From Brachynemurus nebulosus (taxonomy: Eukaryota > Arthropoda > Insecta > Neuroptera > Myrmeleontidae): a DNA stretch of 64,000 bases. The stretch is taken from assembly GCA_035578155.1 (NCBI GenBank), contig JAPWDM010000015.1:11412209-11476208 (forward strand), read 5' to 3'. The position numbers and the translations under genes are program-made. Positions 1 to 64,000 of the stretch are shown here, piece after piece; position 1 is the first letter of the stretch; every line of letters begins with the position of its first letter. The notes under the pieces were generated by a model. It saw only the letters and a program-made list of their open reading frames with translations, made no database searches and was not told the origin of the DNA.

Positions 1-78
1 AAAATACATAGAGCGAGGAATAATAATTATGCGAAGAAAAATGAGAGCGGCAAAGAATTTATTAACTGCGAGGAAATT

Positions 79-570
79 ATGCGTAGAAACTCAACACAAT
101 GCAACAGTAACGAGTGTGAAAATTACTGCGAAGAAATTAAGTGTGAAAATCCAATACAATGCGGAAATAAATGTGAAGAAAAGCCACAATGCGAGCATTA
201 TAGCGAAAAGCGAGACCGTTATATACCTCAGAAATCAGAAGAGCCGAAGTCTTCACTGAAAAAAGGAGGAGGAGGGGATCAGTTAGTAACACTTAAAAAG
301 GGAAACACTAAGGTGGAAATCCAAGACGAATGTTTACAAACGCGACACCATAAAGGGTCTGGACGCGCCAGTTTATTCAACCCTGTATCTGATTACATAA
401 AATTGGCGCGTTTTGTATCGTTCAGTTTGGAGGGAAGTGGTGTGATGTGTTGCCCTTCTCCTTATCGGTCATTTATAGATCAGTTGCTAATCAGAGTTGC
501 TGGCACGCGGTTCGTCCGTTGGCGGGCTACCGTCAACGTGCGAAAAAACCGCCAATTTTACTTTTATTAA
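79..570 (+). other. Unrecognised Cys/Glu-rich ORF, 163 codons
   Basis: This open frame is rich in Cys and Glu in its first half, with Cys recurring every few residues (for example QCEHY, KCEE, IQCGNKCEE). The second half looks non-coding. I recognise no domain. A purine-rich run at about 258-278 sits in the middle of it and could be a polypurine tract of an element that enters from the left edge. The ORF may be a repeat-rich tail of a retroelement protein or chance; I assign no function. Confidence 0.2.
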
Positions 571-1449
571 TTTTTTAATTTAGTCATTGTATAGCAGTGT
601 GGTGTTTTTGGTGAATCTTTCGGGTCTTAACCTGTTAAATTCTATTGCTCGCGCCCTATATTCTGTGATAGAGGTCTGACGACGCAATAGTCACATAGTA
701 GCATTTAACCTGTGCGGTTCAACAATAGTCAAATAGTAGTATTTAACCTTTATATAGTAGCAATTAACTTGTGCAGTTTAATAATTAATAGTAGAATCCG
801 TTCAACAATACAGTTCGTAGTAGTTTAACTTATAGTTCAGTAATAATTATAGTGGATCGCTTCGTTAGTTTCGTGTATCGGCAAAACTAATTTAATTGAG
901 AATAGTTAAATCCGTTATTTCTTCGCTGGTTTGTGCATCAACAAATTGGTTCAAGTTTATCACGAATCGACGCATCTGGAAGTCAAGTTCCAACCCGTTC
1001 AAGAACGGAATGTGACATTGGTAAATCCTTTAATCCCTCATTACCTATTTATCCCACCAATTTTCACTAACACACTGCAATGAATCTACACATTCGGTAA
1101 GTCGGATCAATTTTAGTTCCCTCTTTATTATTGGTATTTTGTCTATAGATAATTAATTTCAATATAGTCCACATTAAATCATTCGCGTCTTTTTAGAAAT
1201 TGAATCGACTAGTAGTAGCATATTAGCACAATACACCTCAGGGCCATTACGCAGAAATAGAAAAAGCTGTATCAAAATACCGCCTAGTACTGATAGTTCT
1301 GAAAATGATGAGCCTGTTATAATCATAGTGACGACTGAAGCTTTAGTACACCAAAGTCCAGAACCACTCAATGACAGAATGCGTAAAGACTGCACCGACC
1401 ATTTAGGGACAAATAGAATTTCCAGTGCAAGTCCTTCATGGCCATGGAG
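571..1449. other. Gene-free stretch with degenerate tandem motif
   Basis: No coding region is visible. Between about 690 and 850 a loose direct repeat recurs, built around TAGTAG(C/T)ATTTAACCT and its variants. The stretch precedes the decayed gypsy element and may be its leader or LTR, but it does not match the LTRs of element B. Confidence 0.35.
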
Positions 1450-2165
1450 TGACAACACTGTAATATAGGATGTTGGCCGATATCTAGTTTTAATAAAAGG
1501 AAGTCTAAAGATCCCAGCACAGGCCGAATTCATTTGTGCAGCAATCCAACACGAATTTTCACCTGGGACAGAGGTTTTGATTGAACCTGAGGAATTATGG
1601 GGAAGAGCGTAATGGTTGTGAGATCGTTATCCACATGGTCGAAGAGTAAGGAAGTAATGGTGAAATTAGTAAATGTGACAAAGAGAACAATCAAAATGGC
1701 GGAAAAAGCCATCGTAGGTGGTGTCGAAAAAATCAAGTGTGAGCAAAAGAACATTTACGAGTTGCGAAGCGAGTTACAAGGAATGGAATGTAATCAAATA
1801 TCAGTTCGAGAAATAAAGTGATCCGAAAAAGTAGATAGGAAACATTTAGGTGAAAATAAGATGCAAAAAATTGGAGGAGCGGCTTAATGAATACCAGGAT
1901 GTATTTTTAGTGGAAGGAAATAAATTGAGAATTGCCAAAGGAGTGAAGCACCGTAAAATTACTGAAAATGTACCACCAATAGCTCAGCGTCTATATCGTG
2001 TTCCATATGCGCAGAAGGAACTATTACAGAAAGAAATTGGGGGTATGCCGAAAGATGGGATTATCACAGAATCACAGAGTCCGTGATCAGCACCAGTAGT
2101 TATTGTCCCTAAGAAGACGGAAACTGGTGAGACAAAAATACGCGTTTGCATTTTTGATTAGCAAA
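1450..2165 (+). pseudogene. pol: Gypsy A pol fragment: protease-RT spacer and RT N-terminus
   Basis: The most readable part (1850-2086) contains a stretch that ends RIAKGVKHRKITENVPPIA and continues with the RT entry segment through KDGIITESQSP. It parallels residues of the intact pol near 15780-15940, where GTAKGIKHRIITENVHPIA occurs. After a stop at 2085 the frame continues SAPVVIVPKKT and then breaks off near 2165. Upstream, a segment ending in VLIEPEELWG (about 1590) matches the spacer segment VLVEPGEILIHG of element B. Several stops separate these pieces, so no protein is made. Confidence 0.75.
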
Positions 2166-2169
2166 AGTT

Positions 2170-2940
2170 AAAGAAAAAAATTGAATTTTCCATTCAATTT
2201 TACTCATTCAATTTTGCTCCTTTAATTTTTTTTTCTGAAATTTTGAACAAACGGTTTAGGAAAACCATTCGATAAATCAATCTGCCGATTTGCACGGTTA
2301 TTGGGGGTACAGTGAGGTACAAAAATTCGTATAGAGATTAGATTTCCCATCAGTATTCGCCAGGATGCGGACCATTTTTCACAAGAAGGAAAAAAGTCCC
2401 TTTTTCACATTTTTCAGATTAAAATTAAGGATGAAAATAAGTCCTAGATGAAATTAAGGATGAAAATAAGTTCCTAAAGTACGCGGCACAGCCTTGTAGG
2501 AAATTTATTCCAGGTTCCAAAACTGTCCTTCAATTTTCTGTCCGATCACTGGTTACTGAGATATCGATGGGTAAAGTAAAAAAGATTCTTTTGCATTCAA
2601 AGTTGGATATCTCTGGAACAAATCAAGTTAGAGAAAAATTTAAAAAAGGAAATTGAAGCTAAATAGACAGGCTATCAAGTAATACTATGGTTTTACTGTA
2701 AAAATTTTTTTAAGCCCGTAGACTAACAAAAAGAGCAAAAAATTTTTTTTGTGCTATTCCTTAGAATTATTCTATAACTATCATTCCTAAAAATTTTTAG
2801 ATGAAAGATCTGGAAACTAGAATCATGGAGCTTCAAACCGCTTTTTTATCATCTCGATATGACCATTTTTTACGTAAATACAGCCCTTCAAAAATCACTA
2901 AAAAATTAACAATTTTTTTTTGCTCCCTTAATTTTCTGTA
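2170..2940. other. AT-rich filler replacing RT/RNase H of element A
   Basis: The coding homology stops at about 2165 and resumes at about 2945, but the pol segment that should lie between is absent. The intervening DNA has no ORF of note. Near-identical direct repeats containing GCTCC(T/C)TTAATTTT lie at each end (about 2213-2226 and 2921-2934). The block could be an inserted non-autonomous element that came with or after a deletion. I do not recognise it. Confidence 0.5.
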
Positions 2941-2944
2941 GTAG

Positions 2945-4380
2945 TATAATAGAAGAAGGGGAACCGAAATTTGTGCCATTTTATGATACAGCAAATATTA
3001 AAGTATACTAGAGACGAGATGGAAGTGTGAAACCCATATTACAACAAATAGAGAAAAACTCCCATAGTAGTTTATATTATTTAAATTCTAGCGAATTATT
3101 GTGCAGAGAAGTACCAGACCAAGCACCATATGTAAGGGAAGGAGTACTTGTTGTACCAACATGCGAAAGTGGGTATTCATAAACTTCTATGCGGGACCTA
3201 TTACGGGATATCAGGGCGTTAAAAGAACAACCGAATTTATCCAAAGAAGATTTTACTGGTCTAATATGAAACGGGATATTAAAACTTGGTGTGAACAATG
3301 TGAATCGTGCGAGTAACTGAAAACTCCACCTAGTCATCTGGCACCACTACAGAAATTACCAAAAACAGAAAGACCTTTCATGCGAGTAGCGGTAGATATT
3401 GTTGGTTTTCTTACTAAAACATTAAACAGTAATTGGTACATTTTAACGTGTCAGAATTGCTTTTCGAGATACCCCGCAGCAAATCTCTTGCATAATCAGA
3501 AAGCGCCGACAATGGCGAAAGCGCTAGTAACGAACGTCTTTACCAAACATGGCGTACCTCAAGTATTATTATCAGATCAGGAAACAAACTTTTTATCCAA
3601 ATTAATGAAGGAAATTTGTAGATTGCTTAAAATCGAGAAAATTCAAACAACTCCATTTCATTCGAGCTGTAATGGCATGATCGAGCGATTCCATTGGGAC
3701 TTAAAGAACATTTTATCACATTACATTAATTCAGAACAGACAGACTGGGACGAGTGGCTGCCGCATGCTCTAGTGGCCTATAGAAGTCATATTCACTCAT
3801 CAACGAGAGAGACGCCATTCTTCATTTTACATGACAGAGATATGGAGTTACCGTACGATGACATCATCAAGGCGCCTGTGCTAAAATATGATTATTACAG
3901 TAATTATGTTTCAGAGCTTATGCAAAGAATGCATGATGTGTATGAGCGAGTGCAAAAGAAGTCAACAGAAACAATCAAGAAACAGGTTCAGTGTTTCAAT
4001 AGAAAAGCGAGAGAGGTGACGTTTGAAGTTGGCGATAAAGTTTGGTTGCATGATCCAACGAATAAAATAAATTTGACAAAGAAGCTTGCGAAGCCATGGG
4101 TTGGACTTTACTGAGTTATTGAGAAAAGGGAACAGTGAACTTTAAGATATGGGAGATAAGAGGACGTAAAGAGTAGATTGTTCATGCAAATTGTTTAAAA
4201 TATTGTAAAAGTGAGGAGTGTGATTATATAGAAATCCGAAGGGGCAACAAAAATAAGAGAAAGAAAAAGGAACAACTACCAGAAGAGGAGCGGCAACCTG
4301 CGCTTTTCGATGAGGAAGCTGAGGATTATGTGATAAGAATGGAAGAGTCATTAGAAAGCAGTCCGAAAAGATGCAATACA
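2945..4380 (+). pseudogene. pol: Gypsy A integrase pseudogene
   Basis: The zinc-binding HHCC region is partly visible (QGVKRTTEFIQRRFYWSNMK followed by CEQCESC at 3300-3315). A stop follows, then a 244-codon open frame (3380-4114) covers the integrase catalytic core: AVDIVGFL with the first Asp, LSDQETNF with the second, and GMIERFH with the Glu, so the D-D-E set is present. It ends at the GPY/F-like module (KLAKPWVG) with a stop. Acidic, charged residues continue in broken frames to about 4380. In family terms this is the Ty3/gypsy integrase that joins cDNA to chromosomal DNA. This copy is broken by stops. Confidence 0.8.
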
Positions 4381-4500
4381 AAGTAGAAATGATGAGGGTG
4401 TGGGAACAAATGGGAGCATTCACAACGAGCGTAATAATGATAACGACGAAACTGAGATGACTCGTGGCAGTAATGAAAGCGATGACGGGTTGATACCAAA

Positions 4501-4690
4501 TAGGTGTCGTAACAACGCGGATATTTTGAGTGAATATGGTGAGAAGACAAACTATGAGGAAGATGCACCTGAGTTGAGGGAAGAAGGGCAAGAACTAGGT
4601 GTCATAACAACGCGGATATTTTGAGCGAATATGGTGAGAAGACAAACTATGAGGAAGATGCACCTGAGTTGAGGGAAGAAGGGCAAGAAC
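4501..4690 (+). repeat. Two-copy tandem duplication, period 95 bp
   Basis: The unit starting TAGGTGTC at 4501 is repeated from 4596 with about two differences. Ninety-five is not a multiple of three, so the duplication by itself would shift the pol tail frame. It lies in the acidic tail region of element A; element B also carries a short repeated acidic tail (18570-18660). Confidence 0.9.
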
Positions 4691-4730
4691 CAGAGGAAAG
4701 CGAGAGACCGCAAAATTAAAAAGAGAGTGA

Positions 4731-5340
4731 GAGAGAGCGAGAACACGAAGTACATGAGAGAGAGCAAGAAAAGCACTGGGAGAAGGTTTTGTGAAGGACC
4801 TGAAGAAGACGTACTACGTCCACATACGCAAAGTCAGAGTAAAGTTTCCGAATACCCTTGGGTACTTCCTAAACATATTTAATGTGAAGTAAACTATGTG
4901 TTAGAGACGGAAAAGATAAAAGGACTAAAAACATTAGTTTTAGAAACTATTAAATTAACCGATTAGAGTGGTGTGTATGACAATAAATAAAAAAAATAAA
5001 AATAAATAAGACTCTTGTGTAAAAGTGATATTGGGAAAAATTTTGGATTGTATTATTAGTAGTGTTAAGTTATTCTGCTAAACTTTGATAAATCATGAAC
5101 TGGTCAAGTGGTTAAAATAAGTGAACGAATCTTTTAGGATTAAAAAGCTATTAAAGTGACATACAGGAAGTGTATATAGTGCTAGTATTATTAAAACTGA
5201 AAAATTATTATGTGATATATAAACTGATGTATTAATAAGTACTTAATTTGTTTTAGCATAGTGTAAACAGCCCATGTAGAATCGTGTAGTAAATTCTAAA
5301 GTTGTGATATTTTACTTTGTTACAGTGAAAACTACAAACA
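4731..5340. other. Gap between gypsy A pol tail and env
   Basis: A short GA-rich run (about 4718-4780) is followed by AT-rich DNA without an ORF. In element B the corresponding pol-env interval is about 300 bases and holds A-runs and the env splice acceptor, so this stretch is probably its decayed equivalent. Confidence 0.4.
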
Positions 5341-5609
5341 ATGGCTAAGCTCATTCTAGTTGGACTCATTGTTATATTTGCGAGCGAAACATGCATTAGT
5401 TGCGTATGATTGTGACAGCGATAAATTAAATATCACCACGATATCATTTTTGGAGGTTAGTACGTGTGAACGGTATACTCGATTAGTACGTGAAGAGTCA
5501 GTGTTTATCCAGTTGATACAAGCTGCTGAATATGCTGAGAAACACGTTTATCAGTGCAAAGTGCAAGTGCAAAGACATATTACACGTTGCGGTATACATT
5601 CGCACGGTT
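5341..5609 (+). pseudogene. env: Gypsy A env fragment, truncated
   Basis: An ATG at 5341 begins a hydrophobic signal-like stretch (MAKLILVGLIVIFAS). After a frame change the sequence reads YDCDSDKLNITTISFLEV and later QCKVQVQRHITRCGIHSH. These align with the start of the intact env at 19059, which has VYDC near residue 25 and then CLVEVTRIIQRCGMFSH. Homology ends exactly where the dispersed repeat at 5610 begins, so that repeat cut or interrupted env. Sharing env between A and B shows that the env gene is an old component of this gypsy lineage rather than a recent acquisition by B. Confidence 0.75.
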
Positions 5610-5794
5610 GTATTTGCTTATTTTACATTTTGTTTTTAAATACCTATATAAGTACATATATATTATAAAATAGGTGGGTTGCAGAGATAGCGATGTGTCT
5701 CCTGCTTGATCATAGCAAGACATGGTAGTTATTTGATAATATTCATATGAATGTACATGACAATAAAATAATAAAACTGACCTTTTCCAAACCT
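5610..5794 (+). repeat. Dispersed repeat, copy 1 (inverted partner at 26181-26364)
   Basis: This segment matches the reverse complement of 26181-26364 over about 180 bases, including GCAGAGATAGCGATGTGTCT and the end CTGACCTTTT. Differences are substitutions and short indels. No ORF or terminal motif was recognised, so it is probably a fragment of an unclassified repeat family. Confidence 0.85.
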
Positions 5795-6113
5795 GACGTA
5801 GGTAGGTTCTACCCAATTTTTAATATAAAATTGTTAATATGTGGAAGTCATTCCTAATTGACGATTCTTTGATTTATTGCATGTGCTATATTGTACAAAA
5901 ATTTTTTTGTTCAAATTTTTAATCATCAGTTTACCTTATTTAATAAAATTCATTTCAGTCACTGTTTCAATAACATAATAATACGATGATATTTTACAGC
6001 ATTTATGTATTGGAATTGTTAATGATTTTCTTAATGTTTTAAAGTGCCTATATAAAATTATTAACAAAATCATGGTATTGTATCGTAATGCTGTAGTTTG
6101 TTTTATTGATGTT
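5795..6113. other. AT-rich intergenic stretch
   Basis: I see no gene or repeat boundary here. It separates the dispersed repeat from the left end of the piggyBac element at 6114. Confidence 0.5.
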
Positions 6114-6129
6114 TTAACCCTTTTGCTCC
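6114..6129 (+). repeat. piggyBac 1 left TTAA and terminal inverted repeat
   Basis: TTAA is followed by CCCTTTTGCTCC. This pairs with GGAGCGAAAGGG at 24041-24052, allowing one mismatch. A TTAA target is diagnostic of the superfamily. Confidence 0.85.
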
Positions 6130-6404
6130 CAATGGGACATATGTGTCCCAACAAATTTTCAAAAAAATTAATTGGGATGTTATCTAATTCTAAGTTCCGT
6201 AAATGTTGTTCCTCTGGTCGTTTAGAAGATATTATTGTATTTTAACGCAATCTGGTGATAAAAATATGTATTTTTTTATGACAAATAAGACAGTTTGTAA
6301 ATTAAAGTCATGCAAGTTTTAACAAAGCTATGAATATAATTCTATTTTTACAAGTAAAAATTAAAAACTTATGTCTGGAAAGCGTAGGTAAGTACAATTA
6401 TCAA

Positions 6405-6433
6405 CAATAATAATAATAATAATAATAATAATT
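6405..6433 (-). repeat. (ATT)n tail of the LINE
   Basis: About nine trinucleotide units (AAT on the plus strand) directly follow the LINE 3' UTR. A simple-repeat tail rather than poly(A) is common in CR1-group elements. Confidence 0.7.
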
Positions 6434-6457
6434 TATTACTTAATAAATTTTTACAAT

Positions 6458-8383
6458 TCATAAGGTCGTCAAGTATTCATCGATACTATAATATGATTTT
6501 TCCAACAAAAATTGTTTTGTGGAAGCCCTGAACCCTCTCAATGGGAGGTCTCTTATGTCCTTTGGACATTTGTTGTATAATTTCAAAGCCAGATAATTGA
6601 TCGATTGTTGAGTACGATTTAGTCGATGAAAAGGTATACTTATCAGACCACTGCCTCTAGTATTATACTCATGATGGTCCGAATTTAATGTCAAATCATG
6701 AATGTTGTTTTTCACAAAAAGTAAACAGTTGTAGATGAAAACTGATGGGACTGTTAAAATTTTGAATTTATTAAAGTGTTCTCTACAAGAATCAGTGCAT
6801 TTAATATTGGCTAAAAGTCGCACGACTTTCTTTTGAATAATAAATATTCTTTTTAACTGTTTACTGTTTCCCCACAATAGAATTCCATATGAGACCATGC
6901 TATAGAAATTACTGTAGTAGAATGTAATGACTGTTTCAAGTGACGAGAATTTTATAAGTTTTCTAATTTGATAATAACATATGTTTAGCCTTTTTGATAG
7001 GTAATCTATATGGTCGTTCCAAGTTAGGTTCGAATCTATTATAATACCCAAGAAGTTTACTGAGGACTTTTGTTGGAATTTTGAGTTAAAAAATATAATT
7101 TGTGTTTTGTCTTCATTCATTTTTAATTTGTTATCAGAGAACCATATTTTAGCCATGTCTAAAGTTTCATCATTCAATAATTCAATTTGATTTTCGTTTA
7201 AATTTTTATTTAAGTAGGTAGTGTCATCTGCAAACAGTGCAACCTTATGTGCCGGTAAACAGGCAGGTAAGTCATTAATATAAATTATGAAAAATATGGG
7301 GCCAAGAATGGATCCTTGAGGAACACCACATCTAAGGTGTTCCAGACTAGAATACTTGGATTTGAACGATACAACTTGTTGCCTGTTATTTAAATACGAT
7401 TTAAAAATATTTAGTGTATCCCCTCTAACACCATAGAATTCCAACTTATCCAGTAAATACAGATGATTAACACAATCAAATGCCTTACTTAAATCAATTA
7501 AAGACATACTACAAATTTCGCCATTGTCAATCCCTTCAAATATTTCTTCAACAATACTAATTACTGCATGGATAGTAGACATATTTTTACGGTAACCAAA
7601 TTGGAAATTAGAAAATAAGTTCCTTTTTTCAAAATAATTAACAATAGAATCCTTTAGATATTTTTCAAAAATTTTTGATAGTATGGGTAGAATAGAAATT
7701 GGACGAAAATTATTAATATCATTTTGGTCGCCTTTCTTATGGACTGGAATTACTTTAGCAATTTTTAGTTGTTTTGGAAATATTCTTTGACCAATACATT
7801 TATTTATTACATAAGTTAATGGTATTGCTATATTCTCTTTTACAAATTTTATGATTTTACCATTCATACCATAGATGTCAGAACTACTTGAATTTTCCAA
7901 ACTTTCTATATATTTTACTGTCTCATCCACTGTAATGTTGTTTATCACAAAAGAGTTTACGGGGCTTAAATTTGGTTGCAAATTCAAGTAATGTCTATAG
8001 TTACCGATATCATCTGATATACTATTATTGATTTGATTTGCTATATTAACAAAAAAATCATTAAATTCTTGCGCATCTATTTCACAATTTATACTATTTT
8101 TTCTGCTATTTAATTCAGAATTTATAACTTTCCAAACTGCTTGGGTTTTATTTGTAGAATTCAATATAAAATCCGAGTTTGCCTTACTTTTTGCTAATCT
8201 AATACATTTTCTGTAATAACTACGATATTTTTTGAATACTTCAAAAGTTTCAACACTTTTTGTAGAATTAGCGATAGTAGAAATAACAGTCAGTACATCT
8301 CGTATAGCAGCTAATTCACTAGTATACCACTGTGAATTCATTTTATAATCATTGAGTAAAATTTGTTTTTCGAGGAAATACAA
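6458..8383 (-). pseudogene. LINE ORF2, reverse transcriptase part
   Basis: This 641-codon frame shows the non-LTR RT motifs in order: KIAKVIPVHKKGD, NNFRPISILPILSKIFEK, FGYRKNMST, SLIDLSKAFDCVNH, GVPQGSILGPIFFIIYINDL and the catalytic FADDT (about 7230 on the plus strand). A C-terminal region of about 200 residues without RNase H follows. It copies LINE RNA at the nicked target. The RT core has no internal stop. The only break is the frame change with the endonuclease part at 8338-8383. The first codon is not ATG, consistent with this being the downstream half of one ORF. Confidence 0.8.
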
Positions 8384-9228
8384 ATCGATAAACTATAAAA
8401 TTGGTTAAAAAAAGCATCAAAGCAACTTTGAGCATCAGATATTGAATATAAAAATGACCAGTCAACATTCATTAAGTGACAATTGAAGTTAGTTAATTTT
8501 TTATCAGTAATTATTCTTGACTTGGTAACACTATCGTTTGATCTAATAATTGAGTAAGAAATCTGGCCGATTATACCTGAATGATCAGATAAACCATCAT
8601 GAGAGACTCTAAAATGATATTTATTTGGATATTCTAAATTAGTAATAACATTATCAATACAGCTACCGCTGAATCTTGTAGGTTCATTGATAGTAAAATA
8701 TAAGTTTGATGAATTGAGAATGTCAAAAAATTGTCTTTTGTCACTTCCAGTTAGATTTAAAATGTTAATATTAAAATCTCCACAGATTACAATCTTTTTG
8801 TCAAAATTTACTAATATATCCAAAGCTTTGTTTAATTTTTCAAAGAAAATATTTTTGTTACCAGTTGGAGATCTGTAGATTGTTACTATTATTGTCGATA
8901 ATTTGGTTAGTTCGATACACGTAATTTCAAAATGAACCTCCTCATTGAGAAAATCCAAGGCTTCAATCTTTTTATACAATAGATTATTTTTTACATAAAT
9001 TGCAACCCCACCATGTCTAAATACAGTCCTAAAAAAAGCATTAGCAACGTTAAAATTTGAGAAAATATTAGTAAAATTATTTGATTTTAACCAATGTTCA
9101 GTTACACATAAAACATTAATATTATATTTTTTTATTAAAAGTTCAAGTTCTTCGATTTTGTTGGATATACCTTGTATGTTAATATAATATAAATTGACGA
9201 CCACTTTATCATTTTGGTTTAAGCACAC
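8338..9228 (-). pseudogene. LINE ORF2, endonuclease part
   Basis: An APE-type endonuclease domain is visible from its start: LYYINIQGISNKIEELE, then NVLCVTEHWL (catalytic Glu), VICGDFNINIL (catalytic Asp, Asn) and the C-terminal SDHSGIIGQI with the catalytic His. This enzyme nicks the target strand for target-primed reverse transcription. The open frame begins with a GTG codon and overlaps the end of ORF1. It shifts out of frame at about 8380, where a small indel separates it from the RT. In an intact element endonuclease and RT would be one protein, so I treat this as the 5' part of a broken ORF2. Confidence 0.75.
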
Positions 9229-10138
9229 CTGCTGGCGTCCGAAAGAACCTGAATCTCTTAACTATTGTTCCAGCTGGCCAAGCATTTTCGTCATATAAAT
9301 TTTCCTTTAGTGCTGCAGGTGCAGTTACTTTAAAGCTTGCATTTAATCCCTTACTATCCAGTTTTTCTACTGTAAACTTTCGTTGTGGAAATAGATCAGT
9401 CAGATGATTTATGACGTTGTCTTCCGTAGTTTCTGAATCAAGGCGACCCAAATACAGATAAATTTTTTGTTCAGCCGCAGTAATAAAACTATTTTTATTT
9501 GTATTATTTCCTACAATGACATTTTTCTTGTCAACATTATGCAAATTTTTATTAATTTCAGTTTGTTTATAATCACTATTTGAATTGTCACTAGAATTTT
9601 GTTTATTTTGATGTAAAATTTGTGACAATAAATGACTATCCTTTTGTTGTTGTTGTGCAACATCAACTTGTTTACTTGTATGACTTGTTATATTCATATT
9701 TTTAACCAACGCGTCATTTCCATTATTGTTTGATGTTTTAATATCACAGTTTTTATTATTTTGATTTAAAATTTTTAGCTTATCTTCTAGAAAAGATATT
9801 TTGTCTTTAAGTAAATTATTGCAATCTTGTAGTATACGATTTTTGTCTTTTAATTCAAGTATTAGTTCATTTTTATAAAAATTTGTTTCGTTTTTATGTT
9901 TATCCATAATGGTGTCTTTAGATGATTCACACACTGTCAAAACAGGCAATGGATCATGATACTGTTCCGATTCTTCACTGATTAATTGATTTGCACTAAA
10001 TATAGCATTTAAATAATTAATTAATAACACATTAGATATATCTTTTGGTACTTTTTTTGTTATTAAAATTTCAATTAATTCACATTTTTTCAATTTATTA
10101 AGTTCAACAGTCACTTGTGACAAATCAAAGTCCGCCAT
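9209..10138 (-). CDS. LINE ORF1 protein
   Basis: This 309-residue frame starts at an ATG. The N-terminal 60 residues are helical and Leu/Lys-rich. Residues about 85-130 look like a coiled coil with heptad Leu/Ile (ELKDKNRILQDCNNLLKDK). A Gln/Asn-rich linker follows, and the C-terminal 85 residues (from KIYLYLGRLDSETTED to WPAGTIVKRFRFF) form a compact RRM-like segment found in ORF1 proteins of insect CR1-group LINEs. In such elements ORF1p binds the element RNA and acts as a chaperone in the RNP. The frame is intact and its end overlaps the start of the endonuclease frame by 20 bases. Confidence 0.7.
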   Translation of the reverse strand: MADFDLSQVTVELNKLKKCELIEILITKKVPKDISNVLLINYLNAIFSANQLISEESEQYHDPLPVLTVCESSKDTIMDKHKNETNFYKNELILELKDKNRILQDCNNLLKDKISFLEDKLKILNQNNKNCDIKTSNNNGNDALVKNMNITSHTSKQVDVAQQQQKDSHLLSQILHQNKQNSSDNSNSDYKQTEINKNLHNVDKKNVIVGNNTNKNSFITAAEQKIYLYLGRLDSETTEDNVINHLTDLFPQRKFTVEKLDSKGLNASFKVTAPAALKENLYDENAWPAGTIVKRFRFFRTPAGVLKPK

Positions 10139-10314
10139 GTTGCTTGCAATGTATTATAATTTTGTTAATTGAGTAACTTAGCAAGTGAAAAATACATGTT
10201 TTTGTTTGACTGGTCATATATGTCCCACTGGTGTTTTACTTTGGGTCATTATCAATCCAGTTGAGTTTTAAACATTTTTATGCTTTATGTTTTCTTTTTC
10301 TTCTTTTTTAGAAA

Positions 10315-10976
10315 ATGCCTCACAGAAGAGGAATTATAAAATATTATTAATGACAGTTTCTCAGATTTTGAAGATAGTGGATCAGAATATATTCCACCAT
10401 AACCTGAAAGCTCTGATAAGGAAAATAAACCGCCATTATCTCAAGGAGAAGAAAATAATATAGACACGCAAAGTGAGGGTGATGGAACAGATGTTGAAAG
10501 TGAAACTGAAAGCGATTTACAAGTTCTTCAGGAAGAAGAAAATAATAGCAGAGCTGTAGCTGAAAGCAGAGATGAGGAATTGATAGTAATAGAAACATGG
10601 ATTAATATTTTTATGGGTATAAACCACGAAAAGTTTATGGATATAAACCACGAAAGACTTGATTTATCTGAATCGTTGAGAAAACAAACGAACGGTTACA
10701 AATTCTTAAGTCAGCCAAACCTGCTCAAAACATAATTTTGACCGATCAGTATGAAACAGTGATAATTATTGGATGATATTTCATAATGTCATACAATAAA
10801 GTGCCAGCTCTTCACCACTATCGGTCTACAAATCCGCTTCTCGGTAATACTGCTATAAAACAAGCCATATCAAGAAACAGATTCCAATTGCTCTTATCCA
10901 AAATGTATTTCAATTCACCTCAAAAACATGACGGTACATCTAAACTATATTGCATTGAAATTGTAATTGACTGTCT
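10315..10976 (+). pseudogene. piggyBac 1 transposase, N-terminal part
   Basis: An acidic N-terminal segment of a type usual for piggyBac transposases (SDFEDSGSEYIPP, then a Glu/Asp/Ser-rich run) is readable from about 10330 with two stops. From 10786 the frame reads VPALHHYRSTNPLLGNTAIK and then AISRNRFQLLLSKMYFN, the conserved block before the catalytic core. It ends in EIVIDC at the gypsy insertion site. Removing one GTCT copy and the LTR element restores a continuous frame into the part at 22854, so the coding region was uninterrupted there when gypsy B landed. The N-terminal stops may predate or postdate this. Confidence 0.8.
10973..10976 (+). repeat. Target site duplication GTCT, left copy
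   Basis: GTCT directly precedes the 5' LTR and is repeated at 22850-22853 directly after the 3' LTR. Four bases is the Ty3/gypsy norm. Confidence 0.9.
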
Positions 10977-12340
10977 TGTTACAAGCCGGGTTTATTATTC
11001 AAAATTTAAATATTTTTTATATTTTTATGGGAATAGAAATAATTCCAAATTAAAAAGTTTGAATCAAAATTTCAAGTTGATATTAAAGTAATGCGTAGCT
11101 ACATATTCTAATCTAATGAACACTTGCATAAATAAATAATTATTAAATATTTCTATAAACAAAAAGGTCCATTCATCGAAGTAACGGCGTAAGTTAAATA
11201 AATTTGTCGAGTATCGGGACATGTAAGAAATTATTTAGACTAAACATCCGGGCGACACCGTTGGCGATAAATAATAATTAATAAATTAACGAGAAATAAT
11301 TAATTGCTGATAAGGATTTTTTTTGCTATGGAACTTTCTAGAATAAATTTATAGACCAGAGGGGTATGAGGTAAAGGGTATGTAGAAGCCAAGCAAAATT
11401 GAAAATCAAAACGGTTAAAAACAGTCGTTCATGAGATTTCATAGTGTAAAGAAGTCGGATTGTGGGTTTTTGGGGTGTTTTAGTAAAGTGTACTTATTGT
11501 GTAATAAGGGTTTTATTGTTGATTGGGTGAGACGGGCTTGTGCTTATAGTACGATCGGGTTAGTTTGGAGAACTTTTTGGGATATTTTAATTAGTTAACC
11601 GGGACATTTGGAAATTATTTTAAACTTTAGGGTGACATAAACTTGTAAAATTTAACATTAAAGTATTTTGTATATGTAATAAGTAAGTGTAGTATTATAA
11701 GAAAATAGTTTTAGTGCGATCTATCCTAATTTATAAGGAGAATTTGGTGAGTACCTACCTAAAATTTTGTAATATTTTATGGTTCACATTCTTCTCTTTT
11801 TTTTTTTTTAACTAAAACCTCAAACATTAACTTCTGGGACCGATTGTGAAAATAATAATAATTACGGGGATCAGCGGGTACAAAGGGTTAAATTTTTATT
11901 TAGCAAGCGTATTGAATATTTTGATAGTTGACTGTAACAATGGGTCCGCGAATGATGTTTGAAGTTTAGTATATTTTATTGGGTTCTGTATTATTTAAGG
12001 CGTCAGATTATGATAATTTTATATTAATTTGGGTAAATTGTTTATTTTATTCGTTGATACGAGAGGAGATTATTAATGTAATTTTAGATGGGTTATAATA
12101 AATTGGAATAAAAGGGAATTTCGGTTGTTTTATTTCTGTAATTTTAAATCTTTTATTTCAGCCAGAAAATCCACTTTTATCGCCAATTAATCCTTACGGA
12201 TTAACCTTGGCAGGAGTTCGAACCCCTGCTTCTATATTCGGCACATGAAAATTTACGCTACCCGTGTGTCGAGTAAATAATATAATTCGCCGTTCCTTGG
12301 TTTTCCATATACATATGGTTAACTACGGGGCTCGGTAACA
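10977..12340 (+). repeat. Gypsy B 5' LTR
   Basis: It is bounded by the short inverted repeats TGTTAC and GTAACA. It shares over 99 percent of positions by eye with 21480-22849. Two hairpin-forming palindromes lie near its 3' end (12187-12229). Confidence 0.93.
12187..12229 (+). promoter_or_regulatory. Double hairpin with tRNA B-box-like motif in the LTR
   Basis: TTAATCC-TTAC-GGATTAA forms a 7-bp stem (12187-12204). It is followed by GCAGGAGTTCGAACCCCTGC (12210-12229), a 20-base palindrome with one mismatch. The second contains GTTCGAACC, which fits the RNA polymerase III B-box consensus GWTCRANNC and resembles a tRNA T arm. Both hairpins are conserved in the 3' LTR. A role in reverse transcription, packaging or transcription is inference only. 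Confidence 0.5.
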
Positions 12341-13140
12341 TTATGGTGGCAGCGTCTATGGGATAAAAGTAGGAAATTTTCTGGCGAAAATCAATCATTT
12401 TTGGGGAAAATTAAATAATTTTCAGGGGAAAAATTTTTTTGTTTTCGGTCAATTTTTAACATAAAATTGATGTAATTACATTTTATTGTTTCATCTGGGA
12501 TAAATATAGTTAATTGTTGAGTTAATTGTTGAGAATTTTTGATTGTTGCATACTCGACTGTATTGTTGGGTACATATTTTAATTGTTGGGGGGTAACAAT
12601 TATAATTGTTGTATATGTATATGATTTCTATTGTTGGGTATATGATATTTTAAAGTAAACTGTAGACATTTTGGTTCAAAATTGTATTTAATATTATTGC
12701 ATTTATTAACAATTATATTTTATTCAATTGTTATATTTTTCTTAATATAAATTTTTGGAGGGTATATTTGGGTTATTTACAGGTAATTGTTGCAGTATTT
12801 AAGGGTTCATTGTTGCGGTTACCATTTATTTATGTGTAATTATTGATTTTATGGGTCATTGTTGATTAAACAGCTGATTTATACAGTATACATATAGGCC
12901 AGGGACACATACACACACATATATACACATATTGGGTACATACAAGGGCAATAGACTTTACATACACATTGGGCATAAAAATACTTCACAAAGTAAACAC
13001 ACATCTTATCACATATCAACAACATCATGTAACATATTTTGAAATATTATACCCTGTGCCAAAATATACTCCGTTCAGGTAAAATGGGAAACAAAATAAT
13101 TTTATTATAATGTAATTTTTCTTTTATTTTCATATTGCAC
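12341..13140 (+). promoter_or_regulatory. Gypsy B leader (5' UTR) with ATTGTTG cluster
   Basis: The 800-base leader lies between the 5' LTR and gag. The primer-binding site should be in TTATGGTGGCAGCGTC right after the LTR; I cannot assign the tRNA. The heptamer ATTGTTG occurs ten times between 12513 and 12864. One flanking sequence, TGTTGCATACTC (about 12545), fits the Drosophila Su(Hw) consensus YRYTGCATAYYY. CAG-GTAAAA at about 13075-13083 and CAG-GTAATT at about 12780 are candidate splice donors for an env mRNA. Confidence 0.5.
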
Positions 13141-14367
13141 ATGTGGACAATACTACTTTGTTGTACTTTCATTGTGGTGCTATTTTGTGTATATAGATTG
13201 GGGAGGTTTTATAAAATGGAGCAGCCAGTGATAAACATTGAAGCTCCGCGGGTGAGTTTAAACTATCTGGCCAACGCAATGGACAATTTGACGGGGAGGG
13301 AAAATGTGCGGGAGTATTTTGATAAACTCGAAAGAAGGGCAAGGATGGACAATTTAACGGAGGACCAAATTTTAATGGTGGTAAAATGTAAACTAAGTGG
13401 GGAAGCGTACAAATATTTTAAAAGTGAGCCTCATAACTTAGATGAACTAAGTTATGAGGAGTTTAAGGATAAGTTAATTAAAATGTTTAAGCCAAAAAGA
13501 GTGCCAGGGTCAGGGTATTATAAACTAGCGGGGACAATTCAGCAAAGTAAGGAGTCAGTGCGGGAATTTGTGATTAGGATTAAGTTGGCGGGACAAGAAG
13601 TGTTAGAGGAGGACTTGGCAGGGGCAGAACCTACAGAAGTGCCGGGAATTAAAAAGAAGAACGAACGTCTAATGATTGACTTATTGAAAAACATTGGGGT
13701 GGCGTTCATGCGGGAGGGACCGGGATTGACATTAGAAGGGGCGTGTGAGTTGGCGGAGCAGGAAGAGCTCCACCAGCAAATATTGAGTAGTGTGGGGCGA
13801 GGGGTACAAGCCCTAAGAGTTGACTCGGGGGAAGGGGGTGTGCAGGGGGTGTCAACCCCTCGTCAAACGGAAACGCGACCGCGAGTGATCCCACCCAGCT
13901 TCCAGGCGGCCGCTAGGGAAAGGGAGATGGGAAGGCCAAATGTGACGGGGCGAGATACGGCCGAGCAATCGGGGCGTCGGGATTTGTCGGCGGTGCAGTG
14001 CCTAAACTGTTTTGGGTTTGGGCACTTTGCGAAAGAGTGTCGGGCACCAATGGTATGTCGTTGGTGTCGATGGGCCGGACACATTGGGAGGGAGTGCCCT
14101 AACCCAACAGGGCAGGTAGCACCTGCGGGATTGAGAGGGTTGCCTCGGGAAGCGGGACCACCTCGACCAGCGGGAAGTTGGCAAGGGGCGATACCTAAGA
14201 GAGGTCGTGGCCGGGGTGTACCGCCGGTGTTGGGACGGGTGAGAGCAGAGGAAGCCGCACCCAGGGAGATAACTGTTGAAACGGTTGATGGGGCAACTGT
14301 GGGGGCACGGGAATATTTAAACCGGGCAGGCGCCTCGAGTGGGCCCCAAACCGAGGACGCCCAATAA
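13141..14367 (+). CDS. gag: Gypsy B Gag polyprotein
   Basis: This 408-residue frame starts at the ATG at 13141. Capsid-like helical sequence (from SLNYLANAMDNLTGREN) is followed by a Pro/Gly/Arg-rich nucleocapsid part with two CCHC zinc knuckles, CLNCFGFGHFAKEC (residues 287-300) and CRWCRWAGHIGREC (306-319). Gag forms the particle and the knuckles bind genomic RNA. The first 25 residues are strongly hydrophobic (ILLCCTFIVVLFCVY) and then basic, which would make a signal anchor. If translation instead begins at M26 (13216, ATGGAGC) the protein would lack it. The last 18 codons overlap the -1 frame into pol after TTTAAAC at 14316. GC content is higher than in surrounding DNA. Confidence 0.88.
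   Translation: MWTILLCCTFIVVLFCVYRLGRFYKMEQPVINIEAPRVSLNYLANAMDNLTGRENVREYFDKLERRARMDNLTEDQILMVVKCKLSGEAYKYFKSEPHNLDELSYEEFKDKLIKMFKPKRVPGSGYYKLAGTIQQSKESVREFVIRIKLAGQEVLEEDLAGAEPTEVPGIKKKNERLMIDLLKNIGVAFMREGPGLTLEGACELAEQEELHQQILSSVGRGVQALRVDSGEGGVQGVSTPRQTETRPRVIPPSFQAAAREREMGRPNVTGRDTAEQSGRRDLSAVQCLNCFGFGHFAKECRAPMVCRWCRWAGHIGRECPNPTGQVAPAGLRGLPREAGPPRPAGSWQGAIPKRGRGRGVPPVLGRVRAEEAAPREITVETVDGATVGAREYLNRAGASSGPQTEDAQ
14316..14362 (+). promoter_or_regulatory. Gag-pol -1 frameshift signal: TTTAAAC plus downstream stem
   Basis: In the gag frame the codons read TAT TTA AAC, giving an in-phase heptamer T TTA AAC at 14316-14322, a canonical eukaryotic -1 slippery site. A -1 shift enters the pol frame, which is open from there through the protease. 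Downstream bases can form a two-part stem: GGGC (14324-14327) with GCCC (14359-14362), and CCTCG (14333-14337) with CGAGG (14352-14356). The self-complementary loop GGGCCC may allow further pairing. This matches the heptamer-spacer-structure layout of retroviral frameshift sites. Confidence 0.8.
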
Positions 14368-17300
14368 TTTTAATTCCGAGAATACAGGGTGTTTCCTGGG
14401 ATATACCTTATATTGTACAAGGAAAATATAATGGACAAATTTTAAATTTTATTGTTGATTCGGGATCAGTGGTGTCAATTTTGAGGTCAGAAATTTTGGG
14501 TAATGAATCAATTCGGGATATTGGAAATATTTTTCTAACGGGAATCACAGGAAACACCTTGTTACCGGAAGGGGCGGCAATAGTGAAATTAAATTTTGCG
14601 GGTGTATTATATTCTGTGGATTTTATTGTATGTACGGGGTTAAAAATAGAGACAGCTGGGCTGTTGGGTCGTGACTTTTTGAGTAAATATGGTGTTATTA
14701 TTGACTATAAAAATAATTTATTGAATTTGGGGGATAGAACAATTGAGTTAATCGCTGGAACTGAATCTGGGGTGGATCTGGTGGGTCGTAATACGAAATT
14801 TTCACAAAATAAGGGGAAAGCTGACTCCAAATTACCTGCATATGGGAAAAATGATCTTAAAATGAGTGAAAGTGGGGGAAAAGTGCGTTTGAAAGATTCG
14901 GGTAGTGCGGGGAAAGTGCGAGATGAGAAACCGGGTCGAGTGGAAACATCAGTGGGGGAAACTCGGAGCATTCAGCATACATCGGGGGATACAAATGGAT
15001 GTGAGAAGCAATCGGTAGTAGTACAGCGTGGAAGCAGAGGTTCACACCAACATCAGGAACATCATGCTGAGGCGTCTACTAGTTCGGGAAGTAACAACAA
15101 CATGTCGTTTCGGAATGGGGATGCGGGGAAATCACACCAACATTCGGAAAATAGTGGGAAAACATCAAGAAAACAGATCCACACCAAAATTAACAGAAAT
15201 AAAATTTTTGGAGGTGCGGGGAAATTCCCAAAAAATTCAAATGGGACGCTGAAAAGCACAGAAAAAGGAACCTTAGCAAAATCGAAACCAAAACAAGACG
15301 TTCAACCGGATGTTCAGCATAAAGTGGGTCCGAAAAACACCGAGATTATTGTACTACTCGATGAGGAATTGGAGATACCATCACGATCTGAATGTACAAC
15401 ACGGGCAAAACTTAAAAACAAATTTCCAAATGGGATCTGTGTACTAGTGGAGCCGGGAGAAATTCTAATTCATGGTGTCATGGCCGCTAGGGTATTATCC
15501 AGAGTAAACAATGGGAATCAAGTTTTGGTTCGACTTATCAATACGGGTAATCAGTCAGTTACTATCGGAGCTAAAGCACCAATAGCAGTAGCACAAGGAT
15601 ATACTGAGGAAACATACAATTTAACATCGGGTCACGAACAACGGGAGGCACATGTACTACATGTACAGTCGGGGTCATCATTAAGTGAACAGGTCGACTT
15701 AAAACATTTACAACCTGAAGATCGGGATAAAGTTTTAAATCTTTTAATGGAGTATCGGGATATTTTCTACACAGAGGGCACTAAACTGGGAACTGCGAAG
15801 GGAATAAAACATCGGATTATTACTGAGAATGTACATCCAATTGCGAGGCGACCATACAGGGTACCTCAGGCACAGCGGGAATTATTACGACAGCAGATAA
15901 ATGAGATGTTGGAAGATGGAATTATTACGCCATCAACTTCACCATGGTCTGCACCTGTTGTCATTGTACCAAAGAAATCCGATGATGGGCAACCAAAAAT
16001 TAGGGTTTGTGTCGACTACAGAGAACTCAATTCTGTGACAAAAAGGGATTTTTATCCGCTTCCAAGCATGCAGGAAACATTTGATATGTTGTCCAATGCT
16101 AACTTGTTCACTACTTTGGACTTAGCTTCTGGGTACTGGCAAGTAGCTGTTGCAGAGGAAGACCAAGAGAAGACCGGGTTCAGCATTTTCGAGGGGCATT
16201 ATCATTTCCGAAAAATGCCGTTTGGATTAAAAAATGCGCCGAGCGCGTTTCAGCGGCTTATGGATACAATCTTGGCAGGGCTCGTGGGACACAAATGTTA
16301 CGTATATTTGGATGACGTGATCATATTCAGCACTAAGGGGATCGATGAACATCTTTCACGGTTACGGGAAGTCTTCGATTGCTTACGGGAAGCAAATTTG
16401 AAGCTAAAACCAGAAAAGTGCAAATTCCTACGGGAACAAACGAAGTACCTAGGACATATTATTTCAGGGAGTGGGGTACAGCCGGATACACAGAAATTGT
16501 CAGCTGTTAGGGACTATCAGAGACCTCAGAGTGTGAGGGACGTTCGTGCATTTCTTGGACTGACAGGCTTCTACAGAAAGTTCATTCCAGATTTCGCTCG
16601 AATTGCCAAACCACTTACTATCTTGACGAAAAAAGATACTAGCTTTACATGGACAGAAGAAGCCGAGGGAGCATTCAATACATTAAAGGAAATTCTGTGT
16701 AAAGAACCGGTTTTAGCGTACCCAGATTTTAACAAGCAGTTTATATTAACAACGGATGCTTCGGGATATGCTATCGGGGCTATTTTGAGTCAAGAGTACG
16801 AGGGACATGAACGACCAATTGCGTATGCTAGTCGGCAGCTAAATAAGGCTGAACGCAATTATTCAACCACTGAGCGCGAGTGCTTATCCGTGGTCTGGGG
16901 TGTCAAACATTTTCGCTGTTATCTGTACGGGCGACCTTTTAAGATCATAACGGCTCATCGACCACTTAGGTGGTTACTTTCAATCAAAGATCCAAGTTCT
17001 AGACTGGCAAGATGGGCATTAACACTGGCTGAGTACGAATTCGAAATTATTCACAGACCTGGGAGGAAAAATGGGAATGCAGATGCACTGTCGAGGGTAC
17101 CAGCACCAAATATAAGTGTCAATCAAGCGGAAATACAATACGAGCCATTTTGGGATAGAGAAACATTTAAAAAGGGGCAACAACGGGATCCACTTATACA
17201 AGAAATTATCCGAAAATTGGGAGAAAATAAAGAAAATGAGTTTTACTACTTAGATGAGGATGGAATTTTGTACAAGAAAAGGGTTATCACCGAACGACAT

Positions 17301-18752
17301 GATAGATTAGTCGTTCCGGCAAATATGGTACGAGAAGTTATACGGGCATATCATGCAGCACCTTATTCGGGACATCAGGGCTATGAACGGACACTAAGTT
17401 TTATAAGCGATAAATTTTATTGGGTAAATATGGCTAAAGATGTAAAGAAAATGTGTGAAGAATGTGTTTCGTGTGCTCAAAGGAAGACAAAACCTACAAA
17501 ACCAGCACCACTTTTAAAACTACCAGCAGTAGAGGCACCATTTGAACGGATCGCAATGGATATTGTGGGACCACTTGTAACTTCTATGCGGGGAAATAAA
17601 TATATTTTAACTTGTCAGGACTACTTTACTCGATATCTGGAAGTGATACCACTACCGGATCAGAGGGCTGATACCGTAGCGAGGGCTTTCGTCGAAAACA
17701 TCATTACGAGACACGGGGTACCAAGGGCATTAATTACGGACCAAGGGACCAATTTTACATCAAAGTTAATGAAGGAAATTTGTCAAATTCTCGGGATTGA
17801 AAAGATTCAAACAACACCGTACCATCCGCAGTCAAATGGTATGATTGAGCGCAGTCACCGGGTTATCAAAGATATGCTATCGCACTATATTAGTGACACT
17901 CAACGAGACTGGGACGAGTGGTTACCATTCGTGGTTATGGCATATCGTAGTCACGTACACAGTTCAACGGGTGAAACTCCATTCTTTTTACTACACGGGA
18001 GGGATATAGAACTGCCGTATGACGAAATTATTAAACCACGTCGAGTAACGGCAGATTGTAGTGAAAATTATGCGGCGGAGTTAATCCAAAGGCTTAATCA
18101 AGCATACACTCAGGTGACGGAACATCTAAAACAAGCGACAGAAAAACAAGTAGTTCGGTATAATCAAAAAGCAAAGGAAGTTACATATCAACTAGGTGAT
18201 AGGGTATATCTACATGATCCATCTGCTTGTATTAAAGGGTCCAAAAAGTTAGCGAAACCATGGGTTGGGCCATTCAGAATTGTTGGGATAAAGGGACCGG
18301 TCACATACAAGATAAAAGAGATCTATGGGCGTAGACAATTCATCGTACATGTAAATAGATTGAAACCGTGCAAATATGTGGATGATGATGGGCCAGCAAA
18401 TATTCGTGAACAACCTGAAGTTGAAGAAGAACCGGGAAATAATCAGGGCGCTGAACCGGGAAATAATCAAGGTAATCAATTGGACGCAAATCGGGTAAAT
18501 GATAGGGTTCAATTGGATGAAGACTGGCCATTACAGTTTCGAGTCATCTTACAACCAAACGTAGCTCCGGGTCAAGACGATCAAGTAGAACCAGAAGAAC
18601 GGGAAGAAGATATAGTAAACGATCAAGTAGAACCAGAAGAACGGGAACAAGAAATAGTAAATGAGCCGGAACCAGAAGATGTACGACATTACCATACACG
18701 TAGCCGTGGTCCAGTCGAGGATCAACCGTGGGTTCTAGATCGGGCAATATAA
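14322..18752 (+). CDS. pol: Gypsy B Pol: protease, RT, RNase H, integrase
   Basis: Pol is reached by the -1 shift. In order it shows an aspartic protease (VDSGS at 14454-14468), a low-complexity spacer (about 14750-15340), RT (about 15780-16500; catalytic YLDD at 16305-16316), RNase H (16690-17090), HHCC integrase zinc finger (HAAPYSGHQG to CEECVSC), integrase core with D (AMDIVGP), D (LITDQGTNF) and E (SNGMIERSH), a GPY/F-type module (KPWVGPF, GPVTYK) and an acidic tail with a repeated DQVEPEERE unit. It processes Gag-Pol, copies RNA to DNA and integrates the product. RNase H keeps TDAS and the Glu of EREC but has TAH (Ala codon at 16953) where the family has TDH, so one metal-binding residue is missing. 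No stop interrupts the frame. Confidence 0.92.
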   Translation, partial: PGRRLEWAPNRGRPIILIPRIQGVSWDIPYIVQGKYNGQILNFIVDSGSVVSILRSEILGNESIRDIGNIFLTGITGNTLLPEGAAIVKLNFAGVLYSVDFIVCTGLKIETAGLLGRDFLSKYGVIIDYKNNLLNLGDRTIELIAGTESGVDLVGRNTKFSQNKGKADSKLPAYGKNDLKMSESGGKVRLKDSGSAGKVRDEKPGRVETSVGETRSIQHTSGDTNGCEKQSVVVQRGSRGSHQHQEHHAEASTSSGSNNNMSFRNGDAGKSHQHSENSGKTSRKQIHTKINRNKIFGGAGKFPKNSNGTLKSTEKGTLAKSKPKQDVQPDVQHKVGPKNTEIIVLLDEELEIPSRSECTTRAKLKNKFPNGICVLVEPGEILIHGVMAARVLSRVNNGNQVLVRLINTGNQSVTIGAKAPIAVAQGYTEETYNLTSGHEQREAHVLHVQSGSSLSEQVDLKHLQPEDRDKVLNLLMEYRDIFYTEGTKLGTAKGIKHRIITENVHPIARRPYRVPQAQRELLRQQINEMLEDGIITPSTSPWSAPVVIVPKKSDDGQPKIRVCVDYRELNSVTKRDFYPLPSMQETFDMLSNANLFTTLDLASGYWQVAVAEEDQEKTGFSIFEGHYHFRKMPFGLKNAPSAFQRLMDTILAGLVGHKCYVYLDDVIIFSTKGIDEHLSRLREVFDCLREANLKLKPEKCKFLREQTKYLGHIISGSGVQPDTQKLSAVRDYQRPQSVRDVRAFLGLTGFYRKFIPDFARIAKPLTILTKKDTSFTWTEEAEGAFNTLKEILCKEPVLAYPDFNKQFILTTDASGYAIGAILSQEYEGHERPIAYASRQLNKAERNYSTTERECLSVVWGVKHFRCYLYGRPFKIITAHRPLRWLLSIKDPSSRLARWALTLAEYEFEIIHRPGRKNGNADALSRVPAPNISVNQAEIQYEPFWDRETFKKGQQRDPLIQEIIRKLGENKENEFYYLDEDGILYKKRVITERHDRLVVPANMVREVIRAYHAAPYSGHQGYERTLSFISDKFYWVNMAKDVKKMCEECVSCAQRKTKPTKPAPLLKLPAVEAPFERIAMDIVGPLVTSMRGNKYILTCQDYFTRYLEVIPLPDQRADTVARAFVENIITRHGVPRALITDQGTNFTSKLMKEICQILGIEKIQTTPYHPQSNGMIERSHRVIKDMLSHYISDTQRDWDEWLPFVVMAYRSHVHSSTGETPFFLLHGRDIELPYDEIIKPRRVTADCSENYAAELIQRLNQAYTQVTEHLKQATEKQVVRYNQKAKEVTYQLGDRVYLHDPSACIKGSKKLAKPWVGPFRIVGIKGPVTYKIKEIYGRRQFIVHVNRLKPCKYVDDDGPANIREQPEVEEEPGNNQGAEPGNNQGNQLDANRVNDRVQLDEDWPLQFRVILQPNVAPGQDDQVEPEEREEDIVNDQVEPEEREQEIVNEPEPEDVRHYHTRSRGPVEDQPWVLDRAI

Positions 18753-19058
18753 AATCAACTAATTACCGCATACACTGTGAAAAACTATTTTTCAAAATTT
18801 TAAAGTCTTAAGTGCGCGTAACGAGGGTCCACTGTACTGTTTAAAAATTTCAAAAAAAAAAAATTTAAACTATCTTAAAAAAAAAAAAAAAAATTAAAAA
18901 ATTTTTTTAAATTAAATAAATTGGCAATGACTTACGGGGGCGTACTGTACTAAAAGTCTATTAACAACATTGATAAATAAACAAATAATTTTAATACATC
19001 ATATAAAAATATTATCGGGTATCTCAAAATTGTGTTATCATCTTTACAGGACATCAAA
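18753..19058 (+). promoter_or_regulatory. Pol-env interval with env splice acceptor
   Basis: This interval is A-rich and non-coding. TCTTTACAG ends at 19049, ten bases before the env ATG, and makes a good 3' splice site. This supports env expression from a spliced subgenomic mRNA, as in errantiviruses. Confidence 0.6.
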
Positions 19059-21080
19059 ATGGGACAGTGGTTGCAACTAATCGTTGTGTTACTGGTAATC
19101 AGGTACAGTGCGGCAATTATAGTGTATGACTGTCGGGGACCCAATACTAATATATCAGTGATATCGGTTAAAGACATTGCTCAGTGTCCGGATCCAAAAA
19201 ATGACTATACGGAGGTGCGAAAAGACATTCAAATAATACAAAAAAATGACTTTACTGGGGTGCACGTACAGACATGTTTGGTGGAAGTGACGCGCATTAT
19301 ACAACGTTGTGGGATGTTTAGTCATGTATCAGCGGTACCACAAGGACTTTTGAGTTATGTACATCGGGTCGGGCCAGAAGAATGTAAAAATATTCACCGA
19401 ACACGTTCGTTTTATGGGTTCAAAGGACATATAATTGGGAATATTCAAGCAAATGCTACTACAGTCACGGGTATAACATTAGCAGGTAGTGTTACGGTTG
19501 ATGGGCAATGCAAGGGTACAACGTACACTGAAACCTCATTTACCTGGGAAGACGTCATTGTACTAGCTACAGTCAAAATTAGTACATTTGATTATCGGGC
19601 TACTGTGAAATTGGCAACCGACGAAATTGTATTAAAGGGTGGTGTCACATGTTCCTATGTTTCGGGTTACTGTATGGACACCGAAATTGGCGAAACTGTA
19701 TGGGAAGTTGGTATGCGTGGACAATGCGACAACAGGGCCTATCACATTTTGTACGAAGGGAGTGCAAGTTTAATCACGACAAATAAATCACACATATTTT
19801 TGGACACACAGTACATTGTAGTGGAACAACAGAATCGGGTATTCGCAATTACATTAAGGGAAAAATCATTCGTTTGTGATCAAGAAGCATGGGGAACCGA
19901 GCATCCAAAATTAATGGTGATTGAGCGTAAAACTTATGGGTATAAATTTCGAATGAATGACCAGCTGGGATCAGAGAACGTCGATTTGCTCACTTATATA
20001 AATACTAAGTTTATGTATGTTGAGCAGAGCATCAAAAGAACGCTACACAATTTTCACGTCCAAACTATTCATCGACGCTGTCTATTAAATAGAGAGGTAT
20101 TGAAGAATAGACTTTTAGTAGCGCCATTATCAACCAATGCAGTCGGGGTTCTACTGAAAAATCAATTAGGCTTTACGGGTCGGGTACTGGGTGAAGTAAT
20201 ATACCTCATGCAGTGTGTTCCAAAAGTAGCGGAAGTTCGACGGGACAAGTATTGTTACAACGAACTACCAGTTTCAGTAAATAATGAGTCGTTATTTATG
20301 GCACCTGTTACACACATTTTACAAGAACGGGCAAAACAAATAGAATGTTCACCACTAACACCGCCATTGTATCACATTGGGAATAAATGGGTAGGATTCA
20401 GTCCATTACCAAATACGGGAATTCAACCAGAAATAATCAAAGTCGATAGCGAACCATATCCGGAATTTCAACCACTACAACAGCTAAGTACTGGGGGCAT
20501 CTATTCAAATGAGGAAATCAGGGCAGTTCAACATTCTTTAACTTTCGGGGCTGAACGACAAGCGGTATCAACAATAATAACAAGAAAATTGATTGGGCTT
20601 GATACGGAAAATCAGGGGTACTCAACAGTGAATTTATTCGATGCAAACGAAATTCAAGGGTTAGCCAAGAAGACATTCAGTGCTGTATGGGGATGGTTTA
20701 CTGATATTGGACTTTTCACATCCAGTATATTGGGTATTTACATAATTTTTCGATTTTGTAAATACTTAATTGGGGCCGTATTAAATGGGTTATCATTATA
20801 TGAAATACTGGGATGGAGTTTCGGGTTGCTGGCATGTTTATGGAATACCTTAACCGTTTGGATCATACACCGATACCATAAACAAAACACGGGCATATCA
20901 CGGGAAGAACAACCAAAAGTGGAAAATCAGGAAGCACGGGAAGACACAATGCGGGATTCGACCATAATCGATATGGATGGGACTACAGAAAAGGACAAGC
21001 AGGGAAAAACCACCACCAGCGAAGTGAAGACATTGTATCCAGGAGTGAAGATTCACGTTGCAGGAGTGCCCATTGAGTGA
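19059..21080 (+). CDS. env: Gypsy B Env, chuvirus-type glycoprotein
   Basis: This is a 673-residue intact frame. It begins with a signal peptide (QLIVVLLVIRYSAA) followed by VYDC. A Cys-rich ectodomain contains CLVEVTRIIQRCGMFSHVS, ITLAGSVTVDGQCKGT and GVTCSYVSGYCMD. Near residues 540-604 are one or two membrane segments (SSILGIYIIFRFCKYLIGAV and FGLLACLWNTLTVWII), then a charged cytoplasmic tail of about 70 residues. The spacing of these Cys blocks is what I know from glycoproteins of chuviruses (Jingchuvirales) and from env genes of some insect LTR elements; it lacks the furin plus GLINGLGS fusion motif of element C's F-type env. The assignment is by remembered pattern, not by search. It would mediate membrane fusion and possible extracellular spread. 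Confidence 0.75.
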   Translation: MGQWLQLIVVLLVIRYSAAIIVYDCRGPNTNISVISVKDIAQCPDPKNDYTEVRKDIQIIQKNDFTGVHVQTCLVEVTRIIQRCGMFSHVSAVPQGLLSYVHRVGPEECKNIHRTRSFYGFKGHIIGNIQANATTVTGITLAGSVTVDGQCKGTTYTETSFTWEDVIVLATVKISTFDYRATVKLATDEIVLKGGVTCSYVSGYCMDTEIGETVWEVGMRGQCDNRAYHILYEGSASLITTNKSHIFLDTQYIVVEQQNRVFAITLREKSFVCDQEAWGTEHPKLMVIERKTYGYKFRMNDQLGSENVDLLTYINTKFMYVEQSIKRTLHNFHVQTIHRRCLLNREVLKNRLLVAPLSTNAVGVLLKNQLGFTGRVLGEVIYLMQCVPKVAEVRRDKYCYNELPVSVNNESLFMAPVTHILQERAKQIECSPLTPPLYHIGNKWVGFSPLPNTGIQPEIIKVDSEPYPEFQPLQQLSTGGIYSNEEIRAVQHSLTFGAERQAVSTIITRKLIGLDTENQGYSTVNLFDANEIQGLAKKTFSAVWGWFTDIGLFTSSILGIYIIFRFCKYLIGAVLNGLSLYEILGWSFGLLACLWNTLTVWIIHRYHKQNTGISREEQPKVENQEAREDTMRDSTIIDMDGTTEKDKQGKTTTSEVKTLYPGVKIHVAGVPIE

Positions 21081-21479
21081 GTGATACAGTGAAAAAAAAA
21101 AATCTTAAATTTGTGTATGTTAAATCTTAAGTTGTGGTATGTGTAGTTTAAATAAACAAACAAAATTGTAGATATTAAAACTGAGTGTAGTGACCTAGTG
21201 AAGAATGCATATGTATGCAAGGACGTTATGTAAAGACATTAAGGGGATTAGACCAAGTAATTAGTTAAAGTAGTTGGTCCAAGTTAATAACAGTATAAAT
21301 TTAATAAGTACTAAATATTAAAATGGGTTTAATTAAATTAGCTGAATAATTAATTAAGGGGTACTCACCAACAAAACTTATCCGTCTATTCGGGGAATGG
21401 AACACCTAAATCAAGTAGCAAAATTCGAAAAGGCTGGTCGATCTGGGAGAGCGACCATCTTTTTCAAAGGGGGGAGTGC
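21081..21479 (+). other. Gypsy B 3' untranslated region and polypurine tract
   Basis: About 400 bases without a gene follow env. AAAGGGGGGAG at 21466-21476, three bases before the 3' LTR, is the polypurine tract that primes plus-strand synthesis. Confidence 0.75.
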
Positions 21480-22849
21480 TGTTACAAGCCGGGTTTATTA
21501 TTCAAAATTTAAATATTTTTTATATTTTTATGGGAATAGAAATAATTCCAAATTAAAAAGTTTGAATCAAAATTTCAAGTTGATATTAAAGTAATGCGTA
21601 GCTACATATTCTAATCTAATGAACACTTGCATAAATAAATAATTATTAAATATTTCTATAAACAAAAAGGTCCATTCATCGAAGTAACGGCGTAAGTTAA
21701 ATAAATTTGTCGAGTATCGGGACATGTAAGAAATTATTTAGACTAAACATCCGGGCGACACCGTTGGCGATAAATAATAATTAATAAATTAACGAGAAAT
21801 AATTAATTGCTGATAAGGATTTTTTTGCTATGGAACTTTCTAGAATAAATTTATAGACCAGAGGGGTATGAGGTAAAGGGTATGTAGAAGCCAAGCAAAA
21901 TTGAAAATCAAAACGGTTAAAAAAAGTCGTTTATGAGATTTCATAGTGTAAAGAAGTCGGATTGTGGGTTTTTGGGGTGTTTTAGTAAAGTGTACTTATT
22001 GTGTAATAAGGGTTTTATTGTTGATTGGGTGAGACGGGCTTGTGCTTATAGTACGATCGGGTTAGTTTGGAGAACTTTTTGGGATATTTTAATTAGTTAA
22101 CCGGGACATTTGGAAATTATTTTAAACTTTAGGGTGATATAAACTTGTAAAATTTAACATTTAAGTATTTTGTATATGTAATAAGTAAGTGTAGTATTAT
22201 AAGAAAATAGTTTTAGTGCGATCTATCCTAATTTATAAGGAGAATTTGGTGAGTACCTACCTAAAATTTTGTAATATTTTATGGTTCATATTCTTCTCTT
22301 TTTTTTTTTTTTTTTTTTAACTAAAACCTCAAACATTAACTTCTGGGACCGATTGTGAAAATAATAATAATTACGGGGATCAGCGGGTACAAAGGGTTAA
22401 ATTTTTATTTAGCAAGCGTATTGAATATTTTTATAGTTGACTGTAACAATGGGTCCGCGAATGATGTTTGAAGTTTAGTATATTTTATTGGGTTCTGTAT
22501 TATTTAAGGCGTCAGATTATGATAATTTTATATTAATTTGGGTAATTTGTTTATTTTATTCGTTGATACGAGAGGAGATTATTAATGTAATTTTAGATGG
22601 GTTATAATAAATTGGAATAAAAGGGAATTTCGGTTGTTTTATTTCTGTAATTTTAAATCTTTTATTTCAGCCAGAAAATCCACTTTTATCGCCAATTAAT
22701 CCTTACGGATTAACCTTGGCAGGAGTTCGAACCCCTGCTTCTATATTCGGCACATGAAAATTTACGCTACCCGTGTGTCGAGTAAATAATATAATTCGCC
22801 GTTCCTTGGTTTTCCATATACATATGGTTAACTACGGGGCTCGGTAAGA
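21480..22849 (+). repeat. Gypsy B 3' LTR
   Basis: It is the direct repeat of 10977-12340, beginning TGTTAC and ending GTAAGA, with one terminal change relative to the 5' copy. It is followed by the GTCT target copy at 22850-22853. Confidence 0.93.
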
Positions 22850-22853
22850 GTCT

Positions 22854-23890
22854 AAAGCACACCTTCCCCAAGGCAAGAGCAGAAAGTACCCACCAGTGCA
22901 TCGACGAAGCAATGGCTAAATTGAAAGGAAGATCTGTTCTCAAACAATTTTTACCTTTGAAACCTACGAAGAGAAGAATAAAAATTTGGGAAAGATGTGA
23001 TTCAATTACTAGATACACTTACGATTTGAGTATTTATTCAGGAAAAGAAGATAAGACAGAGGTGACTGATATTATAGGTGAAAGAGTCGTAAAGAAGTTA
23101 TGTCAAAGTGTTAGAGATTCTGACATTACCTTATGTTTCGATAGATTTTTTACTTCAACAAACCATTTAAATGAAACTCCTTTGGCTACTGTAGGCACAT
23201 TCATTCCTACTCGGAAGAATATACCTAAATTCACAAAAAAGAACAGACAAAGGGGAGATACCGAATTTCTTTGCAACCAATATGGTTTAATGGGAATACG
23301 ATGGCAAGATACAAAGGAAGTTTTAGTTCTGTCAGATTGTCATTCAGATCAAATGGCCACCGCCAAGAGAAAAAACAGGATGGTGCTAAAATAGAAATAT
23401 CCTGTCCGGAAGCCCTCGACTTTTATAACAGATTCATGGGTGGAGTGGATCTCCTAGACCAGCTTGTTGAGTTATATGGTATGGATAGAAAATCATTGAA
23501 GTGGTGGAAAAAGTTTTTTTTACCATCTCCTTATGACAGCAGTTGATAATATTCAAAGAAATAAGACAAAAAAATAAGCTATCTGGATTTCTTAGTACCA
23601 CTTGCAGAAGATTTAATTTCGTTCGGAAGGAAACATGTGAAAGTAGTTAGAAAGAGAGTTTACGGTAGGCCACATAAGAGCAGTAAAAAAATGATTAACG
23701 TCGGTGATCACCTGCCAGTGGAAGGAGACAGTCGCAGGAGGTGTATAAATTACACTAAAAATAAAAAAGAGAACGAAAACAACGTGTACTGGCTGCAATG
23801 CTGCATTATGCAAAGACTGTTTTGTCAAATATCATATTTGATATATTTTGTAACTGTAAATGTACCGGTGCGACTTATTGTTCCCGTTAA
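22854..23890 (+). pseudogene. piggyBac 1 transposase, catalytic and C-terminal part
   Basis: All three catalytic regions of the piggyBac DDD transposase are visible: CIDEAMAKLKGRS (first Asp), LCFDRFFTS (second) and GGVDLLDQ (third, about 23437). A frame change near 23390 separates the second and third. Another change occurs near 23530-23640. The C-terminal Cys-rich domain survives as CTGCNAALCKDCFVKYH at 23785-23835 in a shifted frame, where such domains bind the terminal repeats. The enzyme cuts and pastes at TTAA. With at least three frame breaks in this part plus the gypsy insertion it is inactive. Confidence 0.82.
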
Positions 23891-24040
23891 AGAATATCAC
23901 AGGGTTACTTAGGTCCCAGCCTTTAGTCTTTGAATGGAAAAATAAAATAATTTTTTATTTTTTTTTTTTAGTATTTTTGCAACTTTTTCCGTAGTAATTT
24001 TTACTTTAAACGAAAAAAAACTCTTGAAAAAAAAAAACTA

Positions 24041-24056
24041 GGAGCGAAAGGGTTAG
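24041..24056 (+). repeat. piggyBac 1 right terminal inverted repeat and TTAG
   Basis: GGAGCGAAAGGG ends the element. The flanking target copy reads TTAG instead of TTAA, a single change. Confidence 0.8.
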
Positions 24057-24060
24057 TGCT

Positions 24061-24290
24061 TAGAATCGTTAACTTTGAAATTAATCACACAATGTTGTAG
24101 GTTTTTATTATTATTTTGATGCAGAAAATCACTAACTTTGACATTAATTACAAAATATTGTAGCTTTTGTTAATGTTTTAATGCGGAAAACCATTAAATT
24201 TGGAATTTGCAGCATTATAAGTTAGTGTTGCAGTTAGTTTCATTAACATTTTAATGCAAAGAATCGGTTACTTTAAAAATTCATTGGCTC
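24061..24290 (+). repeat. Degenerate tandem repeat, about 3.5 units of 62-73 bp
   Basis: Successive units have the pattern GAATC-TAACTTTGA-ATTAAT followed by TTTTAATGC or TTTTGATGC. It abuts the right end of piggyBac 1. Confidence 0.6.
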
Positions 24291-27200
24291 AAAAAATCAT
24301 GATTTTTAATAAAAACATTAATTTCTTCTAATATCATTTGAAAAGTATATTATTAAATGTTTTCAGTAATAGCATTATAGTTAATTCTTAAAATTTTCAC
24401 GCCTTTTTTTGTTTTCAATTTTAGGTTGAGAAAAAATAGGAAGGCTTATGTAAAGGAGCTTTCTTTTAATAGAAAATTTAGTACCTAGGACGACAGGACT
24501 AGTTTATTAAGTTACTAAATAAGTAAATAAAAAACTTCAAAGTAAGTTTTTCAACAGATGTGACTGAATTTAGAAAGGCAGCCATTTGTCAGAAATTTTT
24601 GGAAGTTCTATGAGGCAAACCTATGTTGAATTGGTTAAAGTGTATTTTGGAGAAATATCTTGTATACATATATCTTGTAATTGGTTTAAAAAAATAAATC
24701 TAATTTGGTCGCGGAATATTTCGCGAACGAAACTGATAGATCGGAATTTGCGGATCAAAAGACATCGATAACAATGCGATAGTTAATATATATGACATTA
24801 ACGTGATTTTACTGGCAGTACAGGAACAGTTTATCAATGGAATTATGTTGATGTACATAAATAATCCATTTTTGCTAGATAATATTACTGCAGGAATGTT
24901 AAGACAATTTCCAAAAAAAAAAAAAAAAATAAATATTTTTTCTTAAACTATTACATAAACTGAATTAAACAATACTTTGTTGGTACGAATTTCTCTATAT
25001 GTTAGGATGGTAGAATAACATATTTTGCAACGCTTTCTCTCTTAAGGTCAATGTTAATTGACTCTAAAAAGATAGATCAAGATCAACGCTCATATCCAAT
25101 TTTTAGCAGTAGTAGAAATGTTCTGACAATATGACTATATCTAAAATTTGAAATTAGGTCATTTCATTTCAAATCATCCAATAAAAACATAAAATGTCAC
25201 CCATGACGTCAGATTTAGCTGTTTCATTAGCTTTTATTTGTTTATTTAACCATCCTAATCATCTGTACAAAATTTAAAAAAATTATCTCTAATAGTTTTC
25301 AACTTATGAATTTTTGAAATTTAGCAAAATAGGGTTAAAATGATGTTTCCGTGGTATCACCTTCGGTGACGTTATTATGTTAAAAAATCCATAACTTCTG
25401 TAATATTTAACATAAAGCAATAATTTTTTCATCAAAATGTTCAGAAAAGTCAGGAGATTACAGGAAAAATAAATTTGGTTAATTATCACTTCATGTTTCT
25501 ATGTAATGCTTTGTTAGACTTAAGTTTTGAGACATTTTTTAATCGATAAACAAAAAATCTTTAAAAGTAATTATTGACCAAAGGCATAGCAGTAACCGTA
25601 GTAATTTTTTTTTAAATTTACCCTAAGGATGTAAACTAAATAATCTGGAACAAAAACAATGGTTTTTTACTCGCTAATATTTTTCAGACACGTCCGACGT
25701 CTGGAAGCTCAAAAAACAAGCTTTTTGGAATACTTTCCCAAAATTCAAAATTTTTGTTTACACCATTGGAAAAAGGAGAAAAAATTACATAAAAAGGTCT
25801 TTAAACTATCATTCTATGTCAACTAGTTTCCCAGAAATTAACTTAAATGAATTAAATATACAATATAAAAAACGAATAGGTACTTATTTCATATTTTATA
25901 GTGAAAATTTTATTTATAAGGTTTACGTTATTCACTGTTTTACTCTCTTCACTGTGACGCCATGGAGATCTTAAACCAATAATTGAAACTTGTAGGTATT
26001 AGAATATTCTTTCTCAATGCCACATTATGTGTTAGATAAAGATAATATACTAATTTACCCCACCTTTTTGATGTAGAACAATTAAAACTGATAAAATAAT
26101 TAATATACTAAATATGGTAGATTGGGGGCACCCCCAGGTGGTCTCACAAAACAGAGAAATTTGAAAAAATTTAATCTTCCTTTGCAAAAGGTCAGTTTTA
26201 TTACTTTATTGTCATGTACACCAATATGAGTATTATCAATTAACTACTATTTCTTGCTATTATAAGGCAGGAGACACATCGCTATCTCTGCAAACCACCT
26301 ATTTTATAATATATATTATTATATACTTATATATTTAAAAACAAAATGTAAAATAAGCAAATACACTAGTATAGTTTAATTTGATGATATTGATAACCAA
26401 AAATTAATTGTAAGCTAAATAACATTAATTTTATATCATAACATATTAATAATCATAGTAAAATATATTCGAAATTCTAGGATTCATGAAGTACATACAA
26501 TTTTATTTTTGTGAACCAAATTAACAAAATATTAGCTCAGAGAGTCGTATCCTGTAAGACAAGACATGAAAATGATAGAAAAATAAACTTATTTCGTAAA
26601 AATGTTCATAGTATTATCTCTGTGCCACAAAAAAACATGTAAATGACACACAAACACGGTTTTGTTTTGTGAATCACATTAATGTAATTACTGACTGGCG
26701 GCTCAGAGAGCCTTGTCATTTAATGGAACTGTCAGGAACAGATATAAAGATGTCCCTTTAAATACACTAATTTGTAAATAAGGCGTAACTAAAAATTTGA
26801 ATAACGTTTGGGAAATTCCAATATTTGAATAAGGGGTTAATATAAAATAGATAACTGAGGTTAGTTATATACATTTCTTTATAAGTGTATTATATAAATA
26901 AATAGGTAGGGCGTCACGTTTATTAGATATGTGGAAATTCCAAATGTAATTCCAATTTTTTGTGCCGACAAAGACTCTATTGGAACTGGAACAATTTTTA
27001 AGGTTGCGAAAGTAACCCATTCCGTAAAATAATATTTACTAGTAGATTAAGAAAATTAATCAACCTTTGATAGATCTTTTCTAAAAAAGATCAAAAATAT
27101 TTTTATACTAGCTGTACTGAAGGCGTCGTTCACCTAACGCGTTGTTGAATTGATTTGGGATTTTCCCATGGGACTAACACGGAATGTTACGGAAGTGTAC

Positions 27201-27717
27201 TCCTGCGATTTTGTTCATTTTAAGATATATTGTAGTACTTGACAAAGTAACAAACATATTTTAATTATACGTGCCCAATCCCATATTTAGGGGGTAAAAC
27301 ACCTCTTCAAAAATTTCCTGAAAAATCATATTTTGGTATTTTTCCCATACTAGCCCTTAAGCAATTTTGGTGAAAAGTGGTCAAAAGATTTAGACTGAGT
27401 TTACATTACTATAGAATTTTTTTCATTGGGGTCACTTAATTTTTAAGGGGTGAAACACCCCTAAGAGTGGGTTTTTAAAAATTTTTTTAGGGAAATCATA
27501 GCTCAAATTCTTTAAAATTCTGTAAAAAGGCTACAAGTTATTAGTTAATCAATAATACGTGTTACCCGCTGTAGTGGCGCAGCGTAACTGGGGGGGCTAT
27601 GGGGGGCTCTATATGAGAACGAAATTTTTAACAGAAATTAAATTTTTGTGTTTTTTCTTTTTGCACTTTTTTTTTTCGTGTAAGATAAGACTAGAAAACA
27701 TTTAAATTTTTGTTATA

Positions 27718-27720
<3 letters not shown>
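24291..27720. other. Long AT-rich region, no gene seen
   Basis: No ORF over about 60 codons has protein-like composition. The region holds copy 2 of the dispersed repeat (26181-26364). Two related motifs around AGGGGGTAAAACACCTCT (27290) and AAGGGGTGAAACACCCCT (27446) suggest an old repeat, and a hairpin GTTACCCGCTG/CAGCGTAAC lies at about 27562-27590. Confidence 0.5.
26181..26364 (-). repeat. Dispersed repeat, copy 2 (inverted relative to 5610-5794)
   Basis: The reverse complement matches 5610-5794 along its whole length with scattered substitutions. The two copies flank the 18 kb piggyBac block in opposite orientation, about 20.5 kb apart. Confidence 0.85.

Positions 27721-27723
<3 letters not shown>

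Positions 27724-27809
<86 letters not shown>
27724..27809. repeat. (AT)n microsatellite
   Basis: Uninterrupted AT dinucleotides run up to the 5' LTR of element C. The tract served as the insertion target: TATATA continues after the 3' LTR at 35462. Confidence 0.95.
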
Positions 27810-27813
<4 letters not shown>

Positions 27814-28232
27814 CGTTCTTAGAATAATGTATCTTAATATAATATATTATTAATTACATCAGCACTTTATTATCAATTATAATATTTCCTTATCTAAAGT
27901 AAACAATTTTTAAATAAAAATAATAATAATATTACATTTCAGTGTTTAATAAGCAATTTTAACTTAAATATTATATTACATTTTGTAATAGCTTGGCTGA
28001 GCACAAAATGTAAATTAAAACCAAAAGCTTAATAAGCACAACGAATATTCTAGAACATTGAAACAAAAGTATAAATACGTGGCTCCGCCAAGCTACCGAT
28101 TAGTCTTTTGGAGTTTGTACCATAATTGCATAGAAATATTTGTAACAACTGAAATCCGTTAAAATAAAAAACTTTGTAAATATTAAAAATAAAATTTATT
28201 TTTTATTGTTACGACTCGGCAACGAACGTAAC
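27810..28232 (+). repeat. Element C 5' LTR with TATA box
   Basis: It runs from GTTACG to CGTAAC. TATAAATA at 28070-28077 is a likely core promoter and the same box is present in the 3' LTR at 35301-35308. Confidence 0.9.
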
Positions 28233-28250
28233 TGGCGCAGTCGGTAGGAT
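28233..28250 (+). other. Primer-binding site, tRNA-Ser type
   Basis: TGGCGCAGTCGGTAGGAT directly abuts the LTR. It is complementary to the 3' end of insect tRNA-Ser including CCA, which is the primer used by the 17.6/297 errantivirus group. Confidence 0.85.
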
Positions 28251-28669
28251 ATCCGGATGGCACCTTCGTGTAACGTAGTTAAACTCGCGACGTGGTACAG
28301 TACTCGACGCTTAATCGTGACTTATCCATTGTCGAACTTGACGGTTCATCAAGTTATAGTGGTTTACTCAACTTCACGAGGAGCAAGGATATCCAGTACG
28401 TTTTCAAACATTTACGGACGGAATCTACGACAGGACGTCAACATCGTTCCAGTGAGTGACGGCTTATCACACATCAGGACACATCTACAACAGGCGTCCA
28501 CGCAGTCCTCTTCAACGTGACGGTTCATCACAACGAGGAGACGCAGTACCCAAACGGTGACGATTCATCATCAAGGAACAACAATCCCGGTTCAGGAATG
28601 TTTGTTCATTGAGTCATGTAAGTCGATTTTCAATTGTTGCTCGCATCATTTTGCTTTTCTATGCCAATT
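28251..28669 (+). other. Element C leader
   Basis: No gene is seen. Repeats of GTGACGG/CTTATC and GACGGTTCATCA-like motifs recur between 28312 and 28570, the phrase TTCATCA appearing at least three times. Confidence 0.5.
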
Positions 28670-29953
28670 AAAAACAAACTCATTTCCTTACGATCCAATC
28701 CTTATCAAAAACCAGAGACTTCCAATAATATCAGCGCCGCAGTAGACGGAGATAATATTGAGTTGTCCAGTGTTAGTCCGTCAATTTTAGTTTTAGAAAA
28801 TAATAATATAAACGATAATAATTTAGAGAGAAGAAATCCAAATAGTTCAAATAATAATTCAAATAATATTACAATGACTACCCTAACAGACATAATTAAT
28901 TCTCTACGAATTCCAGATGCTATTAAAGACCTACCAAATTTTGACGGAAACAAAAGAACTTTATACGATTTCATAAATAACGTAGAGGAAATTTTAAGCT
29001 TGATCCGCACAGCTAATGGCACTAGCTATGGCAAATTATTAGTTAGAGCCCTACGAAATAAAATAATAGGAAATGCAAACGAGGTACTCAATATGTACGG
29101 AACTCCCATTGACTGGGTCGAAATTAAAAACAATTTAATTACACGCTACTCAGACAAAAGAAACGAAACGAATCTTATTAAAGATTTTCATAACTTGAAA
29201 CAAGGAAATTTAACAATAGAAAACTGTTATAGTAATGTAATCGAAATTCTTTCTACAATACCGAATCACGTTAGAATACATGAAACTAATCCGGCTGTAA
29301 AAAATTCAAAATTAATGTTATATTCAGAAATGTGCTTAAATGTATTTTTATCAGGATTAAAAGAACCCCTAGGATCTACAATCTGAGCTATGAAAACTAC
29401 CACCCTTTCCGAAGCCTTTTCATACTGTATAAAGGAACAAAACATTTACTACACTAAGCAGAATACACAAATAACTGTAAATAAACCAAAAATCAACCAA
29501 TCATATCCACCTAAACCAATATCACAATTTAGATCCCCATATCCACCAATTCAGTATCATCGCCAACAATTTAATTCACAACCTCCACAACAAAGACAAT
29601 TTCCACAACCTAGTTCGTCAAAACCAATTCAGTCAACACGTCCGTCTGTAAATTACAGACCACAACCAATGGAAATTGGTAGTAATAGGCTCAGTATTAG
29701 AGCACCACAACATAATCAATCACAGAATCAAAATCCGCTCTTTAAGTCAATGTCGAAACCTACTTTTCGAAGCGAAGAGTTACACAATGTAGAAGAACAA
29801 AATTTTCAAAATTTAGACCAATTTTGCGAAGAAATAGACAATGATCAGTGCAACCAAACTAACGATAACACAGATGACAGTATACACGAAACAACTGACG
29901 AAATAGACGAATCAAATTTTCAATACACTTGGGACCACAACATGGTTACATAG
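28670..29953 (+). pseudogene. gag: Element C Gag with one internal stop
   Basis: Two same-frame segments (to 29386, and 29390-29953) are separated by a single TGA at 29384. The first half contains the capsid-like block IPDAIKDLPNFDGNKRTLYDF and GLKEPLGSTI. The second begins with SEAFSYCIKEQN and becomes Gln/Pro/Asn-rich. No CCHC zinc knuckle is present, which is normal for gypsy/17.6 errantivirus Gag. It builds the particle. The start is taken as the ATG at about 28670. Apart from the one stop the frame is open, so decay is moderate. Confidence 0.8.
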
Positions 29954-32451
29954 ACCAGAACGTACATGCAAACACACTACCCTATATTAACATCAGATCC
30001 TCACCCTGTCCCTTATTAAAATTCCTTATTGATACAGGAGCATCCCACTCGTTCATCAATCCTGAATATATTGACCCGAACGATACAATTCACATAGATC
30101 CAATAGAAATCAAAGCTGTTTTAAATACTTATAAATTAGACAAAAAAGTAATTTTACCTATGTTCAAAGAATTCAATCAACCTCAGGATAGTATAGAACT
30201 TTTGACTTTTCGATTCCATAAATAATATTATTTTGATGGACTAATAGGCTTAGATACGCTTGAAAAACTTAACGCGCAAATAGATATTACAAACAATCGA
30301 AAACACAAAACTCAATTATAAATTTGTCGTTTAAACCAAATTTAACGTCGGGAAAATATTCAATTCCACCGTTCACAAAACAACTCGTTAAGCTACCCGT
30401 AGATATTAAAAACGGAGAAATTTTCTTAAAAAATACTTATGTAAACAACAAAATACTTATTCCCGAAGGAATTTACCTATCCAGAGATTGGCACATTGTC
30501 GCTACCGCGATAAAATCTTACTGATCAAGACCAATTACTTTTCATTGAACAACCCTTAAAAGCAGAATTATTAAATCACGAAATTGTCCAGTTTGACGAA
30601 AGTCAAATAAATACTGATTATCCTCATAGTGAAACAGAAATAGAAAATCTAATACGTATAGACCACTTAAACAACGAAGAACGTAGAGCTATTGTCAATG
30701 TCTGTCGTCAATATGAAAAGATTTTTCTTAAAGAAAACCAAGATCTTACATTTACAAACAAAATTAAACATAGAATTACTACAACTGACGACGTTCCGCT
30801 ATACACGAAATCGTATAGGTACCCGGAAATTCATCGCGAAGAAGTTCGTAGGCAAATAGATCAGTTATTAAAACAGGGCATAATACGTCCTAGTTATTAA
30901 CCATGGTCCTCACCCATCTGGATAGTCCCGGAAAAAACGGACGCCAGTGGTAAAAAGAAATGGAGACTGGTCGTTGATTATAGAAAATTGAACGACAAGA
31001 CCATCGATGATAGATATCCGCTTCCCAACATCACCGACATACTAGATAAGTTAGGCCATTGTATGTATTTCTCCACATTAGATCTCGCGAGCGGGTTCCA
31101 TCAAATTGAGGTTCACCCTAAAGACATACCAAAAACCGCTTTTACTGTAGAAGGGGGACACTACGAGTATGTTAGAATGCCCTTCGGCCTTAAAAACGCC
31201 CCGCCAACATTCCAGATGGTAATGGACAACGTCCTTAGAGAATTGCAGGGTACAAGTTGTTTAGTCTATATGGAGGATATAATAGTATTTTCCACCTCTT
31301 TACAAAAACACGTAGAAAATCTTAAAAAGGTCTTCGAAAAATTACGAAAAGCCAATTTAAAAGTCCAATTAGACAAATGCGAATTTTTACACCGCGAGGT
31401 AGCCTTTCTTGGACATATAGTCTCAGAAAATGGTGTCAAACCCAATCCAGACAAGATAAACGCGATTAAAAATTTCCCAATTCCCAAAACGCAAAAGGAA
31501 ATAAAAAGCTTCCTAGGTCTACTAGGCTATTATAGAAAATTTATAAAAGATTTCGCGCGTATAGTTAAATCAATGACAAAATGTTTAAAAAAAGGAAAAA
31601 GCGTCAAACTAATACCCGAATACATTAAAACATTTGAAACTTGTAAAAATTTATTAACAGACGATCCAATTTTAGCTTATCCGAATTTTACAAAAAATTT
31701 CATTTTAACAACAGATGCTAGTAATGTGGCTTTAGGAGATGTTCTATCTCAGGGACCAATAGGACACGATCGTCCAATATGTTACGCTAGTAGAACTCTG
31801 ACCAATACCGAACAAAAGTACTCAACCATTGAGAAAGAACTACTTGCCATAGTATGGGCAACAAAATACTTTCGCCCTTATTTGTTCGGCAGAAAGTTTA
31901 AAATCATAACGGATCACAAGCCTTTGACGTGGTTAATGTCCTTCAAGGAGCCTAATAGTAAATTAGTCCGCTGGAGGCTTAAATAAGAGGAATTTGATTA
32001 CGAAATAGTATATAAACTCGGAAAGTTTAACACCAACGCTGATGCCCTTTCCCGAGTTCAAATCCCTGACATAAACATACACGAAACCGAAAGTAACACT
32101 TCCACACACGTGACGCAACACACAACAGACGATCAAACAGCACACAGCGCCGACGAAGACGATTCTTCTTTCATACCAATATCAGAAAATCCACTTAACG
32201 ATTTTAACCATCAATTAATTTTCGAACAAGTTAGTAATAGATCACAAGTAAAAATAAAAGTCTTATTTAAAATAAAAAAACGACATACCGTTCAACTTCC
32301 ATATTATGATGAAGAAGTACTAATCGATATTTTTAAGCAATTCGTTCCACCGAAAAAATTAACAGCCATTTACTGTTCTGATGATAATTTATTTAACAAA
32401 ATTCAAGAAGTTTATTCGGAATATTTTCTCAAGGGAAACATTTTAGGTTAA
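29929..32451 (+). pseudogene. pol: Element C Pol: protease, RT, RNase H (broken)
   Basis: The protease has LIDTGASHSF (Asp codon at 30031). A stop at 30223 and a frame change near 30320 follow. RT begins around 30540, with a stop at 30898, and continues [32 protein letters not shown] and then [11 protein letters not shown]; the GAG codon at 31273 puts Glu at the first catalytic Asp of the usual YxDD. RNase H keeps TDAS, EKELL and TDHKP, followed by a stop at 31984. The frame overlaps the end of gag by a -1 or similar shift. At least four breaks and the YMED change mean no active polymerase. Confidence 0.85.
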
Positions 32452-32453
32452 TA

Positions 32454-33584
32454 AGATGTACCAAAATAGTAACCGACGTCGAGGATGACGACGAACAAGA
32501 CAAAATTATTTCAGATTATCATAAAAGTAGTAACCACCGAGGCATTACTGAAACTATAGCACATTTAAAACGGGAATATTTCTTTCCACAAATGAAATTA
32601 AAAATTTCCTATTTCATAACTAATTGTAAAGTTTGCAATGAGAACAAATACGATCGCCAACCACCCAAACAAAAATTTCAAATTACACAAACACCCGGTA
32701 AACCTCTCGACATTGCACATTGTGACTTATTCTTCCTAGATAAATTAATAATTTTCCCTATAATTGATAAATTCTCGAAATTTGGACAAGGATACACAAT
32801 TGAAAGTCGAAACAGTACAAATATAATTGAAAAATTAGCTAAATTTATAGCAACATACAGTAGACCGAAAACACTCGTAATCGATTCAGAGAAAAGCTTC
32901 GATTCTATAAAGTTTAAACAATTTTGTGATCAATACAACATAAACTTACATATCACCTCTATTAGAAGTTCAAATTCAAACTCTCCTATCGAAAGATTCC
33001 ACTCTACCCTTTTGGAAATTTACCGCTTAATCCGTAACGATCCCGAAAATTCCTTGAAACATGAAAGTCCAAAAATGAAACTCTTGCAAGCTATATTTAC
33101 CTACAATCATTCAATACATTCAAGCACAAAACTTACACCCTATGAATTATTCATTGGCAGAAAATATGATACTCAGTTAAAACCGAATTTGAAAAATTTA
33201 CAAGAAAATCAGCAACAATTATACGATAAAGTAAACGAATACGTCCTTCAGAAAAAACGCGAAAAAATTATTAAGCTAAATCAAAATCGACACGAACCAC
33301 TTACATACATACCCAACACAACCGCATACTACACCGAAAATAAACGCGACAATAAATTACACCCAAAATTTAAGCAAACCATTATTAAACAAAATAAAAA
33401 GATAACCGTGACGGATATTAAGAATAGGAAACTCCACAAACAAAAATTAAAACGATCTCGTAAATTGCAGGTTATTGATGACAACGACAGTTCAGACTCA
33501 GAGGATCGAAATAAACTACCTGACCCACAACCCAGGCCTGTTAATGATGAACCTAGGCCAGGCCCTAGTCACGAAAACATATGA
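32454..33584 (+). pseudogene. pol: Element C integrase
   Basis: A frame change just after 32451 leads into the integrase: zinc finger HKSSNHRGI with CKVC, catalytic D in IAHCDLFF, D in LVIDSEKSF and E in SPIERFHSTL. A basic C-terminal part (KKITVTDIKNRK) and Asp/Pro-rich end follow. From 32454 to 33584 there is no stop, so this domain is the best preserved part of pol. It would insert the cDNA into TATA-like sites, consistent with the (AT)n target seen here. Confidence 0.82.
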
Positions 33585-33649
33585 TCACTACATTCATATC
33601 ATAAATTTAACTGACTATATAGAAAATTTGGACAATATCGAAAATTAAA

Positions 33650-35067
33650 TCAATTTAATCACAAAAAACGAACATACAAAACAAATTCAAAACATTATTA
33701 ATTTAAAATTTACTCAGTTCAAAAATAATCTTAAAATTTTACTCCCAGGAAGATTAGTGAAACGTGGACTCATTAACGGTTTAGGCTCGATAATCAAACA
33801 AATTTGTGGTAACATGGATAACAAAAACGCTTTACGCATTAATAAAGACATCGAATTATTACGGACAAATCAAAATAAAATAACAGACCAACTGAACAGA
33901 CAAACAACTATCAATTCACAAATGATCGAACGATTCAAAAATATTTCAAAACACATAAACGAACAGAAAAACGTAATAAGTAGTTATTTACGAAACATTC
34001 CAAAAGATCTAAATTATTTCGTTTTCATACAATATATTAATCAGATAAATTTTAATATTGATACGCTCAACGATCACGTTAAAGATATTATTCAATCAAT
34101 AAATTTGGCTAAGCTCCATATAATTTCCAAACCTATCCTCTTACCATCGGAATTAAAGCACGCCTTTAACCTTTTAAAAATCCAAGGCATACCCATCATA
34201 TCATATGAACAAGTCTACGAATTTTTAAGTCTGCAAGCCTATTACAATGATTCAAACATTATTTTCGATATCCGTATACCCAGATTCTTCCTAAACAAAT
34301 TCTCACTTACGTATTTAGAACCTATACCTAATATTAACCTGAAAACGACAAAAATCCCATATCAATACGCCATTTTTGACGAGCATCAATTGTATTTGGT
34401 CGATAAAGCATGCCCAAAAATTGAACAAATCTACATATGCGAACCGAAAAGAACCAGCACGAAAATGAAACATTCAGAATGTTTAGGAAAACTTTTACTC
34501 AATCAACATGGTAGATGCACATACGTGGAATACGGTAACGTCTCCGAAGTCAAACAACTGCAAAACAACTACATCATTATAAAAAATTCACAAGGAATAA
34601 ACCTAACATCCACCTGTGGTATGGAAAATCGTAACGTAACTGGAACAGTCATAATACACTTCGACAACTGCTCAGTAAAAGTAAACCAAATGGAATACAA
34701 AAGTCAAACTACACAATCTTGGAGTGAAGTTCATCTCATACCTACCTAAAACCTCCAAGTCAACGTTTCCAACGTCGAAACAAAACTTAATCTCAAGAAG
34801 CTAGAAAATTTCCACATCAAAAACACGGAGGAAATTCACCTAATGAAACAGCAAGGAACCTTCCATATAACAACGATGTATTGCATCATAATGGGATCCA
34901 TTACTATGGTATTATTAACAACAATCTACATAATCAGGCGCAAATATACTAACAAATATAATCAGCCGATACGAGTCAGCTATACTCCGTCAGCACCTGC
35001 CCAAGAAGCGAAACTTCTATGGCCGACACTTCCGTCTCAGGGGGGAGGAGTTACGTTCTTAGAATAA
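33650..35067 (+). pseudogene. env: Element C Env, errantivirus F-type fusion protein
   Basis: After LVKR, a furin-like site at about 33760, the sequence GLINGLGSIIK marks the fusion peptide region shared by gypsy env and baculovirus F proteins. A long helical region follows (NQNKITDQLNRQTTINSQM), then a Cys-bearing domain (ACPKIEQIYICEPKR, STCGMENRN). A stop at 34747 interrupts. The same frame then gives the transmembrane segment CIIMGSITMVLLTTIYIIRR and a short tail that ends inside the 3' LTR. Upstream of 33650 the frame is closed by a stop, so the N-terminal subunit is largely lost. The protein would have allowed membrane fusion; this copy cannot make it. Confidence 0.8.
35039..35049 (+). 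other. Element C polypurine tract
   Basis: AGGGGGGAGGA immediately precedes the 3' LTR and would prime plus-strand DNA. Confidence 0.8.
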
Positions 35068-35461
35068 TGAATCTTAATATATATAATATATTATTAATTA
35101 GATCAGCACTTTATTATCAGTTATAATATTTCCTTATCTAAAGTAAACCATTTTTAAATAATAATAATAATATTATATTTCAGGGTTTAATAAGCAACTT
35201 TAACTTAAACATTTTGTAATAGTTTGGCTGAGCACAAAATGTAAATTAAAACCAAAAGCTTAATAAGCACAACGAATATTCTAGAACATTGAAACAAAAG
35301 TATAAATACGTGGCTCCGCCAAGCTACCGATTAGTCTTTTGGAGTTTGTACCATAATTGCATAGAAATATTTGTAACAATTGAAATCCGTTAAAATAAAA
35401 AACTGTAAATATTAAAAATAAAATTTATTTTTTATTGTTACGACTCGGCAACGAACGTAAC
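35050..35461 (+). repeat. Element C 3' LTR
   Basis: It is the direct repeat of 27810-28232 with a few deletions and substitutions. It is followed by TATATA, the target sequence copy. Confidence 0.9.
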
Positions 35462-35593
35462 TATATACTTAGTTTTAGTGTTTATAATATTTAATTTTTA
35501 AGTAGTGTTCACTGTGTGTAATTTTTAAGACTATGCTATTACTTACTATAAACTAATATACCTACATAGTGCTAATTCAGAAACACTTACACT

Positions 35594-37933
<2,340 letters not shown>

Positions 37934-38043
37934 TTTTCTCTAATAATTTTTTCAACCTTCTCCCAAATTGCGAAGGTTGAAAAAATTCTTCGTGAAATTT
38001 ATATATCCCAAAAAAAATATTGTTGTAATTTCTCTAATAATTT
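37934..38043 (+). mobile_element. Foldback element, short copy with 15-bp target duplication
   Basis: TTTCTCTAATAATTT occurs at 37934-37948 and again at 38029-38043, bracketing 80 bases. The insert folds on itself: TTTTTTCAACCTTC pairs with GAAGGTTGAAAAAA around the loop TCCCAAATTGC. The 3' part (CGTGAAATTTATATATCCCA followed by A-run and ATATTGTTGTAA) is shared with the longer copy at 43168-43708. Confidence 0.75.
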
Positions 38044-39970
38044 GTTATAATATTCAAATCTCGCTATACAATTTTTAGATAAATAAGTTAAATTTAAGAA
38101 CGTTCTTGAATACTCACAATGTTCGTGACATTATAAAGTTCGGTAATATTTAAAATAATAAAGGTTAAGTATTTGCAATAAATTGAGTAAATTTTCAAAA
38201 TGTTTTATATATGTAAATAGACGTCAAGCGTAATATTATTCGTATAAATAATATTTAGTTTATTAAAAATAAAAAAAAAGATGCTTATAGACCAGAAAAA
38301 CTCAAACTCGTTACCTCCCTTTTTTTTGGAGTTTTACTTGTACTTTCTGCGGGATTAATTTCGAAACAGCGGGGCAAGACGTGCTAAATGATGCGGTAAT
38401 TCTCCCTTACGGTACCAGTCTTCCAACAAAACTACCAATTTGGTGCAGGCAATAACTTGTTGAGCACATGTGGATACAGACGGAAGAAAATGCGGAATTT
38501 TCGGAACTCCAGGAACAACAGCAGGAACGATTGATCAAAATATGCGATATTGCTTGGCGATAAACATTCGTCACGTCGACAGCGGTACAACCAATCCAAA
38601 ACCAAATACTTTAAATAACGATACAATATTTGTAGTCATGCGAAACACGAGAATATTCTAACCACTTCTCAAAAGGGGAACGATACGCAGAAATAACGTG
38701 GACGATAAATGTGGAAACAATCCTTAATTGTAATCGTAATACAGTGTTCCTTTTCAATAGTTCCGTAGAATGAAATGAGGGGAATAGCTTTTCCAGGAAA
38801 TGTTGTTCTCTCACCAAAGGCCAATCGCTCGCTGGCAAGGTATAAGAATTGTTTATGTGTAGATTTAAAATTTATAGTTCAATAATTTATGACCCTGTCA
38901 AAATTAAAAACTTCAGGAGTGTCAAAACAAGTAGGTGGGTCTGAACAATTTAAAAATTCAATTTAAACTAATATTTTTATATAACCATCCCCATAATACG
39001 ATAAAACTCTAGTGGTTCATGTTGTTAGGTTTTGTACAACGTTTCAAAATTTGTAATAAAAAAAATTGATAATTTTCAAAGTTAATTTTATTGTATATGT
39101 TCTGTTGCCGCCCAGTGTAACTTCATTGCTGGCGCGAACTGTACTTTGGCTGTGTTAGGTTCATTGCATTTGTTTGAGTTGGCATCACTACGCGTGATAG
39201 ATAATTTTGGCGGTAAACGAAGTTATATAAATCAGCTGTTCGATTGTGCTAGCCTCATTTTCAATTCAATTTTTTTTTTGTAATTACGACCGGGCTTCTG
39301 CATAACAGGTATGACTTAAATTACTCTTTTTTAATATATTTTTCTATTATTGTAATAATATAATCAGTTTTAACATGTAAAATTTTGGTCACATGTAATT
39401 TAAAGGTTATATGTTGAATTTAAACTTTCTTTTTTAATTTTATTTTTGACAATGGTTAATTTAAGTAAATTCATATTTTTATTTATTCAATTTCTTAAAT
39501 ATAACTTCTGTATAACAGGAATTTTTGTAACAAAACTATGTGACAATTTGGTATAAACTTTTCCTAATTTTTTTTTTTTTCAGTGCAGAAACTTTCTTAA
39601 TACAAACATTTAAAATTTTATTTTAAATAAATTTCTTTTATTTACTTTGACTTATCTAACAATCTTTAATAAAATGAATATATAATACATAATAGATACG
39701 CATAATTAGACTATATATTACCACATATTACGTGTATGTGCGCATAGTATAATGTACCTGTACATACACAGTATTGGATCTGAGTTATAATCTAATGATA
39801 TCCTTTTTATTGAAATCACCTATTTTATGCATGTGGTTAACAAAATTTTATTTCTTTATTATTCAAAGTCGAATTGCAATGCTGATCTGATTAAGAGAAA
39901 GAAAAATGCGTATGTATTGGTTACACGGATATAAAAAAAAAAACGTAAATTTTTTTTAACGTAAACAACT

Positions 39971-39975
<5 letters not shown>
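38044..39975. other. AT-rich region, no supported gene
   Basis: Short ORFs near 38430-38840 on both strands are not protein-like. Around 39226-39305 a TATATAAAT box, a CT-rich stretch and the donor-like AACAG-GTATGA resemble a promoter and short first exon, but nothing follows that supports a gene. Confidence 0.35.

Positions 39976-40043
<68 letters not shown>
39976..40043. repeat. (AT)n microsatellite
   Basis: Uninterrupted TA/AT dinucleotides, about 34 units. Confidence 0.95.
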
Positions 40044-40046
<3 letters not shown>

Positions 40047-41159
40047 GGTGTAATTTTAATTGCCAAATAATTGTAATTTTAATTGCCAAATAAAAATGGC
40101 GATATACGAAATATTTTCAAGTGCGCATTCTCTGTTTCACTGTAGTCCTAGACATTGGAATTTTGGCTATTATATAGAAAAGATGATTTTGGTTACTATA
40201 ACATTGTTAACAGAAAATGACATATTTTTGACATACGACATATTGAAGTAACGGCGACGATATAAAGCAATAAAAAAACGAACTTTAAGAAAAATTCTGT
40301 TTTCTTTTTTAATTCTTATTTTTTCATTAAAAAATTATAAAAGAATTTTACCAACGCCATTTTGAAGGAAATCGAATATATTTTAAGGACAAATCAATGA
40401 AATATCGATTGTTTTAAAAAAAATGTATTTTTTTAACTGATAAAGTTGAGTTTGTTTTATAAAAAAATTAAACTATAATTCATGTTTTTACATTTGCTGC
40501 TTTGCCTTTAGGAGTGAGCATATGTACTTAACAATTTCTTCTTCTTTCACGTTCAGGCAAAACTAGGGACCAAACTAGGGAAATTGCCTTTACCTCGTAA
40601 ATATTTTGGTCGACCTCACTTTTGTTGTTTAGAGGTACTTGCTTCATTCTTCTTCAGACGGTAATTCATAACTCAGCTGTTCTTCCGCTTCTATCTGCTC
40701 CACCTCTTCTGCATCCAAATCCCAGTCATCAAGTCAGTTGTTCAACATAGTCTTCTTCATCTTCGCCCTTAACGTCGTCAGACGTTTCCTTTATATCATA
40801 ATATTTTTTCAATCGTATGAGCCTCACGCTTTCGGGAACAAATCTGCATATTGTACTAACTCTACTAAATAAAAATGTACATAATCATTTGAACAGAGAA
40901 ATTTACTTACTTGAATAATGATAATAAGTAGAATCACGATACAACGCAAAGAAATGAAAGAGCTAATTTAACACCCCTGGATAGAATAACGACATTGAGC
41001 GTTTGTATGAATTTGTGTTTTTTTTTTCTACTGCAAATCTTACAATGTTACGATGTTATTGATTTTATACATCAAAGATATGTCAAATCACTATATTGAG
41101 CCGTACTGTGGGCTGAATTATACATAATAATAACGTTTTTCTCCTTACGGACCCACAAA
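40044..41159. other. Gene-free AT-rich stretch
   Basis: A small repeat of TAATTTTAATTGCCAAATAA lies at 40050-40093. From about 40560 the minus strand has a Glu/Asp-rich potential reading of low quality (GAAGA-type codons), possibly an old piggyBac or BEL tail. I cannot support a gene. Confidence 0.3.
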
Positions 41160-42940
41160 AAAATTAAAATATGAAATATTCGCGGATTATTTCGTGATAA
41201 TCCAGTTCTCTAACTGAGTTCTCTAATTTTAGAAACTCGGTTAGAAACAAAACTATTCCATTTAGATAAGTTTCCGGTAATCCAGTGCAGCGCAATTGAT
41301 GAGTCTGACCAGAGCGTAATTTTTGAAAAGCGGTACGGGAGTATTTCTATTATCTGATTTCTAAGTTGTGCTAGTGCCACAGCAGCGCTCAATTCTAGCC
41401 TAGGAAGTGTGAATTTTTTAAAAGCGCTACTCTAGACTTGGAGCACAATAATTTCGAAGATACCGAATCATTGGCGTAAATGGTACGTAAGTATATTACG
41501 CCACCATAGCATTTCTCACTTAAATCAGTGAATCCGTGTAGCTCGTAATACTTCGGTGTCTCGTCAAAGAAAGTCTTCCTGGGAAAAGTAAGGGTAGTCA
41601 ACGTACGCAGTTGACATTGGAAATTGTTCCATTGAGAAGTGAGCTTGTCTGGTAGTACGTCATTCCAGTTTCAATTGTTTACCCACAATTGTTGAATGAA
41701 AATCTTATAGTATGTTACAATAAGTTCTAATAGTCCTAAAGGATTGTAAATGGGTGATACGTACGAAACCACACTTCGTTTCGTGATTGTTTCAATGGAT
41801 TTGAGACACTGAAATTTATCAAGTATCAGTAGTCGGAAACCAAAATATTCCCAAAGTTTTAATTAAAATGTTGTAAGCTAATTCGTTTTGGGTAGTTTCT
41901 CGTAAATGTGAAGGAATTTGATTTAGTAGGTCCATTGAATTGGAACTCCATTTATGAAGACTGAAACCTACCGAAAGACTGAAACCGACTTTAGTACGTG
42001 GATGATTTGATTTTTAAGTTCTATTAGATTAGTCACTGAATTCGCCCCTGTGATCACATCGTCTATGTATGTGTCAGAAGTAAGCGCTTCATGTGTTAGA
42101 GGATATTCAGCTTTTAAAGAATCTGCTAAATATTGTAAAGTTCTAACAGCTAGATACGGTGCACAACTAGTCCCGTAACTAACAGTCTGTAATTCTCGAC
42201 ATTCTATTGGATCTGAAGGATCGTTTCTCCAGAGTATTCCTTGGAATGGTCTATGATTTTCTGAAATAAAAATATTCCAATACAATTTTCTGTATGTCGG
42301 TAGTAAAAACTTATTTATGACATCTAAAGAGCATTAAAATATCAAAATATCTGTTTGCGGGGGTGATGTAGCGAGAAGTATCTCATTAAGTGATTGACCA
42401 GAAGTGGTTTTCATGGAACAACCTAAGACTACTCGTAAGCGAGTGGATGAGCGGATAACAGCTTAATGTAATGAAAAGTAAGTGTCTGGTTGAGTTTTCA
42501 ACTCTGAAATTGATTTGTTAAGTTTTACAGTATGACTCAAGTTTAAATAAATATTCGTCGATAAACTTTTTATATTCGTGAAACAAGTTTGGGTCGCTGT
42601 GTACGTGTCGTTCCAAAGTGAGGAACCGTTTGTACGCTTTATCAAAAGAACTACCTAGTTCGTTGATATAATCGGGTTTGAAAAGCACATCGACTTGAAA
42701 GTGACTGTTGATTTTCATTATCGAATTTAGAAATAATGATTCCGACAATGGATCAGTAAGTTTTGAGGAATGACTTGAAACGTCTTCAAGCTTTCAGAAG
42801 CGGGTGACCAGATCGTTTAGATTAGAGTTGTCAACGACGTTAAGCATTGGGATGCGTTGTGAATTTCTTTTGGACGACGCGATCGGTTGTCGGCTCTCAG
42901 AACACCTTGCAGTTGGGCAGTTGACGATTCCCCTAAAAAA
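41160..42940 (-). pseudogene. pol: BEL/Pao retrotransposon pol remnant
   Basis: Reading the minus strand from 42940 downward gives a BEL/Pao protease-RT linker (NDLVTRF, KLEDVSS), VDVLFKPDYINELGSS, then RVVL with SGQSLNEILLATSP, the RT core FQGILWRNDPSDPIE, TVSYGTSCAPYLAVR and catalytic YIDD (TSDTYIDDVITGA, about 42060). The BEL-specific RNase H region follows (LHGFTDLSEKCYGGVIYLR, LWSDSSIALHWITG). Stops and frame changes occur throughout and gag, LTRs and most of integrase are absent. The family is clear; the copy is dead. It is the only BEL/Pao sequence in the window. Confidence 0.85.
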
Positions 42941-43167
42941 TGTCTGATTCTACGAATATGTTTGTAGAACCACTTGGTACCCAAAATTAATATTTTTTAT
43001 TCAAAAGGGATATTTTTTGTAATGTCGTAATGAATCCGTAGCTGGTTCACATCCGGCTCGAAGGACCAAAGCGAAATGTAGAATGTAGCATCGGGTTGTA
43101 ACGCCGGAAGGTGATGTATGATGCGATGAAGAACCAAAGCAAACTCAGGATATGTAAAAAATATATT
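42941..43167. other. Flank between BEL remnant and foldback element
   Basis: No gene is visible. The stretch ends with the left copy of the 15-bp duplication TGTAAAAAATATATT at 43153-43167. Confidence 0.5.
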
Positions 43168-43708
43168 TCACGAAGAATTTTTTCAACCTTCTCCCAAATT
43201 GCGTGGACTAGCTTGAGTTGGACTAGCGAGTTGATCACTGTGCTACCATACCAATAACAATGTACTTGAGGAGTACATTGTACAAACTGTGATAATTTAA
43301 AAAAAATTCTCTTGAAAAAATTTTTTTTTTTTTTTTTTTTGATTTTACATTTTAAATATGTTTGACTTTTTTAATTGTTTTAAATTAAAGTAATTATTTT
43401 ATAAAAAATTTTTTTCGATTGACAAATTTCCATGTGAAATGCAAAAAAACTAGTTAAATTGTTCTAATGGATTGTTGGTATGGTTGGTTGTTATCCAAGA
43501 ATGACAATCTGAAATTTAGATAATTTCTGCCACTGAAGATGATATTAAACATATCGAAAATATTTTGGCAATTTTAATAAAGAAAAGCTATGAAATAGAA
43601 GATATTGGTTTCATTATGTCCATCCTTCTATAAAGCTAGTCCACGCAATTTGGGAGAAGGTTGAAAAAATTCTTCGTGAAATTTATATATCCCAAAAAAA
43701 AATATTGT
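43168..43708. mobile_element. Foldback element, long copy with 50-bp perfect inverted repeats
   Basis: Positions 43165-43214 are the exact reverse complement of 43633-43682. The 15-base direct repeat TGTAAAAAATATATT lies outside the arms at 43153-43167 and 43709-43723. The interior of about 420 bases has a poly(T) run and the hairpin CAATGTACT-TGAGG-AGTACATTG (about 43258-43280), itself enclosed by ATCAC/GTGAT. No ORF is present. It shares one arm and 3' tail with the short copy at 37934. Confidence 0.8.
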
Positions 43709-43723
43709 TGTAAAAAATATATT

Positions 43724-44100
43724 GTTGATGGTTTTCTCAATTTATTAGCTTCGCTAAATCGTAGATTTATTGAAGTAGAAATAATTACAGTTTACATGAA
43801 TTACACAGAAATAACAGTACACTTTGTGCATGTTTATAAATAAGAACCAAAACAGTTATATGTTTGTCGTAACTGAGTGAACGAGCGTCTGTTCAGTTTG
43901 ATTGTCTTAACGCGACTCTCGATGAGTGATGATTACTTGTTGTGCGTTAGCAATGTTTGATATATTAAATACATGCGCAAGCATGTAAAAAATAACAGCA
44001 CTGTATGTATGTAAAAAAGAAAGAAATATAATTTAACGTAAATATATTAGTAGTACCTTTATGAGGTTTCAAATTCACGAGGCTGTCCGCCTCAGCCTCC
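43724..44100. other. No gene seen
   Basis: A 60-codon frame (43661-43843) overlaps the foldback element and is not protein-like. Confidence 0.4.
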
Positions 44101-44107
44101 TGGCGAC

Positions 44108-44262
44108 CCTAGCGACATCTATGAGCAACTTTTGTAAGTACCGTCCCTCAACAGTACCCCTGGCGACATCTATGAGCAAGGTAAATCTATACAGTACCCC
44201 TGACGACATCTCTGAGCAACCTTTACAAGCACCATCTCTAAAACGACATCTATAAACTTTTT
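44108..44262 (+). repeat. Degenerate tandem repeat around GCGACATCTATGAGCAA
   Basis: The motif (G/A)CGACATCT(A/C)TGAGCAA or a variant appears four times at 40-50 base spacing (about 44112, 44162, 44203, 44243), each of the first ones followed by ACAGTACCCC. Confidence 0.7.
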
Positions 44263-44890
44263 CAAAAGTGCTACCTTTTACTATTAAACAAAAGTATTTA
44301 TTAATTCAAAACCACATGTAATCAAGATCGCCCTGTTTATGTGTTATACTTGTATAATAAACGAATAAGTGAATAATTTCTGTCTTATTAACATTTCATA
44401 TGTGCGTATATCTATGTATGTATGTATGTACTGTTATACTTAAAAATCAAGGAAAAATGAAAGAAGTTGTAATAAGAGAACTATCTCTTTCTTATTAATA
44501 TTTTATATGTATGTGCGTACGTAATACGTATGCATGTGCCTGCTACTACACACAATCAATAATTTTTTGATACAAAAATTATCTGTGTTTTATTGATATG
44601 TATACGTATATGTATGTATATACACATAAAATACAGTATAGAGTTGAAAACTTTAGTTTGATAGATAGTAAAAATTTATTTAAATTTTAACATACTGAAT
44701 TTTTGTTTATAAAAGGAATATGGCATATAAATAAAAAGCGAAAATTTTTATTAAAATTTATTAGTGTTAAACATTTTTCGAACATAATGATTATAACATG
44801 AAAAAATATAGATTTTTATAAAATTGTGTTGTACAATAAGCATATACATTATTAGTAAACATTAAACATATACATTATTATTATTATTAT
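44263..44890. other. AT-rich region with TATG and ATT simple repeats
   Basis: It contains TATG repeats near 44412-44430 and an ATT repeat at 44871-44895. No gene is evident. Confidence 0.5.
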
Positions 44891-44892
44891 TA

Positions 44893-45174
44893 TTAATAGT
44901 CTGAAAAGTATGATTCATATTCTAAAATTTCTTTTTCTTGTCCTTCGGTTAAGGATACTGCTGCTGCTTTTGGTCCAGTATAACTTATTTTAAATTGTTG
45001 TAATAAATCCAATATTTGTTCCAACAAATTATATTTCGGAAACATAAAAGTTTCAACATTTATTTCTAAATCGTTTACACAAAAATCAAAATTTCGTTTA
45101 TTTTGTTTAAATTGATATAATTTTATGCAAATATTTGTTTTATATAATAAAAAATTAAAACTTCTTATGTGCAA
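44893..45174 (-). other. Unrecognised 93-codon ORF, possible 3' exon
   Basis: The C-terminal 55 codons (from DLEINVETFMFPKYN through KISYTGPKAAAVSLTEGQEK to a Tyr/Asp-rich end) have balanced, protein-like composition, unlike the surrounding DNA, and are preceded by an acceptor-like GATTTAG. It could be the last coding exon of a host gene on the minus strand. I recognise no family, and the upstream 40 codons look non-coding. Confidence 0.25.
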
Positions 45175-47035
45175 TAAAAATTATTATTATGACCTTACAC
45201 ATATATAAATCCAGTAGACCTTGAATAAATTCTTCTTCTTTAATATAAATGCAGATTAGCCCCAGGCGGTGCAAACAACCTACATATTTTTATTAGTGCA
45301 ACATTGTATTGTAAGTGGAACTGGTATTAATTATTTAAGCAAATTTATTAAACACAGTAAATTTTTATTTATAAAGGATAAGTAAAAACTAATATTCTTA
45401 ATAAAATTTTATTATTAGAAATTATTGTTAACAATCTGATTCATAATATATTAAGCATATACATTATTAATAATAATCTGATTCCTAAATATAATTTAAA
45501 AAAATTTATATAAAAATATCAGATATACTCGTATGTATGTGTGTAACATATGTGCGTGTATGTGTAACTGAGCAACTAATAAAATTATCTTAATGTATAA
45601 AAAATTTAGTACACTTTTGTTATTATAAAATCAATTTCACATACAAATTTAAGTAGAATTGACCGGAGTAATTGTGAATGGCTTTTTATGAATTGAAATA
45701 AAAGCATTAAGTTTTTTTTTTTTTATTTTATATACCATATTATGGTTGATTTATTTTTAATTCTATACTATCCAGGATGCACCACACAAATTTTGAGCAA
45801 ATTCGTATGAGAAACAAAAATTTTATAAGCCATTCACATTTCCCCGGCACGGCTTTGCAAATCTTATGAATTTTGGGGTAAAAGTGAATGCCATCAGAAA
45901 AATTATTTAAAATTCATTACAAAAGAAGTGAGGTACATCAGAATAAAGCCCAACTCAAATTCTTCACATTTACTCCACTTTGAAAATTTTTTATCATTAA
46001 TGCAAGTTACCCATACCTCAAATTTGGACAAAAAATCAAGGTTAAATAAAAATAACAAAAATTGTAGGAACAAATTTATTGCAAGCTAAAAATGATATTT
46101 TGATGATATTTTGTCATTTTATCATATAAAAATCAAAACATTACATGATTTTCACACAAAAACAAGGAAAATGAGATTATTTCAAGGAAATACATTTAGC
46201 TTACATGAATAAAAACAACAATCTATTAGACCTAATATTTTAAATAAAAAAAACAATGGTTTCGTATTAATCCTACGACACCTACAGAACCATTAAAAAC
46301 AAGTAATTTTTCTGTTTTTTTTTTTTTTTTTTTTTTCTGCACAAAAATTCTGTTTTTGTATTGTTTGTACAACGGAAACTTGCACAATAATGTCACAATC
46401 ATCTTCATCAACATTTTCAACGCTGAAAAGAACACTACTGAAATTTTTGACCGAATGGGGGCATTTGTGAATTACGTTCGCAATTACCCCATAATTTAAA
46501 AATCATGGAGTAATTGCGAATTGGTAATAAATTGTTTAATTTCTTTAGCAACTAATAAGGAACCCTCTCAGGTATTAGATCACTTCGTTAGAAGTACTTT
46601 TAGCCATTTCTTACCTTTTATAAAAAGAAAATGTATTAAAAAAATTTTTGGAGGGTTAATCGAAGTAAGGTACACATAATTTTGCAAGGGTTTTTTAAAA
46701 TAGAAAGAAAAGTACTAATGTTTGAAGCATTGTTATCAAATTTTAATAGCGTATTAAAAAAGGACAGAAAAACATACTGACAGTTGATTTTTAAAAATAT
46801 TAATGTTATTTTAGAAATTATAGGCGCTGTTTACAATTACCCCATTTCACAATTACCCCGATCAACCCTATACCTTATTGTTATAAAATACAATGTTAGA
46901 AATAATTCAAAATTTAGATATTTTTATACATATCTTACAAAAAACTATCTAAAACTAAACAACTAATAAATACTTACATATAGTTTAACGTAGTATGTAT
47001 CCATTGTTATTAAATATATTAAGAATTTCATAATG
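45175..47035. other. AT-rich region, no gene
   Basis: Poly(T) runs lie near 45713-45724 and 46317-46336. ORFs here are short and low in complexity. Confidence 0.5.
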
Positions 47036-47151
47036 TACAGTACGTTCAATTTAAACTTAAGCCTAAATAAATAAAAAATTTAAATGCTTTTAGTAGGAAT
47101 CATTGGCAGTTACTGTGGTTACAGGCTTAAGTTTAAATTGAATGGACTGTA
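47036..47151. mobile_element. 116-bp mariner-like MITE
   Basis: The element is flanked by TA on each side and bounded by 27-29 bp terminal inverted repeats. The left reads CAGTACGTTCAATTTAAACT and the right, reverse-complemented, CAGTCCATTCAATTTAAACT; both then continue TAAGCCT. CAGT ends and TA target are typical of Tc1/mariner-derived MITEs. There is no coding capacity. Confidence 0.85.
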
Positions 47152-47919
47152 GATATAATTTGTATATACTTTACAAAATACGTATGTAACTGAACGATTA
47201 ATAAAATTATTCTCACGCATAAAAAATTTAGTGTAGTTTACTGTTATAAAATTATTTTCATATATACCCTACTCTATTCTTATAAAATATATTGTAGAAG
47301 CAGTTCAAAATTTTAAATATTTTTAAATATACTTTACAAAAAATATACATAACTAAGCAATTAAAAACTTACATTTCTAAAATTTGTCGATAAATATAAA
47401 CGCAATAAATATTTTTGCAGTACAGAAATATTCAAAAACTGCATAAAAACTATATATTTTAGAAATTGTACCCTAAAATTATATTATTGTTTAAGACAAC
47501 TCATCCAAAAATATTTAAAATTACATTGTAAATTTATTCAATTTTAAACGATTTTGAAGGAAACCACCACATTATTCAAAAAGTACATAACACATTTTTA
47601 GAAATAAAAAAAAAATTATTTTAAAATTATAATTAAAACTTTTGTGTTCTAAAAAGAAAAAATTAACCAAATATATAAAAATTTAACAAAAATATTTAAA
47701 TTCAATTGTTGCAGTAATTAAATGTCACAAATAAACATAAGTAAAAAAATAACTACACAAGATTACTTTGTAAAATATGTATATCTTTTAAAATCACTCC
47801 TTTCACTTCTACAGTAAACTAAATGATGATTTAGTTTACCAAAATTCACTATCTGATTACTATATCACTAATATACTATACGGCCAAATACGGCCAACCA
47901 CGCGATATCGCGTGACAAA
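47152..47919. other. AT-rich stretch
   Basis: No gene is seen. A perfect 16-base palindrome CACGCGATATCGCGTG lies at 47899-47914, just left of the next element. Confidence 0.5.
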
Positions 47920-49074
47920 TACAGGGTGGCCCAAAATGACCGAAGGGGTTTGAATTCCTTATAACTTTCTTATTATAATTTTATTTTTTTTTTCTGTATT
48001 TGTAAAGAAGACTTGGGGGATTTAAAATAGAACAATACACAATTGAACAACGTGCCAAAATCGTTGAACTTTGTTTCTCAAATCAACGATCCATTGTTTT
48101 GACTCAGCGTGCATATCGTCGTTATGTTAACGTGCGGGTTGGACCCTCAGAGTCAACGATAAACCGTCTGGTTGAAATTTTCGAGAACAAGGGGCAGTAA
48201 GGAATCTTCTTGGTGCCGGTAGACGACGAACGGTGGACACGGATGGCAATATTGAACGGGTACAGGAGAATATTCGGGAAAATTGAGAAACATCAACCAG
48301 GAGACGCTCGACACAACTTGGCCTTTCAAAAGGGTCGCTGCAGAGAATTTTGCATACAATAAGAATGTTTCCATACAAAATTCAGCTTAACCGATAGATT
48401 ACCAGCAACGACTTGATTATGCAATTTATTTACGTCAAAAAAGCAGAAGAAAATCATAATTTTATTCATAATTATGAGCGACGAAGGATAATTGGCCCAT
48501 ATTTTTTTGAAAGCGAACACGGTGTCGCCGTTTCCATCACTGGTGCTAGATATCAGACAATGCTGGAAAATTTTTTAAGGCCAGCTGTGGAAAACCATCC
48601 GCAAGTATGGTTCCAATAGGATGAAGCCACAGCGCACACTGCGAGGGACACAATGGCTCTTTTACGCGACATCTTTAGTGAACGAATTACATATTTCCTG
48701 TACAAGCAATTTTAATTGGCTTCCGCGGCGTCGGATTTAACCGCTCCAGACTGTTTCCTTTGGGGGTTATTTGAAAGGAAAAGTCTATATTAATAAGCCT
48801 CGAACCATACAGCAATTAAAAAATAATATACGCGATGAAATCAACAACATAACACCTGAAATTTTGCGAAAGGTTATGGAAAATATTTTGGAAAGAGCAC
48901 GAATATGCAAAGCAGAAAATGGCCACCATTTGCGAGATATAATTTTTCATAATTAAATTAAAAATATTCTCCATTAATGTACTGTATTTAAAATAAAAAA
49001 AATTTAATAATTATGTCTTAAATAAGAAGTTATAATGAACTCAAACCCCTTCGGTCATTTTGGGCCACCCTGTA
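47920..49074 (+). mobile_element. Tc1/mariner element, internally deleted
   Basis: TA target copies flank near-perfect inverted repeats: CAGGGTGGCCCAAAATGACC at the left and its complement at the right (GGTCATTTTGGGCCACCCTG), with homology extending to about 45 bases. The 1.15 kb body carries transposase remnants on the plus strand. The ends are much better preserved than the coding region, so it could still be mobilised if a related transposase were present. Confidence 0.9.
48020..48957 (+). pseudogene. Tc1/mariner transposase remnant
   Basis: The N-terminal helix-turn-helix reads QYTIEQRAKIVELCFSNQRS then VLTQRAYRRYV, followed by a second DNA-binding part (GPSESTINRLVEIFENKG) and RRSTQLGL. 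The first catalytic Asp block is missing because of a deletion near 48410-48480. IIGPYFFE is followed by VSITGARYQTMLENFL, the second Asp region DEATAHTARDTMALL after a stop at 48617, and the third block DLTAPDCFLWG. A C-terminal KVYINKPRTIQQLKNNIRDEI closes it. Multiple stops and frameshifts are present. The transposase would cut and paste at TA. Confidence 0.8.
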
Positions 49075-49265
49075 TAAGAAACTACTTATTTAATGTAAAA
49101 TATTTGGCCATCTCACAAAGTCTATATTTTTAGCATAGCAATCGTACACCTTAAAATTTGGTAAATATTTTTATTTGTTCCGAAAATGAATTACTCTTTT
49201 TTTAAATTTTGAAGTACACACACCGGCAGAATTAGCAGAACATACAAAAAATCTGTAAAAATCAA

Positions 49266-49365
49266 NNNNNNNNNNNNNNNNNNNNNNNNNNNNNNNNNNN
49301 NNNNNNNNNNNNNNNNNNNNNNNNNNNNNNNNNNNNNNNNNNNNNNNNNNNNNNNNNNNNNNNNN
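49266..49365. other. Assembly gap, 100 Ns
   Basis: Exactly 100 N characters, the conventional placeholder for a gap of unknown size. Any reading frame crossing it is meaningless. Confidence 1.
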
Positions 49366-49399
49366 CATAACATAATTAAGCAAAGAAAATTAGATTATT

Positions 49400-50530
49400 C
49401 TAAAAAGTACGGAAATAAGGATTTAATGATAAATTGATTATGTACCCCACATATGTCACCTCCCATTCTTTAAATATTGAGTGACCACTACAATTGACTG
49501 AACCGGTAAATAGATTATCGTTACTGTCACTCTCTTGTTCACTGTCATATTCATCTTTTGCGATTGACCTGATTTTGTTTACATTGGCGTAACATGCTTT
49601 TGTGTAGTGACCTACTTTTCTACAGTTGTAGCACTTCGTATTCCTCGCTCGACATTTTCCATCATGCGTGTTGCCACATCTGCTACACTTTTGGTTTTCT
49701 CTATCATTTCTTCTGGATGAAGATGATGATGCACCACATTTGAAGCTCGATTTGAATTTGTTCCGTCGTTGCACAATATTAACTTCTTTTTCACAAGTAA
49801 TTTACCTGAATTGCTGATGCGAATTTTCGATCGTTTTGAATAACCTTATAGCAGCATCCAAACTCATATTGTCATCTTCTAACAGTCGCTGTCGAATTAG
49901 TTCTTCTTGTACACCACACGTTATGCAGGTTTTAATTAAACTATCCTCAAGAATTCCTAAGTCACATTTTTTTGCTTTGTTGATAATTTTTATAATAAAA
50001 TTGTCATCGGGCTCACCAACTTCTTGTTTGGTTGAAAATAATTTAAATTTTTCACTGGAGATATTAGATTTTGATTTACTCAGTAAATTTTTCCATTAAT
50101 ACAGACAACTTATTAACTTCATCAGCCCCAAATTTGAATATATTGTAAATTTCAAAATCCTTCTTCACCAATGTAATGAAGCAGTTGAGCACATTTCGTA
50201 GCTTCTGATTTGTTATCTATTTCAGCAGCTGCAAGATAATTCAAGAATCGTTTTTTGAAAAATAACCAGTCTTCGTATTGATTACTGTTGTTATTTATTG
50301 TTAACGTTGATAATGCTACAATACGTATTTCTTTCCATTATGAATTTTGATTTTTTAAACAATTTACAACAGTTTCTTTTGAATTTCTTCTTTTCAACAC
50401 GTGGTTATTCTTGTTTAAACTTACTTCACGATGCGATGGTTCAAATAATTTATTGTTTTCTTTTTTTGAATAAATTATTTTAATAATTTGTTGTCCAAAC
50501 TAATTTTTAATTATTTGTTTTTTAATTTTT
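49400..50530 (-). pseudogene. gag: Ty3/gypsy Gag (Mag/CsRn1-like) with zinc knuckles
   Basis: On the minus strand the C-terminal frame 49774-49400 has two Cys-rich knuckles: CSRCGNTHDGKC (CX2C-H-C form) and CYNCRKVGHYTKAC (CX2CX4HX4C). A basic Ser-rich stretch precedes them. Upstream, in a frame broken near 49800, capsid sequence reads EVGEPDDNFIIKIINKAKKC and QEELIRQRLLEDDNMSLDAA. This paired-knuckle and capsid signature is that of Mag/CsRn1-type gypsy elements. Pol would lie toward the assembly gap and is not seen. Frame breaks make this copy inactive. Confidence 0.75.
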
Positions 50531-50533
50531 AAA

Positions 50534-50553
50534 CACTACGGGTTCCAGCACCA
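50534..50553 (-). other. Primer-binding site of the minus-strand gypsy element
   Basis: On the minus strand TGGTGCTGGAACCCGTAGTG follows directly after a sequence ending CACA, which would be the LTR end at 50554. It resembles the TGGTGCCGAAACCCG type of primer-binding site used by Mag/CsRn1-like elements. The far LTR boundary was not found. Confidence 0.6.
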
Positions 50554-50841
50554 TGTGATATTCTTTGTGTGGAATAATATTGAAATACTAGAGATGACCA
50601 ACGCAACAATCAAAAACACTTCTTTCTTAAACTGGAGATTTTATTCAAGTCGGTAAGTGAATGAATGTCATGGATGTGAACCATAGATTAAATAAATGGC
50701 ATGCGTATATCTATGACACTGTTCAACGACACTTTATTTTTAAAAAATCATTAATAATTTGTCTAAATCAGTAAGAATTACGTAGTTTGTTCAGATGTTC
50801 TATTGTGCCAGAACGTCAATGGGGCTATGTAATATAACTGC

Positions 50842-51330
50842 CTATATTCAGAAGGAAGTAAGAATATTACCGATTTTGCATAGTTCAGAAAATACATATT
50901 ACATAGCTCGTTGTAAGAATAATCATTTCGAAGATCTTTTTAACGAATTACTAAAATTGTTTAAGAACTGTTGTATGTAAGAAATAATAACACTCACGTA
51001 ATTTTAACGTAAAAAATTTCATTAAAAAAATTAGTATACAGCTGTTGGAAAAAGTACACTATTGTTTCAGTTTACAGAGATTTTTAACAAATTATTAAAT
51101 GTTGAGAGTTTATTTTAACGCCTCCTATAGGGTCGTAAGTATAACCCTTTACCCGCAATTTAATTGCCTGTATTCAGAGACAAGTCAGAACATTACCTAT
51201 TTGGAATATTTCAAAAATACACATTACATAGTTCGTTGTAAGAATAATCATTTCTTTCAGGATCAGGATCTTTTTAACGAATTACTAAAAATTTTTTTAA
51301 GAACTGTTGGATGCAAGAAATAATAACACT
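50842..51330 (+). repeat. Direct duplication of a 160-base segment
   Basis: Unit 1 (50842-50996) and unit 2 (51167-51330) share long stretches such as GTAAGAATAATCATTTC and TTTTTAACGAATTACTAAAA, and both end AAGAAATAATAACACTC. In one frame both encode a similar peptide: RCKNNHF followed by DLFNELLK. Unit 2 has an extra nine bases or so. The period is about 325 bases. It may be a tandemly duplicated exon-like block or part of a repeat family. Confidence 0.7.
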
Positions 51331-51344
51331 CTTGAGAGTCTGAT

Positions 51345-51610
51345 ACATTTTGGTGCATTTTGGCGTGTTTTGATGCATTTTGATGCCTGTTGGTGTTTTT
51401 TGGTGTCTTTTAGTGTGTTTTGGTACATTTTGGTGCTGCTTTTGGTGTTGGTGTCACTCTTACATCAATTTTAGTGTTGCTTTTGGTGCTGACGTTACTC
51501 TTACATCAATTTTTGGTGCTGCTTTTGGTGTTAATATCACTCTTGAAGAAATTTTTTGTTCTGCTTTGGTGCTGTTTTTGGCGTTACTTTTGCGTCAATT
51601 TTGCACTGGT
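51345..51610 (+). repeat. Degenerate TTTTGGTG minisatellite
   Basis: The motif TTTTGG(T/C)G(C/T) recurs more than fifteen times, in its second half organised into a longer unit of about 57 bases (GGTGCTGCTTTTGGTGTTG then a TCACTCTTACATCAATTTT-like segment). It lies directly upstream of the TATA box of the zinc-finger ORF. Confidence 0.75.
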
Positions 51611-51615
51611 TGTAC

Positions 51616-51623
51616 TATATAAG
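51616..51623 (+). promoter_or_regulatory. TATA box TATATAAG upstream of zinc-finger ORF
   Basis: It lies 64 to 71 bases before the ATG at 51687, a plausible distance for a compact promoter with a short leader. Inference from position only. Confidence 0.4.
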
Positions 51624-51686
51624 ATCATATCAATATAAAAACTATTCAATGTTATGCTATAAATCGAACTAGTCACATCTATTAAA

Positions 51687-52016
51687 ATGTTTAAGTGTAT
51701 ACGTTGTGATAGGACATTTTCGCGGAGAGGTTCTCTTTTACGTCATATGAAAATAAGAGTGCACACGCGTTCAAATGCTCTGGAATATCAAACAAACAAT
51801 AATGACCCGTTCGCAATTAATCAGTTTGAATATACCTCGAATCAGTTGGTAAATAATGGGACGCACGTGAACAGTGCGGAGAACGGGAAACTTTTAATAC
51901 AAAGTGAATCGTCAAAATCTAACGATGAAGATGATGATAGTGAAAACGACTATAGCTTTGAAGCAAGAAATAACATTGAAGAAGAAGAAGAGAAAGATAA
52001 GCCCTCAGTATTTTAA
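51687..52016 (+). CDS. Small C2H2 zinc-finger protein with acidic tail
   Basis: The 109-residue frame begins with one C2H2 finger at residues 4-26: CIRC, the hydrophobic core F and L of the fold (TFSRRGSLLRH) and a final His after five residues. The rest is Asn/Ser-rich and then strongly acidic (DEDDDSEND, EEEEEKDK). A single finger can bind nucleic acid or protein; the role is unknown. After the stop at 52014 the same frame continues acidic (NPEEDDPDRSKKN) for 20 codons, so the stop could be a mutation in a longer gene or 3' fragment of a larger zinc-finger protein. Coding character is good, family unrecognised. Confidence 0.55.
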   Translation: MFKCIRCDRTFSRRGSLLRHMKIRVHTRSNALEYQTNNNDPFAINQFEYTSNQLVNNGTHVNSAENGKLLIQSESSKSNDEDDDSENDYSFEARNNIEEEEEKDKPSVF

Positions 52017-52389
52017 AATCCGGAAGAAGATGACCCAGATCGATCTAAAAAAAACTTAAATATTATCCGACAACTCTAAAAAAAGTAAACGTAATAAAAT
52101 TTTACGAGGATTTACACTATAGCAAAAAATGAAATAAATTATTTTCAGTACGAAACTGCCCTCTTGCAGCAACATTCATAAAAATATTGCTTTTCATTTC
52201 AAAATAGAATATGGCAATACAAAACACAATTTAGAAATTTTTAATTTCAAATGTTATCGAGTGCTTGTGAAACATTGTTAATATATGGCGGACTTTTGTT
52301 CGTATTTACACACACACCAATATTCATATGTTCACTTGATGTCCAGCTTTAGTTGCGTCTCGCATTAAAGAGAAGATGTGTTTGATTGA
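52017..52389. other. No gene seen
   Basis: AT-rich DNA between the zinc-finger ORF and the tRNA-like sequence, apart from the 20 acidic codons just after 52016. Confidence 0.45.
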
Positions 52390-52419
52390 TTATCAAAATT
52401 GGAGTGGCACTCGAACGAA

Positions 52420-52491
52420 CCATCGGTGGCCTAATTGGTAAGGCGTTTGGCTAGCAATCAAGAGATCCGGGTTCGAGTCCCAGCCGATCCA
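52420..52491 (+). tRNA. tRNA-Ala(AGC)-like sequence, possibly a pseudogene or SINE head
   Basis: Seventy-two bases fold as a tRNA. The A box is TGGCCTAATTGG (T8-G19) and the B box GGTTCGAGTCC. The D stem is GCC/GGC, the anticodon stem TTTGG/TCAAG with loop CTAGCAA (anticodon AGC, Ala), and the T stem CCGGG/CCCAG has one mismatch. The acceptor stem pairs for five of seven positions; the first two bases are C where G is needed. A GGA that would complete it lies 17 bases upstream at 52401-52403, as if a short insertion had split the 5' end. A 14-base inverted repeat (52390-52403 with 52488-52501) encloses the whole. Confidence 0.6.
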
Positions 52492-52789
52492 GTTTTGATA
52501 ATTTTTCAAACACTATGTGAATTTTAATTAACAATTTAGAAATGTTAAATTATAATCTAAGTCAATAGTTTTAAAAGTTATACACATTTTTGATGAATTT
52601 TTTTTACAAATAATTTTGAATATTGTTTTAGAAGTTTTCTCACCATGAATAAAATCTCAAATTGAACAAAAATGTTGAAAGCACAGCTCATTACAGTGAG
52701 GTAAGTTCATATAAATTTTTATTATATAATTTTAAATTAATCTTATTTAATAATAAATAAAAAAAATAATAAATAAAAACAAATTTATA

Positions 52790-54002
52790 GGCATCCGTCA
52801 GCACTGTCTACAAAATTAAACGCGTCTTGAAAATAAACGAGTCTTGAATAACCCTTTAGCGAATTTATAATCTCCAAGGAAAAAGAATTAAAACAAGCCG
52901 TGTCTTTTGTGTAGATGATTTCGACCGTAATGTGATTTTACGTGCTACCGAAGATTTTTACTTAAATAAAAGAATCATACCGACAGTTATTAAACTGTTG
53001 CCGGTATTAAAAGAAAAAATTTCACATATTCGCGTGAAACATTAAGAAAGGTATTACATGAAATGAAATTTTTCTGGCGTAAATGTCAAAATAAGCGAAA
53101 AATGCTTATGGAGAAGCCGGAGATAGTTAACTGGCGAGGAAGTTTCCTTAGAAAAATTCAAGAATATAAAAGGACATAAATATAAGGGTCATTAATATAT
53201 CTAGACCTGGATTGATAGTAATTTGACTTTTAAGAAATGTTGGAGTAGCGAGATTGTAACAGGAATTTTGGAGAATAGGACATCATCGGGCAGACTTATT
53301 GTTGTTAGCGCTGGAGGTAAAAACGGTTGGGTTGAAAAATCTTTATTGATATTTAAATCAAATTCAAATACTGGCGATTACCACGGCCAAATGAATGCGA
53401 AAAACTTCACAAAATGGGTAAAGGAAATGCTCATTCCAATCTTACTCCAAATTCTGTAGTAGTAATGGATAAGGCCCCTTATTATGATAAGGAAATAAAC
53501 AAGCCACCCACAAAGTCGTCAACTAAAAGACAAATGATGGAGTGGCTCCATGATAATAATGTAATATTTGATGAAAACATGAGAAAATTTGAATTACTTG
53601 ATTTAGTTTTGGCCAATACCATAAGAAGAGATAAAAATAGATAGGCTATTAGAAGAAAACGGACATAAAGTATTACATCTTCCCCCATACCACTGCGAAT
53701 TAAACCCAAATGAATTAGCTTGGGGGAAGATAAAAAGATATATCCGTGAAAGAAACGTGGACTGTAATTTCTCGTTATCTGCACTAGAAAAAATAACGAG
53801 AGATGCATTTGCTGAAGTTACTAAGGACGACTGGGAAGGCTATGTTTTACATACGACTAAAGAACAACAAACTTTCTGGGACCGAGATAACATTATGGAA
53901 GATTGTTATGATCAATTTATTGTAACGATTGAAGAAAACGAAACTGATGTAGAGAGTGAAATGGATGAAGACACTGATAGTAAAGAGAGCGACGAAAATT
54001 AA
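52790..54002 (+). pseudogene. IS630/Tc1-like DDE transposase, broken
   Basis: An N-terminal DNA-binding part is readable (SVSTVYKIKRVLK, VDDFDRNVILRATEDFYLNK, LPVLKEKISHIRVK). The catalytic region follows: the first Asp block ends at 53206, where bases after CTAGAC appear deleted, shifting the frame just before GGATTGATAGTAAT. Then come GRLIVVSAGGKNGWVEKSLL, GDYHGQMNAKNFTKWVKEML, the second Asp in VVVMDKAPYY and the Glu in CELNPNELAWGKIK. An acidic C-terminus ends at 54002. Frame changes occur at about 53450 and 53640. No terminal repeats were found. The family is a DDE_3-type transposase widespread in insects; its exact name is not assigned. Confidence 0.7.
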
Positions 54003-54152
54003 TAATTACTTAATACAGGATTAATTTTTAAAAATATTTTTAGCGATTTTGTCCATTTAAATTTTATCGAATTATTTTGTAATCTCCACAATGTACCTGT
54101 TAAAAACAAAATGTATATGTTAAATGTTAAAAATTAAAATTATGTATTTAAA

Positions 54153-54314
54153 TTAACACCTTGAGGATTATTGACGCCATAAGACGTCGACTGAAACCTT
54201 ACTAACTTATACATCACATCGTACGACGTCAACAAATTCACATATAGTGTATAAGCTGTCAAAATAATGTACCAGTGGACGTTGTGTCATAGGTTATGAC
54301 CGTCAAAGTATTAA
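54153..54314. mobile_element. 162-bp piggyBac-type MITE
   Basis: TTAA occurs at both ends. The left end reads TTAACACCTTGAGG and the right end, reverse-complemented, TTAATACTTTGACGG. A second block matches as well: ATAAGACGTCGACTG on the left against ACACAACGTCCACTG on the right. TTAA targets and imperfect inverted ends fit a non-autonomous piggyBac derivative. Its ends differ from those of the three piggyBac elements here. Confidence 0.7.
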
Positions 54315-55028
54315 TATTTTTTCAAAACATAACTTTTTAAAAAATTTAATATATTTATTTTTGACTGTTGGTTTATTTTTTTATTTTGTAGAATTTAAAA
54401 ATATTTTATGCTAAAATATCATCTAGAAAAATTTGGTTTCATTACTTCCAATAGTTTCGCACAAATTCAGTAATAAACATGTGCTATTGCATAGGAAGTA
54501 CAAACAAATAAAAAGTTTCAAAAGGTAAAATTATAAATAAAAATGTCACATAAGTTCTTCATGCATTTGTCCTCTCAATTATAATTTTCGAGCATTGTTT
54601 AAGTTCTTTTTATTTTATGTAAGTTTGTTATTAATTTTTACTCATAAATATAATGCTAGTAACTTTTTAATTTTTTCTTGTATATATTTTAACTTTAGTT
54701 TTCCGTTAAATAGAATATTTTTTTAGTAGTTTTCTAAAATGAATAGAATTTGTAAATATTTAACTGCAGGGTGACACCGGTATAATCAGTAAGGGTTAAC
54801 AGTTCCATAAATCTGCAATCAGGTGAAGACTCCATATCTCAATGGAGAGACACTAAAAATACTATATTGTAGTTTTTTTAGTTATATCCGACTTAGTTTG
54901 TCACATTTTTGTATGAAAGAGATAAGTAAATTGAACTGCCACTGTACAAGCTGCTTTTTTATCCTTGTCATCTTTTTTAACCAATCATATTTTTTTCAAA
55001 ATGTTATTACCTTCACTTTTTTTTTAGA
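54315..55028. other. AT-rich stretch, no gene
   Basis: GGGTTAA at about 54793 was examined as a piggyBac end without a convincing partner. The stretch ends in a polypyrimidine run and TAG at 55028, a good splice acceptor for the next exon. Confidence 0.45.
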
Positions 55029-55506
55029 GCTGTTGAACAGTACTTTTGATGAAAGTATGATAGCTGCAGCAGAAGCAATCAGAAGTCAATTCGGTTCTTT
55101 AAAAAACTCGCATAATATGCTGAAGTCTGTGAATGTCGAAGATAATCGATCTAACGAACAAAAAGATTTACCGTCGCTTGATAATGACAAAGAAACAAGT
55201 TTTACTCCAAAAAAGGCTGGTCTCTGGCAAATTGCTATAGACATATTAATGACCAAAGAGCTTCAGAACGCATACGCAAGAGATGAAGAACAAGAAGATA
55301 TAAATTCAGCAGAAAAGGAACATACTTCAACATCTAATTCAATAAATAAAGAAGCTAAACGTCCCAAGTATGACGATGAAAACGCTAACCTTCATAAAGA
55401 TCATTCAAAACATGTTGATGAAGAAGAATATTTTGATGACCCGAACCATTTAGTAAATGAATTAAGAAGTTTATTGACTCATAGGCCATCTGTACATTAT
55501 GATTAG
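55029..55506 (+). CDS. Orphan 3' exon of unknown protein
   Basis: A long T-run and TTTAG acceptor precede about 159 codons of protein-like sequence: LLNSTFDESMIAAAEAIRSQ, then a charged segment (SVNVEDNRSNEQKDL), AGLWQIAIDILMTKELQNA, and a Glu/Lys/Ser-rich region ending in LRSLLTHRPSVHYD and a stop at 55504. The same frame is open upstream to 54823 but that part is low in complexity. It looks like the terminal exon of a host gene or of a captured copy. I do not recognise the family, and no upstream exon is visible in the window. Confidence 0.4.
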
Positions 55507-55539
55507 TGTCAGATAATAGAATTTAAGTATATTTAGGAA

Positions 55540-55700
55540 CATTAGACAATCTTATTAATGAGCAATTACAGAAAGTCGTACACTGTAGGTTGACCGGAAA
55601 AGCTTACCAATACTACTGTAGTGAAGCACCACTAATTGATGATTCTGCAACATGTGATAATCTGAAAACAAAATTAATGGAGTATTTTACTGTTTTTTAA
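55540..55700 (+). pseudogene. gag: Ty3/gypsy Gag scrap
   Basis: One frame reads GTLDNLINEQLQKVVHCRLT then GKAYQYY and DNLKTKLMEYF. This is the capsid motif pattern (L-x-G-x-A followed by LKxxLxxxF) of gypsy-type Gag. Nothing else of the element is attached. Confidence 0.5.
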
Positions 55701-55859
55701 AAACCCTTTTAGAGTGTTTATTGCTTCTTACTGAGCTCATAATATATATTTTTAAATTATTTTATACTACATTTTTAGTAAAAATCATCGATGTAAGATA
55801 AAAATGTTCACAACGAATCAATATCTTAAAAATTATTGGAAACACACAATAGGGAGCCG

Positions 55860-57140
55860 ACCAAAACACAATGCTGAACACGTATCGAGCACTTGTTAGA
55901 TCAGTGCTAGACTATATATCTAATGTGTACATGTCAGCTTCGAAAGAACCTTAAAAATAGTTGAAGGCATATACAACCAAGGCCTTCGAATCACACTGGG
56001 AACTTTCTATACTTCACCAAAAGAAAATATATATGTTGAAGCATACGAACCACCATTAGAAATTAGAAGAACACTACTTCTCTTAGAATATGCGGCAAAA
56101 ATTAAAAGTCTCAAGAACCACATCTGTTACCACACCATATTCAACGCAGTCTACTGACAACACCATGAACGCAACTTGAGATTGCCTGGTCCTTTTTACT
56201 GGAGATTAATTCAAGTCCTCCAAACTTTTAATACAAACTTAAATAACATTAAAAGATACAGAATATCCGAGCGCACTTGGACATTGATTGCACCCAGAGT
56301 TCATAAAGATTTAACTTTATATAACAAAAACTTCACAACGCCAGCAGAGTTTTAAGGACTATTTAACGAACTTAACTCAAAATTCAATAATTGTATAAGA
56401 ATATTTACAGACGCAGCAAAAACCCAAGAACACACAGGTGTCGCATTCAGAACAAACAATTGTGATTTTAAATATAAATTAAATAAAAATAAAAACATTT
56501 GCAACGCAAAAATAGTAGCAATTCAAAAAGCTTTAGAATATATCAATACACAACAAAATGAAAAAGTTATCATATATACTGACAGTATTAGTGCCATTCA
56601 GTTAATTGAAAAGTATAATTTCACAAACGATCATGTACAAAAAGTATTTAATGAATTAATTAAATGCAAGGAACAAGGATATTTTATAGAACTAGCGTGG
56701 ATACCTTCTCACGTTGGAATTAGGGATAATGAACAAGTGGATGTAGCAGCTAAGGAGGCTAGCACTATGCCGGATCCAGCTATAAACAACTTTATAACTA
56801 TCCAAGAAGTCAAATTACTTTTTGAAAAGAAACGAAAAATCTGTGGCAAAGTAGATGGGACCAACTAGAAGACAACAAATTAAAGGAAATTTATTATTCC
56901 TGTAATTACATTGAGAAAGATAAATAAAATGGGTAGATACCATCAAGTAAGACTCAGTAGACTTAAGATCGGACATACACGTCTCACACACTCATATTTA
57001 TTAGACGGATTGGAAAAACCTATATGTGACACGCGGAACGTATCAATTACCGTTAGACATATAATATTGCACTGTACAAAATATAACACAACAAGACAAT
57101 AGTTACAACTAGATGGAATTTTGAAAGACATTTTAAATTA
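55860..57140 (+). pseudogene. I-type LINE ORF2 C-terminus: RT end, RNase H, CCHC-like tail
   Basis: After the RT end (LEIRRTLLLLEYAAKIKSL) the RNase H shows IFTDAAKT (first Asp), IIYTDSISAIQLI (third acidic position), AWIPSHVGIRDNEQVD (His and last Asp). The second acidic position reads NAKIVAI, where relatives have AELLAI, so the Glu is Lys. The C-terminal domain QVRLSRLKIGHTRLTHSYLL, then CDTRNVSITVRHIILHC, is characteristic. Stops at about 56157, 56355, 56868 and 57102 and at least two frame changes make it non-functional. Confidence 0.75.
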
Positions 57141-57313
57141 ACGTGAAAATGTAGTGATAAAATACATAACAGAACTTAAACTTGGAAAGTACATCTAACC
57201 AGTCTGTTTTGTGTTTTAAAATATAATTTTCATATTTTGTATTAATAGAGTAGTAAGTGTTATATAATAATTGTTTCGTAACATTACTGATAAAATTGTT
57301 ATTTTGTAATTTG

Positions 57314-57349
57314 AGAGGTGCTCATAACCATAGCTGTTTATGCACCTCT
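57314..57349 (+). other. 3' hairpin of the I-type LINE
   Basis: AGAGGTGC pairs perfectly with GCACCTCT around a 20-base loop, just upstream of the A-rich tail. LINE reverse transcriptases of several clades recognise a 3' RNA hairpin; the same role here is inferred. Confidence 0.55.
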
Positions 57350-57419
57350 ATAAATTTAAATAAAAAAAATCATCTGCTTGTTAGACAGCCCATAAAAATG
57401 TATGAGAAAATGATTAACT

Positions 57420-59165
57420 TCATTTCCGACTGCTAAATGGAAGATAAACCAAAGAAATAAGTGGATAGCTGCAGTGAGAAGGCGAAAGTAAGTAGTATTA
57501 TAACTTTTATTTTAGTTTTTAATTTTTTAGAATTATATTTTTTGACACGAAAGATTACTTTTTTTTTTTTTTAATTGTCTGGTTCATTATAAAAAATTAT
57601 TTTTTATATGTATCTAATATAAGAAAATGTATTAGTAATATTTTGTAATTTTTCATGCAGTGTTGATGGATCACAGTGGATTCCCAAATCATGATTATAT
57701 TTGTAGTGATCATTTTATTGGAGGCAAAAAATCCGAAGAGGAGTCAAGTCCTAGCTACGTTCCTACAGTATTCCCTCCAATCTACAAGTATCGAAGTGTA
57801 AATGAATTTTCTTCTGTGAATAGGTAAATAATTAGTAATTAAATATGAAATTATAAATGAATAACAAATAATATTTCATGCGAAAAAATTAATTATAACA
57901 AAATTTTATTATGTGATTTTTGAAAGTTTAATATGAAAATTGTAATATAACGAATCTTTCAGGTACAAGCGTTTAATGGATCGTTGGATGAAAAATAAAT
58001 TATCATCAACACCAAATACTGAGCCACCAGTTAATGAATTTGTTGAAATAGTGATTGAGAATCCACCTGTAATACAGCAGAAAGTCGAGCAAGGGTGTCA
58101 AGTAGTCTTTTACTCAACTTCTGATGTAAATTCTCAAACATTCACTTGCAATAGATATATCAAGGATGAAATATGTCATGCTGAAATTCAAACAGAAATT
58201 ACAGAAGATATCAGGGCAACAAAAATTAATTATAATAATAAAAAATATGTAACCAAAAAATATGGGACTCCTCAAAAAACATTCGTTCATCCCGAAAGTC
58301 AAGCTGACGATTCACGATTTGTTGGATTTTCATCGATAACAAAGAACAATGAGTTAATTGATCTTGCAGGTGTAACTATTAAAATTTCGAATTTTTACTA
58401 AAAAAAGTGAGTGCACCTGGAAAATGTATAGGGTCTACAAAAGATAGGTTGCTAATATTTTTAATTAAAATGAAAACAGGCTTAACATTCTCAGCATTGA
58501 GTGTATTATTCAGTGTTCATAGGACAACTATTTCAAGAATTTTTTTGAAAATCCTGCAAAAGTTAGCTGGTGCGACTAGAAATTTGGTATTTTGGCCAGA
58601 TATTGACGCTGTGCAGGAAGCAATACCGGAATGTTTTTATCCTGAATACAGTAACACCAGAGTTTAATTGATTATACAGAATTCAGGATTGAAATTCCCA
58701 CAAGTGTTGATAATCGTGTTTTTACATATTTCCAGTATAAAAAAAAATTTCACAGCCAAAGTTCTTATTGGTATTACTCCTAGAGGCTTTATTTACAATA
58801 GAATCAGGACTGCTTGATTTATTAGAAGATAGAAGATAGACATAGTTTTGGCTGACAAAGGTTTTCCAGAAATAAAAACCGTCATTGATGCAAGTGGCAA
58901 AAAAGTAAAGATGGTAATGCCACCGTTTTTAGAAAGAAAAGAAAATGAATTTTCAAGGGAAGAAACTCAACAAACATACAGTGTAGCAAGAGTAAGAATT
59001 CACGTGGAATAAATCATGCAGCGTTTAAAGACCTATCAGATATTGAATAAAATTTCGGAAAATTTATTTCATTGTATAGATGACATTATGCACGTTTGCT
59101 GTGTTTTAGTTAATTTACAGCCCCCTATAATTTCAAATAATAATGATACAGACAATAGAGAATAA
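57420..59165 (+). pseudogene. THAP-domain Harbinger-type (DDE_Tnp_4) transposase gene
   Basis: Three exons can be traced. Exon 1 (to 57486) has THAP sequence SFPTAKWKINQRNKWIAAVR, followed by the donor GTAAGT. Exon 2 (about 57660-57825) has YICSDHFIGGKKS and YVPTVFP, completing the C2CH finger. Exon 3 starts at 57961 after TTTCAG. It encodes a linker, the HTH STKDRLLIFLIKMKTGLTFS (58431-58500) and a DDE nuclease: D in IDYTEFRIEIP (58670), D in IVLADKGFP (58853) and E in RIHVE (59007), with Arg replaced by a stop after it. Frame changes near 58385-58405 and 58660 and further stops kill it. THAP plus DDE_Tnp_4 suggests an ISL2EU-like or related PIF/Harbinger element; terminal repeats were not found. 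Confidence 0.72.
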
Positions 59166-59663
59166 AGTATATAAAATTTTTTTTTATTGAATCGTACATA
59201 TTTTTTAAAACTTTAACAAATTGTAATTATTTAATCTGTTGGTCTAATTTATCAAGAATGAGTACTCGATGTAACAAAAATAACTTTCCTCAACATTTTG
59301 TTATAAATTTTTAAACTTACAAATAATATTACTTAATTAACCACTTAATGCTTTTGAACGAACAGTGTTCGCGCGCGCTATACGTGTCCCATCGCACCAA
59401 CCCGAGCGCTGCTCGCCAGTTTCATGTTGTGTTTGTATTTCATATGACAAACGAACAATTCACGGTCGCCAGTCGCTACTTGACATTCATACGGACCACT
59501 GCTAATCATTTCCTTTCTTATATATTATTGAAAACATTATAAAATCTTTTGTAAGTACTTATTATTTTAGAAAAAAAAATACATTTTCTATTCCATTTAG
59601 TATATTAATTTTTTATTTATATATGTAAAACGATTTAAATTTTAATATTGAAGGGCCGTTATA

Positions 59664-61875
59664 ATGGAAAGTGACAGTGAATGGGAGGATTTGAACTTGG
59701 ATAATTCAGACAGTGGATCTTCTACTTCAATTCTAAGAAAAAATGGACAGATGAATGGATAGAAATCGATGTTCGTACAAATCTTCCATCACCTTCGGCT
59801 CCGTTTGAATTTATTGGAAATTCAGCGGTGAATCAACAAATCTCATCATTTGTCAAACCGATACAGTTCTTCAATTATTTTTTGGATGATGAATTAGTTG
59901 GAAAGATTGTAGAGGAGACTAATTTATATTCAATACAGCTTCAAAGAACGAGTCTGCTGGCATCTTTCTCCATCATAATGGTTATGAGCATTACATATAA
60001 ACCAGAGGAAAAAATGTATTGGTCACAGAAAAGCTGCATTTTTACTCCATTTTTCGCGAAGACCATGTCATATAGAAAATACGTTCTTATAAAAAAATAT
60101 TTACATTTCACAAATAGTGAGACATACGATCCAGCTACATATCCAAATCCAAAACTAAATAAGATCTGGCCTGTTTACGAAAATTTGAATAAAAAGTTTC
60201 AATCGGCATATTTATCTCAACGAGATGTTACGATTGACGAAAGTCTAATGTTGTATAAGGGTGTGCTGGGTTGGAAACAATACATTCCCATGAAACGTGC
60301 GAGATTTGGGATAAAGAGCCTTTTTCTTTATGAATCCAAATCTGGTTACATTTGGTCTACCAAAATTTATACCGGTAAAGGAACCATTATTGACTATGAA
60401 TTTCCTAATTTACCTATTTAATTACAAGTTGTAATGAGTTTGATGAAACCATTACTAAATAAGGGATACTGTCTGACAATCGACAATTTTTATAGTTCTC
60501 TTGAATTGTCAGATTTACTTTCTTCATATCGTACTGAAACTTATGGCACGGTAAGAGCAAATAGAATTGGTTTGCCTAGAAACATAAAAAATCCTAAAAA
60601 AGTTCATTCAGGATACATAAAGGCATATAGGAAACGAAGAACCATGGTGATGAGATGGAAAGACAAGCGAGACGTGTACTTTTGTCGAACGCCCTAGAAT
60701 CTTTTAAAGGACCAGGACTATCATAGCGTGTCGGGAGGGTTTAAGTCCCGTGCCGTGTGTTGAGGGGTCTCAATACGTGGAACTAAATCAAAATTGTTTT
60801 GGAAATAAATAAATTTTATTTAAATAATAAAAATAAAATAAAGAAAAATAAAGAAAAATAAAATAAAATAAAATGAGCTAATAATAATTAGGATACAATT
60901 AACAGAAAAATATATGTAACCCTTAACTCAGTATAATATATGCAGAGAACGGACTCACCTGCTTACACTTAACTCTCACTGTATTTAACTGGACGACGAT
61001 CAAAATTAATATTGGAAAAATTTTATAAGTGAAATATTTAGTTATTTTATTAAACAATGTTACTTGCACTAAAACCCGAACACAACCCCAGTGTTGCCAG
61101 TGTCCCGGCGTGAATACTTCTCATGTTACTAAAATTGATAGCCACCTCACTTAGCCACGCGTGGATCAGAAAACCTGTCCCCACTGCGTCAATTATTTAA
61201 TTGATTGGCAATCAATTTCAGCAAAGTTCGAAAATTCCACAATAATTTCGAAATTTGCCCTACAAAATTATTGTGTATAAATGCGACGCCTATATACAGG
61301 CGATTCGCTTTTCAACACTTTCTTTCCACTATCCATGGCACAAATATTGTGGAAATAGAAAAAAGAAATAAGAAACTTATAAAGCCAAAAGTGGCCATAG
61401 ATTATAACTACAATGGGTGGTGTTGATCGAGTTGATCAACACCTTTCCAACTATCCGCTTCCTCGCAAACGGGGAAAAAATATTACAAAAAATATTTTTT
61501 CATCTTATAGAACTGGCCCTTTGGAATTCCTATGTGTTGTATACGAAAACTGAAGATTCTATGACACATTTGGAGTTTAGAATGAATCTGATAGATGAAT
61601 ACATTGAGAATTACCATTCACCAAATTTTTCTGCAAAGGGTGGGCGTCCTAGTAAAACTCCAAACCCAATGCGATTAACAGAACGTCATTTTTTAAAATC
61701 AATCCCTGTAACTGAAAATAAAATGAGGCCAACAAAAAGATGGGTGGTTTGCTGTTTCAAGCGAGATAACTCTGGAAAACGCATCCGAAGAGAGAGTCGT
61801 TATTGGTGTCAAAATTGTGGAGTCGGCATACGTTTAGAGCCCTCTTTCAAAATTTATCGCACTAGATCAACTTAT
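59664..61875 (+). pseudogene. piggyBac 3 transposase (split by solo LTR)
   Basis: An acidic start (MESDSEWEDLNLDNSDSGSS) at 59664 breaks frame near 59740. From 59828 the core is open: LKKYLH-type block YVLIKKYLHFTNSETYD, first catalytic Asp in VTIDESLMLYKG, RARFGIKSLFLYESKSGYIW, a stop at 60419, and second Asp in CLTIDNFYSSLEL. KDKRDVYF at about 60660-60681 is interrupted by the LTR and resumes LSTIHGTN after 61321. The third Asp is in MGGVDRVDQHLSNY, where another frame change lies (about 61410). The C-terminus has CCFKRDNSGKR, then WCQNCG, the Cys-rich end-binding domain. Four or more breaks are present. Confidence 0.83.
60683..61317. mobile_element. Solo LTR, 635 bp, with CTTT target duplication
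   Basis: The segment starts TGTCGAAC and ends TTCAACA, has TG...CA termini, and is flanked by CTTT at 60679-60682 and 61318-61321. Removing it and one CTTT restores the transposase frame across the site exactly. TATAAATG at about 61275 and AATAAA sequences near 60800 lie inside. It does not resemble the LTRs of elements B or C. It arose by recombination between two LTRs of a four-base-duplicating (gypsy-type) element. Confidence 0.88.
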
Positions 61876-62242
61876 TAACTTTCTTTTTGTTTAATTATTT
61901 ATATATTATTATTATAATTATACATTTTTTATGATATTTAGCATTAATATTAATTATTTTTTAAATTAATGTAACATTAAAATATTATAATAAAATTTAT
62001 TTCTTTTTTTTTTTTTTTTTGCATTTTTTATTGTTTTTTTGTTTTGTTTTGTTTTTGACTTTTTTTATTTTTAAATAATATTAACTCTTTAAATATGAAA
62101 TAAAAAGACCTGATGTTTTTGGTAACATTTTTGTGAAAAACACCCGAGCGTTAAGTGGTTAAACTTATATAACGAATAATAATTTTTTTTCTTTAGTTAA
62201 CACATATGTAGATTAATAAATACATTAAAGTTAGGTATATTA

Positions 62243-63540
62243 TTAATTTAAGATATTGCTGATATCAGTTCCCGTAAAACTTCTGTTCTGTAGCAGTTCT
62301 TCATCTTCACTGTTATTCAGATTTTCACTGTCTTCTAAATTTTTAGTGGTAATATTATAATTTCCTTTTTCGGAAATCACAGTCTTATATAAAGCAGGTA
62401 AATAATTTTTGAAATAAAACTCTTCACTTTTTAATATCACTATTTATATGAATTCTTCATCACGGTGTACTTCAACCAAGCAACTACCATTTGGCACTGG
62501 TGAATAAACAAATAGATCACAGACACTCATACCAGTAATATACAATTAGACTTGAGTTTGAGTGTAGTAAGGAACAGTCGTTTCTAAAATTAATTTGTCA
62601 TCAATAAACTGTAAATACTTAACGTTACATGACTTTTCAGAGAAATTTACCACATTTTTTTTCTCGCAAGAATTGGAACATTTAAATTCAACTATTTTTA
62701 AATCACATCCATTTTCTACGATAACACCATCAAGACTCGCACAGAGCCAAGGTTGTTTTTCACAAAAAATAACACCAACACGTTTAACTTTACAGTTATA
62801 AAGCAGCTTATATTTTTCTTTGGCATGGGATTCATGTTTTAAACCATATCTAGTTTTAAAACATGTTAAAAAATCTGATACCAAACTATCGATAGGTTTT
62901 CTAGTACGTGTCTTAATACTATGTACATTTGTTTTTGCTGAAATCCTTAAGCGCGTAGCTTTAAACCAATCGTCGCATGACGATTGTTCCATTGTCTTAC
63001 AGGCTAAATTAACAATGTTTTCTTCTGACAGTACAATATTCTTATTCTAAAAGTCTTTTAAATTTTCATCTGCTTCATAATAATTTGTATAAAAAAAAAA
63101 TGTTCGTCATTAAAAATAAAGAAAATTTTGACACATTCAGCACAGTCTTTTTTGTCGACATTCAGTTCAACTTGTGTTAACAAAAAATTCATGACATTTC
63201 TCACTGTGTGAAGATTATTTTTATAACATTGAGCTGTCAAAATTCGCTTTAAGGGAGAATCTGAGACCAATTCGGAAATCTGGACTTCTTGCAATTCTTG
63301 CAGCTGCTTGTATTTATGCGGAACCATATTTTCGAAATATTCTCCTTTTGAATATTTATTTTTTGCGAATTGTCGAGCACTGGGTTTGCCCCATTGTTGC
63401 TCGATACCCGTTTTAGATGTGCTTTCTTCATTATTAATAAAGTAAATTAATGCAGCAATGTGTTTACATTTCTTACTTTTATTATAAACGCAATTGCATT
63501 GTACATCGGTGACACATCGCATCGTGCCGAATTTATCTAA
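62243..63540 (-). pseudogene. SWIM zinc finger plus YqaJ-type nuclease protein, last exon
   Basis: On the minus strand an exon begins after TTTATTTTAG at about 63540. It encodes a SWIM finger (CNCVYNKSKKCKHIAALIYF), a helical middle (QWGKPSARQF), then, after a frame change in an A/T homopolymer near 63095 and a stop near 63048, a YqaJ/lambda-exonuclease-like domain: WLCASLDGVI, IVEFKC (the D and ExK of the PD-(D/E)XK fold), VPYYTQTQV, ITGMSVCDLFVYSP. Stops at 62546 and about 62450 follow before the end at 62243. SWIM-YqaJ proteins occur in many copies in some insect genomes. Their role is not established to my knowledge. This copy is a pseudogene. Confidence 0.7.
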
Positions 63541-63683
63541 AATAAAAAATATTATTTTTTTTTTTTTTTAATTAAAATTGGGACACTACTGCCAGTGGAT
63601 GGCGCGGTCAGCAGTGTCCGGCGGCATCGCCAAAAAAAAAATATTATTATTTAATAGAATATAAATCATTAAATTTTTAATTA
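63541..63683 (-). other. Probable intron with short hairpin insertion
   Basis: On the minus strand a donor at about 63683 and acceptor at about 63541 bracket 143 bases. On the plus strand GGACACTACTGC...GCAGTGTCC around 63591-63620 forms a hairpin that may be a tiny MITE or MITE scrap. Confidence 0.4.
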
Positions 63684-63880
63684 CATTTAAAGAAGTAGTG
63701 TAGGGTGTTGCATGGACCGATGCTTGTCGAATAACCCTTGATTTTATCAAATAACTTTCGTTATTTCGACGATGTTCTTCAACATCTCTGACGTGCTCTA
63801 CAAGGACGAGATTTTTACTTTTGATGATAGTCTGAGGTTGAAATTCAATGGCCTGACTAATTGCTTGGAAACCTGTCTTA
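63684..63880 (-). pseudogene. Upstream exon of the SWIM/YqaJ gene
   Basis: The minus strand reads QAISQAIEFQPQTIIKSKNL, VLVEHVRDVEEHRRNN and SYLIKSRVIRQASVHATPYT without a stop, ending at a GT donor near 63683. Its composition and position immediately upstream of the SWIM exon suggest one gene. The 5' part of the gene lies beyond this point or beyond the window edge. Confidence 0.5.
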
Positions 63881-63921
63881 ATAAATAATTATATCCATGT
63901 TTGATTTAAATCTAAAAGTTT

Positions 63922-63926
<5 letters not shown>

Positions 63927-63993
<67 letters not shown>

Positions 63994-63994
63994 T
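63927..63994. repeat. (AT)n microsatellite
   Basis: AT dinucleotides with one GT interruption lie close to the right edge of the window. Confidence 0.95.
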
Positions 63995-64000
63995 TCAACA

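What the first reader, a model, noticed from the sequence alone, without database searches (positions are those of the whole stretch)
19059..21080. Near-intact gypsy retrotransposon carrying a chuvirus-type glycoprotein as env
The env frame is intact, has a signal peptide, Cys blocks (VYDC near the start, CLVEV...RCGMFSH, DGQCKGT, CSYVSGYC) and C-terminal membrane segments, but lacks the furin and GLINGLGS fusion motif seen in element C. The pattern is that of Jingchuvirales glycoproteins. A Ty3/gypsy backbone with such an env, in a copy with nearly identical LTRs, is a retrovirus-like chimera with a glycoprotein from a negative-strand RNA virus lineage.
Basis: partly seen in the sequence, partly recalled or inferred. 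Interest (0 to 1): 0.9.

Follow-up and report, generated by a model that had tools for sequence, protein, structure and literature searches.

The report
Gypsy retrotransposon with chuvirus-like envelope
A jumping gene in this genome (likely an insect's, perhaps a beetle's) sits between two almost identical end repeats and carries an unbroken gene for an envelope protein related to those of chuviruses, which likely lets it pass from cell to cell; dozens of relatives in the same genome pair a retrotransposon with such an envelope, and envelopes have likely been swapped among them.

The parts
10977..12340 (+). 5' LTR, 1364 bp, TGTTAC...GTAACA; preceded by target duplication GTCT (10973-10976)
12344..12354 (+). 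Primer-binding-site-like TGGTGGCAGCG, 3 bases after the LTR; by recall complementary to the 3' end of tRNA-Leu(AAG)
   Evidence: same motif in 3 of 3 sibling leaders; tRNA identity recalled, not tested
13076..13084 (+). Candidate splice donor CAG|GTAAAA upstream of gag (a second candidate at 12780)
   Evidence: both kept in 3 of 3 sibling leaders; splicing not shown
13111..14364 (+). gag frame, stop to stop (Retrotrans_gag, zinc knuckles)
14316..14322 (+). Slippery heptamer T TTA AAC in the gag frame, inside the gag-pol overlap (pol frame open from 14289)
   Evidence: downstream RNA fold no better than shuffles (z -0.61)
14289..18749 (+). pol frame: protease (DSG motif), RT, RNase H, integrase; a conserved RNase H acidic residue is substituted in this copy
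19037..19049 (+). Predicted env splice acceptor, AG ending 9 bases before the env ATG
   Evidence: kept in 12 of 12 family copies printed, window included; an acceptor-like site before env in 9 of 12 other-family rows by eye
19059..21080 (+). env: 673-aa chuvirus-type glycoprotein, predicted class III (gB-like)
21466..21476 (+). Polypurine tract AAAGGGGGGAG, 3 bases before the 3' LTR
   Evidence: kept in L003, L005 and L011
21480..22849 (+). 3' LTR, 1370 bp; followed by target duplication GTCT (22850-22853)

Best explanation
This is a Ty3/gypsy LTR retroelement whose third gene encodes a chuvirus-type glycoprotein, predicted to be class III, that likely serves as its retroviral envelope and would carry particles from the expressing cell into other cells such as germline cells. 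Inferred life cycle: the 5' LTR drives a full-length RNA; a -1 shift at T TTA AAC in the gag-pol overlap gives Gag-Pol; splicing to the acceptor ending at 19049 gives an env mRNA; Env passes the secretory pathway, trimerises and fuses membranes like gB or rhabdovirus G; reverse transcription starts at the PBS and integrase inserts the copy with a 4-bp duplication. Shown here: element structure, open frames, motif positions, homology, many related copies with gypsy pol upstream of env, purifying selection on env, pol/env tree conflict. Predicted: fold, splice sites, frameshift. Not shown: transcription, particles, fusion, infection. The window copy may be unable to complete the cycle alone (RNase H residue).
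Against: No expression or fusion data. The gag profile match is weak (E about 3e-5) and the protease match is below its cut-off. The RNA after the heptamer folds no better than shuffles. An RNase H residue is lost in the window copy. TM-scores to gB are modest: 0.17-0.44 in the 50 rows shown. Three of 12 other-family rows show no clear acceptor in the printed stretch. Purifying selection shows that Env mattered while the family spread, not that it works by infection; the codon counts treat variants as independent.
Confidence: 0.85

Rival explanations
1. A chuvirus glycoprotein gene was endogenised next to or into a gypsy copy by chance and rides along without a role (a plain endogenous viral element).
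For: An earlier survey filed such genes as endogenous viral elements and found mostly fragmentary LTR elements around them (PMC10084718, parts 1-3 of 5 read).
Against: Env follows gypsy pol in all 44 places examined, has a conserved acceptor-like site, is under purifying selection and occurs in three divergent groups with gypsy pol.
Confidence: 0.04
2. Env acts inside the host, for instance as a domesticated protein that blocks entry of related viruses, rather than as the element's own envelope.
For: Dezordi et al. 2020 propose this for solo glycoproteins in mosquitoes (PMC7642597, passages seen).
Against: The 44 envs examined lie behind gypsy pol, not as solo genes. The other rows were not examined and no sister species was searched.
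Confidence: 0.08
3. The pol/env tree conflict is an artefact (long branches, loss of lineages, or assembly chimeras) and env has always travelled with its pol.
For: The pol fork that holds the key group has ultrafast bootstrap 80 (SH-aLRT 100); clades were named after the trees were seen; pol does not reject the clade of the window's own env type (p-AU 0.221).
Against: Plain identities show it: C58_61 pol is 68% like C17_142 and 65% like the window but 52-55% like C45, C41_92 and C1_36, while its env is 57-63% like those three and 37% and 33% like the first two. Pol rejects the env-B clade (p-AU 0.003) and env rejects C58_61 with C17_142 (p-AU 3e-5).
Confidence: 0.25

Closest known systems
Gypsy elements with type III fusion glycoproteins (Chary and Hayashi 2025, cited in EMBO Rep 2026, PMC13172572)
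   Same: Ty3/gypsy gag-pol with a class III env; the 2026 paper's legends say that gypsy elements share type III fusion glycoproteins with RNA viruses and with BEL (passages)
   Different: Genome and copy differ; the 2025 eLife paper is not held, so whether this lineage or env swapping is in it is unknown to me
Anakin (BEL/Pao, mosquitoes; Dezordi et al. 2020, PMC7642597)
   Same: LTR retroelement with a chuvirus-type glycoprotein as third gene (passages)
   Different: Backbone here is Ty3/gypsy: pol best matches Ty3
Drosophila errantiviruses (gypsy, ZAM and others)
   Same: gag-pol-env plan with spliced env (predicted here); pol 47% identical over 490 columns to element C of the same window, which I read as F-type
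   Different: Their env is F-type (PMC12992720, passages); this env is chuvirus-type and predicted class III
Jingchuvirales-glycoprotein EVEs of beetles and ants (PMC10084718, PMC6540820, PMC9963324)
   Same: Same protein family; database proteins named from beetles and ants fall in the same clade as this env, though I did not match them to the EVEs of those surveys
   Different: They were catalogued as non-retroviral insertions; the 2023 survey saw no clear Gypsy capture in its hosts, whereas this genome shows many
Chuviridae glycoproteins (Nuomin, Genoa, Karukera, dermapteran chu-related virus 142)
   Same: Sister clade; similar predicted fold for chu-related viruses
   Different: Virus genes of negative-strand RNA genomes; the insect-genome envs are not nested among the 10 sampled

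Membership tests
Ty3/gypsy (Metaviridae) | RT and IN of Ty3 type, order PR-RT-RH-IN | tested here: met
   Pfam order (protease only E 0.002, below cut-off, plus DSG motif); Ty3 Gag-Pol best PDB match, E 5.3e-112. No reference tree of gypsy clades was built
Ty3/gypsy (Metaviridae) | Direct LTRs with short target duplication, PBS and polypurine tract | tested here: met
   tRNA identity recalled only
Errantivirus in the classical sense | F-type (baculovirus-like, class I) env | tested here: not met
   Env matches Monjiviricetes_fusion and models as gB-like
Errantivirus in the classical sense | Env made from a spliced mRNA | tested here: inconclusive
   Acceptor and donor sites predicted and conserved; no RNA data
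Errantivirus in the classical sense | Pol inside the errantivirus clade | not tested
   Only one presumed F-type pol (element C) was compared; its branch is long
Monjiviricetes fusion glycoprotein (PF24664) | Profile match over the whole protein above the curated cut-off | tested here: met
   635.9 bits against 27; profile positions 8-651 of 653
Class III fusion proteins | gB/VSV-G fold: beta fusion domain, long central helix, C-terminal anchor | tested here: met
Chuviridae glycoproteins | Nested among exogenous chuvirus glycoproteins | tested here: not met
   Next to, not among, 10 virus rows that I labelled chuvirus by name or by closeness to Nuomin virus; all come from the search with Nuomin virus glycoprotein, so wider sampling could change this
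Anakin / BEL-Pao | Pao-type pol | tested here: not met
   Ty3 is the best solved match and no Pao-type domain was listed at E up to 5; that Pao elements carry a named Pfam peptidase is recalled, and no Pao pol was compared

The most novel reading that the evidence does not exclude
The insect-genome envs are an old retrovirus-borne lineage in their own right, sister to the chuvirus glycoproteins, that is passed between gypsy lineages as a swappable cassette; most 'orphan chuvirus glycoprotein EVEs' of beetles and ants are envs of such retroviruses, and the original transfer may have gone from retroelement to RNA virus.
Probability: 0.2. Interest if true: 0.8.

Novelty: new member of a known kind. 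Interest (0 to 1): 0.5.

Why it matters
Earlier work found more chuvirus glycoprotein genes than nucleoprotein or polymerase genes in insect genomes (stated in PMC10084718). That 2023 survey asked whether retrotransposons explain this and saw no clear Gypsy capture, and an ant survey put 224 such genes in a lineage apart from known exogenous viruses (PMC6540820, passages). This genome gives a direct answer for one host: all 44 env places examined have gypsy pol upstream, and Env was kept by selection while the window's family spread. If env cassettes do move between retroelement lineages, one genome offers a natural series for asking how a retroelement gains or changes its way into cells.

Tried and rejected
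F-type env copies in the genome were not counted for the same reason. Sequence search of the PDB with env: no match at E up to 1. NCBIfam with env: none. Element C's env piece has no meaningful Pfam match; I call it F-type from its RLVKR-GLINGLGS motif and recall. Frameshift-stimulating RNA structure: no support. Viro3D paper: the terms chuvir and jingchu do not occur in it; Troyka paper: one passage on Anakin. In the structure lists only gB-like, rhabdovirus-type and related chains were seen among the rows shown; other fusion classes are not excluded by that. My literature searches were (10 answered); their listings, and the passages I opened, gave no described gypsy element of this family and no report of env swapping between chuvirus-type gypsy lineages, but the key 2025 eLife paper is not held and most subscription papers are missing.

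Rows dropped: of 20 upstream pieces, 6 (L033, L038, L040, L047, L049, L050) were left out of the trees because their frames are broken or incomplete; of the other 14, C116_159 was left out (its env search returned the wrong frame) and C89 and C17_42 as near duplicates; 11 plus the window were used. For selection, L008 and L009 were dropped as identical to L007. Of the 55 homologues, 49 went with P0001 into the alignment used for the model. The first selection run read three minus-strand loci on the wrong strand and is discarded. One search counted one base too many in the 5' LTR; one search mends it.

Full report
What is there. Between 10977 and 22849 lies one LTR retroelement inserted into a transposase gene of a type that I recall as piggyBac-like (DDE_Tnp_1_7 remnant at 22912-23394; the matching 5' piece before 10976 is my reading of the ORF). 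The LTRs (10977-12340 and 21480-22849) differ at 8 of 1363 aligned positions with 8 gap columns and are flanked by GTCT. A PBS-like TGGTGGCAGCG follows the 5' LTR by 3 bases and a purine tract ends 3 bases before the 3' LTR. The gag frame (13111-14364) and the pol frame (14289-18749) overlap, pol being in the -1 frame, with T TTA AAC at 14316-14322 in the gag frame. Pol holds RT, RNase H and integrase above Pfam cut-offs and a weaker protease match; its best solved-structure match is Ty3 Gag-Pol, E 5.3e-112.

Relatives. Of 55 database proteins found with env (7996 candidates were scored), those with beetle names (Onthophagus, Tribolium, Molorchus, Leptinotarsa) are 43-48% identical, named hymenopteran ones 30-35%, and Gambie virus 26%. 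Two hymenopteran hits point the same way as this genome: a Cotesia protein joins an integrase core to the glycoprotein, and an Osmia protein begins with a protease-like DTGA stretch, though Pfam lists no protease in it. In a 33-row tree rooted on xinmoviruses the 17 insect-genome envs form one side of a branch (96/91), next to 10 chuvirus-type glycoproteins (100/99); the two together are split from the xinmovirus side at 100/100. The family labels of several virus rows are mine, from names and recall. The chuvirus rows came from one query, so nesting is not excluded by wider sampling, and direction of transfer is open. Without the beetle Acanthoscelides protein the remaining 16 are rejected as a clade (p-AU 0.002), that is, it belongs among them.

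The same genome. The one genome search that was answered (960 Mb, 138 contigs; 66 of 358 candidates scored, so counts are lower bounds) gave 70 match rows. By my count of that table 23 rows belong to the window's family (91-100% identity), 32 to a second group (45-58%) and 15 to a third (31-34%); 35 of 70 rows are near full length without a stop (8, 14 and 13), and one env can make two rows. Gypsy pol lies upstream of env in 30 of 30 loci and in 20 of 20 longer pieces, the largest match of each being 42-66% identical to the window's pol; six places are in both sets, so 44 places in all. Sibling copies on C122 and C59 have LTRs identical over 1094 and 1099 bases (the 3' LTRs were only partly in hand), so the family has inserted very recently. 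A third sibling (C105) could not be compared because its 5' LTR start was not found in the piece.

Selection. Across 9 family copies, the window's included and one with a stop, pN/pS is 0.126 over 36 pairs. Of 99 variant codons 36 are nonsynonymous, against 71-77% expected for mutation alone (P at most 1.2e-12); variants shared by copies, which arose while copies were spreading, are 5 of 33 nonsynonymous. A 140-codon integrase stretch of the same copies shows 6 of 26, none of them shared. Env was thus kept working while the family multiplied.

Splicing. The acceptor TTATCATCTTTACAG|GAC ends 9 bases before the env ATG and is kept in 12 of 12 family copies printed, the window's included. By eye 9 of 12 rows of other families have a pyrimidine-AG site before env, one is weak and two show none in the printed stretch; these 12 rows are about 8 families, of which 6 have a clear site. 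Donor CAG|GTAAAA before gag is kept in 3 of 3 siblings. No RNA was seen.

Pol against env. With 11 other copies plus the window, pol puts C58_61 with C17_142 (99/100) inside a group of 8 that holds the window (80/100), whereas env puts C58_61 with C41_92, C1_36 and C45/C122 (100/100). Pol rejects that env clade (p-AU 0.003); env rejects C58_61 with C17_142 (p-AU 3e-5) and the pol group of 8 (p-AU 0.014); pol does not reject the window's env clade (p-AU 0.22). Identities say the same without a tree. At least one env exchange between gypsy lineages is the simplest reading; the groups were named after the trees were seen.

Prior work. Anakin is a BEL/Pao element with a chuvirus-type env (PMC7642597, passages). 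The 2023 survey reports Gypsy fragments near such genes and 'no clear evidence' of Gypsy capture (PMC10084718, parts 1-3 of 5 read). The 2026 EMBO Reports paper states in legends that gypsy elements carry type III fusion glycoproteins and argues that envelope-bearing gypsy elements are ancient, citing Chary and Hayashi 2025 (PMC13172572, passages); that eLife paper is not held. The kind is therefore in print; this is a new, well-preserved member, with pol/env exchange as the part for which my searches found no report.

Limits. Host unnamed; no expression data; the window copy lacks a conserved RNase H acidic residue and may depend on siblings; no reference tree of gypsy clades was built; 26 of the 70 env rows were not examined for pol.

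Noticed in passing
window 27809-35462: Element C: broken gypsy-like element, LTR-like repeats 93.5% identical, RT and integrase pieces in separate frames, env piece with RLVKR-GLINGLGS (F-type by recall).
   Followed up: partly
G000:C1:68157223, 68167718 and 68178213: Three copies of this env 10,495 bases apart, identical and each with the same stop: a tandem array sharing LTRs, or an assembly repeat.
   Followed up: no
window 10786-10976 and 22912-23394; 36623-37168: Transposase pieces (DDE_Tnp_1_7; piggyBac-like by recall); the element sits inside one copy, another piece lies downstream of element C.
   Followed up: no
window 6458-10138 (minus): Non-LTR retrotransposon with RT and endonuclease domains in separate frames.
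   Followed up: no
window 3380-4114: Stray integrase-core ORF, just below the Pfam cut-off, perhaps another LTR element remnant.
   Followed up: no
P0130 (Ixodes persulcatus protein): 90% identical to Nuomin virus glycoprotein over 23% of it: looks like a recent chuvirus insertion in a tick, or contamination.
   Followed up: no
L054/L041 (G000:C58:61553393): Element with pol like the window's group but env of the third group: the clearest candidate for an env swap.
   Followed up: partly
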